Origin: a virus
Virus record (IMG/VR): IMGVR_UViG_3300022690_002056
Location: 1 to 46,806 of that record
DNA: 46,806 nt
Strand: one strand, 5' to 3'
The translations under genes and the position numbers were made by a program. The notes below the pieces were generated by a model. The model was not told the origin of the DNA and made no database searches. It worked only from the letters and a program-made list of their open reading frames with translations. This document shows positions 1-46,806 of the stretch, in pieces; the stretch's first letter is position 1, and each line of letters starts with the position of its first letter.

Positions 1-2
1 CA

Positions 3-875
3 ATCACAGGCGTACCTACCCTGAATACTTTTACTTATGCGGCTCCCGGAGTAGCAGATGGAGCTGATGCAAATAATGCAGGGGCCAATGGTGGTATTGA
101 CTGGCGACAGACACAAAGTGAGATTGCGACTGTTACGGAGATTAATCACGGATTAAGAATAAGTGATAATCTGACAGTCAGCGGCGCTTCACCCTCCGGT
201 CTGAACGGCAATAAAACAGTTCTGAAAGTACTTGATCCGGATCGTTTCACTTATGACGCTACGGGAATTTCTGATGGAGCTGCCACCGGAACCATAGATT
301 ATTTCGCCCGGTATGAATTCATAGAAACAGCAATTCAGTCCAGACAATTGGGAACTCCGGCAGGGATCGGAGGTTCAAGCTGGGCTTATAAAAGTTTCAC
401 AGGTTTTGCGGCTACTCCTGATGATATTCTGAGTGATTCCCAGGCTTTAACTGTAGCCAGGGTTGACGGCAGTGGAAAAGGAGGTATGTTCTACAAAAAT
501 CTGGCCGGGGCTCGTGCTCTGCAATACGGACGGTTAGTATCAGGCCGGACAGTAAAAGTCCAGGCCGTTGCTCTTTTCCTCAAAATAAGATTACAGGAAT
601 CCGGATTACAGGCTTTCATCGGCACTGAACAGTTTGTCTATACCAATGCCAGCCTTGCCACAATAGCCAACGCCTTACAGGAACCTTTGAATATTCAGCT
701 GGACAGAGATGGAATCACACCGCTTAACGATACTCAGAATTTTGAAATAAACTATCTGCGTGCGGCTGAGGTGCCGTTAGCCGACAAAACCGCTAATATA
801 GCCCGTTTTGATATTAAAGTCAGAAGCGGTAATGAAATCTTATCTTTGGCTATTAATTTAGAGATCATCACTTAA
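3..875 (+). CDS. Tail sheath protein, C-terminal part (5' end cut by window)
   Basis: The frame is open from the first bases, so this is the last 290 or so residues of a longer protein. The C-terminal part (from about nt 390) matches my recollection of DUF3383-type contractile sheath subunits: a VARVDGSGKGG stretch followed by a conserved domain ending in a beta-strand. Upstream lies an Ig-like insertion of about 60 residues (nt 117-303, with NHGL, GLNG and FTYD signatures) and the end of a probable second copy (FTYA near nt 30). It is followed after 12 nt by the tail tube gene, which is the usual sheath-tube order. The sheath contracts to drive the tube through the envelope. I infer the role from the order and the C-terminal pattern; the start lies outside the window. 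Confidence 0.75.
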   Translation: MTGVPTLNTFTYAAPGVADGADANNAGANGGIDWRQTQSEIATVTEINHGLRISDNLTVSGASPSGLNGNKTVLKVLDPDRFTYDATGISDGAATGTIDYFARYEFIETAIQSRQLGTPAGIGGSSWAYKSFTGFAATPDDILSDSQALTVARVDGSGKGGMFYKNLAGARALQYGRLVSGRTVKVQAVALFLKIRLQESGLQAFIGTEQFVYTNASLATIANALQEPLNIQLDRDGITPLNDTQNFEINYLRAAEVPLADKTANIARFDIKVRSGNEILSLAINLEIIT

Positions 876-887
876 AAGGATTAAAAT

Positions 888-1337
888 ATGCCTACTTCCA
901 ATAAAACAGGTGTTTTTCAGGCAACAGAAGTCAGCGCCATTATAGGTATAAGTCCGGCTGGGATTTCAATATCCGGCTGGTCTGACGGAGTTTTCATAGC
1001 ATTCAGGCAGTTAGGCGATAATGTTGTCCATAAGCAGGGAGCAAGCGGAGAAAGCAGCCTGGTATTAGCTGTTAATAACGCTTTTGAAGTGGATATCAAT
1101 CTGCTTCAGACTTCGGGTGATAATACATCTTTATCCATTCTGCATCAGGCCAGTATTAAAAGCGGTGTCACTTATCCTTTTCAGTTTGATGATGCCAGTG
1201 GAAAGACCGTAGCATCCGGAGGAACAGCCATTTTTAAAAAGTTCCCTGATTTCGGATTCAATAAAGACAGTGATGAGACCCGTACCTGGACTCTGATAGT
1301 CACTCATCTGGAATTAATAGTAGGAGGTAATGTTTAA
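888..1337 (+). CDS. Tail tube protein (DUF3277-like)
   Basis: A 149-residue protein of the size and pattern of DUF3277 tail tube subunits. The N-terminal strand-rich region contains the ISGWSDGVFIAFRQLGD segment, followed by INLLQTSGDN, typical of tube proteins in which this strand-turn recurs. It would polymerise around the tape measure to form the inner tube. It lies directly after the sheath gene and its stop overlaps the next start (TAATG), so the sheath, tube and chaperone genes are translationally linked. Start ATG is preceded by an AAAAGGA ribosome binding site. The call rests on length, pattern and position. Confidence 0.8.
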   Translation: MPTSNKTGVFQATEVSAIIGISPAGISISGWSDGVFIAFRQLGDNVVHKQGASGESSLVLAVNNAFEVDINLLQTSGDNTSLSILHQASIKSGVTYPFQFDDASGKTVASGGTAIFKKFPDFGFNKDSDETRTWTLIVTHLELIVGGNV

Positions 1338-1867
1338 TGACCTTTCTACCCCGTGAAAAAGAGATCAGCATAGATAATGTAAAGTATAAGATCAGAGAGC
1401 TTAAAGCTTCGCAGCGCAGTATATTACTATTCAGAACCAATGAAATACTGGGCGGCTCCATAGAGTCATTCATCAGTGGTTTTATTGCTGACACTGATCA
1501 GTTTGTCGCTATAGGCGGTGTCCTGACCGGATTGACGAAAACCACCAGCCCGGAGGCACTTAATAAATTCATTAAAGATATAATCCTGACTTGTGTGATA
1601 TCTCCTCAATCCGCTTCAGAAGATACGGAGAGCGGTTATGAAATGCATTTCTGTGAGTATTATGATCATATCCCGGCTTTGTTAGGCTCTGTTTATGAGC
1701 AGAATTTCGGATCAACTGTTCAGAAAATAAAAAAAAAATTATCAGACTTAGGGATTTATACCCTGAAGTCCTCGGGGACGACAGAAAACACAGAAGAAAG
1801 CCGAGGCGTAAAGCAAAGTCCCATTCCGATGAGTCAGAGGATGACTTTACAGAGTACGAATTTCTGA
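1337..1867 (+). CDS. Tail assembly chaperone, short form
   Basis: A 176-residue protein between tube and tape measure, the position of the tail assembly chaperone (gpG-like) in nearly all long-tailed phages. It begins MTFLPREKEISIDNVKYKIRE and resembles tail chaperones of DUF3383/DUF3277-type tails. It contains an A10 run at 1729-1738 read as I-K-K-K-L. The -1 frame is open across this run and onward to 2034, so a longer gpGT-like form is expected from ribosomal frameshifting. Past the slip site the in-frame tail is short and low in complexity, as is usual for the short form. Chaperones of this type bind the tape measure and recruit tube subunits. The role is inferred from position and the frameshift design. 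Confidence 0.7.
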   Translation: MTFLPREKEISIDNVKYKIRELKASQRSILLFRTNEILGGSIESFISGFIADTDQFVAIGGVLTGLTKTTSPEALNKFIKDIILTCVISPQSASEDTESGYEMHFCEYYDHIPALLGSVYEQNFGSTVQKIKKKLSDLGIYTLKSSGTTENTEESRGVKQSPIPMSQRMTLQSTNF

Positions 1868-2034
1868 AATGGGCAATAGTACTTACAGGTAAAGCCACCG
1901 CCACTGAAATAGAGGACAACTGGACTTACCGGGACATGCTTAAATGTATCTATTTTGCTGAAAAACAGGCTGTTGATCTCTGGTTGTCCACCCCTCCTGA
2001 AACTGATAATACTTCAACCTCTCTCACCTTGTGA
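1699..2034 (+). CDS. -1 frame extension of tail chaperone (gpT-like part)
   Basis: The -1 frame relative to the chaperone is open from 1699 to the TGA at 2032-2034 and has no good start of its own. It reads through a basic stretch (RKHRRKPRRKAK), then an acidic one (DESEDDFTEYEF), then a compact domain KWAIVLTGKATATEIEDNW. The last part looks like real coding sequence, because it keeps a clean pattern right up to 1 nt before the tape measure start. I infer that it is made only as a fusion to the upstream chaperone after slippage on the A10 run. Frameshifted chaperone fusions are well known in this position in other phages; this specific site has not been tested. Confidence 0.65.
   Translation, partial: AEFRINCSENKKKIIRLRDLYPEVLGDDRKHRRKPRRKAKSHSDESEDDFTEYEFLKWAIVLTGKATATEIEDNWTYRDMLKCIYFAEKQAVDLWLSTPPETDNTSTSLTL
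1729..1738 (+). other. Slippery A10 run for programmed -1 frameshift
   Basis: Ten consecutive A residues, containing the heptamer A-AAA-AAA in the correct phase (zero frame codons AAA at 1730, 1733 and 1736). Slippage by -1 joins the chaperone frame to the open downstream frame that ends at 2034. I did not find a strong downstream hairpin by eye. The length of the run also makes it prone to transcriptional slippage, so the mechanism could be either. Confidence 0.6.
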
Positions 2035-2035
2035 T

Positions 2036-3238
2036 ATGGCTACTATCAGAGAACTGACAGCAAGGCTGGGATTCGAATTCGATCCTACACCCGCCACCAG
2101 ATTTGATGCCGCTATCAACCGTTCCAGACGTAATCTGGAAGGGCTGAACAGGGTCAATCTTAATAATCTGCGTACTGCTCTTCTTAAAGGCTTTAAAATT
2201 ATAGGAGGTGCTGCGGCCGCTGCTTTCGGTATCGGTTTTGCCGGATTTCTTAAGTTTTCAGATGTCGCTCAGGCACTTACTCAGTTAAGATTACAGGCTA
2301 AGGACAGTTTTGAGCCTATCAGATCAGAGATTAAAAATATATTGGCTGATCCGGTCGTCGGTAAACTGACTAATGAACTTGAGTTATTAAACGGTGTTCT
2401 GGCAGTCCTCAGCAAAGGGATTGATCCCGGTGTATTAATCCGGACTCTGAAACCCGCCCTTGAATTCGCAATCGCCACCCGGCAGAGTGTAGCCGATGTA
2501 ACCCAGGGTATCAGTTCATTTATTGCTGATGCTAATACTGATCTGCTGGTACAATTGGGTATTTTTGATCAGGCTCAGCTTGAATTATTGAAAGTTGCCG
2601 GGATTGATCCCGGTAAACAGGGGCTTGTAGCCCGTAAGGCTTTTCTGGAGGAAAGATTTGCTGAAACTCAGGCCCGTACACGTAAACTGGTTGAGGATTT
2701 GGTTGTTTCCGGCGCTGTGGCACAAAAAGAATTAGCTAATACAGTTAATGAACTACTTGTTGAGATAGGTAAAAAGTCCCTACCTTTATTTAAGGATATT
2801 ATTGACGAACTTGTAGCGATTCTGGATAGTTTTATACAATTTCTTCGTGGTGAAATCACAGTCAGAGAAGTGGTATTCCGGGGAACAGAAAAACAGACAA
2901 GGGGTTTCGGTGCTTTCGGAGGATTAGCTGATATAGGTAAAACCACCGGAGTTAAAACTGATGAATCTCAAAATATTCTGACTGATTTTTTTTCAGGATT
3001 AACAGGAGGCTTCAGAAGGCAGGAAGTAGGAGGCTTCAGAGGAGGTATTACCAGCAGCACAACTAATAATACTGATAACACTAATACTATCACAATCAAT
3101 GCTCCTATCAGCGTACAGGCCGGGGCGACGGATGACGGTTCGATGATAGCCAGAAAAGTAGGTGAGGAATTAAGAAAGGTGATAGGAACGGCTAAAGAAC
3201 AGAGTGAAAGGACAACTGTTATCCGGGGTAATCAGTAA
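2036..3238 (+). CDS. Tail tape measure protein
   Basis: The 400-residue protein starts at ATG 2036, one base after the stop of the frameshift extension. An earlier in-frame start would overlap that extension and give a poor N-terminus. Residues 1-35 hold a charged helix, followed by a Gly/Ala-rich hydrophobic segment (IIGGAAAAAFGIGFAGF, about 55-75), then a long helical region and a low-complexity Gly/Arg/Asn/Thr tail before the final charged helix. This is the layout of tape measure proteins, with a membrane-active hydrophobic stretch. Using the family rule of roughly 1.5 angstrom per residue, it implies a short tail of about 60 nm. It sits between chaperone and baseplate genes as expected. 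Confidence 0.8.
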   Translation: MATIRELTARLGFEFDPTPATRFDAAINRSRRNLEGLNRVNLNNLRTALLKGFKIIGGAAAAAFGIGFAGFLKFSDVAQALTQLRLQAKDSFEPIRSEIKNILADPVVGKLTNELELLNGVLAVLSKGIDPGVLIRTLKPALEFAIATRQSVADVTQGISSFIADANTDLLVQLGIFDQAQLELLKVAGIDPGKQGLVARKAFLEERFAETQARTRKLVEDLVVSGAVAQKELANTVNELLVEIGKKSLPLFKDIIDELVAILDSFIQFLRGEITVREVVFRGTEKQTRGFGAFGGLADIGKTTGVKTDESQNILTDFFSGLTGGFRRQEVGGFRGGITSSTTNNTDNTNTITINAPISVQAGATDDGSMIARKVGEELRKVIGTAKEQSERTTVIRGNQ

Positions 3239-3777
3239 TGGCTATCTTTCTGCCTACAGAGGCTAAACTGTTGATCCAACCGGCCGATAGAACGGAAAAA
3301 CTATTGGAGGTGGATGCTTCCATGAATGAGGATCATCGCTTTGCCGGAGATGTTTCTGAATTACCGATAGAGGATGGCTCAAAAGTGGTGGATCATATTA
3401 CAATATTGCCTATCATACTTGAATTTGATCTGCTTTTCAGTGCCCTTGCCATCAGTAAATTCAATCCGTTGAAATCCATTGAGGAGTCAGCGGACGGCAG
3501 AGATCGGAAAGCCTTTGAAAGACTGTTAGGCTGGCAGAGGGGTAAAAGAGAATTGATTGTAACCACCGGGCTTGCTTCTTATACCGATATGTTTATTAAA
3601 AATCTTGATGTACCACGTTCAAGCGCAGATGGCCGCAGCACCATGTGCCGGGTTGTATTCGCCGAACTGCCTATCGTGGCACGTTCAGGAGCCGGACAGC
3701 AGGGAACTACTAAGACAGTGATTGAGCCTGTTGAACATACTGCCTTCGGACTGATTACACTGGGAGATATAAGTTAA
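3238..3777 (+). CDS. Dit-like baseplate/tail protein
   Basis: A 179-residue protein whose first half resembles the N-terminal domain of Dit-like baseplate hub proteins of contractile phages: an N-terminal strand region, then EDGSKVVDHITILPIILEFD, then a helix with FERLLGWQRGKRELIVTTG and a strand TDMFIKNLDVPRS. In this family the pattern 'D...V.DH...P' and '(R/K)ELIVTTGL..Y..M.I..L..PR' is recurrent. It would form part of the hub joining tube and baseplate. Its start overlaps the tape measure stop by one base (TAATG). The role comes from pattern and position. Confidence 0.65.
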   Translation: MAIFLPTEAKLLIQPADRTEKLLEVDASMNEDHRFAGDVSELPIEDGSKVVDHITILPIILEFDLLFSALAISKFNPLKSIEESADGRDRKAFERLLGWQRGKRELIVTTGLASYTDMFIKNLDVPRSSADGRSTMCRVVFAELPIVARSGAGQQGTTKTVIEPVEHTAFGLITLGDIS

Positions 3778-4083
3778 ATGGCTATCATTGAAGTTCCTCT
3801 GAGGAATGATATTTTCCGTTATTCCTTCACAAAAGAGCTGGAAGGTGTGGTCTTTTCATTCAGAATAACGTATAATCTGAGGATAGACAGCTGGATATTG
3901 GATTTTATTGACGTGGTCAATGGCATCCGGTTGGCAGGCGGTCAGGACTTACTGAAACAGTTTCATCATCTGGTGGTTCCACCTGGTGATTTAAGGATAG
4001 TTGATCTTGACGGATTGAATACTGAACCGAATAAAACCAACCTGGGAGACAGGGTTGTTTTACAATATACGGAGACGGAATGA
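3778..4083 (+). CDS. Baseplate plug-like protein
   Basis: This 101-residue protein fits the small baseplate 'plug' family (about 100 aa) that lies between the Dit-like protein and the hub in many contractile phages. Matching features are an N-terminal EVPLRNDIFRYSF strand, the RITYNLRIDSWILDF segment (family pattern 'wN.r...W.ldi'), a GGQDLL motif and a final LGDRVVLQYTE ('lG...L.Y'). It probably sits at the tip of the tube below the hub. Its start directly follows the previous stop (TAAATG). The next small gene overlaps it by 4 nt. Confidence 0.6.
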   Translation: MAIIEVPLRNDIFRYSFTKELEGVVFSFRITYNLRIDSWILDFIDVVNGIRLAGGQDLLKQFHHLVVPPGDLRIVDLDGLNTEPNKTNLGDRVVLQYTETE

Positions 4084-4259
4084 AAAAAAATAATCAAGAA
4101 ATTGTAATTGAGCATTATAGCGGTACCCCGACATGGGAAAAAGAGATAGGGACATTAACATATGTAGATAATGCAAGATTACAAAATGCTTTAAATATCG
4201 CTGAAATTATAAGTAAAAATCAGATAAGAAAAATAGACGTAAATATTACTATAGAATGA
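4080..4259 (+). CDS. Small hypothetical protein in baseplate operon
   Basis: A 59-residue reading frame that starts inside the plug gene (ATGA overlap) and ends overlapping the start of the hub gene by 4 nt, so it is tightly coupled on both sides. It is charged and rich in Ile, Asn and Lys (MKKNNQEIVIEHYSG...) with no recognised domain. It is clearly more AT-rich than the flanking baseplate genes, which suggests a later insertion. Because both junctions are exact coupling overlaps, I take it to be a real gene. Function unknown. Confidence 0.6.
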   Translation: MKKNNQEIVIEHYSGTPTWEKEIGTLTYVDNARLQNALNIAEIISKNQIRKIDVNITIE

Positions 4260-5239
4260 CAGACTTCCTCTTTAACCGTGAAGTAAGAGTTGAATTCACT
4301 AACCGGGATGACCCTGATGATGTGGTGGTGATCGGTACTCCTGACCCGACAACAGGGGTGCAGGTGCCTAAGATCATAGGCGCTGAACCGCTGAAAATCG
4401 ACTTCCAGGTTGAGAAACAATTGTCCACTGAACCTAACCGGGCTGATATAGATATCTCTAACTTAAGTGATGATTCAGCTTCTAAAATCAATTTCAGAAA
4501 GCCTTTTCTGGCCTTCAGATACGGACGTAAAGTTGAGATATTCGCAGGTTATGAGGGCAGAATTAAGAAAATATTCACAGGGATTGTAATCTCTGCTATC
4601 ACCAGTAGAGAAGGGGCTATAAAAACAACCAGAATTGAATGCAGGAACAGTTTTTATGAATTGATGCAGTTTCCTATAAACAGATCGTTTGCTAAGGGGG
4701 AACTTAAAAGCACAGCTATTCTGAAAATTATTCAGGATATAGGAGCGACAATCACTCCGCAGGGTAGAAATACTTTAAATAGCAGACTGAATGGCCAGGT
4801 ATTTAAAGACCCTACTAATTTTACCGGAACGGCTTATAATGTCATTGACGGGATCAGTAAAGGTCTGCTCAGTTCAGTTGTGATCTCCTTTGATGATGTA
4901 GCAACCAGTTTTAATCCGGTAGGTATTCCGTTGGATGAACCTCCGACGATTTATGATCAATTCACAGGTCTGCTTGGAACTCCGCAGCCTACGGAAATAG
5001 GTGCTGATTTTAAAATCATGCTTGATCCTGATCTGAAAATATCATCCCCGGTGCTTCTACTCTCAGATACTATCCAGTCTTTTTTCGGAGCCGGGACGGA
5101 ATTCACTACCACCGGACGTTTTGTAGTAAAACAGCTCATCCATTCAGGAACCAACAGAGCGGACGGAGTATTTGAAAGCCGGGTGATCTCCGTATTCAAC
5201 CGGACTAATCAACCTGAAATAACTTTTGCAGTGGCTTAA
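4256..5239 (+). CDS. Baseplate hub protein (gpD/gp27-like)
   Basis: A 327-residue protein in the place of the baseplate hub. It has an N-terminal beta-rich part with VEKQLSTEPNRADIDISNLS, a pattern I associate with hub proteins of this tail type ('v.k......n.a.i.i.NLs....'). Next come the FAGYEG and IFTGIVI strands, then IECRNSFYEL and the helix STAILKIIQDIG, which continue the typical gpD/gp27-like order. The C-terminal strand region ends at a probable packing surface for the spike. It would hold the spike protein encoded at 5371. The call is by pattern and position. Confidence 0.65.
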   Translation: MTDFLFNREVRVEFTNRDDPDDVVVIGTPDPTTGVQVPKIIGAEPLKIDFQVEKQLSTEPNRADIDISNLSDDSASKINFRKPFLAFRYGRKVEIFAGYEGRIKKIFTGIVISAITSREGAIKTTRIECRNSFYELMQFPINRSFAKGELKSTAILKIIQDIGATITPQGRNTLNSRLNGQVFKDPTNFTGTAYNVIDGISKGLLSSVVISFDDVATSFNPVGIPLDEPPTIYDQFTGLLGTPQPTEIGADFKIMLDPDLKISSPVLLLSDTIQSFFGAGTEFTTTGRFVVKQLIHSGTNRADGVFESRVISVFNRTNQPEITFAVA

Positions 5240-5241
5240 AA

Positions 5242-5370
5242 ATGAAAAAATATCTGATACTGATAAGTATATTACTGATGATGGGATGCTCCTCTAAAAC
5301 AGTGACTGAACCCGTTGAGAAAAGTGTAAATTGTGACTTTCCTATGAAGTATTTTAACGATTGTAAGTAG
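5242..5370 (+). CDS. Small lipoprotein inside the baseplate operon
   Basis: A 42-residue frame just 2 nt after the hub gene and immediately followed by the spike gene start (TAGATG). It begins MKKYLILISILLMMGCSS, a short basic n-region, hydrophobic core and L-M-G-C lipobox, so it should be exported and lipid-modified at Cys16. The mature part is only about 27 residues and has two more cysteines. Small lipoproteins of this kind in phages include o-spanins (Rz1) and surface exclusion proteins. No partner i-spanin is adjacent. Function not assigned; the lipoprotein signal itself is clear. Confidence 0.7.
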   Translation: MKKYLILISILLMMGCSSKTVTEPVEKSVNCDFPMKYFNDCK

Positions 5371-5997
5371 ATGACAGCTGAACAGGATAATTTCATAGCC
5401 GGAGTAGAGGCCGTTGTTGCCCGCATATTCGACAATGTCTCAACCAGTTTTCCGGCTACTATTATTGATCCGTTACCTCCGGAAGATAGTCTGGTGAATG
5501 TTCAGCCTAATATCAAAATTAAATTCTTAGGCAATGAAGCAGAGGTGGAGCCTAAGCCGATTAATAATGTTATTCTGGTTTATTCATCCAGAACAGAAGG
5601 AACGATTATAAGACCTCCTAAAGAGTATCTGATAGGATCAAAAGTAATGGTTCATATTTCTGAACATTCTCTGACTGAATGGCGTGAAAGTCGTGGACAA
5701 TCCAAATTTCCTGAAGAAAGCAGAAGATTTAATATAAATGACGCTGTGGCGGTCTTGGGAGCATATCCGGAAACTCTGCCCTGGTTTCCTTTAATTCCTC
5801 AATTGAAAAATACTTTTGAAATAGCGGGGATTACAGGTACAAAATTCCAGATCGGTACGCCGACAGCGGAATTACTGGATATAGTTTTAAAACTGATTAC
5901 CGCTTTAATAGGAAGTGGTGTATTGCCTGGCGCTACTGTTACTCTTTTGACAGCCTTACAGACTCTTATGACTACAATAACTAATCCTAAACCGTAA
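5371..5997 (+). CDS. Baseplate spike / puncturing protein (Gp138-like)
   Basis: A 208-residue protein whose N-terminal part fits the Gp138-type OB-fold of phage membrane-puncturing spikes: VSTSFPATIIDPLPPEDSL then VNVQPNIKIKFL (family pattern 'PG.V..y......v.VqP.i'). The middle has PWFPLIPQLKNTF-like loops. The C-terminus is a hydrophobic Leu/Thr-rich helix-like stretch. It would cap the hub and be first through the outer membrane. It lies between hub and gp25-like wedge genes, as expected. Assigned by N-terminal pattern plus order. Confidence 0.65.
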   Translation: MTAEQDNFIAGVEAVVARIFDNVSTSFPATIIDPLPPEDSLVNVQPNIKIKFLGNEAEVEPKPINNVILVYSSRTEGTIIRPPKEYLIGSKVMVHISEHSLTEWRESRGQSKFPEESRRFNINDAVAVLGAYPETLPWFPLIPQLKNTFEIAGITGTKFQIGTPTAELLDIVLKLITALIGSGVLPGATVTLLTALQTLMTTITNPKP

Positions 5998-6386
5998 TGG
6001 CCGCTCAATTCATCATCTTCAAAGAGGAATCAGACCAGGACTTAGCCATTGAGAATGGCGATTTTGTACTTCTGGAGGATCAGGACGCTATTGTTCAACA
6101 GGTGGGTACTGTACTCAGACAGGCTAAATTTGACTGGTTTCTTGATCTGGATGAAGGCTTAAGATATCTGGACGCTGATGAGCAGGAAAGACAGATTCTG
6201 GGCGCTCCGAATTTAAGCCTTGAGAATGAAACGGAAATCATTGAGAAAATCAACGGAGTTTTCGGGGTGGTTTCTCTGATTGAACTGAATGCTGAATTTC
6301 TGAATGATAATACCACATTCAATATCACCGCAACAGTCACCACCATTTTTTCAACTATACCGCTAACGGTATCTGTGACAATATAA
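5997..6386 (+). CDS. Baseplate wedge protein, gp25/GpW-like
   Basis: A 129-residue protein with the gp25-like layout: an N-terminal 'DLAIENGDFVLLEDQDAIVQ' segment, then a helix VGTVLRQAKFDWFLD, then DEGLRYLD, and a final strand-rich region. The pattern 'v...l.t.kgewf.d...G..y' is typical of GPW/gp25 wedge proteins. In all contractile injection systems this protein starts the wedge and contacts the sheath. It lies next to the J-like wedge gene, its usual neighbour. Its start overlaps the previous stop by one base (TAATG). Confidence 0.75.
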   Translation: MAAQFIIFKEESDQDLAIENGDFVLLEDQDAIVQQVGTVLRQAKFDWFLDLDEGLRYLDADEQERQILGAPNLSLENETEIIEKINGVFGVVSLIELNAEFLNDNTTFNITATVTTIFSTIPLTVSVTI

Positions 6387-6387
6387 T

Positions 6388-7818
6388 ATGCCTGTAATAT
6401 TTGATGAAAACGGCCTGGTTATTCAATCTCTGGCTGAAATAAAAGAAGAGATAAAAAAGGGATATACTGTAGATGGTGTCCCGAGAAAAGGCTATCTTCA
6501 GCATTACGGTGTGGGTACTCAGTTAGGAGATGAGACCAATATCGGTAAAAATCTCTCCATTTATGCTGAGCGGGAACAACTGCTTCAGGAGAAAATAGAG
6601 GCGGTCAATGATTCACCCTACAGAGCTACGGCAATCGGTATCTCGTTAGACAGAACTCTGGAGGCTATCGAACTTCAGAGACAGGGAGGATTACCCTCAA
6701 CCGTTATAGTGTATGCCGCCGGAACACCATCCACTGTTGTAGCGGCTGAGGATTTAAGAATGTCTGTGGAGGGAACCGGGGCTTTATTCTTCAATACAGC
6801 CGGATTCACTCTTGGTTCCCTGGTTGATGAATCGGTGGATACTCTTACTCGTATCAGTACTACCGCAACCGTCACCATCGGCGGCGGTCATTCATTTCCT
6901 CTGGACAGCTTTGTTTTTATCGAAGGGGCTGAACAGGAGGAATTTAACGGATTACAGAAAATCACAGCTGTTACAGCCACCACTTTTGATTATGAACTGA
7001 TCGGAGTTCTGCCGGGAACACCGGCCACCGGAACCATCATAGTCAGGGAAGCCACACCGTTTAACGCTGAATCAGTTCTGAACGGGCCTATCCAGGCGCT
7101 TGACGGTGCTATCAATACCATTGCCACCGCTGTTAGTGGAATCAATCGGGTGGAAAACGCTGATGATGCTGTTTTAGGAAGACTGACTGAAACCGACCCT
7201 GAAGTCAGAATCAGAGCAGATGAAAGTCTGGCGATTTTAGGAGCGGCTACAAGCGCCGCTATCAGAGCTAAATTACTGGATATAACCGGAGTGACTTTTG
7301 CTCAGGTATTTCAGAATGTAACTGATTTTACCGATACCAACGGTCTGCCTCCTCACTCCATCCGGGCTGTGGTTTCCGGAGGAGCGGATAATGATATTTT
7401 CAATACTCTGTTTATCGAGGCTGTATCAGCCGGAATATTTATGGATGGTACGGAAACCACAACCATTATAGATAATGCCGGAGAACCTCAGCCTGTAGCT
7501 TTTTCCAGACCTGCTACCGTCAATATCTTTGTAGATGCCGGAAACGGTTTAACCACTAACAGTGATCCGGTACAAGGCACTGTATTTCCTGCAAACGGCA
7601 GCGATCTGATCATAGCGGCGCTTATCGCTATTCCGTTCCAGTTAGGAGGTGATGTCTGGCCTTCCCTGATTAAAGGAGCTATTGACTCTGTGGATGGAGT
7701 CATCACCAGCGATCCTGAGTTTGATATCACTCCGGCCCCCACCAATAAGGCCACTATAGTAATCCCCTCAACTGATCTGGCTGTGATCGACAGTGGAGAT
7801 ATTACAGGACTGCCATGA
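6388..7818 (+). CDS. Baseplate wedge protein J (gp6/gp47-like)
   Basis: A 476-residue baseplate J-like protein. The N-terminus (SLAEIKEEIKKGY... NIGKNLSIYAEREQLLQEKIEAV) is typical, and the central GLPSTVIVYAAGTPSTVV and later 'TDPEVRIRADESLAILGAATSAAIRAKLLDITGV' segments are hallmarks of the family. Residues about 151-220 are an inserted Ig-like domain resembling the one in the sheath. The protein forms the wedge ring with the gp25-like protein. It overlaps the next gene by 4 nt. Confidence 0.85.
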   Translation: MPVIFDENGLVIQSLAEIKEEIKKGYTVDGVPRKGYLQHYGVGTQLGDETNIGKNLSIYAEREQLLQEKIEAVNDSPYRATAIGISLDRTLEAIELQRQGGLPSTVIVYAAGTPSTVVAAEDLRMSVEGTGALFFNTAGFTLGSLVDESVDTLTRISTTATVTIGGGHSFPLDSFVFIEGAEQEEFNGLQKITAVTATTFDYELIGVLPGTPATGTIIVREATPFNAESVLNGPIQALDGAINTIATAVSGINRVENADDAVLGRLTETDPEVRIRADESLAILGAATSAAIRAKLLDITGVTFAQVFQNVTDFTDTNGLPPHSIRAVVSGGADNDIFNTLFIEAVSAGIFMDGTETTTIIDNAGEPQPVAFSRPATVNIFVDAGNGLTTNSDPVQGTVFPANGSDLIIAALIAIPFQLGGDVWPSLIKGAIDSVDGVITSDPEFDITPAPTNKATIVIPSTDLAVIDSGDITGLP

Positions 7819-8429
7819 CAGAGGTGATGATCTTACCGATTACAGACTATGTTGACGCAGCGCAGGATCGGGCGGTCTGGCAGTACAAAAATAAAGAGAA
7901 CTGGGATGCTTTAACGGAAGTCCATGTTGAAAGAATCCAGGTGTTGGAGGATGTCCTGGAACGACTGCTTAATGAACGCTCGTTAACCAATTCGGTCGGT
8001 GTTCAGCTTGACAGATTCGGGGCTGATTTCAATGTTTCCCGGGAGGGGAATAATGATGATGATTTCAGATTGAAAATCAGAATAGAAATCAATCTGAGCA
8101 GAAGCGCCGGACAGGTCAATGTTTTATTATTCAATCTGGCCAGACTGGTTGAACCCCGCGCGGTGGCTCTTCAGCAGATTTTTCCGTTGTTTATACTGAT
8201 GTGGATATTTGTTAATGACTTCAGTGAATTCAGCGTCTCTGATCTGGATATGATAAACCTCACTATGCAGGCCATAAAAGCGGCCGGTGTAGGTCTGGAA
8301 GTAGGATTACAATTGATCGGCAATGCTTTCATAGTCTCCGATAATCCTTCAGGAGGTGCAGCCGGTGAAGGTGTCGCCACTCTTATTGACGGCTCAGACG
8401 GCGGGGCGTTTGTTAAGAGTATTGTTTAA
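7815..8429 (+). CDS. Baseplate/tail protein (DUF2612-like)
   Basis: This 204-residue protein follows J and resembles DUF2612-type tail proteins. Features are an N-terminal helical region, LNERSLTNSVGVQLDRFGADFNVSREG (family: 'l.......a.G.qLD..G...g..R.g'), then DDDFRLKIRIEINLSRSAGQVNVLL. The C-terminal part has a low-complexity GGAAGEGVATLIDGSDGG end, perhaps an attachment for the fibre. It closes the forward tail operon; its stop overlaps the stop of the opposing gene by 4 nt (TTAA). Confidence 0.7.
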   Translation: MTEVMILPITDYVDAAQDRAVWQYKNKENWDALTEVHVERIQVLEDVLERLLNERSLTNSVGVQLDRFGADFNVSREGNNDDDFRLKIRIEINLSRSAGQVNVLLFNLARLVEPRAVALQQIFPLFILMWIFVNDFSEFSVSDLDMINLTMQAIKAAGVGLEVGLQLIGNAFIVSDNPSGGAAGEGVATLIDGSDGGAFVKSIV

Positions 8430-8707
8430 TAATTATAAATAATCACACAGCTTCCGGTGACCTGTATTTTTTTTCTCTCTCTGCTGTCTGTAAGGACATA
8501 ACCACTATTCGCGTCTCCATATATGCGTCCTATACTTTGGCCTTCAAAAAATACACGCCCTCCCGAATAACATTTTATATATGCGCTCTCCTGAGTTTTC
8601 TGTTTGCTGTCCGCATACAAATATATAACATCCCATATGCCCATACTTATGATAATTAATAACGCAGATATAAAGACACCTGACATACACCTTTCAACCT
8701 TTACCAT
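8426..8707 (-). CDS. Small single-pass membrane protein
   Basis: A 93-residue protein with one strong hydrophobic segment near the N-terminus (GVFISALLIIISMGIWDVIYLY, about residues 9-30) and a hydrophilic strand-like remainder with two cysteines. This is likely an inner-membrane anchor with an external domain. Two ATGs are possible (8707 or 8686, the second preceded by AAAGG). It is the last gene of the minus-strand early region. No family recognised. Confidence 0.5.
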   Translation of the reverse strand: MVKVERCMSGVFISALLIIISMGIWDVIYLYADSKQKTQESAYIKCYSGGRVFFEGQSIGRIYGDANSGYVLTDSRERKKIQVTGSCVIIYNY

Positions 8708-8734
8708 AATCTTCTCTCACTCCACATTTAAATA

Positions 8735-8929
8735 TTACAATCGATCCTCTTCCGGATAATCCCACCATCTTTTGAGATTACCATATTGCCTGAGGGCTTC
8801 AATAGCGTCATCCAGTTCCATGGTATATTTACGCCCGTGTGCGTGTTCCCGCTTCCTGAATCTGACCAGTTTTCTGATCATCTGTTCTATTGACAGTTGA
8901 TCTTCTTCTGTGATGGGTGGTAACGGCAT
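8735..8929 (-). CDS. Small hypothetical protein
   Basis: A 64-residue, charged, probably helical protein (MPLPPITEEDQLSIEQMIRKL... ending WWDYPEEDRL). The Arg/His-rich middle (RFRKREHAHGRK) could bind nucleic acid, but no family is recognised. A TATAAACGATA-type dyad lies about 17 nt upstream of its start. Confidence 0.55.
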   Translation of the reverse strand: MPLPPITEEDQLSIEQMIRKLVRFRKREHAHGRKYTMELDDAIEALRQYGNLKRWWDYPEEDRL

Positions 8930-8945
8930 AAGTATTTTTATTAAT

Positions 8946-8960
8946 ACTATCGTTTATAGT
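8946..8960. promoter_or_regulatory. Short dyad, copy of dispersed early-region element
   Basis: The dyad ACTAT-CGTTT-ATAGT lies just upstream of the minus-strand gene that starts at 8929. Read on the minus strand its core is TATAAACGATA, matching the centre of the longer dyads at 12262 and 16869. Probably a weak or degenerate copy of the same operator or promoter element. Confidence 0.35.
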
Positions 8961-9049
8961 GAGAATACTGAATACCATAGAACATTAATCAGGTCGTAAA
9001 AGGCGCATCCAAGCAATATAAATATACAGAATGCCATTTCATCTTTCAT
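8954..9049 (-). CDS. Possible tiny membrane protein
   Basis: A 31-residue frame starting directly after the stop of the VRR-NUC gene (TAAATG), with a GGGGGT ribosome binding site in front. The sequence (MKDEMAFCIFILLGCAFYDL...) is almost entirely hydrophobic, i.e. one membrane helix. The exact junction and the RBS favour a real gene, but its size makes this uncertain. Confidence 0.4.
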   Translation of the reverse strand: MKDEMAFCIFILLGCAFYDLINVLWYSVFSL

Positions 9050-9532
9050 TTAAACCCCCACATAATCATTTTTATCAAAAGGAAGATAATCCATCACGGC
9101 TTGCTTCGCTTCTGCCGCTAAGTAGCATATAACGTATTTATAGCCACCTTTTATAAACAACAGCCGTTTTTCTTTCTGTTCTCTGCTGAGATCAACCAGA
9201 TATTCACCTGTTCGATGTTTCACCATCAGTTTGTCAGATAAAGATATTGCCCGGTACTTCATTTCGATTCTCAAACCATGCATACCACATTGCTCTGATC
9301 TTTCAAAATCAAGATTGATATCCGGGATACCTTCAGTCATACCCTCAGCTTTCATTTTTTTAGCTACAGGGCTCCACCATTGTCCTTTATTATTTTGTCT
9401 CTTGGGGAACATACCTCCGTTAGGAACGGCATAACACAATCCCATAGCGTCCCTTATCTCAGGTTTTTTATTGTAGAGTTCATTCGTTCTTACCCAAAGA
9501 AAGAACTCCACCTGGTTATCGTGTTCGCTCAT
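9050..9532 (-). CDS. VRR-NUC domain nuclease
   Basis: A 160-residue protein starting at ATG 9532 (after GGGGAGGA, ATGA overlap with the previous gene). It fits the VRR-NUC fold of the PD-(D/E)XK superfamily: Glu early (NQVEFFLW), the AVPNGG loop, GMTEGIPDI with the catalytic Asp, then LRIEMKY supplying the E-x-K pair, and SREQKEKRLLFIKGGYKYVICYLAAEA at the end. Stand-alone phage VRR-NUC proteins act as structure-specific nucleases, including Holliday-junction resolvases. Its neighbours are recombination genes, which suits a role in resolving replication intermediates before packaging. Confidence 0.8.
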   Translation of the reverse strand: MSEHDNQVEFFLWVRTNELYNKKPEIRDAMGLCYAVPNGGMFPKRQNNKGQWWSPVAKKMKAEGMTEGIPDINLDFERSEQCGMHGLRIEMKYRAISLSDKLMVKHRTGEYLVDLSREQKEKRLLFIKGGYKYVICYLAAEAKQAVMDYLPFDKNDYVGV

Positions 9533-9732
9533 TCCTCCCCTTCTCGGTAGAAAGCAATTTTTTGATTTACTGGGTATTCTACTATGTAACCCCAATCGGA
9601 TGTGTCATCCCCCACCCCCTCTTCTATTATTAGTTCCTGAGCTTCCTCTATTGTTTCTGCTATAGCGAATGCTAAGCCGGAATAATAATCCGGCTTAAAA
9701 TCAGGCCATACATACAGTTTTAATTTTTTCAT
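9529..9732 (-). CDS. Small hypothetical protein
   Basis: A 67-residue acidic protein (MKKLKLYVWPDFKPDYYSGLAFAIAETIEEAQELI...) that overlaps both neighbours by 4 nt, so it is translated as part of the recombination operon. The pattern 'ayVW.df..dy..glA.aiA.t.eEA..li' is common in phage small proteins of unknown function. No catalytic motif is seen. Confidence 0.6.
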   Translation of the reverse strand: MKKLKLYVWPDFKPDYYSGLAFAIAETIEEAQELIIEEGVGDDTSDWGYIVEYPVNQKIAFYREGEE

Positions 9733-10712
9733 TGCCGGGTGATTTTATCTATTGCTTTTAATATACTGAGAGCTTCTTTTGCGTCGTCATCAAGAATAAC
9801 AGCCTTGACCTTCTGTCTGGTTACTGTTCCCGTCTCCTCCAACATATCGAATACCTCGACATAATCTTCATCAGCAAAGTATTTTTCCAATAGTGATGTT
9901 TTAGGGTGTGGTATATGTTCAATCGGCGATTGTTCTTTTTTCTGTTGGAAGGGATTATCATCAACAGGGTCTTTACTGACTTTTTTCAGGTTGATGATTT
10001 CGGCGTTTTTACTCTCTTCCGCCTCTTGGGTAATATCAACTGTTGTAGTGGATGTTCCTTCTTCATCCATAAAATTACCTGTCAGACGGGTCAGGACTCT
10101 TGTGTATAATTTAGATTCAGCCAGCCCTATCATTTTATCTATAGAATCATACTGGCTTCCTGACTTCATAGTAATCAGACAAGGATCATTCTCGCTTATA
10201 CCGATAGAATAGTTTTTACCGTCTTTTGTCCATTTAGCGGTACACCGGAAAGTACTTTGGTTATTTTTCTGTTGAGGACTGCCGATGGTAGGAGCGAAGG
10301 AATCAGTCATTTCAATAATTTTTCTGAATTTACCCCTTTTTACAGCCATGCCCTTACCGGAAATGATATTGATTTCGTTACCTGTAATCCGGTATCCTTC
10401 CAGAATACGAGGAATCAAAGCCTCTATGACCTGAGAATATGTATATTGTACAGCTCTTTTATTAGGATTCGCGGGTCTCTCATCAGTCAGGAATCCGGCT
10501 TCACTACCCTTTGCTGACTCAACCAGGTCTTTGATCTGTGGATCATTGAAAAACTTTTTCAGTTCTTTAATCCCTGTCAGTAAGGTCATACTGTGCATGA
10601 TTGAGTAATGTGTTTCCGACATTGCCGTAACACATGACGCGACCAGATCATCAAACTGTTCTATTACTGCTGTGTCCATCTGGACTATCTGCTCTTTTTT
10701 CTGTAGATTCAT
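9729..10712 (-). CDS. Probable single-strand annealing recombinase (Erf/RecT-like role)
   Basis: A 327-residue protein. The N-terminal 120 residues are helical; residues about 110-215 form the conserved core: YRITGNEINIISGKGMAVKRG, then STFRCTAKWTKDGKNYSIGI, then IDKMIGLAESKLYTRVLTRLTG. That closing helix 'gka.SKlyarvl.RltG' is shared by a family of phage proteins found next to exonuclease-VIII-like nucleases. The rest is an acidic linker and a helical tail. It lies two genes downstream of such a nuclease (10939-11880). I infer annealing activity from this pairing; the fold itself is not certain from sequence alone. Confidence 0.6.
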   Translation of the reverse strand: MNLQKKEQIVQMDTAVIEQFDDLVASCVTAMSETHYSIMHSMTLLTGIKELKKFFNDPQIKDLVESAKGSEAGFLTDERPANPNKRAVQYTYSQVIEALIPRILEGYRITGNEINIISGKGMAVKRGKFRKIIEMTDSFAPTIGSPQQKNNQSTFRCTAKWTKDGKNYSIGISENDPCLITMKSGSQYDSIDKMIGLAESKLYTRVLTRLTGNFMDEEGTSTTTVDITQEAEESKNAEIINLKKVSKDPVDDNPFQQKKEQSPIEHIPHPKTSLLEKYFADEDYVEVFDMLEETGTVTRQKVKAVILDDDAKEALSILKAIDKITRQ

Positions 10713-10715
10713 GTT

Positions 10716-10928
10716 TTATCCTTTATAGTTAATATCTGCCCTGTAGGCAGATAAAAGAGAGGAAACTGAAGTGAAATATTTTTCCACCGCATGGGAATAA
10801 ATGATATATTTTTTCCCTCTGTGTGTGGCCGTTTCTATTTCCTCGGTTAAAAGTTTTCTGTGTTTATCCATCATACCCAGATAATTTTCTGTTATTGCTA
10901 TTCCTTCAGGACTATCAGGTTTCGGCAT
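10716..10928 (-). CDS. Small hypothetical protein between recombination genes
   Basis: A 70-residue mainly helical protein (MPKPDSPEGIAITENYLGMMDKHRKLLTEEIE...) lying between the exonuclease-like and annealing-like genes with only 3 and 10 nt gaps. It may be an accessory subunit of that pair. No family is recognised. Confidence 0.55.
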   Translation of the reverse strand: MPKPDSPEGIAITENYLGMMDKHRKLLTEEIETATHRGKKYIIYSHAVEKYFTSVSSLLSAYRADINYKG

Positions 10929-10938
10929 AATTTATCCT

Positions 10939-11880
10939 CTAATTGACCGGTTTGAAATATTGGTTCATACTCTCTTCTTTAAAACCTATGGTTTTTTTTC
11001 CTTCTTTAATCCATGCCCAGCATTCAGTTAACCTGTCACCGTAAACAGTCTGAAGCTGCATAGCGTCTAAAGGCTGTATTTCTCTGACATATGTCAGATG
11101 AGGTGGTTGTATATCAGATATGATATATATTACATTCTGAGGCGCTTCTATATCTTCTGTATAGCAGTGTTGCGTATAACCACTTGAATAATGTCTGTCC
11201 TGCCACCTGGTTTTAATTCCTCTGCTGTTGAAGTTCTTTATACCCGCTGTACATTTAAGATCAGCAATCCAGCCGTGCTTACCGGAGGCGGTCTCATAAA
11301 CGGCCTCAATATCGCTTTTCATCCGGCACTTAGCCCCTGATATTAAATCCGTCCAGTAATGTTCCTGTTGGAATTTAACGGCAGGTAATCCGCATAGCAT
11401 TTCAAAAATATTCTGCCCCTGCCATTGTGCTTTTTTAAAATTAATCCACATCTTCTGCATTTTATCCCAGCATCCGGTAGGAATAGGGCGCTTATGATTA
11501 TTGCTCTGTATTTCATACAACAGGTTATGATAAACCACATAGGTCTGGTTCAACGCTTTTTTATCTTTATTCCAGACATAGGCCTCCTTAACCGCTTTCT
11601 TAACATCTTTACTGTCCAGCAGTTCAGGAATGGCGGGAACTTTTTTAGGGTTAGGAAAGTCTGATACGGTTGAGATAAAGTACTTGTCTGTAAAATCGCT
11701 TTCACCACCTCTGGCTGTTACAATATAATGCTCCACGAGGTCTTCCCATACTCTGCCGTTCTCCATACTGTTGGTGGGTTTTACTTCTATTAAAGCATGA
11801 TCCGGGCTTTCTTCTATGAAAGTGCTCAGCAGGCTTGAGCCTATAGCCGTGCTGTCAAAGTATTTCCGGTTTTTCCTCAT
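10939..11880 (-). CDS. PD-(D/E)XK exonuclease (exonuclease VIII / DUF3799-like)
   Basis: A 313-residue protein resembling the nuclease domain of exonuclease VIII-type phage proteins. The N-terminus (YFDSTAIGSSLLSTFIEESPDHALIEV) and NSMENGRVWEDLVEHYIV match the early helices; the family reads 'S.sslk....sP......' and 'l..G...H.lvle'. The catalytic core is seen as the KSDIEAVYE strand (Asp), 14 residues, then WIADLKCT (D-x-K), then a helix SSGYTQHCYTED with the conserved Gln-Tyr-like position. Such 5'-3' exonucleases make single-stranded tails for the annealing partner encoded downstream. Confidence 0.75.
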   Translation of the reverse strand: MRKNRKYFDSTAIGSSLLSTFIEESPDHALIEVKPTNSMENGRVWEDLVEHYIVTARGGESDFTDKYFISTVSDFPNPKKVPAIPELLDSKDVKKAVKEAYVWNKDKKALNQTYVVYHNLLYEIQSNNHKRPIPTGCWDKMQKMWINFKKAQWQGQNIFEMLCGLPAVKFQQEHYWTDLISGAKCRMKSDIEAVYETASGKHGWIADLKCTAGIKNFNSRGIKTRWQDRHYSSGYTQHCYTEDIEAPQNVIYIISDIQPPHLTYVREIQPLDAMQLQTVYGDRLTECWAWIKEGKKTIGFKEESMNQYFKPVN

Positions 11881-11887
11881 TTTATTA

Positions 11888-12226
11888 TTAATTATTAATT
11901 ATTGTACGATCCTTAATTGCATTTAAGAAAATATCTTCGAAAGAACCTGTAAGTTCATCAGCGTCAGGCAGTTTACATTCCTCCAGATCATCAGGATCAA
12001 CCCCGAATACTTTTCTTTCAAAAGCAACTGCATTATATATTTTACTTACCAGAACAGTTACAGTTAAATCTTCAGAGAATGAATATATCATTACCCTATG
12101 TCCGGTACTTTTCATTTTATAAAGCCTATTAGGAGATAGATTTATGCACATTGCCCGCATTTTTACAGGTCTGCCATCTACCCATTCCTTCCATTCCTTT
12201 TGATCCATATCTCGTATAATAGCCAT
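11888..12226 (-). CDS. Conserved phage hypothetical protein
   Basis: A 112-residue protein with the recognisable phage pattern 'W..WV..RP........ P..LY.(L/M)K.TGHRV..YS..ED.TVTV.V......V.FER.VFG(V/I)DPDDLEEC.LP..DE'. I know this pattern from phage early regions but know no tested function. An in-frame ATG at residue 7 (MDQKEW) is an alternative start. The element at 12262-12283 lies about 40 nt upstream. Confidence 0.65.
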   Translation of the reverse strand: MAIIRDMDQKEWKEWVDGRPVKMRAMCINLSPNRLYKMKSTGHRVMIYSFSEDLTVTVLVSKIYNAVAFERKVFGVDPDDLEECKLPDADELTGSFEDIFLNAIKDRTIINN

Positions 12227-12261
12227 AATTTATTTTATTATTTATTCGTGTTTTGCAAGAG

Positions 12262-12283
12262 GTGTATAATATCGTTTTATACA
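12262..12283. promoter_or_regulatory. Dyad, copy of dispersed early-region element
   Basis: GTATAA (12264-12269) and TTATAC (12277-12282) form inverted arms around ATATCGT. It lies upstream of the minus-strand gene starting at 12226 and shares its core with the dyads at 14951, 15571, 16446, 16869 and 17664. Probably an operator or promoter-operator. Confidence 0.5.
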
Positions 12284-12311
12284 TTATTATAAATCTGTAG
12301 TTAATGTAGTG

Positions 12312-12692
12312 TTAGATAGTCCCCAAGAGGTTATTATGGTAATAGTTACCCCAAGGGGTTTTTTTATAACAATCATCACAAACCAATTTGCAATGTTTAA
12401 TATCCATTCCATGTATCTCAGCCTCTGCTTTAGCTTCTTCCGGACTCCAACCTAAACCAAAAACACCTTGGCACATCTCACAACGAAATTCGTTTCCTTT
12501 CGGCTGTTGTCCCTTCACCCCCTGGGGTCTTCCCTCCTGATAAAGAGAGACATTCGGTTTGCCGGACAGATAATCTTCTATTGTTTTTACTCTTTTCTCC
12601 AGTCGTTGATAATCCTCTTTATACTGTTGAATGATAAGATTCTCAATCTGTTTTTGATTCAGCTTTGTCTTTGCTTTATCAGCTTTGTCCAT
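12312..12692 (-). CDS. Coiled-coil plus zinc-ribbon protein
   Basis: A 126-residue protein. Residues about 1-45 form a charged heptad-like helix (KTKLNQKQIENLIIQQYKED). A Pro/Gln/Gly linker follows, and then a putative zinc site: C-x2-C (FRCEMCQG) paired with a second C-x2-C (LVCDDCYKK) about 30 residues on. It begins after AAGGAG within the end of the RHH gene (14-nt overlap), so the two are co-translated. Probably a nucleic-acid or protein-binding accessory factor; no family is recognised. Confidence 0.6.
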   Translation of the reverse strand: MDKADKAKTKLNQKQIENLIIQQYKEDYQRLEKRVKTIEDYLSGKPNVSLYQEGRPQGVKGQQPKGNEFRCEMCQGVFGLGWSPEEAKAEAEIHGMDIKHCKLVCDDCYKKTPWGNYYHNNLLGTI

Positions 12693-12867
12693 CTTTTATC
12701 TCCTTCAGATATTGTTTAAACTGCTTGGATTTTCGGATTAATTCTACAACCAACGAACTTCGTTCAATTTCTTCTTCCTTCAGCCATTGAAAGTAGGCAT
12801 TAATTTCAGGTGGAACAGATAATGCACTGCTGACCTGCTTTGTAGTCGGTTTTTTTATTCTTCCCAT
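12679..12867 (-). CDS. Ribbon-helix-helix-like regulator (RHH-1)
   Basis: The start is taken at ATG 12867 because AGAGGA lies directly upstream; a longer frame starts inside the promoter region. The 62-residue product has a basic arm (GRIKKPTTKQ), a strand (VSSALSVP), helix 1 (PEINAYFQWLKEEE) and helix 2 (ERSSLVVELIRKSKQF), which is the RHH layout of Arc/CopG-type repressors. It is clearly related to the 56-residue protein at 18254-18424 (shared K-P-x-x-K, YF-x2-LKE, RKS-x2-FK-x-YLKE). As first gene of the 8.4-12.9 kb early block, with a dyad over its own promoter, it is likely autoregulated. Confidence 0.65.
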   Translation of the reverse strand: MGRIKKPTTKQVSSALSVPPEINAYFQWLKEEEIERSSLVVELIRKSKQFKQYLKEIKDGQS

Positions 12868-13063
12868 GTGTGTCCTCTGATATTGAATTATGAACTTATA
12901 GTAATATTGTTGTATTATATTTGTCAAGATAAATATAATATTTTAAACTATACATATATAATATAATTAAAACAATGATTAAAGTATATGACTAAGATAT
13001 ATATCTTTGCTATATTACTTAGATATATATCCAGGTAATATAATCTTAAAAGTAATCACACCA
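12868..13063. promoter_or_regulatory. Divergent control region with two GATATATATC dyads
   Basis: This AT-rich stretch lies between the minus-strand RHH-1 gene and the plus-strand replisome-organiser-like gene. Minus strand: a perfect TTGACA (12922-12927) sits 18 nt from TACTAT (12898-12903), with a TAATA/TATTA dyad across the spacer. Plus strand: two copies of GATATATATC (12996-13005 and 13022-13031), 26 bp apart centre to centre. The first lies in a 14-bp palindrome (AAGATATATATCTT). The second falls exactly in the spacer between TTACTT (13015-13020) and TATAAT (13039-13044). This geometry suggests repressor-controlled divergent promoters, perhaps the lysis-lysogeny or replication switch. 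Confidence 0.55.
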
Positions 13064-13585
13064 ATGAAAACAACTATCGGAATCACTACGGAACTACTCA
13101 AGGAAGTAGAGAAAAACAGTAAGGAACTGAGCTTTAAATTCAAAGGTGAGGGGGTGTCTTTTCTACTCAGAAACTCACTCAGGCATATTAAAAAAAGAGG
13201 GTATGATTCTTTTCTGATGAAAAATGAAGAGGTGCAGCTGACAACTCCTATGGATATTCCGGAGGAGCAGAACATAAAAGAGAGAATCTACAAAAAAAGT
13301 ATGACTAATCCTCTCTATCGCAATCCTTTAGTCTGGCGCTTATGGGTGTATTGTTTAGATAAAGCAGTGAATAAAAAAACAGTGATTTATGTCAATGCCT
13401 CAACACCTGTGACTGTTGAGGCCGGCTGTTTTATCACATCCAATGCAAAAACAGGGGAAGAGACAGGGCTGACTGATAAAAACTACAGAGTAGGAATAAA
13501 ACTGCTTACGGCTGAGAAGATGATAGAAACCATTAAACACCAAAGCCGGGCGGTTGGTACTGTTATTAAGATCGTGGGGTACTAA
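13064..13585 (+). CDS. Replisome-organiser-like DNA-binding protein
   Basis: A 173-residue protein starting at ATG 13064. Its C-terminal half matches the winged-helix N-domain of phage replisome organisers: NPLVWRLWVYCLDKA, then VEAGCFITSNAKTGEETGLTDKNYRVGIKLL, ending in GTVIKIVGY. The family pattern is 'W.wcL..A......L..GqfitGr..a...tGls....R..L..L.......i......iitI.nw'. Here that domain is at the C-terminus, and the first 80 residues are a charged helical region (TELLKEVEKNSKELSFKFKGEG), so it is either a permuted short form or a regulator using the same fold. It would bind origin or operator DNA. A diverged copy of its last 27 codons lies at 14020-14103. Confidence 0.55.
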   Translation: MKTTIGITTELLKEVEKNSKELSFKFKGEGVSFLLRNSLRHIKKRGYDSFLMKNEEVQLTTPMDIPEEQNIKERIYKKSMTNPLYRNPLVWRLWVYCLDKAVNKKTVIYVNASTPVTVEAGCFITSNAKTGEETGLTDKNYRVGIKLLTAEKMIETIKHQSRAVGTVIKIVGY

Positions 13586-13590
13586 AGCCT

Positions 13591-13776
13591 TTATTTGTTA
13601 TTAATGATTCTCCTGCCTTCCCCGTAAAAAATGTCTGCTTGTTGATCTGGATGATTATGTAAGTAGGCACAATCACATAAAAAACCACCTGGATTTATAT
13701 AGCTACAGTTTTTATCATGGTCTTCAGGTTTTGATTGATGGGCTAATTGCCAAGCTCTTGGAAAATCTATACTCAT
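13591..13776 (-). CDS. Small Cys/His-rich conserved phage protein
   Basis: I chose ATG 13776 (MSIDFPRAWQLAHQ) because this is the family-like N-terminus; earlier in-frame starts overlap the upstream gene. The 61-residue product has H-D-K-N-C...G-G-F-L-C-D-C...H, a probable metal-binding cluster, and the pattern 'sIDFPRAWqiA......HD..CSy....g..LCDC.vl..HP' known to me from phage hypotheticals. Function unknown. With 13788-14015 it forms a two-gene minus-strand insert between two related plus-strand 3' ends. Confidence 0.6.
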   Translation of the reverse strand: MSIDFPRAWQLAHQSKPEDHDKNCSYINPGGFLCDCAYLHNHPDQQADIFYGEGRRIINNK

Positions 13777-13787
13777 AATTTTAAAAC

Positions 13788-14015
13788 TCATTTTGTGGGG
13801 GCTAAATATAATATTTTCCATCCGGAACCTATTTTCAGAGATTTTCTATAACCATTCCTTTCAGAAAATAAAGGTCGGCAGCAGGTTAGAGATAACCCCC
13901 ACCCTTTTGTTCCAAAACGAAACCAGCCGCCTTCCTTATCCCAATACCCACAAAGTATTTGCCAATTAAAGTGTTTCGGCTGTTTTGGGAACTTTATTTT
14001 GATTATTTTAGACAT
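13788..14015 (-). CDS. Small conserved phage protein
   Basis: A 75-residue basic and aromatic protein starting at ATG 14015 (MSKIIKIKFPKQ). The central RFGTKGWGLSL and PLFSERNGYRKSLKIG segments match a frequent phage hypothetical ('fGn.WGL......pllFSERnGyrr.lrig'). Two cysteines are adjacent. No function is known to me. It is the upstream member of the two-gene minus-strand insert. Confidence 0.6.
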   Translation of the reverse strand: MSKIIKIKFPKQPKHFNWQILCGYWDKEGGWFRFGTKGWGLSLTCCRPLFSERNGYRKSLKIGSGWKILYLAPTK

Positions 14016-14019
14016 ATGA

Positions 14020-14103
14020 TATCTTCTCACAGAAGAGGATATGATCAGTATTGTAAAAACCCGTAAAATAGGTTCCGTTATAAGAATTGTGGAGTATGCT
14101 TAA
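14020..14103 (+). pseudogene. 3' remnant of a second replisome-organiser-like gene
   Basis: The plus-strand frame after the TGA at 14017-14019 reads YLLTEEDMISIVKTRKIG then SVIRIVEYA and stops at TAA 14101-14103. It aligns with the last residues of the gene at 13064-13585 (LLTAEKMIETIK...VGTVIKIVGY), sharing LLT, E, MI, K, G and the VI-x-IV-x-Y ending, with one 2-residue gap. There is no upstream coding region for the rest, so it is a truncated copy. DNA identity is modest, so it is an old or horizontally acquired allele rather than a fresh duplication. Confidence 0.6.
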
Positions 14104-14430
14104 TCACATCTTTCTTTTAACCTGATCCGCAATCATCATGGCGCTTATACCTATATCAGCGCATTTATCAATAAGCCTTTTTCCATTGACTTCCCCGGTG
14201 TTTTCAGTGTAGACATGGATGTCGAAAAACAATGAGTATAAGTTCACCTGCATTTTACCGAATAATACATCAAGCCGCTCATCAATATAATCAGACTCAT
14301 TATCCGTCAGCTTTAATCTCTGTTCCATTCTCTGAGCATACCACTGAACGGCATTCCGGGGCGACGGCATTTTGGACAGATCATGTCCTGCCTGCTTACC
14401 TCTATGGCCTGTAGATTTTTCGGTATTCAT
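14104..14430 (-). CDS. Hypothetical helical protein downstream of SSB
   Basis: A 108-residue protein (MNTEKSTGHRGKQAGHDLSKMPSPRNAVQWYAQRMEQRL...) with mostly helical, charged sequence and one hydrophobic stretch VNLYSLFFDIHVY. The later part (RLIDKCADIGISAMMIADQ) has a pattern seen in phage proteins near SSB, but I cannot name the family. It ends exactly against the 3' remnant on the other strand. Confidence 0.55.
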   Translation of the reverse strand: MNTEKSTGHRGKQAGHDLSKMPSPRNAVQWYAQRMEQRLKLTDNESDYIDERLDVLFGKMQVNLYSLFFDIHVYTENTGEVNGKRLIDKCADIGISAMMIADQVKRKM

Positions 14431-14448
14431 ACAATATCCTGTTTAAAT

Positions 14449-14940
14449 TTAAAACGGAGTATCATCATCCGGGAACTCCTCATCTTTAACCTTTGATGTC
14501 ATGGTTTCACCCTGTGGCGCTTCAGCAGTCTGATACCCGGGGTAATTGCTGGCTTTATCTGTTCCTCCTCCATATTGAGAGGCTCTAGTGCCTTGTGCCT
14601 GCCCCTGCGGTTTAGCGTCTAAGAACTGAATATTCCGGCCTAGAATCTCGGTAGTATATCTCTTGTTCCCCTCTTTATCCTGCCACTCTCTGGTCTGGAG
14701 ACTGCCCTCTAAAAACAGTTGAGACCCTTTCCGGCAGTATTGTGCCACTACATCAGCTTTCTTTTCCCATAGCACTATTTTATGCCACTCCGAACGTTCC
14801 TGTCTGTTGCCGGACTGGTCTTTATAATACTCACTTGTAGCCAGCGTGATATTCAGGACGGTTTTGCCTGACTGAGTCTGTCTCGGTTCAGGGTCTTTTC
14901 CCAAACGCCCGATTAAATATACTTTGTTAAGATTACCCAT
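14449..14940 (-). CDS. ssb: Single-stranded DNA-binding protein
   Basis: The start at ATG 14940 (MGNLNKVYLIGRLGKDPE) is preceded by GGGGA and gives the canonical SSB N-terminus; an upstream in-frame start adds 23 unlikely residues. The 163-residue protein has the OB-fold motifs (LNITLATSEYYKDQSG, SEWHKIVLWEKKADVVAQYCRKGSQLFLEG), the R-x-W-x-D segment and a Gln/Gly-rich linker. It ends with the acidic tip DDDTPF, which binds partner replication and repair proteins of the host. It would protect single strands during phage replication and recombination. Confidence 0.95.
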   Translation of the reverse strand: MGNLNKVYLIGRLGKDPEPRQTQSGKTVLNITLATSEYYKDQSGNRQERSEWHKIVLWEKKADVVAQYCRKGSQLFLEGSLQTREWQDKEGNKRYTTEILGRNIQFLDAKPQGQAQGTRASQYGGGTDKASNYPGYQTAEAPQGETMTSKVKDEEFPDDDTPF

Positions 14941-14950
14941 AATTTCCCCA

Positions 14951-14970
14951 ATAACGGTTATATACACAAT
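14951..14970. promoter_or_regulatory. Copy of dispersed early-region element upstream of ssb
   Basis: ATAACGGTTATATACACAAT lies 10 nt upstream of the ssb start. Read on the minus strand it gives TTGTGTATATAACCGTTAT, close to one half plus centre of the perfect dyad at 15571. Probably the promoter/operator of ssb, although it also overlaps the end of the next upstream frame. Confidence 0.4.
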
Positions 14971-14971
14971 G

Positions 14972-15286
14972 TCAGTCTTTATTTTGTTGTTGTCGTAACC
15001 AAACCACAATTGCTTCGATCCGTTCTAAAGTAGTATCTATAGACTGTTCTTTATTAAGAAGAATCGTGATGTCATTAACTTCTTGATGCAAAGAAAGAAT
15101 GGCCATACTGGAACTCCTTCGGGGGTTATCATGTTTGTGAAACAGTTTATCTAAATTCCCCTCTCGATAGGCGAAACTTGTATTTTTAGTATTTAACATT
15201 GTGTCCTTATTATTAATATTGCCAAAATAATATAGGGCTTCTTCAAAACTGAAGGCTTTGTGTGCATTCCCTAATCTGTATATCAC
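14972..15286 (-). CDS. Hypothetical protein, early region
   Basis: A 104-residue frame using GTG 15286, which sits 5 nt after GGGAGG and overlaps the previous stop (GTGA). A second possible start is ATG 15199 with AAGGACAC upstream. The product is charged and probably helical (SLHQEVNDITILLNKEQSIDTTLERIEAIVVWLRQQQ at the end) with no recognised domain. Confidence 0.5.
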   Translation of the reverse strand: MIYRLGNAHKAFSFEEALYYFGNINNKDTMLNTKNTSFAYREGNLDKLFHKHDNPRRSSSMAILSLHQEVNDITILLNKEQSIDTTLERIEAIVVWLRQQQNKD

Positions 15287-15555
15287 TCTTTCCTCCCTTC
15301 GGTGGGCGGTTTATCTTCACTTGCGGCGCTTAACTCTTTTAATTCCTTTTTATTCTCGTCAACTATTTTACCATAATACTTTATCTTTTCTTGAAATTTC
15401 AGTCCTGCGTCCAGTAATTCCTGCTTTGATTGAACTTTAAGTTGCGCCATCTCTATTGACATTTCTGTAAATGCAATACCGATTACCTTCAGCTGATCAT
15501 AAATTATATTAGTCGCATCATGAATTATATTTAATATCTCTCTTTCTTTATCCAT
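15283..15555 (-). CDS. Coiled-coil hypothetical protein
   Basis: A 90-residue, highly charged, almost entirely helical protein (MDKEREILNIIHDATNIIYDQ...), ending KPPTEGRKE. Its last codons contain the ribosome binding site of the next gene, and that 3' block is nearly identical to the 3' end of the P-loop gene at 15973. The perfect dyad at 15571-15596 lies just upstream. No family is recognised. Confidence 0.55.
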   Translation of the reverse strand: MDKEREILNIIHDATNIIYDQLKVIGIAFTEMSIEMAQLKVQSKQELLDAGLKFQEKIKYYGKIVDENKKELKELSAASEDKPPTEGRKE

Positions 15556-15570
15556 TTTTTATCTCCAAGT

Positions 15571-15596
15571 GTGTGTATAATAGCGGTTATACACAC
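15571..15596. promoter_or_regulatory. Perfect 10-bp dyad, dispersed early-region element
   Basis: GTGTGTATAA (15571-15580), spacer TAGCGG, TTATACACAC (15587-15596): a perfect inverted repeat 16 nt upstream of the minus-strand start at 15555. On the minus strand TTAACT and TATACA lie 17 nt apart across it, so it could cover a promoter. This is the clearest copy of a motif repeated through the early region. Confidence 0.6.
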
Positions 15597-15616
15597 AGTT
15601 AATTGCCTTCAGATTT

Positions 15617-15796
15617 TTATTCCTTCTCAATTAATTGTACCAGTTCATTATTAATGCGTATTAATTCATCTATATGCTCTTTAAAGGTTTGTAGTAATTC
15701 AATCTGAGATACAATTATTTTACTATCTTCTTCAAGGACTGCAGCACATTTTATAGATAATCTTTTGTATTTTTCAGTTTCTTTTTGTTTAATCAT
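15617..15796 (-). CDS. Small helical hypothetical protein
   Basis: A 59-residue frame from ATG 15796 to TAA 15617, with AAAGGT upstream. The product is helical and charged (MIKQKETEKYKRLSIKCAAV... INNELVQLIEKE), with heptad spacing of Ile and Leu suggesting a coiled coil. It occupies what would otherwise be a coding gap in the operon. No function assigned. Confidence 0.5.
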   Translation of the reverse strand: MIKQKETEKYKRLSIKCAAVLEEDSKIIVSQIELLQTFKEHIDELIRINNELVQLIEKE

Positions 15797-15832
15797 TTTT
15801 ATACCTTTTAAATTTTTCCCATCTTTCTTGTT

Positions 15833-15976
15833 TTACAAATAATCTGGTGGCCACTTTTGTGGTAAATCTGAACATACCGGACAATTATCAATCTCCGGGG
15901 CACTACTATTACATTAAGGACAATAACCATGTGATTGTCTGTTCCAACCAACCAACAAAGTAATCCAATTATTCAC
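15833..15976 (-). pseudogene. Zinc-ribbon gene interrupted by an in-frame TAA
   Basis: From GTG 15976 (overlapping the P-loop gene stop, with a GGGAGAGGAGA ribosome binding site) the frame reads MNNWITLLVGWNRQSHGYCP, then TAA (15914-15916), then CNSSAPEIDNCPVCSDLPQK to a second TAA at 15833. Without the TAA this is a 47-residue zinc ribbon with CP-x-C and CPVC knuckles, a small phage family I recognise. The stop falls exactly in the variable position of the first knuckle. TAA is the regular stop across this genome, so recoding is unlikely; a nonsense mutation or sequencing error is more likely. Confidence 0.6.
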
Positions 15977-16419
15977 TCTCCTCTCCCTTCGGTAGTTGGT
16001 TTTTCAATTATATCTGATAGATATTCGCCGCTTTTCAGTTGCACATGGGTGCAATCTTTTTGTTTTATTAATTGCCCTACCCAGTTGTCCCAATTGGCAT
16101 ATAATAAATCAAGAAATTGAGATGTACTAGAGCGTAATTTATATCTGTTTAGGTATTCACTTCTGAGAGACATATGAGGATATACCAAAATGAATTCCAT
16201 TTTTTCATTGACTAAAGCTTTCCTGACCTCTTCATGACTGCTTATACAGATATAATCAACTATCCCGATATTTTTTTGTATATGTTTAATATAATTGGAA
16301 GGAAAATATTTTTTGTCAAAACTGCTGCTGTCACTGTCCAGGACTATTTTAGTTGAAATATGGGTAAAATAGCTCTTACCTGTTCCCGGGAAAGCTGAAA
16401 TTAATTTAGTATGTTTCAT
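15973..16419 (-). CDS. P-loop NTPase / kinase-like phage protein
   Basis: A 148-residue protein with a Walker A motif FPGTGKSYF (residues 9-17). Further family landmarks are VLDSDSSSFDK, FPSNYIKHIQKNIG, YICISSHEEVRKAL, EFILVYPHMSLRSEYLNRYKLR, and then NWDNWV and LKSGEYLSD. This is a well-conserved family of short P-loop proteins in phages and mobile elements, perhaps nucleotide or nucleoside kinases with an R-x3-R-type lid (YLNRYKLR). The substrate is unknown. The 15-bp dyad at 16446 lies just upstream. Confidence 0.7.
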   Translation of the reverse strand: MKHTKLISAFPGTGKSYFTHISTKIVLDSDSSSFDKKYFPSNYIKHIQKNIGIVDYICISSHEEVRKALVNEKMEFILVYPHMSLRSEYLNRYKLRSSTSQFLDLLYANWDNWVGQLIKQKDCTHVQLKSGEYLSDIIEKPTTEGRGE

Positions 16420-16445
16420 TTTTTCTTCTTATTCTATTTTTTATA

Positions 16446-16481
16446 ATTGTGTGTATAAATTTAATTATTTATACACACAAT
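16446..16481. promoter_or_regulatory. Perfect 15-bp dyad, dispersed early-region element
   Basis: ATTGTGTGTATAAAT (16446-16460), spacer TTAATT, ATTTATACACACAAT (16467-16481). It lies 27 nt upstream of the P-loop gene start and is the longest copy of the TGTGTATAA/TTATACACA motif. There is no poly-T on either side, so a binding site is more likely than a terminator. Confidence 0.6.
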
Positions 16482-16525
16482 GTTAAATGTATTACTATAG
16501 CCGGACACTTCATTATTCTGCCGCA

Positions 16526-16855
16526 TCATTCAGTAATACAATGTAATTGAATATAGCATTGATTACAAAGATTATGATCTCTTACGCTTCGGACGTCAGT
16601 TTTCACAACGCCGCAGTTTTCACATGCTGTTGGGAAATCTCTTCCTGTGTAGGGAATGATGGTGATCCGGGCGCTTACATCTATCTGAATCCTGAAATAG
16701 GGTTTCCCTTTCATACCTATATACTCTGTAGTCTGTATTTCTCCCAATTGATATTGAAGTACCCCACGGTCAGTCGTTTTTATATCCACATTTACTGAAT
16801 CTCCTACTCTGAAATCGAAATCTTCAGGCAGTACCTCAAAAGTCAGTAATTTCAT
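16526..16855 (-). CDS. Hypothetical protein with C-terminal zinc knuckles
   Basis: A 109-residue protein. The first 75 residues are beta-rich (MKLLTFEVLPEDFDFRVGDSVNVDI...). The last 35 contain C-E-N-C (PTACENCG) and C-N-Q-C (HNLCNQCY) pairs with the right spacing for one zinc ion. The layout suggests an OB-like or similar barrel followed by a zinc ribbon. No family is recognised. An element copy lies at 16869-16890. Confidence 0.55.
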   Translation of the reverse strand: MKLLTFEVLPEDFDFRVGDSVNVDIKTTDRGVLQYQLGEIQTTEYIGMKGKPYFRIQIDVSARITIIPYTGRDFPTACENCGVVKTDVRSVRDHNLCNQCYIQLHCITE

Positions 16856-16868
16856 ATGTCCCCCCGAA

Positions 16869-16890
16869 GTGTGTATGATTTATCGTTTTT
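16869..16890. promoter_or_regulatory. Half-dyad copy of dispersed early-region element
   Basis: GTGTGTATGATTTATCG (from 16869) has one strong arm of the motif and the TATCG centre seen at 12262. It lies 14 nt upstream of the gene starting at 16855. Confidence 0.4.
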
Positions 16891-16908
16891 CACTCTCCCA
16901 GCTCCAGT

Positions 16909-17277
16909 TTATACTTCTCGACCAGCTCCGGGTTCTGGAAGACGTTGCCGAGGATTTTCCGTTTCTTCTCCTATATCAGATTCACCATAACGGCAATACA
17001 GTAAAAAAGAAGCAGAGTGGGTACAATATTTGACAATAGTAACAGTGGCCTCTCTATTCATATTTTTAAATTCCACAATATCCCCCTCAAAAATCTTCTT
17101 TCCGTTGATGTCCTTTACCCCGGTGTATTGGACTTTTATAATATTAGGGCTTGTTATTGATAATGCATAATTATCTTCTAACACCGCATATTCTCCTATT
17201 CCTTTAAAATCTTTATACATATGATGAGTTTTCGGCACATAAGCCCTGAATTCCAACTCTCTCTGTCTCCATTTCAT
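16909..17277 (-). CDS. YopX-like protein, frameshifted at its 3' end
   Basis: Starting at ATG 17277 (AGAGGA upstream) the product begins MKWRQRELEFRAYVPKTHHMY. It carries the YopX core IIKVQYTGVKDINGKKIFEGDIVEF (family: 'lmQyTGlkD.nGk.IyeGDiv'). In the current frame it ends RQRLPEPGAGREV. The +1 frame from about 16964 instead gives RKILGNVFQNPELVEKYKLE, then LGE and TGA at 16890. That is the canonical YopX ending ('iGNi.eNPeLle'). Removing one T of the TTT at 16962-16964 (forward strand) restores it. YopX-like proteins are common phage accessory proteins of unknown function. Confidence 0.75.
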   Translation of the reverse strand: MKWRQRELEFRAYVPKTHHMYKDFKGIGEYAVLEDNYALSITSPNIIKVQYTGVKDINGKKIFEGDIVEFKNMNREATVTIVKYCTHSASFLLYCRYGESDIGEETENPRQRLPEPGAGREV

Positions 17278-17318
17278 CTGAAATCCTCTTTGCGTGATAT
17301 ATTTCCACAATATCTGAT

Positions 17319-17585
17319 TTAAATGTCTATTTTATTTCCGCCATGATCGAGCCAGCATGATGTAGGGAATTCTATGTGGCACAAAAGAGTTACTAATGCT
17401 TTGCCTCTATCTGTAGTCCGATACAGACTTTTAATATCAACGTGTCTACAGGCTTCTTCCCGAAGTGTTAATATTTCCTCTTTTAAAAATATTGTAACCG
17501 CTTCTTCTACGGAGTTACTATGCTCAGGGTATACATCAGTACGTGCATAATAATGCAATAAAACATGGATTTGTAAAGGACTCAT
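17319..17585 (-). CDS. Conserved phage protein, possible winged-helix
   Basis: ATG 17585 (MSPLQIHVLLHYYART) follows GGAGAAAATA and gives the family-like N-terminus. The 88-residue protein fits a frequent phage pattern: 'msPLqihiLLHYya.......ah..A...fl..glL........Y..TdRG.a.v..Lc...lP...W'. The order helix-helix-strand with YRTTDRGKALV looks like a winged-helix. It may be a regulator, but I know of no tested member. Confidence 0.6.
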   Translation of the reverse strand: MSPLQIHVLLHYYARTDVYPEHSNSVEEAVTIFLKEEILTLREEACRHVDIKSLYRTTDRGKALVTLLCHIEFPTSCWLDHGGNKIDI

Positions 17586-17663
17586 TATTTTTTCTCCGAT
17601 TGTTGATTGTTTACGCAAAAAATACTGATGGAATTCCGGATTCCTCTTTCCATTTTCTGTCTC

Positions 17664-17679
17664 TTATGTATAATAGCGG
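17664..17679. promoter_or_regulatory. Half-dyad copy of dispersed early-region element
   Basis: TTATGTATAATAGCGG repeats the left arm and the spacer of the perfect dyad at 15571 (TATAATAGCGG identical). It lies about 80 nt upstream of the start at 17585. The right arm is missing. Confidence 0.4.
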
Positions 17680-17706
17680 ACAAGCCTGTAACTCTCCGCG
17701 TTAATG

Positions 17707-17982
17707 TTAATATATAATGCCATGAGTGCTGAATATATCCTGTGTACGATTGTCGAGGTCATCCCAGGATGTACTGATTATGCTTGTGGTATATGAAGTT
17801 GATTCATTCTCACAGGGGGTTACAGAGTTCTTCTCTTCCTGAATTCCGGGCTTATATTCTTTATCATATTCATCCTCCGATATCGCCTGCCGGAATTTCT
17901 CTGTCAGAATTCTGAGGCAGACACCACACCATCCATAGGCTGAGCCGTCAGGGGTACATTCACAGGATATTATTTCAGACAT
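17707..17982 (-). CDS. Hypothetical protein with Cys cluster
   Basis: A 91-residue protein. The N-terminus SEIISCECTPDGSAYGWCGVC has four cysteines that could bind zinc. The rest is acidic and Ser/Thr-rich. Its start overlaps the upstream gene by 13 nt. No family is recognised. Confidence 0.5.
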   Translation of the reverse strand: MSEIISCECTPDGSAYGWCGVCLRILTEKFRQAISEDEYDKEYKPGIQEEKNSVTPCENESTSYTTSIISTSWDDLDNRTQDIFSTHGIIY

Positions 17983-18257
17983 TCCTCCTCCTCTATTATA
18001 GCGATTATATAAGCCTGTTCCAGCGGATTTTTCACTTTTATTTCAGTACAGATATCAGGCTTTATCTCACCTAAATATGTGGCATGGTAATATTTCCATT
18101 TGCCTTCTGTTTTCCCTGCCACGACTATACCGGGGCACACAAAACGGTCTGTATGCAGTGTTTTTTTCAAAGAAAGTATCTCGTCTTCGATTCTCACTTT
18201 ATCAAGGTTGTTTTCTCTGATGAATGCGTTGCTGATTCTGTTTTCCGTGTAGTTCAT
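17970..18257 (-). CDS. Hypothetical protein
   Basis: A 95-residue protein (MNYTENRISNAFIRENNLDKVRIEDEIL...) with a strand-rich second half (KWKYYHATYLGEIK... AYIIAIIEEEE). It resembles, weakly, the protein at 28382-28696 (N-terminal M-x-YT, I-x-E, DK and C-terminal YI-x-AI), so the two may be distant paralogues. The start overlaps the RHH-2 stop (ATGA). Confidence 0.5.
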   Translation of the reverse strand: MNYTENRISNAFIRENNLDKVRIEDEILSLKKTLHTDRFVCPGIVVAGKTEGKWKYYHATYLGEIKPDICTEIKVKNPLEQAYIIAIIEEEECLK

Positions 18258-18424
18258 TTCTCCTTCTCCTTCAGATAATGTTTAAAATCCTCACTCTTTC
18301 TGAAAAATTCAATTATAGTGTAACTCAGTGGTATCCCCCTTTCCTTCAGATTATCAAAATAGTCCAGCATATCAGCCGGGATGAAAAATGATGTTGCTTT
18401 GCCTTTTGGTTTTTTTGTAAACAT
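18254..18424 (-). CDS. Ribbon-helix-helix-like regulator (RHH-2)
   Basis: A 56-residue frame from ATG 18424: a basic arm (MFTKKPKGKA), a strand (TSFFIPA), helix 1 (DMLDYFDNLKERG), and helix 2 (LSYTIIEFFRKSEDFKHYLKE). This is the RHH layout, and it is a paralogue of the protein at 12679-12867 (YF-x2-LKE, IE-x2-RKS-x2-FK-x-YLKE). It is the first gene of the minus-strand block 14.1-18.4 kb, with a strong promoter and a GGTTAA/TTAACC dyad directly upstream, as expected of an autoregulated repressor. Confidence 0.65.
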   Translation of the reverse strand: MFTKKPKGKATSFFIPADMLDYFDNLKERGIPLSYTIIEFFRKSEDFKHYLKEKEK

Positions 18425-18440
18425 TGTAGTTTTTTATTAA

Positions 18441-18491
18441 GGTTAATATTAACTTTAACCAATATACTATTTAGACTAATATTATTGTCAA
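18441..18491 (-). promoter_or_regulatory. Early promoter and operator of RHH-2 gene
   Basis: On the minus strand TTGACA (18486-18491) and TAGTAT (18464-18469) are 16 nt apart, a near-consensus promoter. Just downstream of the -10 box, 18441-18460 holds the dyad GGTTAA-N8-TTAACC, well placed for a repressor that blocks transcription. The remaining part of the 18425-18635 gap is AT-rich; toward the plus strand it holds only a TAGGAG ribosome binding site for the lipoprotein gene. Confidence 0.6.
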
Positions 18492-18635
18492 TAGTTTTTT
18501 TAATATAAAAAATAATATTAATTATCCCGGTATTTTTACCCGTTATACAGGTGTAAAATAAATCTTTTATTTTCTCTATTTAACAGGTAAGATCAGACCA
18601 TAGGTATTAAATTAATAATCCATAGGAGTTATGTT

Positions 18636-19973
18636 ATGAAAATCATATTGATTGTATCCGGTATCATTTTTACTGTTCTGTCAGGTTGCGGAGGTTCAAG
18701 TCCTGCCGGTAACTCTGCCGGGATTCCCTTGACTGTAGCTATAGGTACCATTGATCTGGGCGGGGCTGATATTCTGGCTTTGAAAGAAAAAGAGGACACC
18801 GGAGGCGCTTCCGGTGTTTCAGGCTTCGGAAGAGCATCAGGGCAATCCGTATCGGAGCGTTGTGATGAATTAGGCAGACTGGACGGCGTGACTTATTCCG
18901 GGCTTGAGATCAGAAACAGAGGCGGAGATAATATCAAACCGTGTTTTAAAAATGTGCATTATCTGACGGGTGACAGTATCTATGGGCAGTACAGACCGGA
19001 TATAAGTAGCGATTATGTTTCTTTTATTACCGACAGTAACGGGAAAGTACATCACCTCTCTAAACACCCTAAAAAGTCCACAGGATTCAAAAGCGATAAA
19101 TTGATAAGGCAGTACAAGGGTAAACCCCTTTATCTCAATTCTGAGGGCTATCTGACATCATTAAACCTGGAAACAGGCGAAGAGGAAGAGCTGATCAATG
19201 CCCCGGTCGGCCATTTTGTGATTCTGAATAAAGATAACGGCGAGAATATTGTTTATCACGATTTAGGCGGTGGGCATGTGATCAGGCCGGATGGTGGTAT
19301 AGAAAACATACCGGAAATCAACGCCTCCAGATTTTATTATAAAAACGGGAGTGAGGATCTGGGTTATGCAGCATCCATGAAATTCAGGAATATTATTTTT
19401 AATGCGGATGGAAGTATTAACGATAACACCGGAATTCCGGCCATGTATTCAGCTATCCCGGTGGCTTATGAAGCATTTATCACTGATCCGTCAGGTTCTC
19501 TTCCTGATCCTATCAATACCGCTCCTGTTATCGGGACTTCTATGGTGACTTGTACAAGGTCTGAGAATCTGCTTTTATGTGACGGGAATTATCTGAAAGC
19601 TTATGTGATAGCCGGGAGTAATGAGGATATTAAAGAAATTCAGTGGTTTAATTACGGGGTATTGGCAAACCCCCGGATTTGTCTGACTCAGGATTTTATC
19701 TATGCTTATTCTGAATATGATGCAAAACAGATTATAGATGGACAGGAAGTATCTGTATTTTATCGAAGATTAACGCAGATTAAACGTGATCTGTCGGTTT
19801 TTGAAAATATTATAAACAACATTGATATGGAGCGATTAACCTGTCTCAATGATGGCAAACTGTTAATAAATGGTAGAAATACAGATACTTCCATTAATGA
19901 GAGATTTCATTTTGACCCTGTAAACAGAATTAAAACCATGATTACAGAACCTGTGTCGGAATTCATCAATTAA
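18636..19973 (+). CDS. Large phage-encoded lipoprotein
   Basis: A 445-residue protein with a clear lipoprotein signal (MKIILIVSGIIFTVLSGCGGSS; lipobox L-S-G-C, Cys18), so the mature protein should be lipid-anchored and exported. After a Gly/Ser-rich linker and paired cysteines, the body is made of repeated strand pairs (GQYRPDISSDYVSFIT, YLNSEGYLTSLNLETG, GGGHVIRPDGGIENIP, RNIIFNADGSIND). These read like the blades of a beta-propeller. It stands alone, on the opposite strand to both neighbours, like a lysogenic conversion ('moron') gene. A role in host surface change or superinfection exclusion is only a guess. Confidence 0.75.
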   Translation: MKIILIVSGIIFTVLSGCGGSSPAGNSAGIPLTVAIGTIDLGGADILALKEKEDTGGASGVSGFGRASGQSVSERCDELGRLDGVTYSGLEIRNRGGDNIKPCFKNVHYLTGDSIYGQYRPDISSDYVSFITDSNGKVHHLSKHPKKSTGFKSDKLIRQYKGKPLYLNSEGYLTSLNLETGEEEELINAPVGHFVILNKDNGENIVYHDLGGGHVIRPDGGIENIPEINASRFYYKNGSEDLGYAASMKFRNIIFNADGSINDNTGIPAMYSAIPVAYEAFITDPSGSLPDPINTAPVIGTSMVTCTRSENLLLCDGNYLKAYVIAGSNEDIKEIQWFNYGVLANPRICLTQDFIYAYSEYDAKQIIDGQEVSVFYRRLTQIKRDLSVFENIINNIDMERLTCLNDGKLLINGRNTDTSINERFHFDPVNRIKTMITEPVSEFIN

Positions 19974-20461
19974 ACTATCCAGCTGGGGGCGCTTGGTTTC
20001 AGATCATCTATTCCAGTATCGGTTTTATAGGTTGTGAAATCAGTCAGTCCCGGCCAGTCCAGTAATTCCTGGCGCAGTTGACTGCGCTCAGTTTCCTGTG
20101 GGGGGTTCAGATTGTATTTCAATGGCTTCATAAAAGTATCATCTATCCAATTGACCAACTGCTGATCTCTCCAGGGTCTTATTTTCACATCCAGAAAATA
20201 ATCATTATTTGATTTCAGTTTATCCTGTTCAGCGGCATCAGCCGTTTCCTTATCCGTTCTCTGATTATATTCCTGCTGACTTTCATCATCCCACTGCCAG
20301 GTCAGATGTGTGCCTCCGTTCCAGATTTTCAATAAATGAGAATCCAAAGGGGGAGCAGACTTTTCAGTGTCCGGATTATCATAAAAAGCATCCTGAGCGG
20401 TCAGTAAAGCCTGAGCCTGGGTTTCTGTAGTCACCCGGTAGTTTTTTCTGTATGTTTCCAT
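19970..20461 (-). CDS. Tail fibre assembly chaperone-like protein
   Basis: A 163-residue protein directly downstream of the tail fibre gene (2-nt gap). The C-terminal half has the order typical of tail fibre assembly / tail assembly chaperone proteins: VKIRPWRDQQLVNWID, then ETERSQLRQELLDWPGL, then SAPSWIV (family pattern 'R..RD.lL...D.......... yR..LrD.P.......P.P.w'). It would help trimerise or attach the fibre. Its stop overlaps that of the lipoprotein gene by 4 nt (TTAA). Confidence 0.65.
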   Translation of the reverse strand: METYRKNYRVTTETQAQALLTAQDAFYDNPDTEKSAPPLDSHLLKIWNGGTHLTWQWDDESQQEYNQRTDKETADAAEQDKLKSNNDYFLDVKIRPWRDQQLVNWIDDTFMKPLKYNLNPPQETERSQLRQELLDWPGLTDFTTYKTDTGIDDLKPSAPSWIV

Positions 20462-20463
20462 TA

Positions 20464-21888
20464 TTAAACCTTATAAAAATAGAATACGCCACTTGAAATC
20501 GGCTGAGTCTGATCATGTGTTCTGGCTCCGGCAGAATTGGAAGAGTCAAAATTCATTCTATCGCGGGCGGCACTTCCTGTTGCGCTAATTGATTGTACAG
20601 CTGTACCTCCGCCGAAACTGAAACCTGAATAAACACCATCCGGCAGATTAGGTGTCGAAGTAATTCCGTTTGCCCTTATTTCGAAAGTTCCTGTAATATT
20701 CTGAAAAGCGTCCTCATCATGTGAGCCTCCGGCCGCTCCTGAATTGTTCATAGTGACGGATACACCATTGACTGTCGTAGTAGCATTAACAGCCGCTCCG
20801 GTCAGAGCGTCGAACATCTGAGCTGTTCCGGCTGTAGTATTTATATTCCGTAGAATTGTAGTAGCAAATGATCCGTCCGGTATGCCTTGAGCGGTAGCTC
20901 CGTTAATTCTCATCCCGTTTTTAATATTCGCAATGCCGCCTTGGAAAGTAACCGTATTCGAGAAATTAACAAAATCGCCGGTAGCGGCGATACTGACCCC
21001 TGTCGGGTCGGTTCTATCATGTGGTCTTGTATCAAAGAACGACAGATCGGTAAAAAAGCGGTGGGCTATATTCAGCTTGAAAAGATAAACGGCGGCGGCT
21101 CCCGGAGTAAAACGGCTTTGATTCTCAGTAAATCCGCCTGCTCCGTCACTTCTCTGGCCATCCAATGCAATATTCAGATCTCTGAACCAGGCCAGATTAT
21201 CAACCGCCGCATTAGAAGCAAAAGCTTTTAAGGCGCCATTCATTCTTAAAAGATAAGGATTTAAAGGTTGTGTATCATATTTGATTATCTGTCCGGCTGA
21301 AGAAGGATCATAGATCACCTCACCATTGACTCTGATCTGATTATCTTTACCCTGATTGGCTATGAACTGCTTTTGGGTGATGCTGAGATTTGATAATTCC
21401 AACTCCGCGAAAGTCTTATCCGTCTGTAAATCCAATCTGCATTCCGAAGTGCCTGGGCCGAACATGATTTTAAAAGGTTCTCCGCTCCCTGCGTCTCCCA
21501 GTTGAAACTTAGGATTATTCCCGGACTGTCCCGGAGTGCTGCTGATATGAAATATCTCCAGTCCGGTGATATTATCAATCACGATATTGTCCGTCAGAGT
21601 ATCCATCCCGATAACCGCTATCCGGTCATGATCTGTCAGAACAACCTCTGTACCGCTTTTATCCTCAAACCTCTGTTGTGCCTGATCCCAGGTGATGGTG
21701 GCCACATCCGCCGAAACCTGAGAAACTGAACCCAGGATGTGCTCATACCCGTGGGCCTCGAATAAAAACTGATCAAGATGATTTCCGAAAAGTCCTTTGT
21801 TACCTAAGGCCGCTATCAGTCCGTTTGCCCTGAAAGCCTCTCCGGGATCTGTTCTGGTGAATCTTCCCGGCGCCAGTGTTCTTGCCAT
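20464..21888 (-). CDS. Tail fibre / receptor-binding protein
   Basis: A 474-residue protein rich in Gly, Asn, Thr and Ser. It has an N-terminal part that may attach to the baseplate (MARTLAPGRFTRTDPGEAFR), a long run of beta-strand repeats (about 70-330), and a C-terminal tip. The tip holds FQNITGTFEIRA, SGARTHDQTQPISSGVFYFYKV, a pattern frequent at phage fibre ends. Together with the chaperone-like gene after it, this is a fibre module set in reverse to the tail operon. Such modules are easily exchanged, and the fibre sets host range. The ribosome binding site is weak. Confidence 0.7.
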   Translation of the reverse strand: MARTLAPGRFTRTDPGEAFRANGLIAALGNKGLFGNHLDQFLFEAHGYEHILGSVSQVSADVATITWDQAQQRFEDKSGTEVVLTDHDRIAVIGMDTLTDNIVIDNITGLEIFHISSTPGQSGNNPKFQLGDAGSGEPFKIMFGPGTSECRLDLQTDKTFAELELSNLSITQKQFIANQGKDNQIRVNGEVIYDPSSAGQIIKYDTQPLNPYLLRMNGALKAFASNAAVDNLAWFRDLNIALDGQRSDGAGGFTENQSRFTPGAAAVYLFKLNIAHRFFTDLSFFDTRPHDRTDPTGVSIAATGDFVNFSNTVTFQGGIANIKNGMRINGATAQGIPDGSFATTILRNINTTAGTAQMFDALTGAAVNATTTVNGVSVTMNNSGAAGGSHDEDAFQNITGTFEIRANGITSTPNLPDGVYSGFSFGGGTAVQSISATGSAARDRMNFDSSNSAGARTHDQTQPISSGVFYFYKV

Positions 21889-22037
21889 GATTTTTTATAT
21901 TAAATGTTTACATTGCGGCGCTTTCAGCCCCTTTGAAGATACTATAATCTTTTTTTTCAGAAAGGGGAAATTAAAGTTGTTTTATCCTGTAAAAAACATT
22001 ATAATGGTATTTTATTTTTCATATTTGATAGTATGAA

Positions 22038-22076
22038 AGCCCCGGCAGCGGGTGAAAAGACCTGTCTGTCGGGGTT
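22038..22076. terminator. Strong hairpin between lipoprotein and tail fibre genes
   Basis: AGCCCCGGCAG (22038-22048) pairs with CTGTCGGGGTT (22066-22076), and CGGGT pairs with ACCTG inside, giving about 16 bp with one bulge and a GAAAAG loop. It sits 10 nt past the minus-strand stop at 22087, where a terminator or 3' structure would be expected, but lacks the run of T. The rest of the 21889-22037 gap is AT-rich, with a possible minus-strand -10 box (TATAAT, 21998-22003) for the fibre gene. Confidence 0.5.
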
Positions 22077-22086
22077 ACTGCGTTAT

Positions 22087-22389
22087 TTAATCAATTTGTT
22101 TTTTCTTAAAATAATAGTCCATCTTAGTCCATTGCTGTATTCTGATTTGAAAATGCTCATCAGAACCGGAAATACAGCCTGTATCGGGGGTTATTAATGT
22201 ACATGGACCATCCCCTATAAAAATGTTGAAATGTTTATCCTCATCATAATCTTCCGCTGAAATACGGTTTTGAAAAAAACATATCCCATTGTATTTAATA
22301 TCACAGTTTTCAGTGGCATAATCCATATCGCTGTATCTGTGACATCCGATTGTTAATACGCAGATTAAAATAATCAATAGATATTTCAT
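22087..22389 (-). CDS. Small lipoprotein
   Basis: A 100-residue protein beginning MKYLLIILICVLTIGCHRYSD, with a hydrophobic core and L-T-I-G-C lipobox, so probably lipid-anchored. The mature domain has four more cysteines (NCDIKYNGICFF, GPCTLITPDTGC), likely disulfide-bonded outside the cytoplasm. It is the last gene of the replication operon, just before a strong hairpin. Function unknown; an exclusion or envelope role is possible. Confidence 0.6.
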   Translation of the reverse strand: MKYLLIILICVLTIGCHRYSDMDYATENCDIKYNGICFFQNRISAEDYDEDKHFNIFIGDGPCTLITPDTGCISGSDEHFQIRIQQWTKMDYYFKKKQID

Positions 22390-22398
22390 TATTTATCC

Positions 22399-22770
22399 TT
22401 AAAGGCTGAGGTCTTCCGGTTTAATCATTTTTATCTTTAAAGCTTCAATGATTTTATCCGCCAGAAAATGTGCGTCCGGTATTTTGGATTTATATATGGC
22501 TGTAGCGCATTCATGTAAACAAGCATAAGTTGATGTATGAGTACTTTCATGGTCTAAGACAGTTTTAAATAACCCCCATAATTCAGCGCAGGAATAGGCT
22601 GAATATTCACAAAAGTCCTCTGATTTTACATAGGTGAGATTGGTAGTTAATATCCATTCCTTCTTTTCCTTACTTATTTCCAGCCATACAAAATAACTTT
22701 CAAGTTTCAATCCCAGCTTATCAAATTCCTTAGCCTGTTCCAAAGTGCAGACCTGATGTTCAAGTTTCAT
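22399..22770 (-). CDS. Conserved phage hypothetical protein
   Basis: A 123-residue protein of a family I recognise from phages but cannot name: 'mkLE.QVCtLEqAk.l.eLG.k..S.F.W............ ySA..caELwg.l........... A.A...k......'. It has four to five cysteines and an alpha/beta pattern. It is downstream of the DciA-like gene in the replication operon. Confidence 0.55.
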   Translation of the reverse strand: MKLEHQVCTLEQAKEFDKLGLKLESYFVWLEISKEKKEWILTTNLTYVKSEDFCEYSAYSCAELWGLFKTVLDHESTHTSTYACLHECATAIYKSKIPDAHFLADKIIEALKIKMIKPEDLSL

Positions 22771-22823
22771 TCTTCCTCCTCATTGAATAATCCAGTAGCT
22801 TTTTCATAATTTTCTCTATTCAT
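22767..22823 (-). CDS. Possible 18-residue leader peptide
   Basis: A tiny frame (MNRENYEKATGLFNEEEE) starting right after GGAGGAGGA inside the end of the DciA-like gene and ending with an ATGA overlap to the next gene. It may serve to couple translation of the two genes rather than make a useful product. Low confidence because of its size. Confidence 0.3.
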   Translation of the reverse strand: MNRENYEKATGLFNEEEE

Positions 22824-23283
22824 TCCTCCTCCTTTTGATTTTAGCCATCCATCCGGCGAATGATGCCCTTAATTCGTCATCTTTTATATTCTTTGATACC
22901 TCACTGACCTTTTTTTCTTCTTCGCTCTCAAGTGGTCTTAAATGGTGTTTATGACCGTTTCTGATTTCAGGTGCTTTCAGCTGTTCTCCCACTCTGAAAA
23001 CAATCTTTGTTACTTTCCCTTCTCCCAATATAGCTTCAGACGCCATCAGATCAAGCATCTCCTGAATAAAATACTCCAGATGATGATGATAGGAAGCATC
23101 CTTAACCAGAATAAACAGAGTTTTATTCTCCAGTTTAAGAGGAGCGGTTTTGTTTTCCAGAGGAGCACCTATAATTATTTTCCAGTATTGTCTGATAATG
23201 CTGAAGTGCTGTAATGCGGTAAGACGTTCCGACTTAACCGCCGTTTTCAATGCGCTGTTCAGGGAGTGCGTGTCAGAAGTCAT
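22816..23283 (-). CDS. dciA: DciA / DUF721-like replicative helicase loader
   Basis: A 155-residue protein whose residues about 25-105 match the DciA (DUF721) domain: IIRQYWKIIIGAPLENKTAP, LKLENKTLFILVKDASYHHHLEYF, then EMLDLMASEAILGEGKVTKIVFRVGE. The family pattern is 'W..ivG..la.hs.P..l..g.L.V.v.ss.Wa.eL......il..lN..lg...v..i.fr.g'. DciA proteins help load or operate the DnaB helicase in bacteria lacking DnaC/DnaI. The C-terminal 45 residues are charged. It is in the same operon as the Rep_3 initiator, coupled to the gene before it (ATGA). Confidence 0.7.
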   Translation of the reverse strand: MTSDTHSLNSALKTAVKSERLTALQHFSIIRQYWKIIIGAPLENKTAPLKLENKTLFILVKDASYHHHLEYFIQEMLDLMASEAILGEGKVTKIVFRVGEQLKAPEIRNGHKHHLRPLESEEEKKVSEVSKNIKDDELRASFAGWMAKIKRRRNE

Positions 23284-23510
23284 TTGTCATCATCAAAAGT
23301 AATAGTTGTTTCAGTCACTTTATTAATTTTATAAGTGCCATTGTATGTGTAGGAATCTGTTTTATCCCTCCAGAACATAAGAGTCTGTTTGATTTTACCC
23401 CATAGACTGAGCTTAAAGACAGAAGCACCGCTAATGGTGATTGATGATCCCGGCTCAATAGAAAATGGTGTTGTGTTTTTTATCTCTGCTTTCTGTATTT
23501 CCTCTTTCAT
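23280..23510 (-). CDS. Small hypothetical protein
   Basis: A 76-residue beta-rich protein (IKNTTPFSIEPGSSITISGASVF... NGTYKINKVTETTITFDDDK). It resembles small barrel domains but no family is recognised. Its stop overlaps the start of the DciA-like gene by 4 nt, so the two are probably made together. Confidence 0.55.
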   Translation of the reverse strand: MKEEIQKAEIKNTTPFSIEPGSSITISGASVFKLSLWGKIKQTLMFWRDKTDSYTYNGTYKINKVTETTITFDDDK

Positions 23511-23540
23511 TTTATTCCTCCAAGTTGTTATGTTAGGGTG

Positions 23541-23726
23541 TCATCGGTAAATATCCTCATTATGAACAGGTATGTTCTTAAAAGGGCGGTTATCCATCTT
23601 AATCTTCACGATTCTGCCTCCATGAGCCAGATATTCATCTACAGCACTGTCAATCTCCTCATGGCTGATTCTGATTATTTTCTTTCGGGAAACTAATTTG
23701 AGTGCTTTAGATTGCCATTTGTTCAT
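23541..23726 (-). CDS. Small hypothetical protein
   Basis: A 61-residue basic protein (MNKWQSKALKLVSRKKIIRISHEEIDSAVDEYLAHGGRIVKIK...). The 'vd.ylA.GG.Ikki' segment occurs in many small phage and mobile-element proteins of unknown function. It could bind DNA because of its charge. Confidence 0.5.
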   Translation of the reverse strand: MNKWQSKALKLVSRKKIIRISHEEIDSAVDEYLAHGGRIVKIKMDNRPFKNIPVHNEDIYR

Positions 23727-23748
23727 TTTTTAAATTACTCCGGGTTGA

Positions 23749-23916
23749 TCAGATCAATAAAAAAACAGATACAAGTAATAATATTGACCCTACTCCTATG
23801 CAGGCTATTGTGAATAACTGATATTTATGATTAGTATCCGCCCATTTTATAATTCTTAAAGTATATTCTCTTTCTGTTTCATTTTTTCGGGGTGCCGGAT
23901 GTGGTGGTAAAGTCAT
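23749..23916 (-). CDS. Small C-terminally anchored membrane protein
   Basis: A 55-residue frame from ATG 23916 (AAGGGA upstream) to TGA 23749. The first 33 residues are hydrophilic (MTLPPHPAPRKNETEREYTL...), followed by one membrane helix (LFTIACIGVGSILLLVSVFLLI) at the very end, so it is probably tail-anchored. It fills the gap between two genes of the replication operon. Function unknown. Confidence 0.5.
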   Translation of the reverse strand: MTLPPHPAPRKNETEREYTLRIIKWADTNHKYQLFTIACIGVGSILLLVSVFLLI

Positions 23917-23927
23917 AATTTTTCCCT

Positions 23928-24224
23928 TTAGTGGTTATTTATTGTGAATTTCGGTAGGTTCTCTCTAAGGATAATAAGTTCTTCCCATTTCCAGCCTTTA
24001 TGCGGCAGCCAGTTTTTGACTAATGAATATCCTTCTGTCCTGCCGTCTGGCAGTAAGACGCACCAACTGTCCTCAGTGGATTCAAAGCATTTGGCTATCC
24101 AACCGCAATCAGATTGATGTGCTGTTCTGATAACCACGTCTTTGTCGTATTTAATTAAAAGTACTTGTCTAGTTTCTTTTTTTTTGAATACCGCACGGTA
24201 AATTCTTATTAATAATCCTGTCAT
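23928..24224 (-). CDS. Hypothetical protein
   Basis: A 98-residue protein with an N-terminal amphipathic or weakly membrane-binding segment (MTGLLIRIYRAVFKKK), then a compact strand-rich part with three tryptophans (DSWCVLLPDGRTEG, LPHKGWKWEEL). It lies in the replication operon. No family is recognised. Confidence 0.5.
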   Translation of the reverse strand: MTGLLIRIYRAVFKKKETRQVLLIKYDKDVVIRTAHQSDCGWIAKCFESTEDSWCVLLPDGRTEGYSLVKNWLPHKGWKWEELIILRENLPKFTINNH

Positions 24225-24238
24225 ATTCTCCTTTTAAA

Positions 24239-24571
24239 TTATTTATCCCTCTGCTCAACAGCCTCATCAATAACAGGGCTGTAAGATAATGTGTCCGGAT
24301 TAAATTTCAATAATTTCTGATCTTTTAAACGAATTCTATCAAAACTCATTCCTAACAGTTCGGCAGCCTGAATAGGGATAGGCCCACTAAAAACACCTGC
24401 AAACCCTTCTGTATCCACTTTACAATCATAACACCAGATCATATGCACAAACTCAGACCATGCGATATTTGTCCCATTGCAACGATCACAGTCAATTTCA
24501 TATTCAGCCGGGGGCATAACATATATCCACTCACGTTTCTTAAGAGGTAGGAGCTTCTTATCTATTTTCAT
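24239..24571 (-). CDS. Conserved phage zinc-ribbon protein
   Basis: A 110-residue protein with CDRCNGTNIAWSEF and IWCYDCKVD, a C-x2-C/C-x2-C zinc ribbon (residues about 29-55), followed by GVFSGPIPIQAAELLGMSFDRI. This whole pattern ('mPPAeYei.CD.C.gtnitWSE......WC.dC..d.....GiF.GPIP......LG..fdRi') is one I recognise from phages; function unknown. It starts inside the end of rep (ATGA overlap), so it is co-translated with the initiator. Confidence 0.65.
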   Translation of the reverse strand: MKIDKKLLPLKKREWIYVMPPAEYEIDCDRCNGTNIAWSEFVHMIWCYDCKVDTEGFAGVFSGPIPIQAAELLGMSFDRIRLKDQKLLKFNPDTLSYSPVIDEAVEQRDK

Positions 24572-25833
24572 TGTTTATTTCCTAGTTCCTCAGCATCATA
24601 AATAATGGCGTTGTAACATGGTTTAAAAAGACTGAAAGATGTAAATACTTCCTTATAGGCATATTGCCTTACCTTCTCTTGATTTTCCGTTGTCAGTTTG
24701 GAGTATACCTTAATCAACGCCTCTGATGTTTCAAGCATGTGATTAAATTTCTGTTCCTCTGTCATGCTCTGGTACAGTTCTTTTGCAGCCTCATTCTCAG
24801 CGGTCCCAAGCGCCTGTTGTTTTGCTAAAGTTTCTTTGTCTTCAGGCGCTTCTAACAAAGACTGTGAATTATTCACAGATGCTAAAATCCGTTTCAGATA
24901 AGGGCCGGGATATGTAATATTTGAGCCTTGCTCTTCATTATCAGCACATATTTTTAAAGCTTGTTTAATTTGTTTATCAGAATATTGTTTTGTTATATCC
25001 TTAATCACTTTTGTTGTTATTTTAAGGTCTTTTAGTATTGTGTCAATACTATCTTCCTGGAATGGGAGTGTAATTTGTTCTATTGGAATATTCGGCAGAC
25101 TTAAGAATTTTTTAAATTTCGGATTTTTAGTAATATGAAAAATAATACTATGAATTGCCTGACCTTTTTTCTGTGTTTCCGGTTTAATTAAAATATCAGT
25201 CTGTTTATTTACTTCTTTAATAGCCGGTTGTAATACTCTACGGTTGAAATTTTTAAATTGCTTATATCTATCGGGAGCAATACCAAAATAATCTTTTAAT
25301 TTTGTTATAGTAGACTCCGGGGTTCTACCTATTTCTGGATTACTGCTTATAGTGGTCTTATAATCCCAACATAGTTCATAAAGCGCCCAGCCATATTGTC
25401 CTCCCTTATATTCTTTTTGAAGCTTTAAATTGATTTTAGAATATATTCTGGGATCACTTAAAGCCGGGATTAATTCAGGAGCAAAGGAAAAATAACATAT
25501 TTTATTGAATTTGCCGATTCTTACTCCAGCCAATAGGCTTAAACATCCCCACTCTTTTTCACGATCTTTTTCAAAAATGTTGTATTCCACAGATGTATCA
25601 CGTAGATTTTTCAACATTTTTTTAAGATTGTTAACACTATTAATGCCGGGGACATATTCTTTTAAGACATCAATATTTACTTTATGTATAGATTGTGTTT
25701 TTAATTCATCAAAGGCTTCTGTTAGTAAAGCATTGAATAAATGCTGTTCCAAAAGAGTTATTTTGTGGGTTATCTGTATAATGGCGCTATGTTTTATCAC
25801 AGTTTTTTTAGTAATCATAATTATTATTTTCAT
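24568..25833 (-). CDS. rep: Rep_3-family plasmid replication initiator
   Basis: A 421-residue protein (start ATG 25833, or 25818 giving MITKKTVIKHSAIIQITHK). Residues about 10-235 match the two winged-helix domains of iteron-binding Rep_3/RepB initiators: KHSAIIQITHKITLLEQHLFNALL at the start of WH1, GWALYELCWDYK..., then FGIAPDRYKQFKNFNRRVLQPAIKEVNKQTDILI in WH2. The extra C-terminal 180 residues are helical and charged. As usual for this family, the iterons lie just upstream (25967-26070) with dyads between them and the gene. It would bind the iterons as monomer, open the origin and recruit helicase, and repress itself as dimer. This is the basis for calling the element a phage-plasmid. Confidence 0.85.
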   Translation of the reverse strand: MKIIIMITKKTVIKHSAIIQITHKITLLEQHLFNALLTEAFDELKTQSIHKVNIDVLKEYVPGINSVNNLKKMLKNLRDTSVEYNIFEKDREKEWGCLSLLAGVRIGKFNKICYFSFAPELIPALSDPRIYSKINLKLQKEYKGGQYGWALYELCWDYKTTISSNPEIGRTPESTITKLKDYFGIAPDRYKQFKNFNRRVLQPAIKEVNKQTDILIKPETQKKGQAIHSIIFHITKNPKFKKFLSLPNIPIEQITLPFQEDSIDTILKDLKITTKVIKDITKQYSDKQIKQALKICADNEEQGSNITYPGPYLKRILASVNNSQSLLEAPEDKETLAKQQALGTAENEAAKELYQSMTEEQKFNHMLETSEALIKVYSKLTTENQEKVRQYAYKEVFTSFSLFKPCYNAIIYDAEELGNKQ

Positions 25834-25853
25834 GGGCGGTACAACTATTGCCT

Positions 25854-25872
25854 TCTCACAACAGTTGTGAGA
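25854..25872. promoter_or_regulatory. Dyad immediately upstream of rep
   Basis: TCTCACAAC-A-GTTGTGAGA, a perfect 9-bp inverted repeat 20 nt before the rep start. Rep_3 plasmids usually carry such an operator for Rep dimers here. It could also form an RNA hairpin in the rep leader. Confidence 0.55.
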
Positions 25873-25907
25873 CTTATCTATTAAAGGGCTTTAATTTCTG
25901 GGATAAA

Positions 25908-25958
25908 TTTAAAGTACTTTAAAATGGTGGCAAAAGTCAAGAAGTATTTTGTCACCAT
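25908..25958 (-). promoter_or_regulatory. rep promoter with two dyads
   Basis: Two inverted repeats lie between the iterons and the rep leader. The first is the perfect palindrome TTTAAAGTACTTTAAA (25908-25923). The second is ATGGTG-g-CAAAA (25924-25935) with TTTTG-t-CACCAT (25947-25958), 11 of 12 pairs. On the minus strand TTGACT lies between the arms of the second dyad, and TACTTT follows about 18 nt later inside the first, so both dyads overlap the probable rep promoter and are good operator candidates. Confidence 0.5.
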
Positions 25959-25966
25959 GTTCAAAT

Positions 25967-26070
25967 AAATCTGTACACCTCTAGTAAGAAATCTGTACAC
26001 CTCTAGTAAGAAATCTGTACACCTCTAGCATAAATCTGTACACCTCTAGCATAAATCTGTACACCTCAAT
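25967..26070. repeat. Iteron array of the replication origin (5 direct repeats)
   Basis: Five direct repeats of AAATCTGTACACCTCTAG start at 25967, 25989, 26011, 26032 and 26053, with period 22, 22, 21 and 21 bp, i.e. two turns of the helix. The first four share all 18 bases; the fifth changes after CTGTACACCTC to AATT. This spacing and the neighbouring Rep_3 gene are diagnostic of an iteron-controlled plasmid origin. A possible DnaA box (TTATCCAGC, 7 of 9 matches to TTATCCACA) begins at 26083. Confidence 0.9.
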
Positions 26071-26108
26071 TTTTTCTATACCTTATCCAGCTTATCTTTA
26101 CGGCCCCC

Positions 26109-26160
26109 TTAAAACTCTTAAAACTTTTAAAACAAATTAAAAGGTATTAAAACCTTAAAA
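26109..26160. repeat. Helically phased TTAAAA tracts (bent/unwinding DNA) in origin
   Basis: Six copies of TTAAAA begin at 26109, 26118, 26127, 26137, 26147 and 26155, a spacing of 8-10 bp close to the helical repeat. Phased A-tracts bend DNA, and AT-rich repeats next to iterons are where plasmid origins open. The rest of the 25834-26392 gap is AT-rich with no gene. Confidence 0.6.
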
Positions 26161-26249
26161 AGCAGTTGTTGTTGGTATAATAAATTATTTTATTTATTTT
26201 CCTTTCAGAATAAAAAAGGGTAGGATTTTAAGGAGAGTGGGGAATTTGG

Positions 26250-26292
26250 AATTGAGGTGTAGACCATATTGTTGATGTCAACAAAATGGTCT
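26250..26292. promoter_or_regulatory. Inverted half-iteron and 31-bp dyad at far side of origin
   Basis: AATTGAGGTGTA (26250-26261) is the exact inverse of the end of the fifth iteron (TACACCTCAATT, 26060-26071). It adjoins a dyad: AGACCAT-A-TTGTTGA (26261-26275), spacer TG, TCAACAA-A-ATGGTCT (26278-26292), 14 of 15 pairs. The pair could let Rep loop the origin, and the dyad could control the following outer-membrane protein gene. Confidence 0.5.
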
Positions 26293-26392
26293 GGCTGAAT
26301 TTAAATCATTGAAAAATTGTATTTATCCATTTAGAATAATAAATATTCAGAAGATACAGCATATTCATAATATATACAGAATAAGGGGAACT

Positions 26393-27085
26393 ATGAGATT
26401 AGCATTATGCGTGAAAATCTTTGTTTTCATGAGCTTATTTATGCTCATCAGTAATAATATATGGGCTCAGGAGGGAGCTATAACAAGTTTCGGGAAATGG
26501 CTGGATGGCGGGAATGAATGTCCTGAATGTCCATCCTGTGCTTTTAATTCTCAGGGTGTCGTCTGCCCTGACAGTAAACTGAAGGATATTAAAAGACCTC
26601 CTTTTGAAGTCGGTCTGCGTGGAGACTTCTTCGCCACACCAACCGGAGGGCCTGCTCAATTCGCTATCAGCAATTTTTCTTTCATCTTCAAACATAATTT
26701 TTCGAATGTTTTCAATATCTACGGCACCTACAGTACAGCGCAGATTGAGAAAACCGAATATAAAAACTCTCTTTATGATAAAACCTGGCATTATCAGACT
26801 GTTATAGGCGGAGTAGGTTGGTACGTTCACCCTGTGATTGAACTGTTCATCGGGTTCGGTAAAGTGGATGCCCGCAACTCAGAGGGATCAGAAGACCTTG
26901 GATTTGCCTTTGAACGCGGACTCAGAGCACATTGGGCTTTGAATAATCTGGGCTATAAAGTGAATCTTTCCCTGATCAGTCGTGAGGTTCCTTTAGCGGA
27001 TGAGGGAGTGGAGATAGAAAGAAGCCCGGCCACGGCTACAGCTACCTGGATCAGTGTAGGGATAACCATTCCGATAGGTTTCTGA
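26393..27085 (+). CDS. Outer-membrane beta-barrel protein (phage-carried)
   Basis: ATG 26393 follows AAGGGGAAC and starts a clear Sec signal peptide (MRLALCVKIFVFMSLFMLIS...NNIWA, cleavage before QEGA). The 230-residue precursor then has a short Cys/Pro cluster (CPECPSC) and a series of alternating strands with aromatic ends (FEVGLRGDFFATP, NFSFIFKHNFS, VFNIYGTYSTAQI, QTVIGGVGWYVHP). It ends ISVGITIPIGF with a terminal Phe, the usual outer-membrane assembly signal. This is a small beta-barrel next to the plasmid origin, like Lom-type morons of other phages; its real role (adhesion, exclusion, serum resistance) is unknown. Confidence 0.75.
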   Translation: MRLALCVKIFVFMSLFMLISNNIWAQEGAITSFGKWLDGGNECPECPSCAFNSQGVVCPDSKLKDIKRPPFEVGLRGDFFATPTGGPAQFAISNFSFIFKHNFSNVFNIYGTYSTAQIEKTEYKNSLYDKTWHYQTVIGGVGWYVHPVIELFIGFGKVDARNSEGSEDLGFAFERGLRAHWALNNLGYKVNLSLISREVPLADEGVEIERSPATATATWISVGITIPIGF

Positions 27086-27086
27086 G

Positions 27087-27386
27087 ATGAGTGAAAAACT
27101 AATTCGTAAACAGGAAATTGGTGGTGGAATTATAAAAAGCGATGTGAGTCTATTCAGTGATATTCTGAAAGGATACAAGACCAGTAATTCATCAATTGAA
27201 AACAGGATAATATGCGTTGAAGCGGCTTTAACGCTATTGGCAACAGGGTATATCCCCGAGACTACAGATAAAAGTCCTCTACATGAGATAACCCACTGGA
27301 TTGAAGATTCTTTAAATATGGGCAATAATGTTCCTGTACAACCAGGGCATTACGATATAACTACTTCCATACCAGCAGATGAGTAA
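27087..27386 (+). CDS. Hypothetical protein with WIED-motif domain
   Basis: A 99-residue protein starting one base after the outer-membrane gene stop. Its middle, ENRIICVEAALTLLATGYIPE then HEITHWIEDSL, is similar to a part of the protein at 40095-40670 (E-x-RI, VE-x-A, LLA-x-G, PE, WIED). So it belongs to a small paralogous family within this genome. The protein is acidic, has no signal peptide, and is probably cytoplasmic. Function unknown. Confidence 0.55.
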   Translation: MSEKLIRKQEIGGGIIKSDVSLFSDILKGYKTSNSSIENRIICVEAALTLLATGYIPETTDKSPLHEITHWIEDSLNMGNNVPVQPGHYDITTSIPADE

Positions 27387-27389
27387 AAT

Positions 27390-27476
27390 ATGTTCACATT
27401 AATCAAATGGGGCTTAATAGGTTTTGCCGTCTGGATACTCTGGACTTTAGCTAAAGGGGGCAGTCTCCCTTTCTGA
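27390..27476 (+). CDS. 28-residue single-pass membrane peptide
   Basis: MFTLIKWGLIGFAVWILWTL then AKGGSLPF, one membrane helix with a short tail, starting 3 nt after the previous stop. Peptides of this size in phages can be holin-like, toxin-like or accessory to a neighbouring membrane protein. Whether it is translated is not certain, since no clear ribosome binding site is seen. Confidence 0.4.
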   Translation: MFTLIKWGLIGFAVWILWTLAKGGSLPF

Positions 27477-27510
27477 TTTATATGTATAATTTAACTGATA
27501 TTATAAGTAT

Positions 27511-27577
27511 AAATTTTCACAACTATACAATAAATCATTGGAATTAAAAACAATCTCATTTTTTTGTGAAAAATATA
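27511..27577. repeat. Inverted repeat in convergent gap
   Basis: The 27477-27620 gap between convergent genes is very AT-rich and has no gene. It holds AATTTTCACAA and TTGTGAAAAAT about 40 nt apart as inverted arms, which may help end transcription from both sides. Positions of the arms are approximate to a few bases. Confidence 0.35.
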
Positions 27578-27620
27578 CTAATAATATTAATATATTTTTA
27601 CAAATTTAGTTTTTGGATAT

Positions 27621-27983
27621 TCAACCTTCCATATCAATCTGAAATCTGATCTGCCGGATGGTTCTGTTTAATTCCTTCTGATCCGTGATTCGTTCCAGAA
27701 GGATAACCAGTATTTTATACAACCTGTTCACATGAGGATTGACAGTATTTTTTTTCAGACTGTGTATACCACCTGTTCTTGTGGTGCCTAAGATTTCGGC
27801 CAATTGTGCCTCATTGGAGCATTTTAGTTTATCCATCAGAATATCGATGGTTTCAATTTCAATCCCGAACATTTTTTTATACTCACATGCTGTAAGTTCA
27901 GGATGTTTTTTATTCAGGTGCGCTTTAAGGCCGAAGAAGGTTTTCTTACATATCTCACAATGGTTTTTAGGTTTTAAGGTCAT
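27621..27983 (-). CDS. MucR/Ros-like zinc-finger regulator
   Basis: From ATG 27983 (MTLKPKNHCEICKKTFFGLKAHL) the product has 120 residues; starts at 28001 or 28037 are also possible. CEICKKTFFGLKAHLNKKHP is a C-x2-C...H-x4-H finger followed by ELTACEYKKMFGIE, close to the MucR/Ros pattern ('C..C.k.f..L..Hl...H.lt..eYr..w'). Residues about 55-85 (EAQLAEILGTTRTGGIHSLKKN) may form a second helix-turn-helix of the XRE sort. A DNA-binding regulator is likely. Confidence 0.6.
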   Translation of the reverse strand: MTLKPKNHCEICKKTFFGLKAHLNKKHPELTACEYKKMFGIEIETIDILMDKLKCSNEAQLAEILGTTRTGGIHSLKKNTVNPHVNRLYKILVILLERITDQKELNRTIRQIRFQIDMEG

Positions 27984-27984
27984 T

Positions 27985-28380
27985 TTAATGATTTTGCCCA
28001 TAATACTGTTTACAAAGCCAAGATACAGAACCTCCATCGCTTTTTATATCCGATTGGATTGAATCGATACAACCTTCAGCATTTCTCAGTTTATTTTTAA
28101 GGTCTGTATTCTTTAATGACATTACAGACAAGTCATCTGTGATTTTTTTTAATTTGTTTTCTGTATTCTGTAGTTTTGCTCTCAGCTCTTCATAATTCCC
28201 GTCAGAGGCTATCTGGCGGCCTGAGTCGTGCCAGGGGACGAAGGTGGAACTAACATTAACTTGTTTTATATGAAATTGGTAAATCCAACCGCCAGGTACA
28301 CGCATGACTGTCATAAATGCACTCTCTTCATCTGCTAATATAAATATTTCATGTAGTTTCATCTTGTAGATATCTTTCAT
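27985..28380 (-). CDS. Hypothetical protein with coiled coil
   Basis: A 131-residue protein. An N-terminal strand-rich domain contains GGWIYQFHIKQVNVSSTFVPW (the 'gWi...w......sstFVP' pattern is known to me from phage hypotheticals). A coiled coil of about 45 residues follows (EELRAKLQNTENKLKKITDD...). It is separated from the zinc-finger gene by one base. Function unknown. Confidence 0.55.
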   Translation of the reverse strand: MKDIYKMKLHEIFILADEESAFMTVMRVPGGWIYQFHIKQVNVSSTFVPWHDSGRQIASDGNYEELRAKLQNTENKLKKITDDLSVMSLKNTDLKNKLRNAEGCIDSIQSDIKSDGGSVSWLCKQYYGQNH

Positions 28381-28381
28381 T

Positions 28382-28696
28382 TTAATTCTCTTTATCTGAA
28401 GTTACAGGCCATAGGATGGCCACTATGTAGGAGGTATGGGCCGGATATTCAGCATGATAAGTTTCTTTGCCTAAATCCGGGACTGAATCAAAATAAAAAC
28501 CATAAGAACACCTTTCATCAGGGGTGTAATTATTTATAACAGTAGTAATGACAATTGGTGTCTTGTTGACGGAATCATGGTTTTTATAAGTCGACAATTG
28601 AAGCTTTTCAGCTTCGTTCAACTGCTCTCTGATCTTTTCCTTATCAAAGCCTTTCTCTTTGATCAGAGCATGATCTGCCTGGCTTGTGTATTTCAT
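28382..28696 (-). CDS. Hypothetical protein
   Basis: A 104-residue protein (MKYTSQADHALIKEKGFDKEKIREQL...), helical first and strand-rich later (PIVITTVINNYTPDE..., TSYIVAILWPV). It is weakly similar to the protein at 17970-18257. It starts 1 nt before the next gene in the same direction, so they are co-transcribed. Confidence 0.5.
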   Translation of the reverse strand: MKYTSQADHALIKEKGFDKEKIREQLNEAEKLQLSTYKNHDSVNKTPIVITTVINNYTPDERCSYGFYFDSVPDLGKETYHAEYPAHTSYIVAILWPVTSDKEN

Positions 28697-28714
28697 TTTT
28701 GTTTATGTTTGAGA

Positions 28715-28915
28715 TTAAAGAGATAAAGATTTATGGAATGTATAACCCAGCATATAAGCGTGAAAGAGTTCATTTATATGACCATCTTCATAAAATACAC
28801 TTTTGGGGGTTTTAGAGTGTCTGCATTCCCGTTTTATACTATGGCCATAAGTTATTTCTTTTACATTTTTTTCAAATTGTTCCATTAATTCATCAAATTC
28901 TTTTGTTCCTCTCAT
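28715..28915 (-). CDS. Small hypothetical protein
   Basis: A 66-residue charged protein (MRGTKEFDELMEQFEKNVKEITYGHSIKRECRHS...), mostly helical. No domain is recognised. Confidence 0.45.
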   Translation of the reverse strand: MRGTKEFDELMEQFEKNVKEITYGHSIKRECRHSKTPKSVFYEDGHINELFHAYMLGYTFHKSLSL

Positions 28916-28956
28916 CGTGACCTTTTTAGGTATTTTTAATTACTTTTCCTTGATGG

Positions 28957-29187
28957 TTAAATATTTATGGTGTTTACTTCCCACCAGCCATAAATGTCAT
29001 ATTCTTTATCATTATTAACTATTATTTCGCACAATTCACCAGAGGTATAACCTTCATTTCTCATTTCCCAAATATGCTCATAAGCATTACTCATTAAAGT
29101 ATCTCTATATTCTTTAATAAGGGTTTCTTCTTTTTTATCATCTGACCAGAATTTGAGTTTTATGGTTTGTTGTTCTTCAATCTGCAT
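28957..29187 (-). CDS. Small hypothetical protein
   Basis: A 76-residue acidic protein (MQIEEQQTIKLKFWSDDKKEETLI...) with several Trp and Tyr residues. It is the first gene of the 27.6-29.2 kb minus-strand set. No family is recognised. Confidence 0.45.
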   Translation of the reverse strand: MQIEEQQTIKLKFWSDDKKEETLIKEYRDTLMSNAYEHIWEMRNEGYTSGELCEIIVNNDKEYDIYGWWEVNTINI

Positions 29188-29296
29188 TTACTCTCCTTTT
29201 TGAGTTATTTTTAATCCATTTAACGTAATGTTTAAATAGATAGTATTGAAGTACTACACTTATGTCAAGCTCTTATTTAAATTATTTTAAAAACTT

Positions 29297-29324
29297 TTGA
29301 TTTTTATCTGAAAGCGTGTATAAT
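29297..29324 (+). promoter_or_regulatory. Promoter before the methyltransferase operon
   Basis: TTGATT (29297-29302) and a perfect TATAAT (29319-29324) are 16 nt apart. The next ATG is only 8 nt after the -10 box, so a transcript from here would be nearly leaderless for the gene at 29332 but normal for the methyltransferase after it. GTGTATAAT here also resembles an arm of the early-region dyads. Confidence 0.5.
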
Positions 29325-29331
29325 CAAGGGT

Positions 29332-29628
29332 ATGGCAAATAAAATAAGTGATGATCAAATATTGGAAAATACCCACGATATATCTAATAGTCACCTGATA
29401 TGTGAGTTTTCTGGTTCTGAAATAGAAAGTTTTATTTATGATGATAAAACAGATGGCAGATCAATGGCCGATATAGCAGACTGTTATCGTATTTATAAAA
29501 ACACCAGGTGCGTTTGTGGTTTAATTGTCTATGCAAAATATAATAATAAATGGGTAGCTAATCCATGGAACCTCCGGTCAGTAATTCAATATTTACTTAA
29601 AAAATCCGAACTATGGCCAAATGACTGA
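29332..29628 (+). CDS. Hypothetical protein
   Basis: A 98-residue protein (MANKISDDQILENTHDISNSHLICEF...). The C-terminus SVIQYLLKKSELWPND overlaps the start of the methyltransferase by 8 nt. The pattern around CRIYKNTRCVCGLIVY with three cysteines is not one I recognise. Start uncertain because the ATG lies so close to the promoter. Confidence 0.45.
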   Translation: MANKISDDQILENTHDISNSHLICEFSGSEIESFIYDDKTDGRSMADIADCYRIYKNTRCVCGLIVYAKYNNKWVANPWNLRSVIQYLLKKSELWPND

Positions 29629-30841
29629 AACACTATCCACCGAAAAAAAGATATTCAAAGTCAAAGACCTCCATCCGGCGGAGTACAATCCCAGGACAAT
29701 TAAAAAAGAAGCCCTGAACGGTTTGGAGAAAAGTCTGGACAAATTCGGATATCTTCAGCATATTGTAGTTAATACCCGTGACGGAAGGAATACGATCATC
29801 TCAGGACACCAGAGGATTAAGGCGCTTGCTCTTGATGGGAATGAAAAAATTGAGTGTATTGTTGTCGATTTCGATGATGTCACAGAGAAGGCCGCTAACG
29901 TGGCGCTTAATGCTGAGTCGATCAGTGGAGATTGGGATTTGGAAGGGCTTGAGGCCATACTTCAGGAACTTCAGGTCGAACTTCCTGAATTTGAGGATAT
30001 CAATCTTGATGGGTTGGCAGATGACTTAGGAATTGAGCTGGACAGCCTTGATGATGAAGGCATAGACGAGAAAGCCGACGAGGTACCGGAAGCGCCTGAA
30101 AAGACCTCTATTAAGCTTGGGGACTTGATAAGGTTGGGTGAACATTTTTTACTTTGTGGAGATAGCACCAAAGCTGAGGACGTTCAGAAGTTGATGGGGG
30201 AGGAGAAGGCTGATATGGTTTTTACTGATCCGCCTTATGGAATTAAACGGGATAAAGGATTTAGTGGTGCAGGTGGTTTTGAAGGTAAAGGTAAACCTAT
30301 TAAAAGACGTGAATATCAAGATAATTGGGATAATGAAAGACCGCAAAAACAATGTTTTGATTTAATATTATCTCAGAGTAAAAAAGCTATCATTTTCGGC
30401 GGTAATTTTTTTGCTGATTTTTTACCACAAGGTAAGCACTGGTTGGTTTGGGATAAAAACAATACAATGCCTACTTTCGGCGATTGTGAATTGGCCTGGA
30501 CTAATATTGATCGTACAAGTGTTAAATTATATGAATTTGAATATAATGGATTGATCGGTAAAGAAGAAAGCAGAGTACATCCTACTCAAAAGCCAGTTGG
30601 TTTATTTATAGCTATTTTCAAAGATTATGAATTTGAAACCTGTTTTGACCCATTTCTAGGCTCTGGTTCCACACTGATAGCCTGTGAGAAGACAAAGCGC
30701 CGTTGTTTTGGAATTGAGATAGACCCTCATTACGTAAGCGTAATAATTTCCAGATGGTGTCAATACACCGGAAACAAGCAGGTTATGATCAATGACAAGG
30801 TGGTTGAGTGGGAGGAGTACTGTAAGGAGGCAGTAAACTGA
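29621..30841 (+). CDS. ParB-like nuclease domain fused to DNA methyltransferase
   Basis: A 406-residue protein. Residues about 12-95 are a ParB/Srx-type domain (KVKDLHPAEYNPR, GRNTIISGHQRIKAL). An acidic linker follows, then from about 165 a class-beta N6-adenine/N4-cytosine methyltransferase: catalytic DPPY (203-206), HPTQKP (320-325), and the cofactor motif DPFLGSGS (343-350). In phages this fusion usually protects DNA from host restriction or alters packaging. It is not a plasmid partition ParB. The part between DPPY and HPTQKP uses a more AT-rich codon set than the flanks. Confidence 0.9.
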   Translation: MTETLSTEKKIFKVKDLHPAEYNPRTIKKEALNGLEKSLDKFGYLQHIVVNTRDGRNTIISGHQRIKALALDGNEKIECIVVDFDDVTEKAANVALNAESISGDWDLEGLEAILQELQVELPEFEDINLDGLADDLGIELDSLDDEGIDEKADEVPEAPEKTSIKLGDLIRLGEHFLLCGDSTKAEDVQKLMGEEKADMVFTDPPYGIKRDKGFSGAGGFEGKGKPIKRREYQDNWDNERPQKQCFDLILSQSKKAIIFGGNFFADFLPQGKHWLVWDKNNTMPTFGDCELAWTNIDRTSVKLYEFEYNGLIGKEESRVHPTQKPVGLFIAIFKDYEFETCFDPFLGSGSTLIACEKTKRRCFGIEIDPHYVSVIISRWCQYTGNKQVMINDKVVEWEEYCKEAVN

Positions 30842-30843
30842 TT

Positions 30844-31221
30844 ATGACACGTTATCCTATAGAACTGTTTCGGGATCAATACAAAGCAATATTGGAAAAC
30901 AGGCAGCATATAGTTTTTTTACATACTACTGAAGTGTCGCCGATAATCCAATGTGGAAATGTACTGACTTTATGTGAAGTAGAGGATGTGGATGAAGTAG
31001 AACGGACAGGTTATTATTTCCATGTGGATGTAATATCTGTTTGTGAATATGCCCAGCAGTTAAGTCCGGATTGTTACATAGCATCTGTAAAATTAAAAAC
31101 CGGGAAAAGAATCAGATTGCCAGCATATGATATGCGTAGCTGGGAGAAGACAACAGGTATTAAATATATCAAACCTGTTCTACATGAAATAAAATATGAT
31201 TATGAAAAAAACTCATGTTAG
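30844..31221 (+). CDS. Hypothetical protein
   Basis: A 125-residue beta-rich protein (MTRYPIELFRDQYKAILENRQHIVFL...). It lies 2 nt after the methyltransferase, so it is probably co-expressed. Its order of strands with two cysteines (NVLTLCEVEDVDEVE, DVISVCEYAQ) is not one I recognise. Confidence 0.5.
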   Translation: MTRYPIELFRDQYKAILENRQHIVFLHTTEVSPIIQCGNVLTLCEVEDVDEVERTGYYFHVDVISVCEYAQQLSPDCYIASVKLKTGKRIRLPAYDMRSWEKTTGIKYIKPVLHEIKYDYEKNSC

Positions 31222-31387
31222 TCTGACGACAATATGCCGTGTTTTAGGTTCGGATTTTGAAAAGGCATTGATAGACCGTATGAAGCAGGAGTGGGGGCAA
31301 AATGGAATGAGTTTGAAGACGGCTGTTGCTTTATGTACAATTAAAGCTGATGTTATAAGAGATCAACAGAAGGATTTAATCAGATAG
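31196..31387 (+). CDS. Small hypothetical protein
   Basis: A 63-residue protein (MIMKKTHVSLTTICRVLGSD...) that overlaps the previous gene by 26 nt. It is helical and slightly basic. The second ATG (MKKTH, 31202) could be the start. No family is recognised. Confidence 0.45.
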   Translation: MIMKKTHVSLTTICRVLGSDFEKALIDRMKQEWGQNGMSLKTAVALCTIKADVIRDQQKDLIR

Positions 31388-31394
31388 TACACAT

Positions 31395-31568
31395 ATGAAA
31401 CTATACAACGACAGTATTAAAGACCTGAAGGCGTATAAATCCATAGGCGGACATGAAATACCGTCTGACAGGATTATTGAATTTCTGACTGGGGAACATC
31501 ATAAATTGTGTGAAGAGAAAATCACGGAGGATCAGTTCCGTGAAAATATTAAATTAAGATTGGGGTAG
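31395..31568 (+). CDS. Small hypothetical protein before terminase
   Basis: A 57-residue frame (MKLYNDSIKDLKAYKSIGGH...) ending in ATTGGGGTAG, which supplies the ribosome binding site of the terminase small subunit 3 nt later. It is helical and charged. Position and spacing favour a real gene. Confidence 0.55.
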   Translation: MKLYNDSIKDLKAYKSIGGHEIPSDRIIEFLTGEHHKLCEEKITEDQFRENIKLRLG

Positions 31569-31571
31569 GTT

Positions 31572-32105
31572 TTGGCTATTACTTCTTATAAACTGGCAGC
31601 GATTAAAGCAGATTATGAAGCCGGTATTGATACAAAAAGTAACATAGCTGTAAAATATAAGATTAATAGGCTGTCATTAGCCCGTAATGCTAAAAAACAT
31701 GGTTGGGAATATGGCAAAAGTAACGCAAATGTAACAGAGCTTATTTCTAAGAATGCTGCTAAGAGAATAGTAGAAGAAGAAACCAATAAATTAATAGATT
31801 ATACCACAAGACACCTTAAATATACCCGTACATTGCGCACTCTGTCCGCTGTCACTACATCAGAATTTTCCAAATATGTAAAAGCAGATAAAAACTATTC
31901 TAAATTAAAAAAACAGGAGGCGGATAAACTCCTGGTTATCCAAAGGACACTTGAAGTCAGCGCCAGAACACATGATCTGATTTATAAGTCTGAGCGTCTT
32001 GCAATGGGGCTCGATCAAGGTATATCAGGTGGAACTACAGACATAGATTCAAAAGTACAGACCCGGATGGAGAGAATTAAAGATGCTCACAGACAAACAG
32101 GCTGA
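31572..32105 (+). CDS. terS: Terminase small subunit
   Basis: A 177-residue protein with a TTG start (after GGGGTAGG). Residues 1-50 form a helix-turn-helix (IKADYEAGIDTKSNIAVKYKINRLSLARNAKKHGW) of the kind that begins small terminases ('a..dy..g......iA..y.is...l...a...gW'). A central helical region follows (YTTRHLKYTRTLRTLSAV) and an oligomerisation tail. It precedes and overlaps the large subunit by 23 nt. It would recognise the packaging site on concatemers. Confidence 0.8.
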   Translation: MAITSYKLAAIKADYEAGIDTKSNIAVKYKINRLSLARNAKKHGWEYGKSNANVTELISKNAAKRIVEEETNKLIDYTTRHLKYTRTLRTLSAVTTSEFSKYVKADKNYSKLKKQEADKLLVIQRTLEVSARTHDLIYKSERLAMGLDQGISGGTTDIDSKVQTRMERIKDAHRQTG

Positions 32106-33801
32106 TTTTATCCTGGATACTCTGGGTAATTATATAGAAGTCGGTCATGGAGCGGAGCTTCAGCCATACTTTGAGCCGATTATAGAAGCTATAGACAGCG
32201 GTAAATATCAGAGAATCGCTATTAAAGCCTGCCATGCCGTCGGTAAAACATTCACCATGGCACGTATCGGTGATGCCATTATGGGATCTTATAATGAAGT
32301 CAAGGTGATTACTACAGCCCCTACTTACAGGCAGGTCCATGATCTTCTCTGGAAAGAATGGGCTACGGCTTATAATAATAAAATACCTGATCTCAAAAGA
32401 GGCCGTCTGAATGAAACCGAACTCTGGATAAATTCAGAAACATTCGCCAGAGGGTTCAGTCCTCAGAAAAGGGTTCAGTCAGAATCCGGACAAGGGACTG
32501 ATTCTGTATTTCAGGGATACCACGGAGGATATATGACAGTGGTTATCTTTGATGAAGCCACAGGGGTTGAGCGCCAGTTCTGGGAACAGGCTGAAGGGCT
32601 TCTGAATGCCGGATATCGTGTAATCTTTATTGTTATCGCTAATCCCACCAGTCGGAATTGTGACTTTTTCAAGTGTTTCAGTAACCGCCTCTGGAAAACT
32701 TTCTCAATCACCTGTTTTGATTCTCCTAATCTTAAAGCTGTTGATATTAATTCAATTGAGGATATAGAAAAAGAAGTGGAGATAATCAGTCATTTTTCAG
32801 ATGATGAAGCTTTAGACCGTCTGAATTCTTATCCGTCTGTTGTTCCATATTTAATCAATACGCGATGGGTAATTGAAAAAGCTATTGAATGGGGGGTGGA
32901 TCATCCTTTATTTATGGGGAAAGTATTAGGTGAATTTCCGGACGCTGATTCTGATGTACTGGTATCTGATCAGGATATACTTAACTCATGGGCGAGAACT
33001 GATAATGATCTTTCAAAAGAAACTACAGGATATATAGGCCTTGATGTCGCCCGTTTCGGTATAGATAAATCAGTATTATCCTCTATCATTAAAAACAATC
33101 AGATCGCCCGTAAATCCATGTCTAAACAGGACACAAATGAAGTTGTGGGGTATACTCTTAAGTTTATTGAAGAACATCAGAATGAATATCCCGATATACA
33201 ATTGTGGAAGCTGGCTGTTGATGGTGGATTCGGTCATGGAGTTATCGACATTCTTAAAGAATATAAAACAGATTCCGCCGAAGATGAAGCCGGAGCGAAA
33301 GCACATGGAATCCTCAGTAATGTTGAAATTCTTGAAATCAACTTCGGGTCTACTGATTGGGTGCTGTTTCATTGCGGGTGGAAGGGGGATAGTAAGTATT
33401 TTTCTACTCAACAAGCCGCTAAAATGAAAAAAAAAGCCCGTGTGATTCAGGAAGACAGAGAGAATTATACTAACTTCAAAGCTAAAATGTTTGATCTGCT
33501 TTCCAGAGACATAAAAAAGTCCTTAAAGCTGTTGAAAGATGATATTTATAAAAAACAGTTGCCGACAATCAAGACAAAGGTGGATAGTAAGGGCAGACTG
33601 AAAATAGAATCCAAAGAAGATTATAAAAGCAGAACAGGTGAAACTTCACCTGATGAAGCGGATTCTTTGGCTTTGGCTAATTTTGCCCGTTATTTTGCTC
33701 TTACGGCATCTACAATGGCGGACGCAATAGAAAAGGCTATGAAACGGGGTGATAAATTATTTGACAGATCAAGTTCTCTTTATGGGAGATTACAAAGATG
33801 A
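32083..33801 (+). CDS. terL: Terminase large subunit
   Basis: A 572-residue motor-nuclease. The ATPase has Walker A at residues 50-56 (CHAVGKT) and Walker B TVVIFDEA (152-159), with the coupling motif VIANPTS near 185. The nuclease half begins YIGLDVARFGIDKS (first Asp, about 322) and includes a late DEADSLALANF (Asp, about 523), as in RNase H-like terminase nucleases. Length is normal for large terminases of this kind. It pumps DNA into the prohead and cuts it. The ATPase has the K-A-x2-A-V-G-K-T style of many phage and prophage terminases. Confidence 0.95.
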   Translation: MLTDKQADFILDTLGNYIEVGHGAELQPYFEPIIEAIDSGKYQRIAIKACHAVGKTFTMARIGDAIMGSYNEVKVITTAPTYRQVHDLLWKEWATAYNNKIPDLKRGRLNETELWINSETFARGFSPQKRVQSESGQGTDSVFQGYHGGYMTVVIFDEATGVERQFWEQAEGLLNAGYRVIFIVIANPTSRNCDFFKCFSNRLWKTFSITCFDSPNLKAVDINSIEDIEKEVEIISHFSDDEALDRLNSYPSVVPYLINTRWVIEKAIEWGVDHPLFMGKVLGEFPDADSDVLVSDQDILNSWARTDNDLSKETTGYIGLDVARFGIDKSVLSSIIKNNQIARKSMSKQDTNEVVGYTLKFIEEHQNEYPDIQLWKLAVDGGFGHGVIDILKEYKTDSAEDEAGAKAHGILSNVEILEINFGSTDWVLFHCGWKGDSKYFSTQQAAKMKKKARVIQEDRENYTNFKAKMFDLLSRDIKKSLKLLKDDIYKKQLPTIKTKVDSKGRLKIESKEDYKSRTGETSPDEADSLALANFARYFALTASTMADAIEKAMKRGDKLFDRSSSLYGRLQR

Positions 33802-34097
33802 GTAAAGCAGATTATTGTGTGGATTGTGTCTATTACAAAAGAGAAACTGGCAGATGTCTTCGTTATCCTCCGGCTTTTAATGGTGAAGACAAAAACGGAG
33901 AACCTTATTACGGATGGCCGCTTGTAAGGCCGGATCATTGGTGTGGTGAGTTTAAAAGGGATGAAGCGGAGTTTATAATTACGGATTCATCTGAAATTCT
34001 GACAGAACCAGAGCCACAACCCGAAGAAAAAAGCATTTTAGATAAAGGCAAAGAGTTTTTCAAATCATTTTCTTCAGATGGTAAAAAAGAAAAATGA
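33798..34097 (+). CDS. Cys-rich small protein after terminase
   Basis: A 99-residue protein. The first 55 residues hold CVDCVYYKRETGRCLRYPP and WCGEF, a C-x2-C-x7-C...C pattern that occurs in small phage proteins near terminase or portal. It probably binds zinc or an iron-sulfur cluster. An acidic, then Lys-rich tail follows. The start overlaps the terminase stop (ATGA). Confidence 0.55.
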   Translation: MSKADYCVDCVYYKRETGRCLRYPPAFNGEDKNGEPYYGWPLVRPDHWCGEFKRDEAEFIITDSSEILTEPEPQPEEKSILDKGKEFFKSFSSDGKKEK

Positions 34098-34582
34098 AAT
34101 ATTGGTTTGATACGGAATTTATAGAAAGACCTTATACTATTGATCTGATCAGCATCGGCATTGTATCAGAAGACGGTAGAGAACTTTATCTTATCAATAA
34201 TGAGTTTGATAGCTCGAAGGCTTCTGACTGGGTTAAAGAGAATGTCATTAGCCAATTGCCAGAACCAGAAGATAGTATTGAACTATGGATGAGTAAAGGA
34301 CAGATTGCTAATGAAATTAAAAACTTTGTTGGTTCTGACAAACCTGAATTTTGGGCATACTATGCTGATTATGATTGGGTGGTGTTTTGTTGGCTTTTTG
34401 GAACTATGATGGATTTGCCTAAAGGCTGGCCGATGTATTGCCGGGATATTAAACAATGGGCTGATCAATTGGTTAATCGTGGATTACCAGCACAATCAGA
34501 TGAAGAACACCATGCTTTGGCGGATGCCCGTTGGAATAAAACAGCTTGGGAGTTTTTATCTGAAATAGAAAAAGGGAAATAA
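34094..34582 (+). CDS. DEDDh 3'-5' exonuclease (RNase AS-like)
   Basis: A 162-residue exonuclease: motif I FDTEFIE (Asp6, Glu8), motif II in YADYDWVVFCWLFG (Asp), and motif III HHALADARW (His and Asp), giving DEDDh. Closest by pattern is the 'polyadenylate-specific 3'-exoribonuclease AS' family, common in phages. It could trim RNA or DNA ends. It sits in the middle of the packaging genes, overlapping both neighbours by 1-4 nt, and looks AT-richer than terminase and portal. Confidence 0.8.
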   Translation: MKYWFDTEFIERPYTIDLISIGIVSEDGRELYLINNEFDSSKASDWVKENVISQLPEPEDSIELWMSKGQIANEIKNFVGSDKPEFWAYYADYDWVVFCWLFGTMMDLPKGWPMYCRDIKQWADQLVNRGLPAQSDEEHHALADARWNKTAWEFLSEIEKGK

Positions 34583-36189
34583 TGTTCAGAGGCATTGTAG
34601 ACCATAACGGCAAACTGATCAGAGCGGATAACTGGTTTAATCCTGTTACAGGATATGGCGGTGTGGATGATAACATGGAGAACACCATGTTTCTGCCGTC
34701 CAAACTGCTTCAGCAGGCCGAGCTTGATGATCTGTATGAAAGTAACTGGGTTGTCGGGCGCGGGGTTGAACTGCCTGTTAATGACCGCCTTTCCAAAGGT
34801 ATTGACTTTCTGACGAATGATGATGATACCGATAACCGCAGAAAAGAGGTTGAAGACCTTGAACAGATCATAAAAGATACAAAAATGTGGTCACATCTGA
34901 TTACAGGTCAGTATTGGGGACGGTTATTCGGTGGGGCTATAATCTATTTTGATTATGGTGATGATACGCAGGTCGGTACCGCTTCATTTAATGATGGTAC
35001 TTTGGGGACAAAAACCCTTAGTTTTGAGCTGCCTGATTCTCAACGTGGAATTCCTAATAAAATATGGGTTGTGGATCGTTTTTATGCTACACCGCTTTCC
35101 TATTATACACCCGGCGTTCATGGTGCTGACCATCCTAAACTGGGTGAGCCTGAAATATACCAGCTTACAATACAGACTACAGGATATTCGAGACTGGCTT
35201 TAGCCCATGAGTCAAGATGTATTGTGATTGACGGCTTACCTATATCCACACGGAAAAGAGCGCAAAATCATATGTGGGGTAATTCCGTTGTGCAGAGAGT
35301 ACATGACATCTGTAAATTTTTCGGGGTCAGTCTTAAAGCAATGGCGGATACATTTGAGGACTTTAATTTTAAAAGTCTGGAGATGGAGAATCTGACAAAA
35401 CTGATAGAAAAGGGGTCTGCTGAAGTGATAGCTACGGCTGCAGCTCTGGCTGCTAAAAACGCCCATAATCAGAATATAGGGATCCATGCCCCCGGTACTA
35501 AATTAGTTAAATCCACAACTTCAGTGGCGGGATTACCCGAAATGGCGCTTTTAAATTCCAATTTTCTGGCCGGAGCCTGGGGCATTCCTGATTCCCGTTT
35601 TTTTTCAGCTAAAGGCGGCGCTCTCGGAGGATCAGCCGCTCAATCCGATGAACGTAATTATTTTCAGAGATTAAGACACGAACAGACGCATATAGACCGT
35701 CCGCATATTGAACGGTTTTTATTTCTGCTCGGCTTTGAGCCTGGAAACTTTCCTTTTGTCTTTCCGCCATTATCTGAAGCAACCCAACTTGAGGAAATTG
35801 AGACTAGGGATAGACAGGCTGAAGTGGATATTAAATATATTCAGAACGGAGTATTACTTCCTGAAGAAGTGGCTGTTTCCCGTTTTTCAACCCCTGAGAC
35901 TAAACTTAATCAGACTATAGTTGATTTTGAAGCCAGGGAGCAGATGACGGATGATGAAGAGAACCTGGAGAAAGCGCCGGATAAAGAACCTGTTGGATTT
36001 GAGTCAGACCCGAAGAAAGAAGAGCGGAAATCAGATGATACGGAAAAGGAAGAAGAGACAAAAGAAGATAACAGAGCTGATACTGCCATAGAAAAATCCC
36101 TGATTAAAGTGAAGATCAAAGAAAATATTATTAAATATCAATCTGACAATAATCCGGTTTATAAAGTTATTGTAAAAGGAACTGAATGA
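34582..36189 (+). CDS. Portal protein (DUF1073-like)
   Basis: A 535-residue portal of the DUF1073 type: N-terminal DDLYESNWVVGRGVELPVNDRLSKG, the ITGQYWGRLFGGAIIYFDYGDD segment, then 'SRCIVIDGLPI' and WGNSVVQRVHDICKFFGVSLKAMADTFEDFNFKSLEMENL, and AAKGGALGG-type loops. The last 80 residues are an acidic and Lys-rich helical tail. The portal forms the twelve-fold gate of the capsid. It follows terminase and precedes head genes, the usual order. Confidence 0.85.
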   Translation: MFRGIVDHNGKLIRADNWFNPVTGYGGVDDNMENTMFLPSKLLQQAELDDLYESNWVVGRGVELPVNDRLSKGIDFLTNDDDTDNRRKEVEDLEQIIKDTKMWSHLITGQYWGRLFGGAIIYFDYGDDTQVGTASFNDGTLGTKTLSFELPDSQRGIPNKIWVVDRFYATPLSYYTPGVHGADHPKLGEPEIYQLTIQTTGYSRLALAHESRCIVIDGLPISTRKRAQNHMWGNSVVQRVHDICKFFGVSLKAMADTFEDFNFKSLEMENLTKLIEKGSAEVIATAAALAAKNAHNQNIGIHAPGTKLVKSTTSVAGLPEMALLNSNFLAGAWGIPDSRFFSAKGGALGGSAAQSDERNYFQRLRHEQTHIDRPHIERFLFLLGFEPGNFPFVFPPLSEATQLEEIETRDRQAEVDIKYIQNGVLLPEEVAVSRFSTPETKLNQTIVDFEAREQMTDDEENLEKAPDKEPVGFESDPKKEERKSDDTEKEEETKEDNRADTAIEKSLIKVKIKENIIKYQSDNNPVYKVIVKGTE

Positions 36190-37025
36190 ATGAGCAGACT
36201 TTGATTTTTGATAAAGAGACAGCGGCGCTTCTGGTACGCGACGCGGCTGATTTAGTTATCAAACAGTTTGTAGTTGATCATCAGATACGCCTGGATGATG
36301 CGCAGATGGAGATACTGGCACAAGCCGCCGCTAAACATATAGAAGTGGATATTGATTATCCCGCGATAGCTGAAAAGCTCCTTCCTCCATTCAAAAATGA
36401 GAATCGGAGATTGACTAAGAAAATCAGAGCGGATATTGCTGAAGAAGCTGTGGATCAGCTGTTGAACAGTAAAGTAATCCTTGAACTGATTGTAAATGCT
36501 GTTATCGCCAGTGATCGGATTGTATCAAGAGACGGGTTTGTAACGAAGCTTAAAGAACTCCGACAGATGATAAAACTGTCGAAGAAGCAGAAAAACGGCG
36601 GAATCAATGCGGGAATATCCGGCCAGGATATGATTGATGAGATTACTAAAGCTCTTGGACAAACCACATGGCAGACCGGAGGAGTGACTGATCTTACATT
36701 ACCTCCGATAATTAAAACTATTGACGCTACCTTAGCCCTGAATGAAACTCAGGAGGTTATTGAATATCAGAATGCAGGGAATGACCGTGTTTTCACTATA
36801 CCTCTTAATACTTCTGTATCTATCCCTGTCGGGTCATGGTTTGAAATCTGGAGAACAGGATCGGGTGAGATTACGATTGAGCAGGAAAGTTCAGGTACAC
36901 AGACTTTCAGGTCTGTACTCGGTGATGTTGACTTCAAAATAGACGGTCAGGACGGATTCAGTGTGATAGGCTTAAAAACAGCTGCCGATACATGGTTATT
37001 TAAAGGTAATATCAAGGCGGTATAA
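36186..37025 (+). CDS. Head-fibre-like virion protein
   Basis: A 279-residue protein. Residues 1-150 are helical, probably a coiled coil with Lys/Glu-rich segments. Residues about 185-279 are a beta-domain with RVFTIPLNTSVSIPVGSWFEIWRTGSGEITIEQESSG then FSVIGLKTAADTWLFKGNI. That matches the head-fibre or fibre-tip domain seen in many phages ('..t.t.P.nsSv.fpvGt.i.v...G.G.vti........ G.......tw.l.G.l'). It might be a capsid decoration or fibre. It overlaps the portal gene by 4 nt. Confidence 0.55.
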   Translation: MNEQTLIFDKETAALLVRDAADLVIKQFVVDHQIRLDDAQMEILAQAAAKHIEVDIDYPAIAEKLLPPFKNENRRLTKKIRADIAEEAVDQLLNSKVILELIVNAVIASDRIVSRDGFVTKLKELRQMIKLSKKQKNGGINAGISGQDMIDEITKALGQTTWQTGGVTDLTLPPIIKTIDATLALNETQEVIEYQNAGNDRVFTIPLNTSVSIPVGSWFEIWRTGSGEITIEQESSGTQTFRSVLGDVDFKIDGQDGFSVIGLKTAADTWLFKGNIKAV

Positions 37026-37789
37026 TGAGTTATCTGACCAGAAAAAGTGCGGGTTTGACAACTCCTCATCCTATGAATGTGGGAATACAGCCGGCCTTAT
37101 GGCTGGATGCTTTTGATCCTGATACGCTGACTTTTAATGTGTCGGATATAAGTCAGGAAGATGACAAAAGCGGTAACGGGAAGGATGCTGCTCAAAGTGT
37201 GGCGGTGGAACAGCCGCTTTTTGTATCAAACGGATTAAACAGCAGACCGACTATCAGAAATGTCCATGCCGGAACTGCTTTAGGCTTAGAGATCAGCGGA
37301 GGAATTAATATCGCTCTGAATGCACCTCGGACTATGTTTATGGTCATTAATCCGACAGCAGGGTTTGGGAATAGTGAATTTTTCGGGAAAGATACCGGAA
37401 ATATGATTGATTTTGGTACTTTTAGACCACCTAGTAATTTTAATTTCCCTAATCGAATAAGATTCAGACATGCAGATAAAGGTCCTGGTTTTGATGTTAC
37501 AAGTGCTTCTGGCACAGTTCCTTATGGAACACCAACTATAATAACAGTTATTGATGGACCTGTTAGTGGTTTAAATGCCTGGAATATGAATACTAATATT
37601 TTTTCAGTTTCAACTCCGAGAGCTTTCAGTTGGGAATTGAATGTCAATCTGGGAATCGGCAAATCATTGGATGTCGGCGCCAGAAGTTATCACGGAGATC
37701 AATCGGAAATAGTGATATTCCCGGGTGAATTCAGTACTGAAAACAGATTGAGAATATTAGCTTATCTGACTGCTAAATGGGGATTTTAA
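37025..37789 (+). CDS. LamG / concanavalin-like virion protein
   Basis: A 254-residue protein. WLDAFDPDTLTFNVSDISQEDDKSGNGKDAAQ and the following QPLFVSNGLNSRPTIRN are the start of the laminin-G-like domain common in phage and environmental proteins ('lWLdA.d....t......v..W.DkSGng.da.q....... P......in..p.v.f'). The rest shows alternating strands to the end (AYLTAKWGF). The fold often binds sugars, so it may decorate the head or fibre. It follows the head-fibre-like gene with a TAATG overlap. Confidence 0.6.
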   Translation: MSYLTRKSAGLTTPHPMNVGIQPALWLDAFDPDTLTFNVSDISQEDDKSGNGKDAAQSVAVEQPLFVSNGLNSRPTIRNVHAGTALGLEISGGINIALNAPRTMFMVINPTAGFGNSEFFGKDTGNMIDFGTFRPPSNFNFPNRIRFRHADKGPGFDVTSASGTVPYGTPTIITVIDGPVSGLNAWNMNTNIFSVSTPRAFSWELNVNLGIGKSLDVGARSYHGDQSEIVIFPGEFSTENRLRILAYLTAKWGF

Positions 37790-38155
37790 ATGGATTATAT
37801 TGTATTTGATACTGAAGCGGAAAAGATTACAGCCATAAAATTATGCTGGGTTAAATATGTCAAAGATAAAGTGGCCGGGGGCTATAAAGCTGTAAACAGT
37901 CAGGAATATACGGATTTAACAGGGCTGACAGACGCTCAGATATGTAAATTAAAGTTATACGGCAAAGATCATCGGGATATTGATGTCAAAACAAAAGGGC
38001 TGACTATTAATTATCAGTTGTATATTAAATCATATTCAGCTGATAAATGGTTTGCCGCCCGGCCTCCGGCTGAATATTCAGCTCTTTTGAACGGTTATAC
38101 TGTGAAAACACAACAGGAATTAGTTGATGAGGGATATTATCCCCCTGATCCATAA
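37790..38155 (+). CDS. Hypothetical protein after LamG gene
   Basis: A 121-residue protein (MDYIVFDTEAEKITAIKLCWVKYVKDK...) with the WFAARPPAEYSALLNGYTV segment near the end. Start TAAATGG directly follows the LamG stop. It may be an assembly partner for the LamG protein, as small 'fibre chaperone' proteins are often placed, but the sequence is not one I recognise. Confidence 0.45.
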   Translation: MDYIVFDTEAEKITAIKLCWVKYVKDKVAGGYKAVNSQEYTDLTGLTDAQICKLKLYGKDHRDIDVKTKGLTINYQLYIKSYSADKWFAARPPAEYSALLNGYTVKTQQELVDEGYYPPDP

Positions 38156-38175
38156 TAATAACAAAGGAGCGTAAA

Positions 38176-38283
38176 ATGCCTAAACACGGAACAAAAAGCG
38201 GAAGTAAAGGGACAAAGAGAGGCAATCCCAAGCCTATGCCTGTTAAGAAACCTAAGGTTAAGAAGCCGGTTAAGAGTTATTAG
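38176..38283 (+). CDS. Very basic small protein
   Basis: A 35-residue frame with a good AAAGGAG ribosome binding site: MPKHGTKSGSKGTKRGNPKP then MPVKKPKVKKPVKSY. It is almost all Lys, Gly, Pro and Ser, so disordered and nucleic-acid-binding by charge. Similar tiny basic proteins occur in virion modules. Its stop overlaps the opposing gene's stop by 4 nt. Confidence 0.55.
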   Translation: MPKHGTKSGSKGTKRGNPKPMPVKKPKVKKPVKSY

Positions 38284-38459
38284 TATTTCCACCTAGTTCG
38301 TGGTGAATAATACACAACCCATTTTCTTGGAATGTCACCAGTATATACATATGGAATGCGGCAATTTTGACGTGCTTTTTTCTGCTGCTGCGGTGTGTAT
38401 TTATCTGGTTTGCCTATAAGTATGTTATGAACTATTTTCTTAGCCTGTCTTTTATTCAT
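38280..38459 (-). CDS. Small basic hypothetical protein
   Basis: A 59-residue frame from ATG 38459 (AAAGGAC upstream) to TAA 38280: MNKRQAKKIVHNILIGKPDK, later CRIPYVYTGDIPRKWVVYY. It is basic and may bind nucleic acid. No family is recognised, but the ribosome binding site and the composition make a real gene likely. Confidence 0.5.
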   Translation of the reverse strand: MNKRQAKKIVHNILIGKPDKYTPQQQKKARQNCRIPYVYTGDIPRKWVVYYSPRTRWKY

Positions 38460-38509
38460 TGTATGTCCTTTAAGATTTATGGTTTATCCGGTCTGTAGTT
38501 TTTCTTTCT

Positions 38510-38614
38510 TCATAAGTATATACGGATCAGATAAGCCACCATTCCAACCCAACCGCCTACGGCAATAGTCATAATGATGAACTGGATAAAGGTCTGGAAT
38601 TTATCAGGAGTCAT
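38510..38614 (-). CDS. 34-residue single-pass membrane peptide
   Basis: MTPDKFQTFIQFIIMTIAVG then GWVGMVAYLIRIYL: a short hydrophilic start and one membrane helix, overlapping the end of the preceding minus-strand membrane gene by 11 nt. It could be the small partner of a holin pair. No clear ribosome binding site, so translation would rely on coupling. Confidence 0.4.
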   Translation of the reverse strand: MTPDKFQTFIQFIIMTIAVGGWVGMVAYLIRIYL

Positions 38615-38771
38615 GTTTATTTTTATCAAAATGGCTTAGGAATAAGGCAAATATTCCGGATAGTATATAATATATTGCTTTATTCGTATCATGATCTAAA
38701 TAGATGGTTACAAGTGATATAATAAAATAACCCATCGCAGTCAAAGTAATTATAATTTGTAGTATTTGCAT
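38604..38771 (-). CDS. Two-pass small membrane protein (holin candidate)
   Basis: A 55-residue product from ATG 38771 (a longer frame starts at 38792). It has two membrane helices (LQIIITLTAMGYFIISLVTIYL and AIYYILSGIFALFLSHF) with a charged turn between and a charged C-terminus (DKNKHDS), the layout of class II holins. No endolysin is next to it. It is divergent to the DUF457-like gene, with starts only a few bases apart. Confidence 0.45.
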   Translation of the reverse strand: MQILQIIITLTAMGYFIISLVTIYLDHDTNKAIYYILSGIFALFLSHFDKNKHDS

Positions 38772-38774
38772 AAT

Positions 38775-39203
38775 ATGAATTTTGTTGATCATTCCCGTAT
38801 CGGGGCAATATCCTCAGTCGTTATCGGTACGGGCAGTCTGATTTACGGTTATGAATTGGAACAATCGGTTCTGATCGGTATTGTGGTTTATATAGGCTCA
38901 CTTTTTCCTGACCTTGATACTGATTCCATCCCTTCACGTTGGGCTGCAAGAGTCGGGCTGGTTTTCTTCTGCATTATGGCATATCTCAAAAAGCCCTGGC
39001 CTCCTGCCATTGCAGGTGGTCTGTTTTTTCTGCTGAAGGCCGATAAACACAGAGGATTCACCCATAAATGGTGGTTCCCTTTGGGATTTATCACCTATGG
39101 GATATATGCTGAACAATCTCTTGCTATTGCCTTTGGGTTTGGTTTGATTATCCATTTCAAAGTGGATGGGATTAAGTTTTTTGAGATGAAGAACTGGAAA
39201 TGA
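38775..39203 (+). CDS. Membrane-bound metal-dependent hydrolase (DUF457 / YdjM-like)
   Basis: A 142-residue protein from ATG 38775: H9 (NFVDHSRIGAISS), LFPDLDTDS (Asp residues), KHRGFTHKWW (His, Arg, His), and several hydrophobic helices. This is the metal-site pattern of the DUF457/YdjM membrane hydrolases ('H...g......p.lG..lPDlD........ ...HRg.tHs'). They are inner-membrane enzymes of unclear substrate, sometimes phospholipase-D-like. The phage copy may alter host membrane. Its end overlaps an opposing gene by 32 nt. Confidence 0.7.
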   Translation: MNFVDHSRIGAISSVVIGTGSLIYGYELEQSVLIGIVVYIGSLFPDLDTDSIPSRWAARVGLVFFCIMAYLKKPWPPAIAGGLFFLLKADKHRGFTHKWWFPLGFITYGIYAEQSLAIAFGFGLIIHFKVDGIKFFEMKNWK

Positions 39204-39444
39204 GTTGTTTGGTTTCGGGAGTTACATTAACGACTGTTTTTTGATCTGGGAAAATATAATCAGGATCATTCCATTGTGCTGCTGTAAACATTCCCTCTTC
39301 CCATTGGATTGGTTCGAAATAATCTTTTACTTTTTTTTGTTGTTTTACCGGTGTTATCCATATTGTGATTTTTTCAACCAATTTAACACATATACCAATT
39401 ACAGTATAAAAAATGATAGCATGTATCCATTGTTCTAATTTCAT
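39172..39444 (-). CDS. Single-pass membrane protein
   Basis: A 90-residue protein: one N-terminal membrane helix (WIHAIIFYTVIGICVKLVEKI) then a hydrophilic domain ending in SSSSSQKT. The type II-like layout is shared with i-spanins and many small phage proteins, but the outer part is not a coiled coil, so a spanin is unlikely. Function unknown. Confidence 0.5.
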   Translation of the reverse strand: MKLEQWIHAIIFYTVIGICVKLVEKITIWITPVKQQKKVKDYFEPIQWEEGMFTAAQWNDPDYIFPDQKTVVNVTPETKQLISSSSSQKT

Positions 39445-39479
39445 TATTCATTTTTCTTAAATAAATTATTGCCTTTTGG

Positions 39480-39902
39480 TTAATTTACAAACCAGCATAT
39501 CAGCCTGATATCTTGAATGGCTTTTGGGTAGTTTGATCTGCAATCATTAAAATTACACCATAATTCGCCGAATACATGACCAAAAGCTTTTCTGATTAAA
39601 TGATCTTGTCCATACCACCAATCATCATTAGGCTTACAATATTCATCATTTAATTGTTTTATTTCCTCAACGCTCAGCCATGTATGGGTATGCCCATCAA
39701 CTGCCCATTCTTTTACATTCATAGTAGTAATAACTGATAAATCATCCGGCAACCCTTTTGGGGGGAATATTAATAAATCTGTCCGTCTTACACCGGCAAG
39801 TTTGCCGAATAGTTCATAATCACGAGGAACAACAGGATGTGAATAATGCTCCCATCTGCTGTTTATTTTAATTTCTATATGTGCGTGTATATCACATGGC
39901 AT
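39480..39902 (-). CDS. Conserved phage hypothetical protein
   Basis: A 140-residue protein of a widespread phage family I recognise: MPCDIHAHIEIKINSRWEHY, then RDYELFGKLAGVRR, PPKGLPDDLS, DGHTHTWLSVEEI and a final DIRLICWFVN ('MPCDIH...E.......W......... RnY.lFg.LAgVR....... rGlP.D.S..........H..SwL.l.E........v.....d.d'). Many His and Asp residues are conserved, so it might be metal-dependent. No activity is known to me. Confidence 0.65.
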   Translation of the reverse strand: MPCDIHAHIEIKINSRWEHYSHPVVPRDYELFGKLAGVRRTDLLIFPPKGLPDDLSVITTMNVKEWAVDGHTHTWLSVEEIKQLNDEYCKPNDDWWYGQDHLIRKAFGHVFGELWCNFNDCRSNYPKAIQDIRLICWFVN

Positions 39903-40095
39903 AGTTATCCTTCTCCTTCAATTCAATTAACTCCTTCTGCTGTTTCTCAATCAGTTTAAGCAGTCCCTGAACATTGGAAGGCAGGCCGTGGTATTTCCAG
40001 AAGTAGACTGTCCGGGGTTTAACCCCCAGTATTGCTGCTATTTCTTTATAATCATCACATTTAAAAAGCAGTTTAAGATTTTTAAGAAGTTTCAT
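39892..40095 (-). CDS. Helix-turn-helix protein
   Basis: A 67-residue protein with YKEIAAILGVKPRTVYFWKYHGLPSN, a clear helix-turn-helix of the Cro/BetR type (family 'yselA.iLGv...tvs.W...g.iP'), followed by a charged helix. It probably binds DNA as a small regulator. It starts in a TAATG overlap with the gene before it and overlaps the next one by 11 nt. Confidence 0.65.
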   Translation of the reverse strand: MKLLKNLKLLFKCDDYKEIAAILGVKPRTVYFWKYHGLPSNVQGLLKLIEKQQKELIELKEKDNYAM

Positions 40096-40670
40096 TACTG
40101 TAATGCTTGTTTCAGGCGTTCTCTGTAACTTTGGTCAGATTCAGGGTAACTTCGGTCAGATTCAGGACTGAGGCGTGGTATATCCAATATTTTGCCTATA
40201 TCATCTAATAAGGTTCCTTCTGCTGTTGGCAGTATACATAATATAAGCAGATTGTTGAGAGCTGTATTTCTTTTTAATTGCGGTTTAATTTCTATCTGAA
40301 AATCTTTAATATGTCTGTCTGCTCTGTTTGCGGTTTTATTAACATCTGACAATATCCCTAATAATGCAGACTGTTTTTCTTTAAAATCCTGTTTGGAAGG
40401 CTGAGTCGGTTTGTCTGCACTTTTTGGAATACAAGCATCCTCAATCCAGTCGGCTACTGTTGCAATAGGATTAGCGCCTGATGAAAGAATATAACTCTCC
40501 GGGACAAATCCTTTTGCCAGTAATTCACAAGCCTGCTCAACTATTGTTATTCTTGCTTCACATTGATGAAGTGATGGTTCATCTGGATTCTGCTTTATTG
40601 ATGTTTCATCAAAATACTCTTTTGCTATATGCTGATCTTTTTCAGGTATTTCGTCGGGTATTAATCCCAT
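40095..40670 (-). CDS. Hypothetical protein with WIED-motif domain
   Basis: Start ATG 40670 (MGLIPDEIPEKDQHIAKEYF) with GAGG upstream; a TTG start at 40685 is less likely. The 191-residue protein contains CEARITIVEQACELLAKGFVPE, then VADWIEDA, which matches the core of the protein at 27087-27386. A helical region and a short repeat (SPESDRSYPESDQSY) follow at the end. It is the first gene of the minus-strand set with the helix-turn-helix protein. Function unknown. Confidence 0.55.
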   Translation of the reverse strand: MGLIPDEIPEKDQHIAKEYFDETSIKQNPDEPSLHQCEARITIVEQACELLAKGFVPESYILSSGANPIATVADWIEDACIPKSADKPTQPSKQDFKEKQSALLGILSDVNKTANRADRHIKDFQIEIKPQLKRNTALNNLLILCILPTAEGTLLDDIGKILDIPRLSPESDRSYPESDQSYRERLKQALQ

Positions 40671-40783
40671 TTTTATTTGCCTCAATTAAGTAGTTATAGT
40701 AATAATAAGTAAAATATACTGAATATTAACACAATCTACATAAAAAGGTCAATAACTATCTGTAAATAATTGTAATTTTTTCT

Positions 40784-40811
40784 TTGGCTTTTATGATTGT
40801 TCAGGTATAGT
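40784..40811 (+). promoter_or_regulatory. Promoter of the head gene operon
   Basis: TTGGCT (40784-40789) and TATAGT (40806-40811), 16 nt apart, lie 34 nt before the MuF-like start. The rest of the 40671-40845 gap is AT-rich without a gene. Confidence 0.45.
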
Positions 40812-40845
40812 AAAAACTGAATTATAAAAAAAATAACTTAATCTT

Positions 40846-41865
40846 ATGCCTCAGGCTCTCTCTCAACATAGAAAACAATTACTCAGAAACAGAGCCTCCC
40901 AAGGGAAACGCCCTATCGAACCTCTCTTTCCTGATTTAATAGGCGTTTCCTATTCTAAGAAACTGAAGGGGGAAATAGACAGAGGATTTAAGTTAGTTGA
41001 AGACTTACTTTTTCCTGTATTGAAAGATGATGTTGAACGTCTGGACTCTGTAAGAGCCGATATCGGAAATGATTCGAATATTATTCAGTCTGTAATAGCG
41101 AAGATATTAAATAAGTTCTTCGGAGGTATGTTCAGTAAAGAAAATCCTAATCTGACTAAATACGGTAAGGCTGTAAAAAAGAAACTGGTTGAGCCGATGC
41201 TTAAGCAGACTGACAGGCATAATAAAACGCAGTTCTCTAAGTCTTTTAAACGGATATCCGGGGTTGATCCTCTGGCTTTTGAACCGGAATTAAATGAGTT
41301 CCTGGATGTGGCGGGAGAACAGAATGTGAATCTGATAATCACTCAGAGCAGTGTTTATTTTGATTCCATTCAGGAAATGACTAATCGGGCTTTGAGAAAA
41401 GGAACCGGTGTTGCTGAATTGAGAAACGATATTATTCAACTGACCGGAACCACTAAGAGCAGAGCGCAGCTGATAGCTATTGATCAGGTGCAGAAATTAA
41501 ACGCTGATCTGGAAGGTCAGAGACAGCAGAACAACGGCTTAACCCGTTATATCTGGCGTACAAGACAGAATGCAAGGGTGCGGTCTAAGTCTAATTCAGG
41601 TGGTGTCAGCGATCATAAAGGACTGGAAGGGGCTGTGATTGATTGGAACTTTCCCCCGATTACGGTTTTAACCGGGAAAAGGGCCGGAGAACGTAATCAT
41701 GCCGGAATGGACATAAACTGCAAATGCTGGAGTGAGGCTGTCATTGAAGACCTCACAGGAAAAAGCTCAAAAACACTCGAAAAAGGCGAAGCCGTCACAC
41801 GAAAACTAATCAGTCAGGGGCGTATTCCCGGCTATAAACTACCGAAGATATCTAAGGCGTCATAA
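40846..41865 (+). CDS. Head morphogenesis protein (MuF-like)
   Basis: A 339-residue protein. The N-terminal 190 residues are helical. The C-terminal region is the MuF domain: STKSRAQLIAIDQVQKLNADLEGQRQ-type segment ('..RA..iArte....l....... q..aGi..y.W....D.rvR..H..ldG'), WRTRQNARVRSKSN, HKGLEGAVIDWNFPP and the closing NHAGMDINCKCWSE ('..pG..inCrC'). MuF proteins are minor head components that bind portal and may be injected. Unusually, no separate toxin domain follows. Confidence 0.85.
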   Translation: MPQALSQHRKQLLRNRASQGKRPIEPLFPDLIGVSYSKKLKGEIDRGFKLVEDLLFPVLKDDVERLDSVRADIGNDSNIIQSVIAKILNKFFGGMFSKENPNLTKYGKAVKKKLVEPMLKQTDRHNKTQFSKSFKRISGVDPLAFEPELNEFLDVAGEQNVNLIITQSSVYFDSIQEMTNRALRKGTGVAELRNDIIQLTGTTKSRAQLIAIDQVQKLNADLEGQRQQNNGLTRYIWRTRQNARVRSKSNSGGVSDHKGLEGAVIDWNFPPITVLTGKRAGERNHAGMDINCKCWSEAVIEDLTGKSSKTLEKGEAVTRKLISQGRIPGYKLPKISKAS

Positions 41866-42912
41866 ATGATCACATCACGAATGCGGATTAAATTAGGTAC
41901 GGAATTTTCAATAACGCTGCCCAACGGCAGGGAGAAGGATTTCGAGGTTGAGAATCTGCATCAGCAGGATACGGATGGTAATCCGATAGTATTTGACGGT
42001 CTGAAATGCCGGATTATGAATTCAACATCCTGGAGTCCTCCCGTCGCTTATGTCATTGATGATGTCAATCATATAATCAAAATCAAATTCACCGACTCCA
42101 CTATTCCTATGACCACTCCTCTCACTTTATTGGTGCAGGGCTGTGTCAGTACGGTTGTGGAGGAAAAAGTGACTAATATACTGCTTGATACTGAAAAATT
42201 CAAAGAGGGAACTGCCGCTGTCGCTTCTGATTTATGGTCATATATCAAAAAATCAATGTATTTATTCGGAGGAGCTTCAATCTTTCTGTATTTCATCAGT
42301 GGTTCTGTATTCGGCGACTGGATACTTAATGTATGGTCTAATCTGAATGCCGGACAGGTGATTCAGACTACTCAGAAGATGGATACCAGAATACTGACTA
42401 ATAGACATGATGTTTATAAATCCGCGGCTTTCCTGGATTATAATGCCGCCTACAAACGGAATAACGGGCGTGAGGCTGATCTGACTGAACTTTATAATGT
42501 TGTCGGCAATGGAACTTTTGTCACTAAATATCTGATTATAGATACATATGGTAAAACCCTGTTATTGGATCATGGTGACGCTCAGAATTATTGCCGGAAT
42601 ATCGGCGGCAGACTGCTTGAAGTTGAGGAACTGAATGCCTATCTGGCCGGTAAATATCTGACTTTGGAGAATATGGCCTGGCCTATCCGTCTGTATGAGG
42701 AAACACCTGAATGGACGGCGACAAATGTCTCATGGGATAATTACTGGGTATATGTAAAAGATTCGGAAGGGTTAAGTCTTTCTCATTCCGGAGTATCGTT
42801 CGGCGATTCACAGACCTTAACAAACGGCTATATCCTGAAGGAAGCTGATGACGGGTATGAGTTTGCTTTCAGGTGTGGATTTACAGAAGATTTCTACATA
42901 AGGTCAAGATGA
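41866..42912 (+). CDS. Membrane-anchored protein with lectin/FGE-like C-terminal domain
   Basis: A 348-residue protein directly after MuF (TAAATG). Residues 1-105 form a strand-rich domain; 131-155 (YLFGGASIFLYFISGSVFG...) is one membrane helix; 156-225 is a linker. Residues about 236-348 look like a C-type-lectin or formylglycine-enzyme-like fold: DAQNYCRNIGGRLLEVEELNAYL ('A..yC...g.rLp...E'), PEWTATNVSWDNYWVYVKD and EFAFRCGF. Such folds bind ligands at the envelope. It would put a binding domain outside the inner membrane. It does not look like a virion protein and its place inside the head operon is odd. Confidence 0.5.
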   Translation: MITSRMRIKLGTEFSITLPNGREKDFEVENLHQQDTDGNPIVFDGLKCRIMNSTSWSPPVAYVIDDVNHIIKIKFTDSTIPMTTPLTLLVQGCVSTVVEEKVTNILLDTEKFKEGTAAVASDLWSYIKKSMYLFGGASIFLYFISGSVFGDWILNVWSNLNAGQVIQTTQKMDTRILTNRHDVYKSAAFLDYNAAYKRNNGREADLTELYNVVGNGTFVTKYLIIDTYGKTLLLDHGDAQNYCRNIGGRLLEVEELNAYLAGKYLTLENMAWPIRLYEETPEWTATNVSWDNYWVYVKDSEGLSLSHSGVSFGDSQTLTNGYILKEADDGYEFAFRCGFTEDFYIRSR

Positions 42913-43436
42913 AAGTGCCTATTCCGTTTTTCGGACTGGTGATGAAAACCATTGAAACTGATCTTGTTCAGAAATTCTTAGGAGTTTTCAGACAACCGCA
43001 GGATATACATAGAGTATTGATAATAATTCCCATTACATTATTTATATCTCATACGGTTTTTCTGAAGAATCAGCCCGGCTTGGCTGTTATCACAGGTAAT
43101 CTTCAACGCCCGGAACAGATATGGGTAAGCCTGATGGCTTTTCTGGTATTATTTATCTCCTGTTGGGCTGTTTTCTCCAGTGCGTTTAATCCTGTACTTT
43201 ATGTCAGGCAGATTGTTTTTGCTATGTGGACATGTCTGCTTCACAGATTATCTTATGGACTGGAGGTATTCGGAACTCCTTATCTGACTTGGATTTCATT
43301 TGCAGCTCTGATTTCTTTTCTTCCTTTTGCCTGTACCGGATTAAGGCCTGATCAGCTTTATACGAAATATAAAGCCGATAAAGAACTCCAGGCGGTACAA
43401 CATCCGGCTGTCATTACGAATAAGGATGCGGCATGA
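42909..43436 (+). CDS. Multi-pass membrane protein
   Basis: From ATG 42909 (ATGA overlap with the preceding gene) a 175-residue protein with about four membrane helices (VLIIIPITLFISHTVF, VSLMAFLVLFISCWAVF, IVFAMWTCLLHRL, WISFAALISFLPFACTG) and hydrophilic ends. It is the middle gene of a coupled three-gene membrane cassette within the head operon. It could be a lysis or exclusion protein. No family is recognised. Confidence 0.6.
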   Translation: MKVPIPFFGLVMKTIETDLVQKFLGVFRQPQDIHRVLIIIPITLFISHTVFLKNQPGLAVITGNLQRPEQIWVSLMAFLVLFISCWAVFSSAFNPVLYVRQIVFAMWTCLLHRLSYGLEVFGTPYLTWISFAALISFLPFACTGLRPDQLYTKYKADKELQAVQHPAVITNKDAA

Positions 43437-43774
43437 AATATTTATGGACAGTGTTTCTAATGTATTGTCCTGGTCTTCTGTATGCTTTTTCTTTGAGTGA
43501 TGGAGCTGAAGCCTATACTGCGATTATTGAGACTCATCACAGAATGAGTAATATGTATTTTTATGCCGCTATGGGGCTTTTGGGATTATCCATTACCGCT
43601 ATCGGCAGAATAAGAATGAGAGGCGGACAGATGAGACCGGGCTTAAGTCTGACTGTCAGTATTTTTCTGCGGACCGTTAATATCATCTGTATTATATTAC
43701 TGGCTCTGCATTTTTTGCCTGATACCGGATCAATTATTGATTGGGGTCTGGAATTCATAGGGAGATTATTTTAA
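43433..43774 (+). CDS. Small membrane protein with signal-like start (holin candidate)
   Basis: A 113-residue protein, ATGA-coupled to the gene before it. It begins with a signal-anchor or signal peptide (MKYLWTVFLMYCPGLLYAFS) and has two more helices (MYFYAAMGLLGLSITAIG and VNIICIILLALHFLP). Size and topology allow a holin, but the sequence does not identify it. Third gene of the cassette, ending 2 nt before the prohead protease. Confidence 0.55.
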   Translation: MKYLWTVFLMYCPGLLYAFSLSDGAEAYTAIIETHHRMSNMYFYAAMGLLGLSITAIGRIRMRGGQMRPGLSLTVSIFLRTVNIICIILLALHFLPDTGSIIDWGLEFIGRLF

Positions 43775-43776
43775 AA

Positions 43777-44904
43777 ATGGCTGTCAGACACGATACTTTT
43801 ACCGCAGAGATTCATAACAGATTGGATTCAAGCGGATTTCTGGTGCTTAAAGGCCGTCCTACAAGGGCGGGTGTTTTCATTTATAAAGATCAGAACGGAA
43901 AAGGCATCAGGGAGTTAAGGCATCCTGATGAGGTTTTTAAAAATGATTCAATGCGGAGTCTGTCATTGAAGCCGTTCACTCTGAATCATCCGGGAGGCCT
44001 GATTGTGACCCCTGAAAATTCACAGGTCAGCAGTCATGGGACAACCGGTGAGAATATAACACGGACGGATGACGATTGCCTTGAATGTACTATATCCGTA
44101 CAGAGTAAGGACGCTATCAGCCAGATACAGGATAAAGGTCTGATTGAATTATCTGCCGGATACCGTTGTGACATATTACATGAAAACGGGGTTTTTAATG
44201 GTCGGATATTTGATCAGAAGCAGGTTAATATAGTTTATAATCATGTCGCCCTTGTACCTAAAGGACGAGCAGGATCACAATGCCGTATCCGTCTGGACAG
44301 TGATGCGGCGGTTTTATCAACTGATAATAATGAGGAATTTAATATGATAAAAAAAGAGATTTCTGCCGTAGAAATAGGACAGGGCAGTAATCAGATAAGA
44401 TTGGATGCTCTCACATATGAGGAGAATCCGGATAATCTGAAAATCATGGAGCAGAGATCAACATTGATCAATGCTCTGAAACAATCCAATGTCAGAGCTG
44501 ATAAGGCCGAGGGCGTGATTGTATCTCTGAAGACAGAAACAGAGGAACTGAAGAACGCGGCTGAAGATATGATCACTTCTGAACAGCATAGAGTTGATGT
44601 CAGAGACAGCATAGAACTGCTGGGCATGGCGAAAGAGATCAAGCTGAAGGTTGAGGATGATTACACAGTCAGAAGTCTGAAAAAAGCCATCTGCCTGGCG
44701 AAACTCCCTGATCTTGATCAGGACAGAGCCGACAGTGATGACAGTTTTCTTGACGGTGTTTTCAGTGGAATCAGAAACAACTGGAAACGCAGTCTCGCGG
44801 ACAGCAGAACTCTGGCCGGACTGTTCGGCGGTAAGGATTTTCAAAACGGTGGTTCGGATAGCGAAGTGAATTCCGAAGGCTATATATCTCCTCAACAATC
44901 TTAA
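43777..44904 (+). CDS. Prohead protease / scaffold (DUF2213-like)
   Basis: A 375-residue protein; the start is ATG 43777, because the earlier frame overlaps the previous gene. Residues 1-175 match DUF2213: GFLVLKGRPTRAGVFIYKDQNGKGIRELRHPDEVF, PFTLNHPGG, the ELSAGYRCDI strand and VYNHVALVPKGRAG with the conserved His and Arg. The rest is an acidic coiled coil (LKTETEELKNAAEDMI...) as in a scaffold. So one protein likely holds the maturation protease and scaffold, the usual arrangement next to DUF2184 capsid proteins. Confidence 0.8.
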   Translation: MAVRHDTFTAEIHNRLDSSGFLVLKGRPTRAGVFIYKDQNGKGIRELRHPDEVFKNDSMRSLSLKPFTLNHPGGLIVTPENSQVSSHGTTGENITRTDDDCLECTISVQSKDAISQIQDKGLIELSAGYRCDILHENGVFNGRIFDQKQVNIVYNHVALVPKGRAGSQCRIRLDSDAAVLSTDNNEEFNMIKKEISAVEIGQGSNQIRLDALTYEENPDNLKIMEQRSTLINALKQSNVRADKAEGVIVSLKTETEELKNAAEDMITSEQHRVDVRDSIELLGMAKEIKLKVEDDYTVRSLKKAICLAKLPDLDQDRADSDDSFLDGVFSGIRNNWKRSLADSRTLAGLFGGKDFQNGGSDSEVNSEGYISPQQS

Positions 44905-44918
44905 CCCATAAATAAACA

Positions 44919-45440
44919 ATGGTACAAGCAGTAGCAGATACATTTACACAACAATTCATTGAAGGGCAGATCAGTCGGACTTCGCCTATTGTTGACGCGA
45001 CTTTATCCAATGAGGATTCAAGTATATCTAAAATAACATTTGTCCAGATTAAAGGTACTGATCCTAGAAGACAAGGTAAAAAACCTGTAGCGGATTTTCT
45101 CTTTGATGCTTTCAGCGGGATTATCATTCATGCTCAGGGGATTAAAGAAAAGGAACTGTCCACCGGATTGATTGAGATAGAACAAGGCAGAGCTTTTACG
45201 GTACTGCGTGAAGGATATATGGTGGTCAGAACCACCCAGTCGGTTGCTTATGATGGACAGGTCTTTTTTGTCCATACAGCTGGCGGGTCTTCCCCTCAGT
45301 TCACTTTCCGTGGGGATGCGGATACTAATAAAGCCAGTAGAATTCCGGCTGTTTTTAAACAGGCCGGCGGCCCTACTGATCTAGTTGAAATTTATGTTAA
45401 TTTCGCTATGAAGATAGTATCAGGAGATATAGGAATCTAA
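44919..45440 (+). CDS. Capsid decoration / minor head protein
   Basis: A 173-residue, strand-rich protein between protease and major capsid genes (MVQAVADTFTQQFIEGQISRTSPIVDATL...). The position and the pattern 'G.i.....................A.s.G.li...qg.....' fit small head proteins such as those that cement DUF2184-type capsids. Identification is by place only. Confidence 0.6.
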   Translation: MVQAVADTFTQQFIEGQISRTSPIVDATLSNEDSSISKITFVQIKGTDPRRQGKKPVADFLFDAFSGIIIHAQGIKEKELSTGLIEIEQGRAFTVLREGYMVVRTTQSVAYDGQVFFVHTAGGSSPQFTFRGDADTNKASRIPAVFKQAGGPTDLVEIYVNFAMKIVSGDIGI

Positions 45441-45474
45441 AAACAGGAATCAGTTAATCAGGAGTTTATATAAC

Positions 45475-46671
45475 ATGTTAAACGTATTAGATTATACTAT
45501 CGGAGCGATTAAAGCCGATAGTAATTTTTATGCTCAGTTTGCGGCTACAAAGAGCGAACCTGAAATAAAATGGGGGATGCAGCGTCTCAGAGAGGAATTC
45601 AGACGGATTCACTACAATAAACTGACAGTGCATAACCCGAAATTGTACAGCGGCCTTTATCAGAGAGCTGATTCTATCGATGCTGTCAATAAAAACGAGA
45701 GGTTCATTGAGGCAGGAGTAGAGAAGCGCCGCCAGGAATACAGGGCGGATGCTGATGACGGTATATTCTTTGCCAGGCAGTTGGAGGAGATTGATCCCCG
45801 ACGTTTTGAAATCAAGTACAAACCATTGGGAAGATGGCGTGAAGTACTGCCTTTGAAAGCCACACCTCCGGGATTGGATCGGATCACCTACAGAATCGAG
45901 GATGTGACAGGTTCGGTTGAACCCGTAACTGTAGGGCGTTCCACTACTGTTCCTTATGTCGGAATCAGTACCGAGGAATTCTCCAATAAAGTGGTGATTA
46001 AAACCGTAGGATATAAATATACGGTGACAGAGCTGCATAGAGCTGCTTTTGCAGGTATTCCGCTTCAGGATCGTTATCAGAAATCAGTATTACGGGCTTA
46101 TGAAAAGAACCTGGATACAACCATGTTTACCGGGGATTCTCTGGAAGGTCTGGACGGGCTGTTCAATAATCCTAATGTCAGTAATTTTGTCTCTTCAACT
46201 CCCGCCGCAGGTGGGGATAAAGCCTGGGACGGTGGTAAAAAAACCAATGATGAGATTCTGGCTGATGTCAGAGGCATGGTGACACAAGTTGCTACTCAGT
46301 CTGAGGAAAACTATAACAGCAATAACACCAGATTTGTTCTGATGCTGCCCAGAAAACCTTTCGATAAACTGAAAGACAGACAGGCAACCGGAACAGATAC
46401 CACTATTATGAATTTTATTCTTAATAATGATTATGGTATTGCTGAGATCAAGATCCTTCCGGAATTAAGTTTAATAGGTTCAACTTCAACGGATTTAGCG
46501 GTTTTAATGCCGATGATGGATCCGGAAGTGGCTGAGGCTCAGGTTTCAGATGCTATTCTCTGGTCTCCTGTCCAGTTTCAGGATTTGGATATCAAATTTC
46601 CTTCCATACAGTATCATGGTGGGGTTATAATCCGTTATCCTATAGCAATGACTCAATTATTCGATGTTTAA
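45475..46671 (+). CDS. Major capsid protein (DUF2184-like)
   Basis: A 398-residue protein in the right place and of the right length for an HK97-fold capsid subunit of the DUF2184 type. Landmarks: RRFEIKYKPLGRWREVLPL, EPVTVGRSTTVPYVGISTEEFSNKVVIKTVGYKYTVTELHRAAFAG, then YEKNLDTTMFTGD then LEGLDGLFNNPNV, and the PRKPFDKL / LIGSTSTDLAVLMPMM part of the axial domain. Several hundred copies would form the shell. A GGAG site lies before ATG 45475. Confidence 0.9.
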   Translation: MLNVLDYTIGAIKADSNFYAQFAATKSEPEIKWGMQRLREEFRRIHYNKLTVHNPKLYSGLYQRADSIDAVNKNERFIEAGVEKRRQEYRADADDGIFFARQLEEIDPRRFEIKYKPLGRWREVLPLKATPPGLDRITYRIEDVTGSVEPVTVGRSTTVPYVGISTEEFSNKVVIKTVGYKYTVTELHRAAFAGIPLQDRYQKSVLRAYEKNLDTTMFTGDSLEGLDGLFNNPNVSNFVSSTPAAGGDKAWDGGKKTNDEILADVRGMVTQVATQSEENYNSNNTRFVLMLPRKPFDKLKDRQATGTDTTIMNFILNNDYGIAEIKILPELSLIGSTSTDLAVLMPMMDPEVAEAQVSDAILWSPVQFQDLDIKFPSIQYHGGVIIRYPIAMTQLFDV

Positions 46672-46673
46672 AT

Positions 46674-46806
46674 ATGGCTAAATATTACAGAGTCGTTTCA
46701 AATATGAAACAAGGTGTCGGATGTGATTATGTTATTAAAACAAAAGGGTCTAATAATACTGTAATTCATAAATCAATTATTATTTATATTCCAGGTAGCG
46801 GTATAG
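46674..46806 (+). CDS. Unknown gene, 5' part only (cut by window end)
   Basis: The frame opens 2 nt after the capsid stop and is open to the last base: MAKYYRVVSNMKQGVGCDYV... and a hydrophobic run IIIYIPGSG. It is probably the first gene of the head-tail connector group, or a small accessory gene. Only 44 residues are visible and they do not match a family I know. Confidence 0.5.
   Translation, partial: MAKYYRVVSNMKQGVGCDYVIKTKGSNNTVIHKSIIIYIPGSGI

Follow-up and report, generated by a model that had tools for sequence, protein, structure and literature searches.

The viral record from IMG/VR analysed here in its whole length of 46,806 bp (the window) probably represents a temperate contractile-tailed phage that its host maintains as a circular plasmid, that is, a phage-plasmid. 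A Rep_3-iteron origin lying inside a phage genome that is most likely unintegrated makes persistence in a bacterial host as a plasmid the most likely way of life of this virus. Among the features of phage-plasmids, virion and packaging genes as well as a plasmid-type replication gene were found in the window; a partition system is common, though not universal, in such elements.

Three relatives were compared with the window: an unannotated metagenomic IMG/VR contig (3300022707_005361; L002, also G001), which covers roughly half of a genome, without the head module, and the two self-closing contigs G003 (42,786 bp) and G004 (51,545 bp). Viral scans with Rep, portal, baseplate J and hub as queries returned the same few contigs each time, and the scan with the lipoprotein query returned none. 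No host was identified by portal and Rep scans of genome contigs, no lysogen or plasmid record was found, and the phage, plasmid and bacterial-genome collections searched yielded no close relative of the lineage.

Replication initiator

24568..25833, minus strand: rep, Rep_3-family replication initiator of 421 amino acids (Pfam PF01051 and PF21205 above cut-off), with WH1 at residues 12-155, WH2 at residues 175-234 and a C-terminal extension to residue 421
24239..24571, minus strand: small cysteine-rich ORF that overlaps the stop codon of rep, no Pfam match

Both winged-helix domains of the Rep_3 family were found by Pfam in the rep product (Rep3_C, PF21205, E = 2.6e-18; Rep3_N, PF01051, E = 2.2e-13; both above the curated cut-off), so that the search against PF01051 proposed in the preliminary description bears out the complete Rep_3-type initiator reported there. 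The NCBIfam model repM_Acin matched at E = 4.8e-20, under its own cut-off. Alignment with the L002 Rep suggests that translation probably starts at the ATG at 25818, and the small cysteine-rich ORF is likely co-transcribed with rep.

The nearest annotated relatives of Rep are plasmid Rep proteins, the Phaeobacter initiators being ~36% identical over half of the protein, and at E of 1e-5 its matches comprised 1157 plasmid records against 4 phage records. Annotated phages gave weak partial matches only; the phage matches listed for Rep, up to an E of 10, included no P1 or mycobacteriophage record. The initiators of the Rep_3 plasmids listed (Phaeobacter, Acinetobacter RepM, F RepE) share the domains of the window Rep, but are at most ~37% identical to it over half the protein and come without the virion module of the window. 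A weak similarity of the Rep C-terminus to RpbA (E = 0.0023) was not relied upon, being probably a low-information resemblance between helices, and an AlphaFold model of Rep was discarded as too poor (mean pLDDT 44).

Organisation and conservation of the origin

25967..26073, minus strand: five iterons upstream of rep, core GAGGTGTACAGATTT in rep-sense orientation, spacing 22, 22, 21 and 21 bp
25926..25957, minus strand: candidate rep promoter, block GTGACAAAAT..CTTGACTTTTGCCACC in the gap between iterons and rep, conserved with L002
25855..25871, unstranded: perfect 17-bp palindrome CTCACAACAGTTGTGAG in the rep leader, not conserved in L002
26083..26091, plus strand: weak match to a DnaA box, TTATCCAGC, with two mismatches and at 24 nt from the first iteron
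26108..26160, unstranded: AT-rich 9-bp repeats of the CTTAAAACT type (TRF score 46), with similar 9-mers in L002
26161..26210, unstranded: AT-rich block (TATAATAAATTATTTTATTT and flank) conserved with L002, outer edge of the origin

The iteron array was detected by TRF as five copies of a 21-nt repeat (score 166). Its 15-bp core GAGGTGTACAGATTT is present in five copies without mismatch and at no other site in the window even when 3 mismatches are allowed, and none of 100 shuffles gave five matches. The five 18-base iterons of the preliminary description accordingly stand in number and in their period of 21-22, the unit being refined to 21-22 bp with a perfect 15-bp core. Leftward early and replication genes lie on one side of the array and rightward packaging and virion genes on the other, in agreement with the position between early and virion genes given earlier for rep and the iterons.

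The conserved block between iterons and rep, with TTGACT at 25935-25940, may serve as the rep promoter, the palindrome is a possible operator, and the 9-bp repeats are a candidate unwinding element. The AT content reaches 73% over 180 nt in both the window and L002. The features of an iteron-type origin found here are several ~20-bp direct repeats next to rep and, flanking the iterons, an AT-rich region that contains short repeats. GC skew was dropped as origin evidence: its minimum lies near the origin, but third-position skew shows that it tracks gene orientation and is thus uninformative.

The L002 Rep is 62% identical to that of the window, and L002 carries its own five-iteron array of the same spacing with the core GCGGTGGACAGATTT. 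Alignment of the two origins gave a common order of AT-rich block AAATAAAATAATTTATTATA..AACAACAAC, 9-bp repeats of the TTTTAAGAG type, five iterons, CTTGACTTTTGCCAC block and rep. The site TTACCCACT of L002, likewise with two mismatches to the DnaA box, lies 24 nt from its first iteron, and the AT-rich block is on the same side of the iterons as in the window although the neighbouring gene is ~0.9 kb away. The iteron cores are identical in all five copies within each genome and differ between the genomes at two positions, a joint change of all copies that is expected under selection on, or homogenisation of, initiator-binding sites. Judged by this comparison of sequences, Rep and the iterons would make up a functional replicon.

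Beyond the origin, the proteins of L002 are roughly 50-93% identical to those of the window, and the gene order is the same through rep and the iterons into a syntenic tail module, a homologue of DciA being shared as well. The same iterons and gene order, which the preliminary description had suggested looking for in other elements, are thus matched by L002 in layout, but not at the two core positions.

Virion, regulatory and other genes

348..8429, plus strand: tail/baseplate module, from a truncated DUF3383-type gene; beyond the contig ends, it leads on to the head module in relatives
32083..36189, plus strand: packaging module, with putative terminase large subunit (32083-33801) and portal (34582-36189)
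40846..46671, plus strand: head module, with minor head protein, DUF2213, cement protein and major capsid (DUF2184)
27621..28037, minus strand: small zinc-finger Ros/MucR-like protein (E = 0.019; L002 orthologue 1e-4; both below cut-off)

Protein families of the portal, the capsid, the minor head protein, the tail and the baseplate were all recognised in this contractile-tailed phage genome. The portal matched PF06381 at E = 1.1e-43, and the terminase large subunit is a putative assignment made by position and a weak nuclease/ATPase-type match only. P1 did not appear among the named organism groups in the matches listed for the capsid. The Ros/MucR-like protein is a weak candidate for the repressor. 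Neither a partition pair nor a tandem centromere-like array was found in the window; a ParB_N domain at 29621-30841 is part of a DNA methyltransferase and was rejected as a partition gene.

Several other genes were recorded. Two genes with signal-peptide-like starts and without a Pfam family, for a putative lipoprotein (18636-19973, plus strand) and a putative outer-membrane protein (26309-27085, plus strand), are conserved across the window and its relatives G001, G003 and G004; their products may act in surface exclusion or lysogenic conversion. In the packaging module, the portal is directly preceded by an ORF (34094-34582, plus strand) to which a match to an RNase AS-type 3'-5' exoribonuclease (NCBIfam NF033638, best E 2.1e-48) was assigned from sequence. 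Three ORFs with apparent membrane-spanning segments lie within the head module (41866-43774, plus strand), in an order conserved in G003 and G004.

Self-closing relatives and the missing arc

Exact terminal repeats of 113 bp and 114 bp are carried by G003 and G004, respectively, and can be taken as the mark of circular assembly, a short physical terminal repeat being the alternative; in G003 one reading frame appears to run across the contig join. The window contig has no terminal repeat and is not closed. It begins inside the DUF3383-type gene and stops just beyond the capsid gene, and its gene order is a circular permutation of those of G003 and G004. By extrapolation the missing arc would measure ~3.0 kb (G003) or 3.2 kb (G004), and the window would represent about 94% of a roughly 50-kb genome. 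In both relatives the arc holds virion-type genes only, which leaves little room for an integrase or a host junction.

No tyrosine integrase was found in the window, G001 or G004 by six-frame HMM search, and among the window ORFs scanned no recombinase or transposase was recognised, only weak HTH-type matches, so that the lack of both integrase and transposase noted in the preliminary description holds for the window. The permutation, the virion-only arc of ~3 kb and the lack of an integrase in the window together suggest that the contig most likely derives from an unintegrated molecule, be it a plasmid prophage, replicating phage DNA or virion DNA, which sequence alone cannot separate. Two tyrosine recombinases were found by the six-frame search in G003, and integration may therefore occur in some members of the group. 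These recombinases (12189-13133 and 14343-15359) both lie among virion genes of G003 (L010), which also encodes an Mpi-type serine DNA invertase at 4626-5264 (7.7e-91).

The Rep_3 gene of G003 is divergent (22% identity to the window Rep in alignment; Pfam 6.8e-25). Upstream of it lie three iteron-like repeats spaced 22 and 21 bp, matched in quality by 0 of 300 mononucleotide shuffles, a lenient control, and followed downstream by a TTGACTTT element that also occurs in the iteron-rep block of the window. G003 further encodes a ParA-like ATPase with the Walker motif KGGVGKT (NCBIfam ParA_partition, 9e-8, under the model's cut-off). No Rep_3 gene was found in G004, and because this contig is self-closing all the same, circularity by itself is not diagnostic.

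DciA homologue and other replication proteins

22816..23283, minus strand: DciA (DUF721) homologue, candidate helicase loader (Pfam PF05258, E = 2.2e-10, above cut-off)
13007..13585, plus strand: DnaD-like protein (PHROG 2514, E = 7.3e-8)
14449..15009, minus strand: single-strand DNA-binding protein (Pfam SSB, E = 5.7e-38)

The DciA homologue, located ~1.3 kb downstream of rep, is the most unusual extra of the element. An orthologue is present in L002 (5964-6440), where DUF721 is again above cut-off, and none turned up in G003, in G004 or in the four plasmid records examined. For the window protein, PHROG gave no match, and neither did tblastn against 50,697 phage and 72,556 plasmid records (E of 0.1); a weak match to a DciA DUF721 domain was obtained in the PDB (E = 0.0039), and its AlphaFold model was discarded as too poor (mean pLDDT 43). 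DciA is the ancestral bacterial loader, several times replaced by the phage-derived DnaC/DnaI (PMC5109545). A limited literature search, which is not proof of absence, returned no report of a phage-borne DciA. We tentatively propose, as a possibility short of an even chance, that this phage-plasmid replicon combines its Rep_3-iteron origin with a DciA-type loader of its own, a virus thus carrying and using the ancestral loader of bacteria.

Comparison with known systems

The virion module of DUF1073, DUF2213, DUF2184, DUF3383, baseplate J and spike occurs on plasmid records, not all members being present in each. The complete circular 42-kb plasmid record NZ_CP039232 of Piscirickettsia salmonis (L023) shares with the window DUF3383, baseplate J, spike, terminase and a plasmid initiator, the shared virion proteins being ~27-34% identical; unlike the window, its initiator is TrfA, ParA/ParB are present, no Rep_3 is reported and DciA is lacking. 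No paper naming Piscirickettsia together with phage-plasmids was found in a limited literature search. The circular plasmid NZ_LK031773 of Criblamydia sequanensis has a syntenic head-tail module of the window's kind and a ParA gene, but differs in size (89.5 kb), in its metal-resistance cargo, in the lack of Rep_3 and in the presence of a DnaB-like helicase and an integrase. As a separate observation, the structural module of this Criblamydia plasmid (L005/L008/L009) is a nearly complete contractile-phage set, and the plasmid is possibly an overlooked phage-plasmid. A Klebsiella record with the same virion kind carries an integrase and an excisionase. These records and the lack of Rep_3 in G004 suggest that replication and maintenance modules swap under the virion type, Rep_3 being present in some members only.

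P1 RepA, as cited in PMC7157519, binds direct-repeat iterons, and deletion of repA in the mycobacteriophage Miko spares lytic growth and destabilises lysogeny (PMC7157519). Both phages resemble the proposed state of the window in that a phage genome is kept by a plasmid-type initiator; the mycobacterial RepA phages have parABS, none of which was seen in the window.

Discussion

In iteron plasmids, Rep monomers bind the iterons and open an AT-rich region, loading of the replicative helicase follows, and copy number is limited by autoregulation together with Rep-iteron pairing. In the present phage, the five iterons would be occupied by Rep monomers, which would open the AT-rich 9-mer region next to them, perhaps aided by DnaA, and the DciA-like loader, perhaps with the DnaD-like protein, would recruit DnaB helicase to the Rep origin; the host enzyme is proposed because no helicase gene was recognised in the window. 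By analogy, Rep and the iterons may set copy number via autoregulation and iteron pairing, and a phage regulator would keep the virion genes off until induction.

Plasmid maintenance is favoured by the Rep_3 domains, the five perfect cores and the origin layout conserved with L002, by the second Rep_3 type of G003 with its iteron-like repeats and ParA-like gene, by plasmid records of the same virion kind with TrfA/ParAB or ParA, by analogy with the Miko repA deletion phenotype (PMC7157519), and by the circular permutation relative to G003 and G004 with no integrase in the window, G001 or G004. Against it stand the lack of a partition pair in the window, the weak repressor candidates, the failure to find a lysogen and the absence of Rep_3 from G004. 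The episome of the preliminary description is thereby supported in part, by Rep, the iterons, the most likely unintegrated molecule, the ParA-like gene of G003 and the plasmid records of the same virion kind; its maintenance as a prophage and its control of copy number by Rep are kept as proposals, and no partition system was recognised in the window. Its new phage-plasmid group is narrowed to a new lineage of a known kind, since iteron phage-plasmids are known (P1) and this virion kind is already in plasmid databases.

Rather unlikely, in our estimate, is a Rep_3-iteron unit that works as a lytic origin, in a phage that is virulent or whose lysogeny is independent of it, with no stable plasmid state. 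Such an origin would fit a window with no partition genes found, in which Rep is the sole initiator recognised and rep has SSB, DciA-like, DnaD-like and recombination genes around it, as is typical of an early lytic module, as well as a virion-kind relative, G004, without Rep_3; but Rep_3 with iterons is overwhelmingly a plasmid system, as the record counts for Rep indicate, G003 adds a ParA-like gene, and plasmid records of the same virion kind exist.

We regard as improbable an integrative prophage caught excised, with its integrase in the missing arc and Rep acting only after excision. The integrase and excisionase of the Klebsiella record, the two tyrosine recombinases of G003 and the unclosed window contig would allow it, against which the short arc holds virion genes only in both circular relatives and the window, G001 and G004 have no integrase. 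A chimeric assembly, in which a plasmid rep sequence was misjoined to a phage contig, is conceivable for a metagenomic contig without terminal repeat and is nearly refuted by G001, a separate contig that keeps the gene order through rep, iterons and tail module at the protein identities given above.

Overall, the maintained phage-plasmid proposed here belongs to a metagenomic contractile-tailed lineage in which a conserved virion module appears to be combined with changing plasmid-type replicons, of either of two divergent Rep_3 types, or with none, so that the step between plasmid maintenance and other lifestyles could be compared inside one group, with the conserved origin as a compact test fragment once a host is known. 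The DciA homologue near this origin raises the question of by what route the replicative helicase is recruited to such replicons in bacteria that depend on DciA and, if the proposal is true, viral use of DciA would reverse the usual story of phage-derived DnaC/DnaI replacing bacterial DciA.
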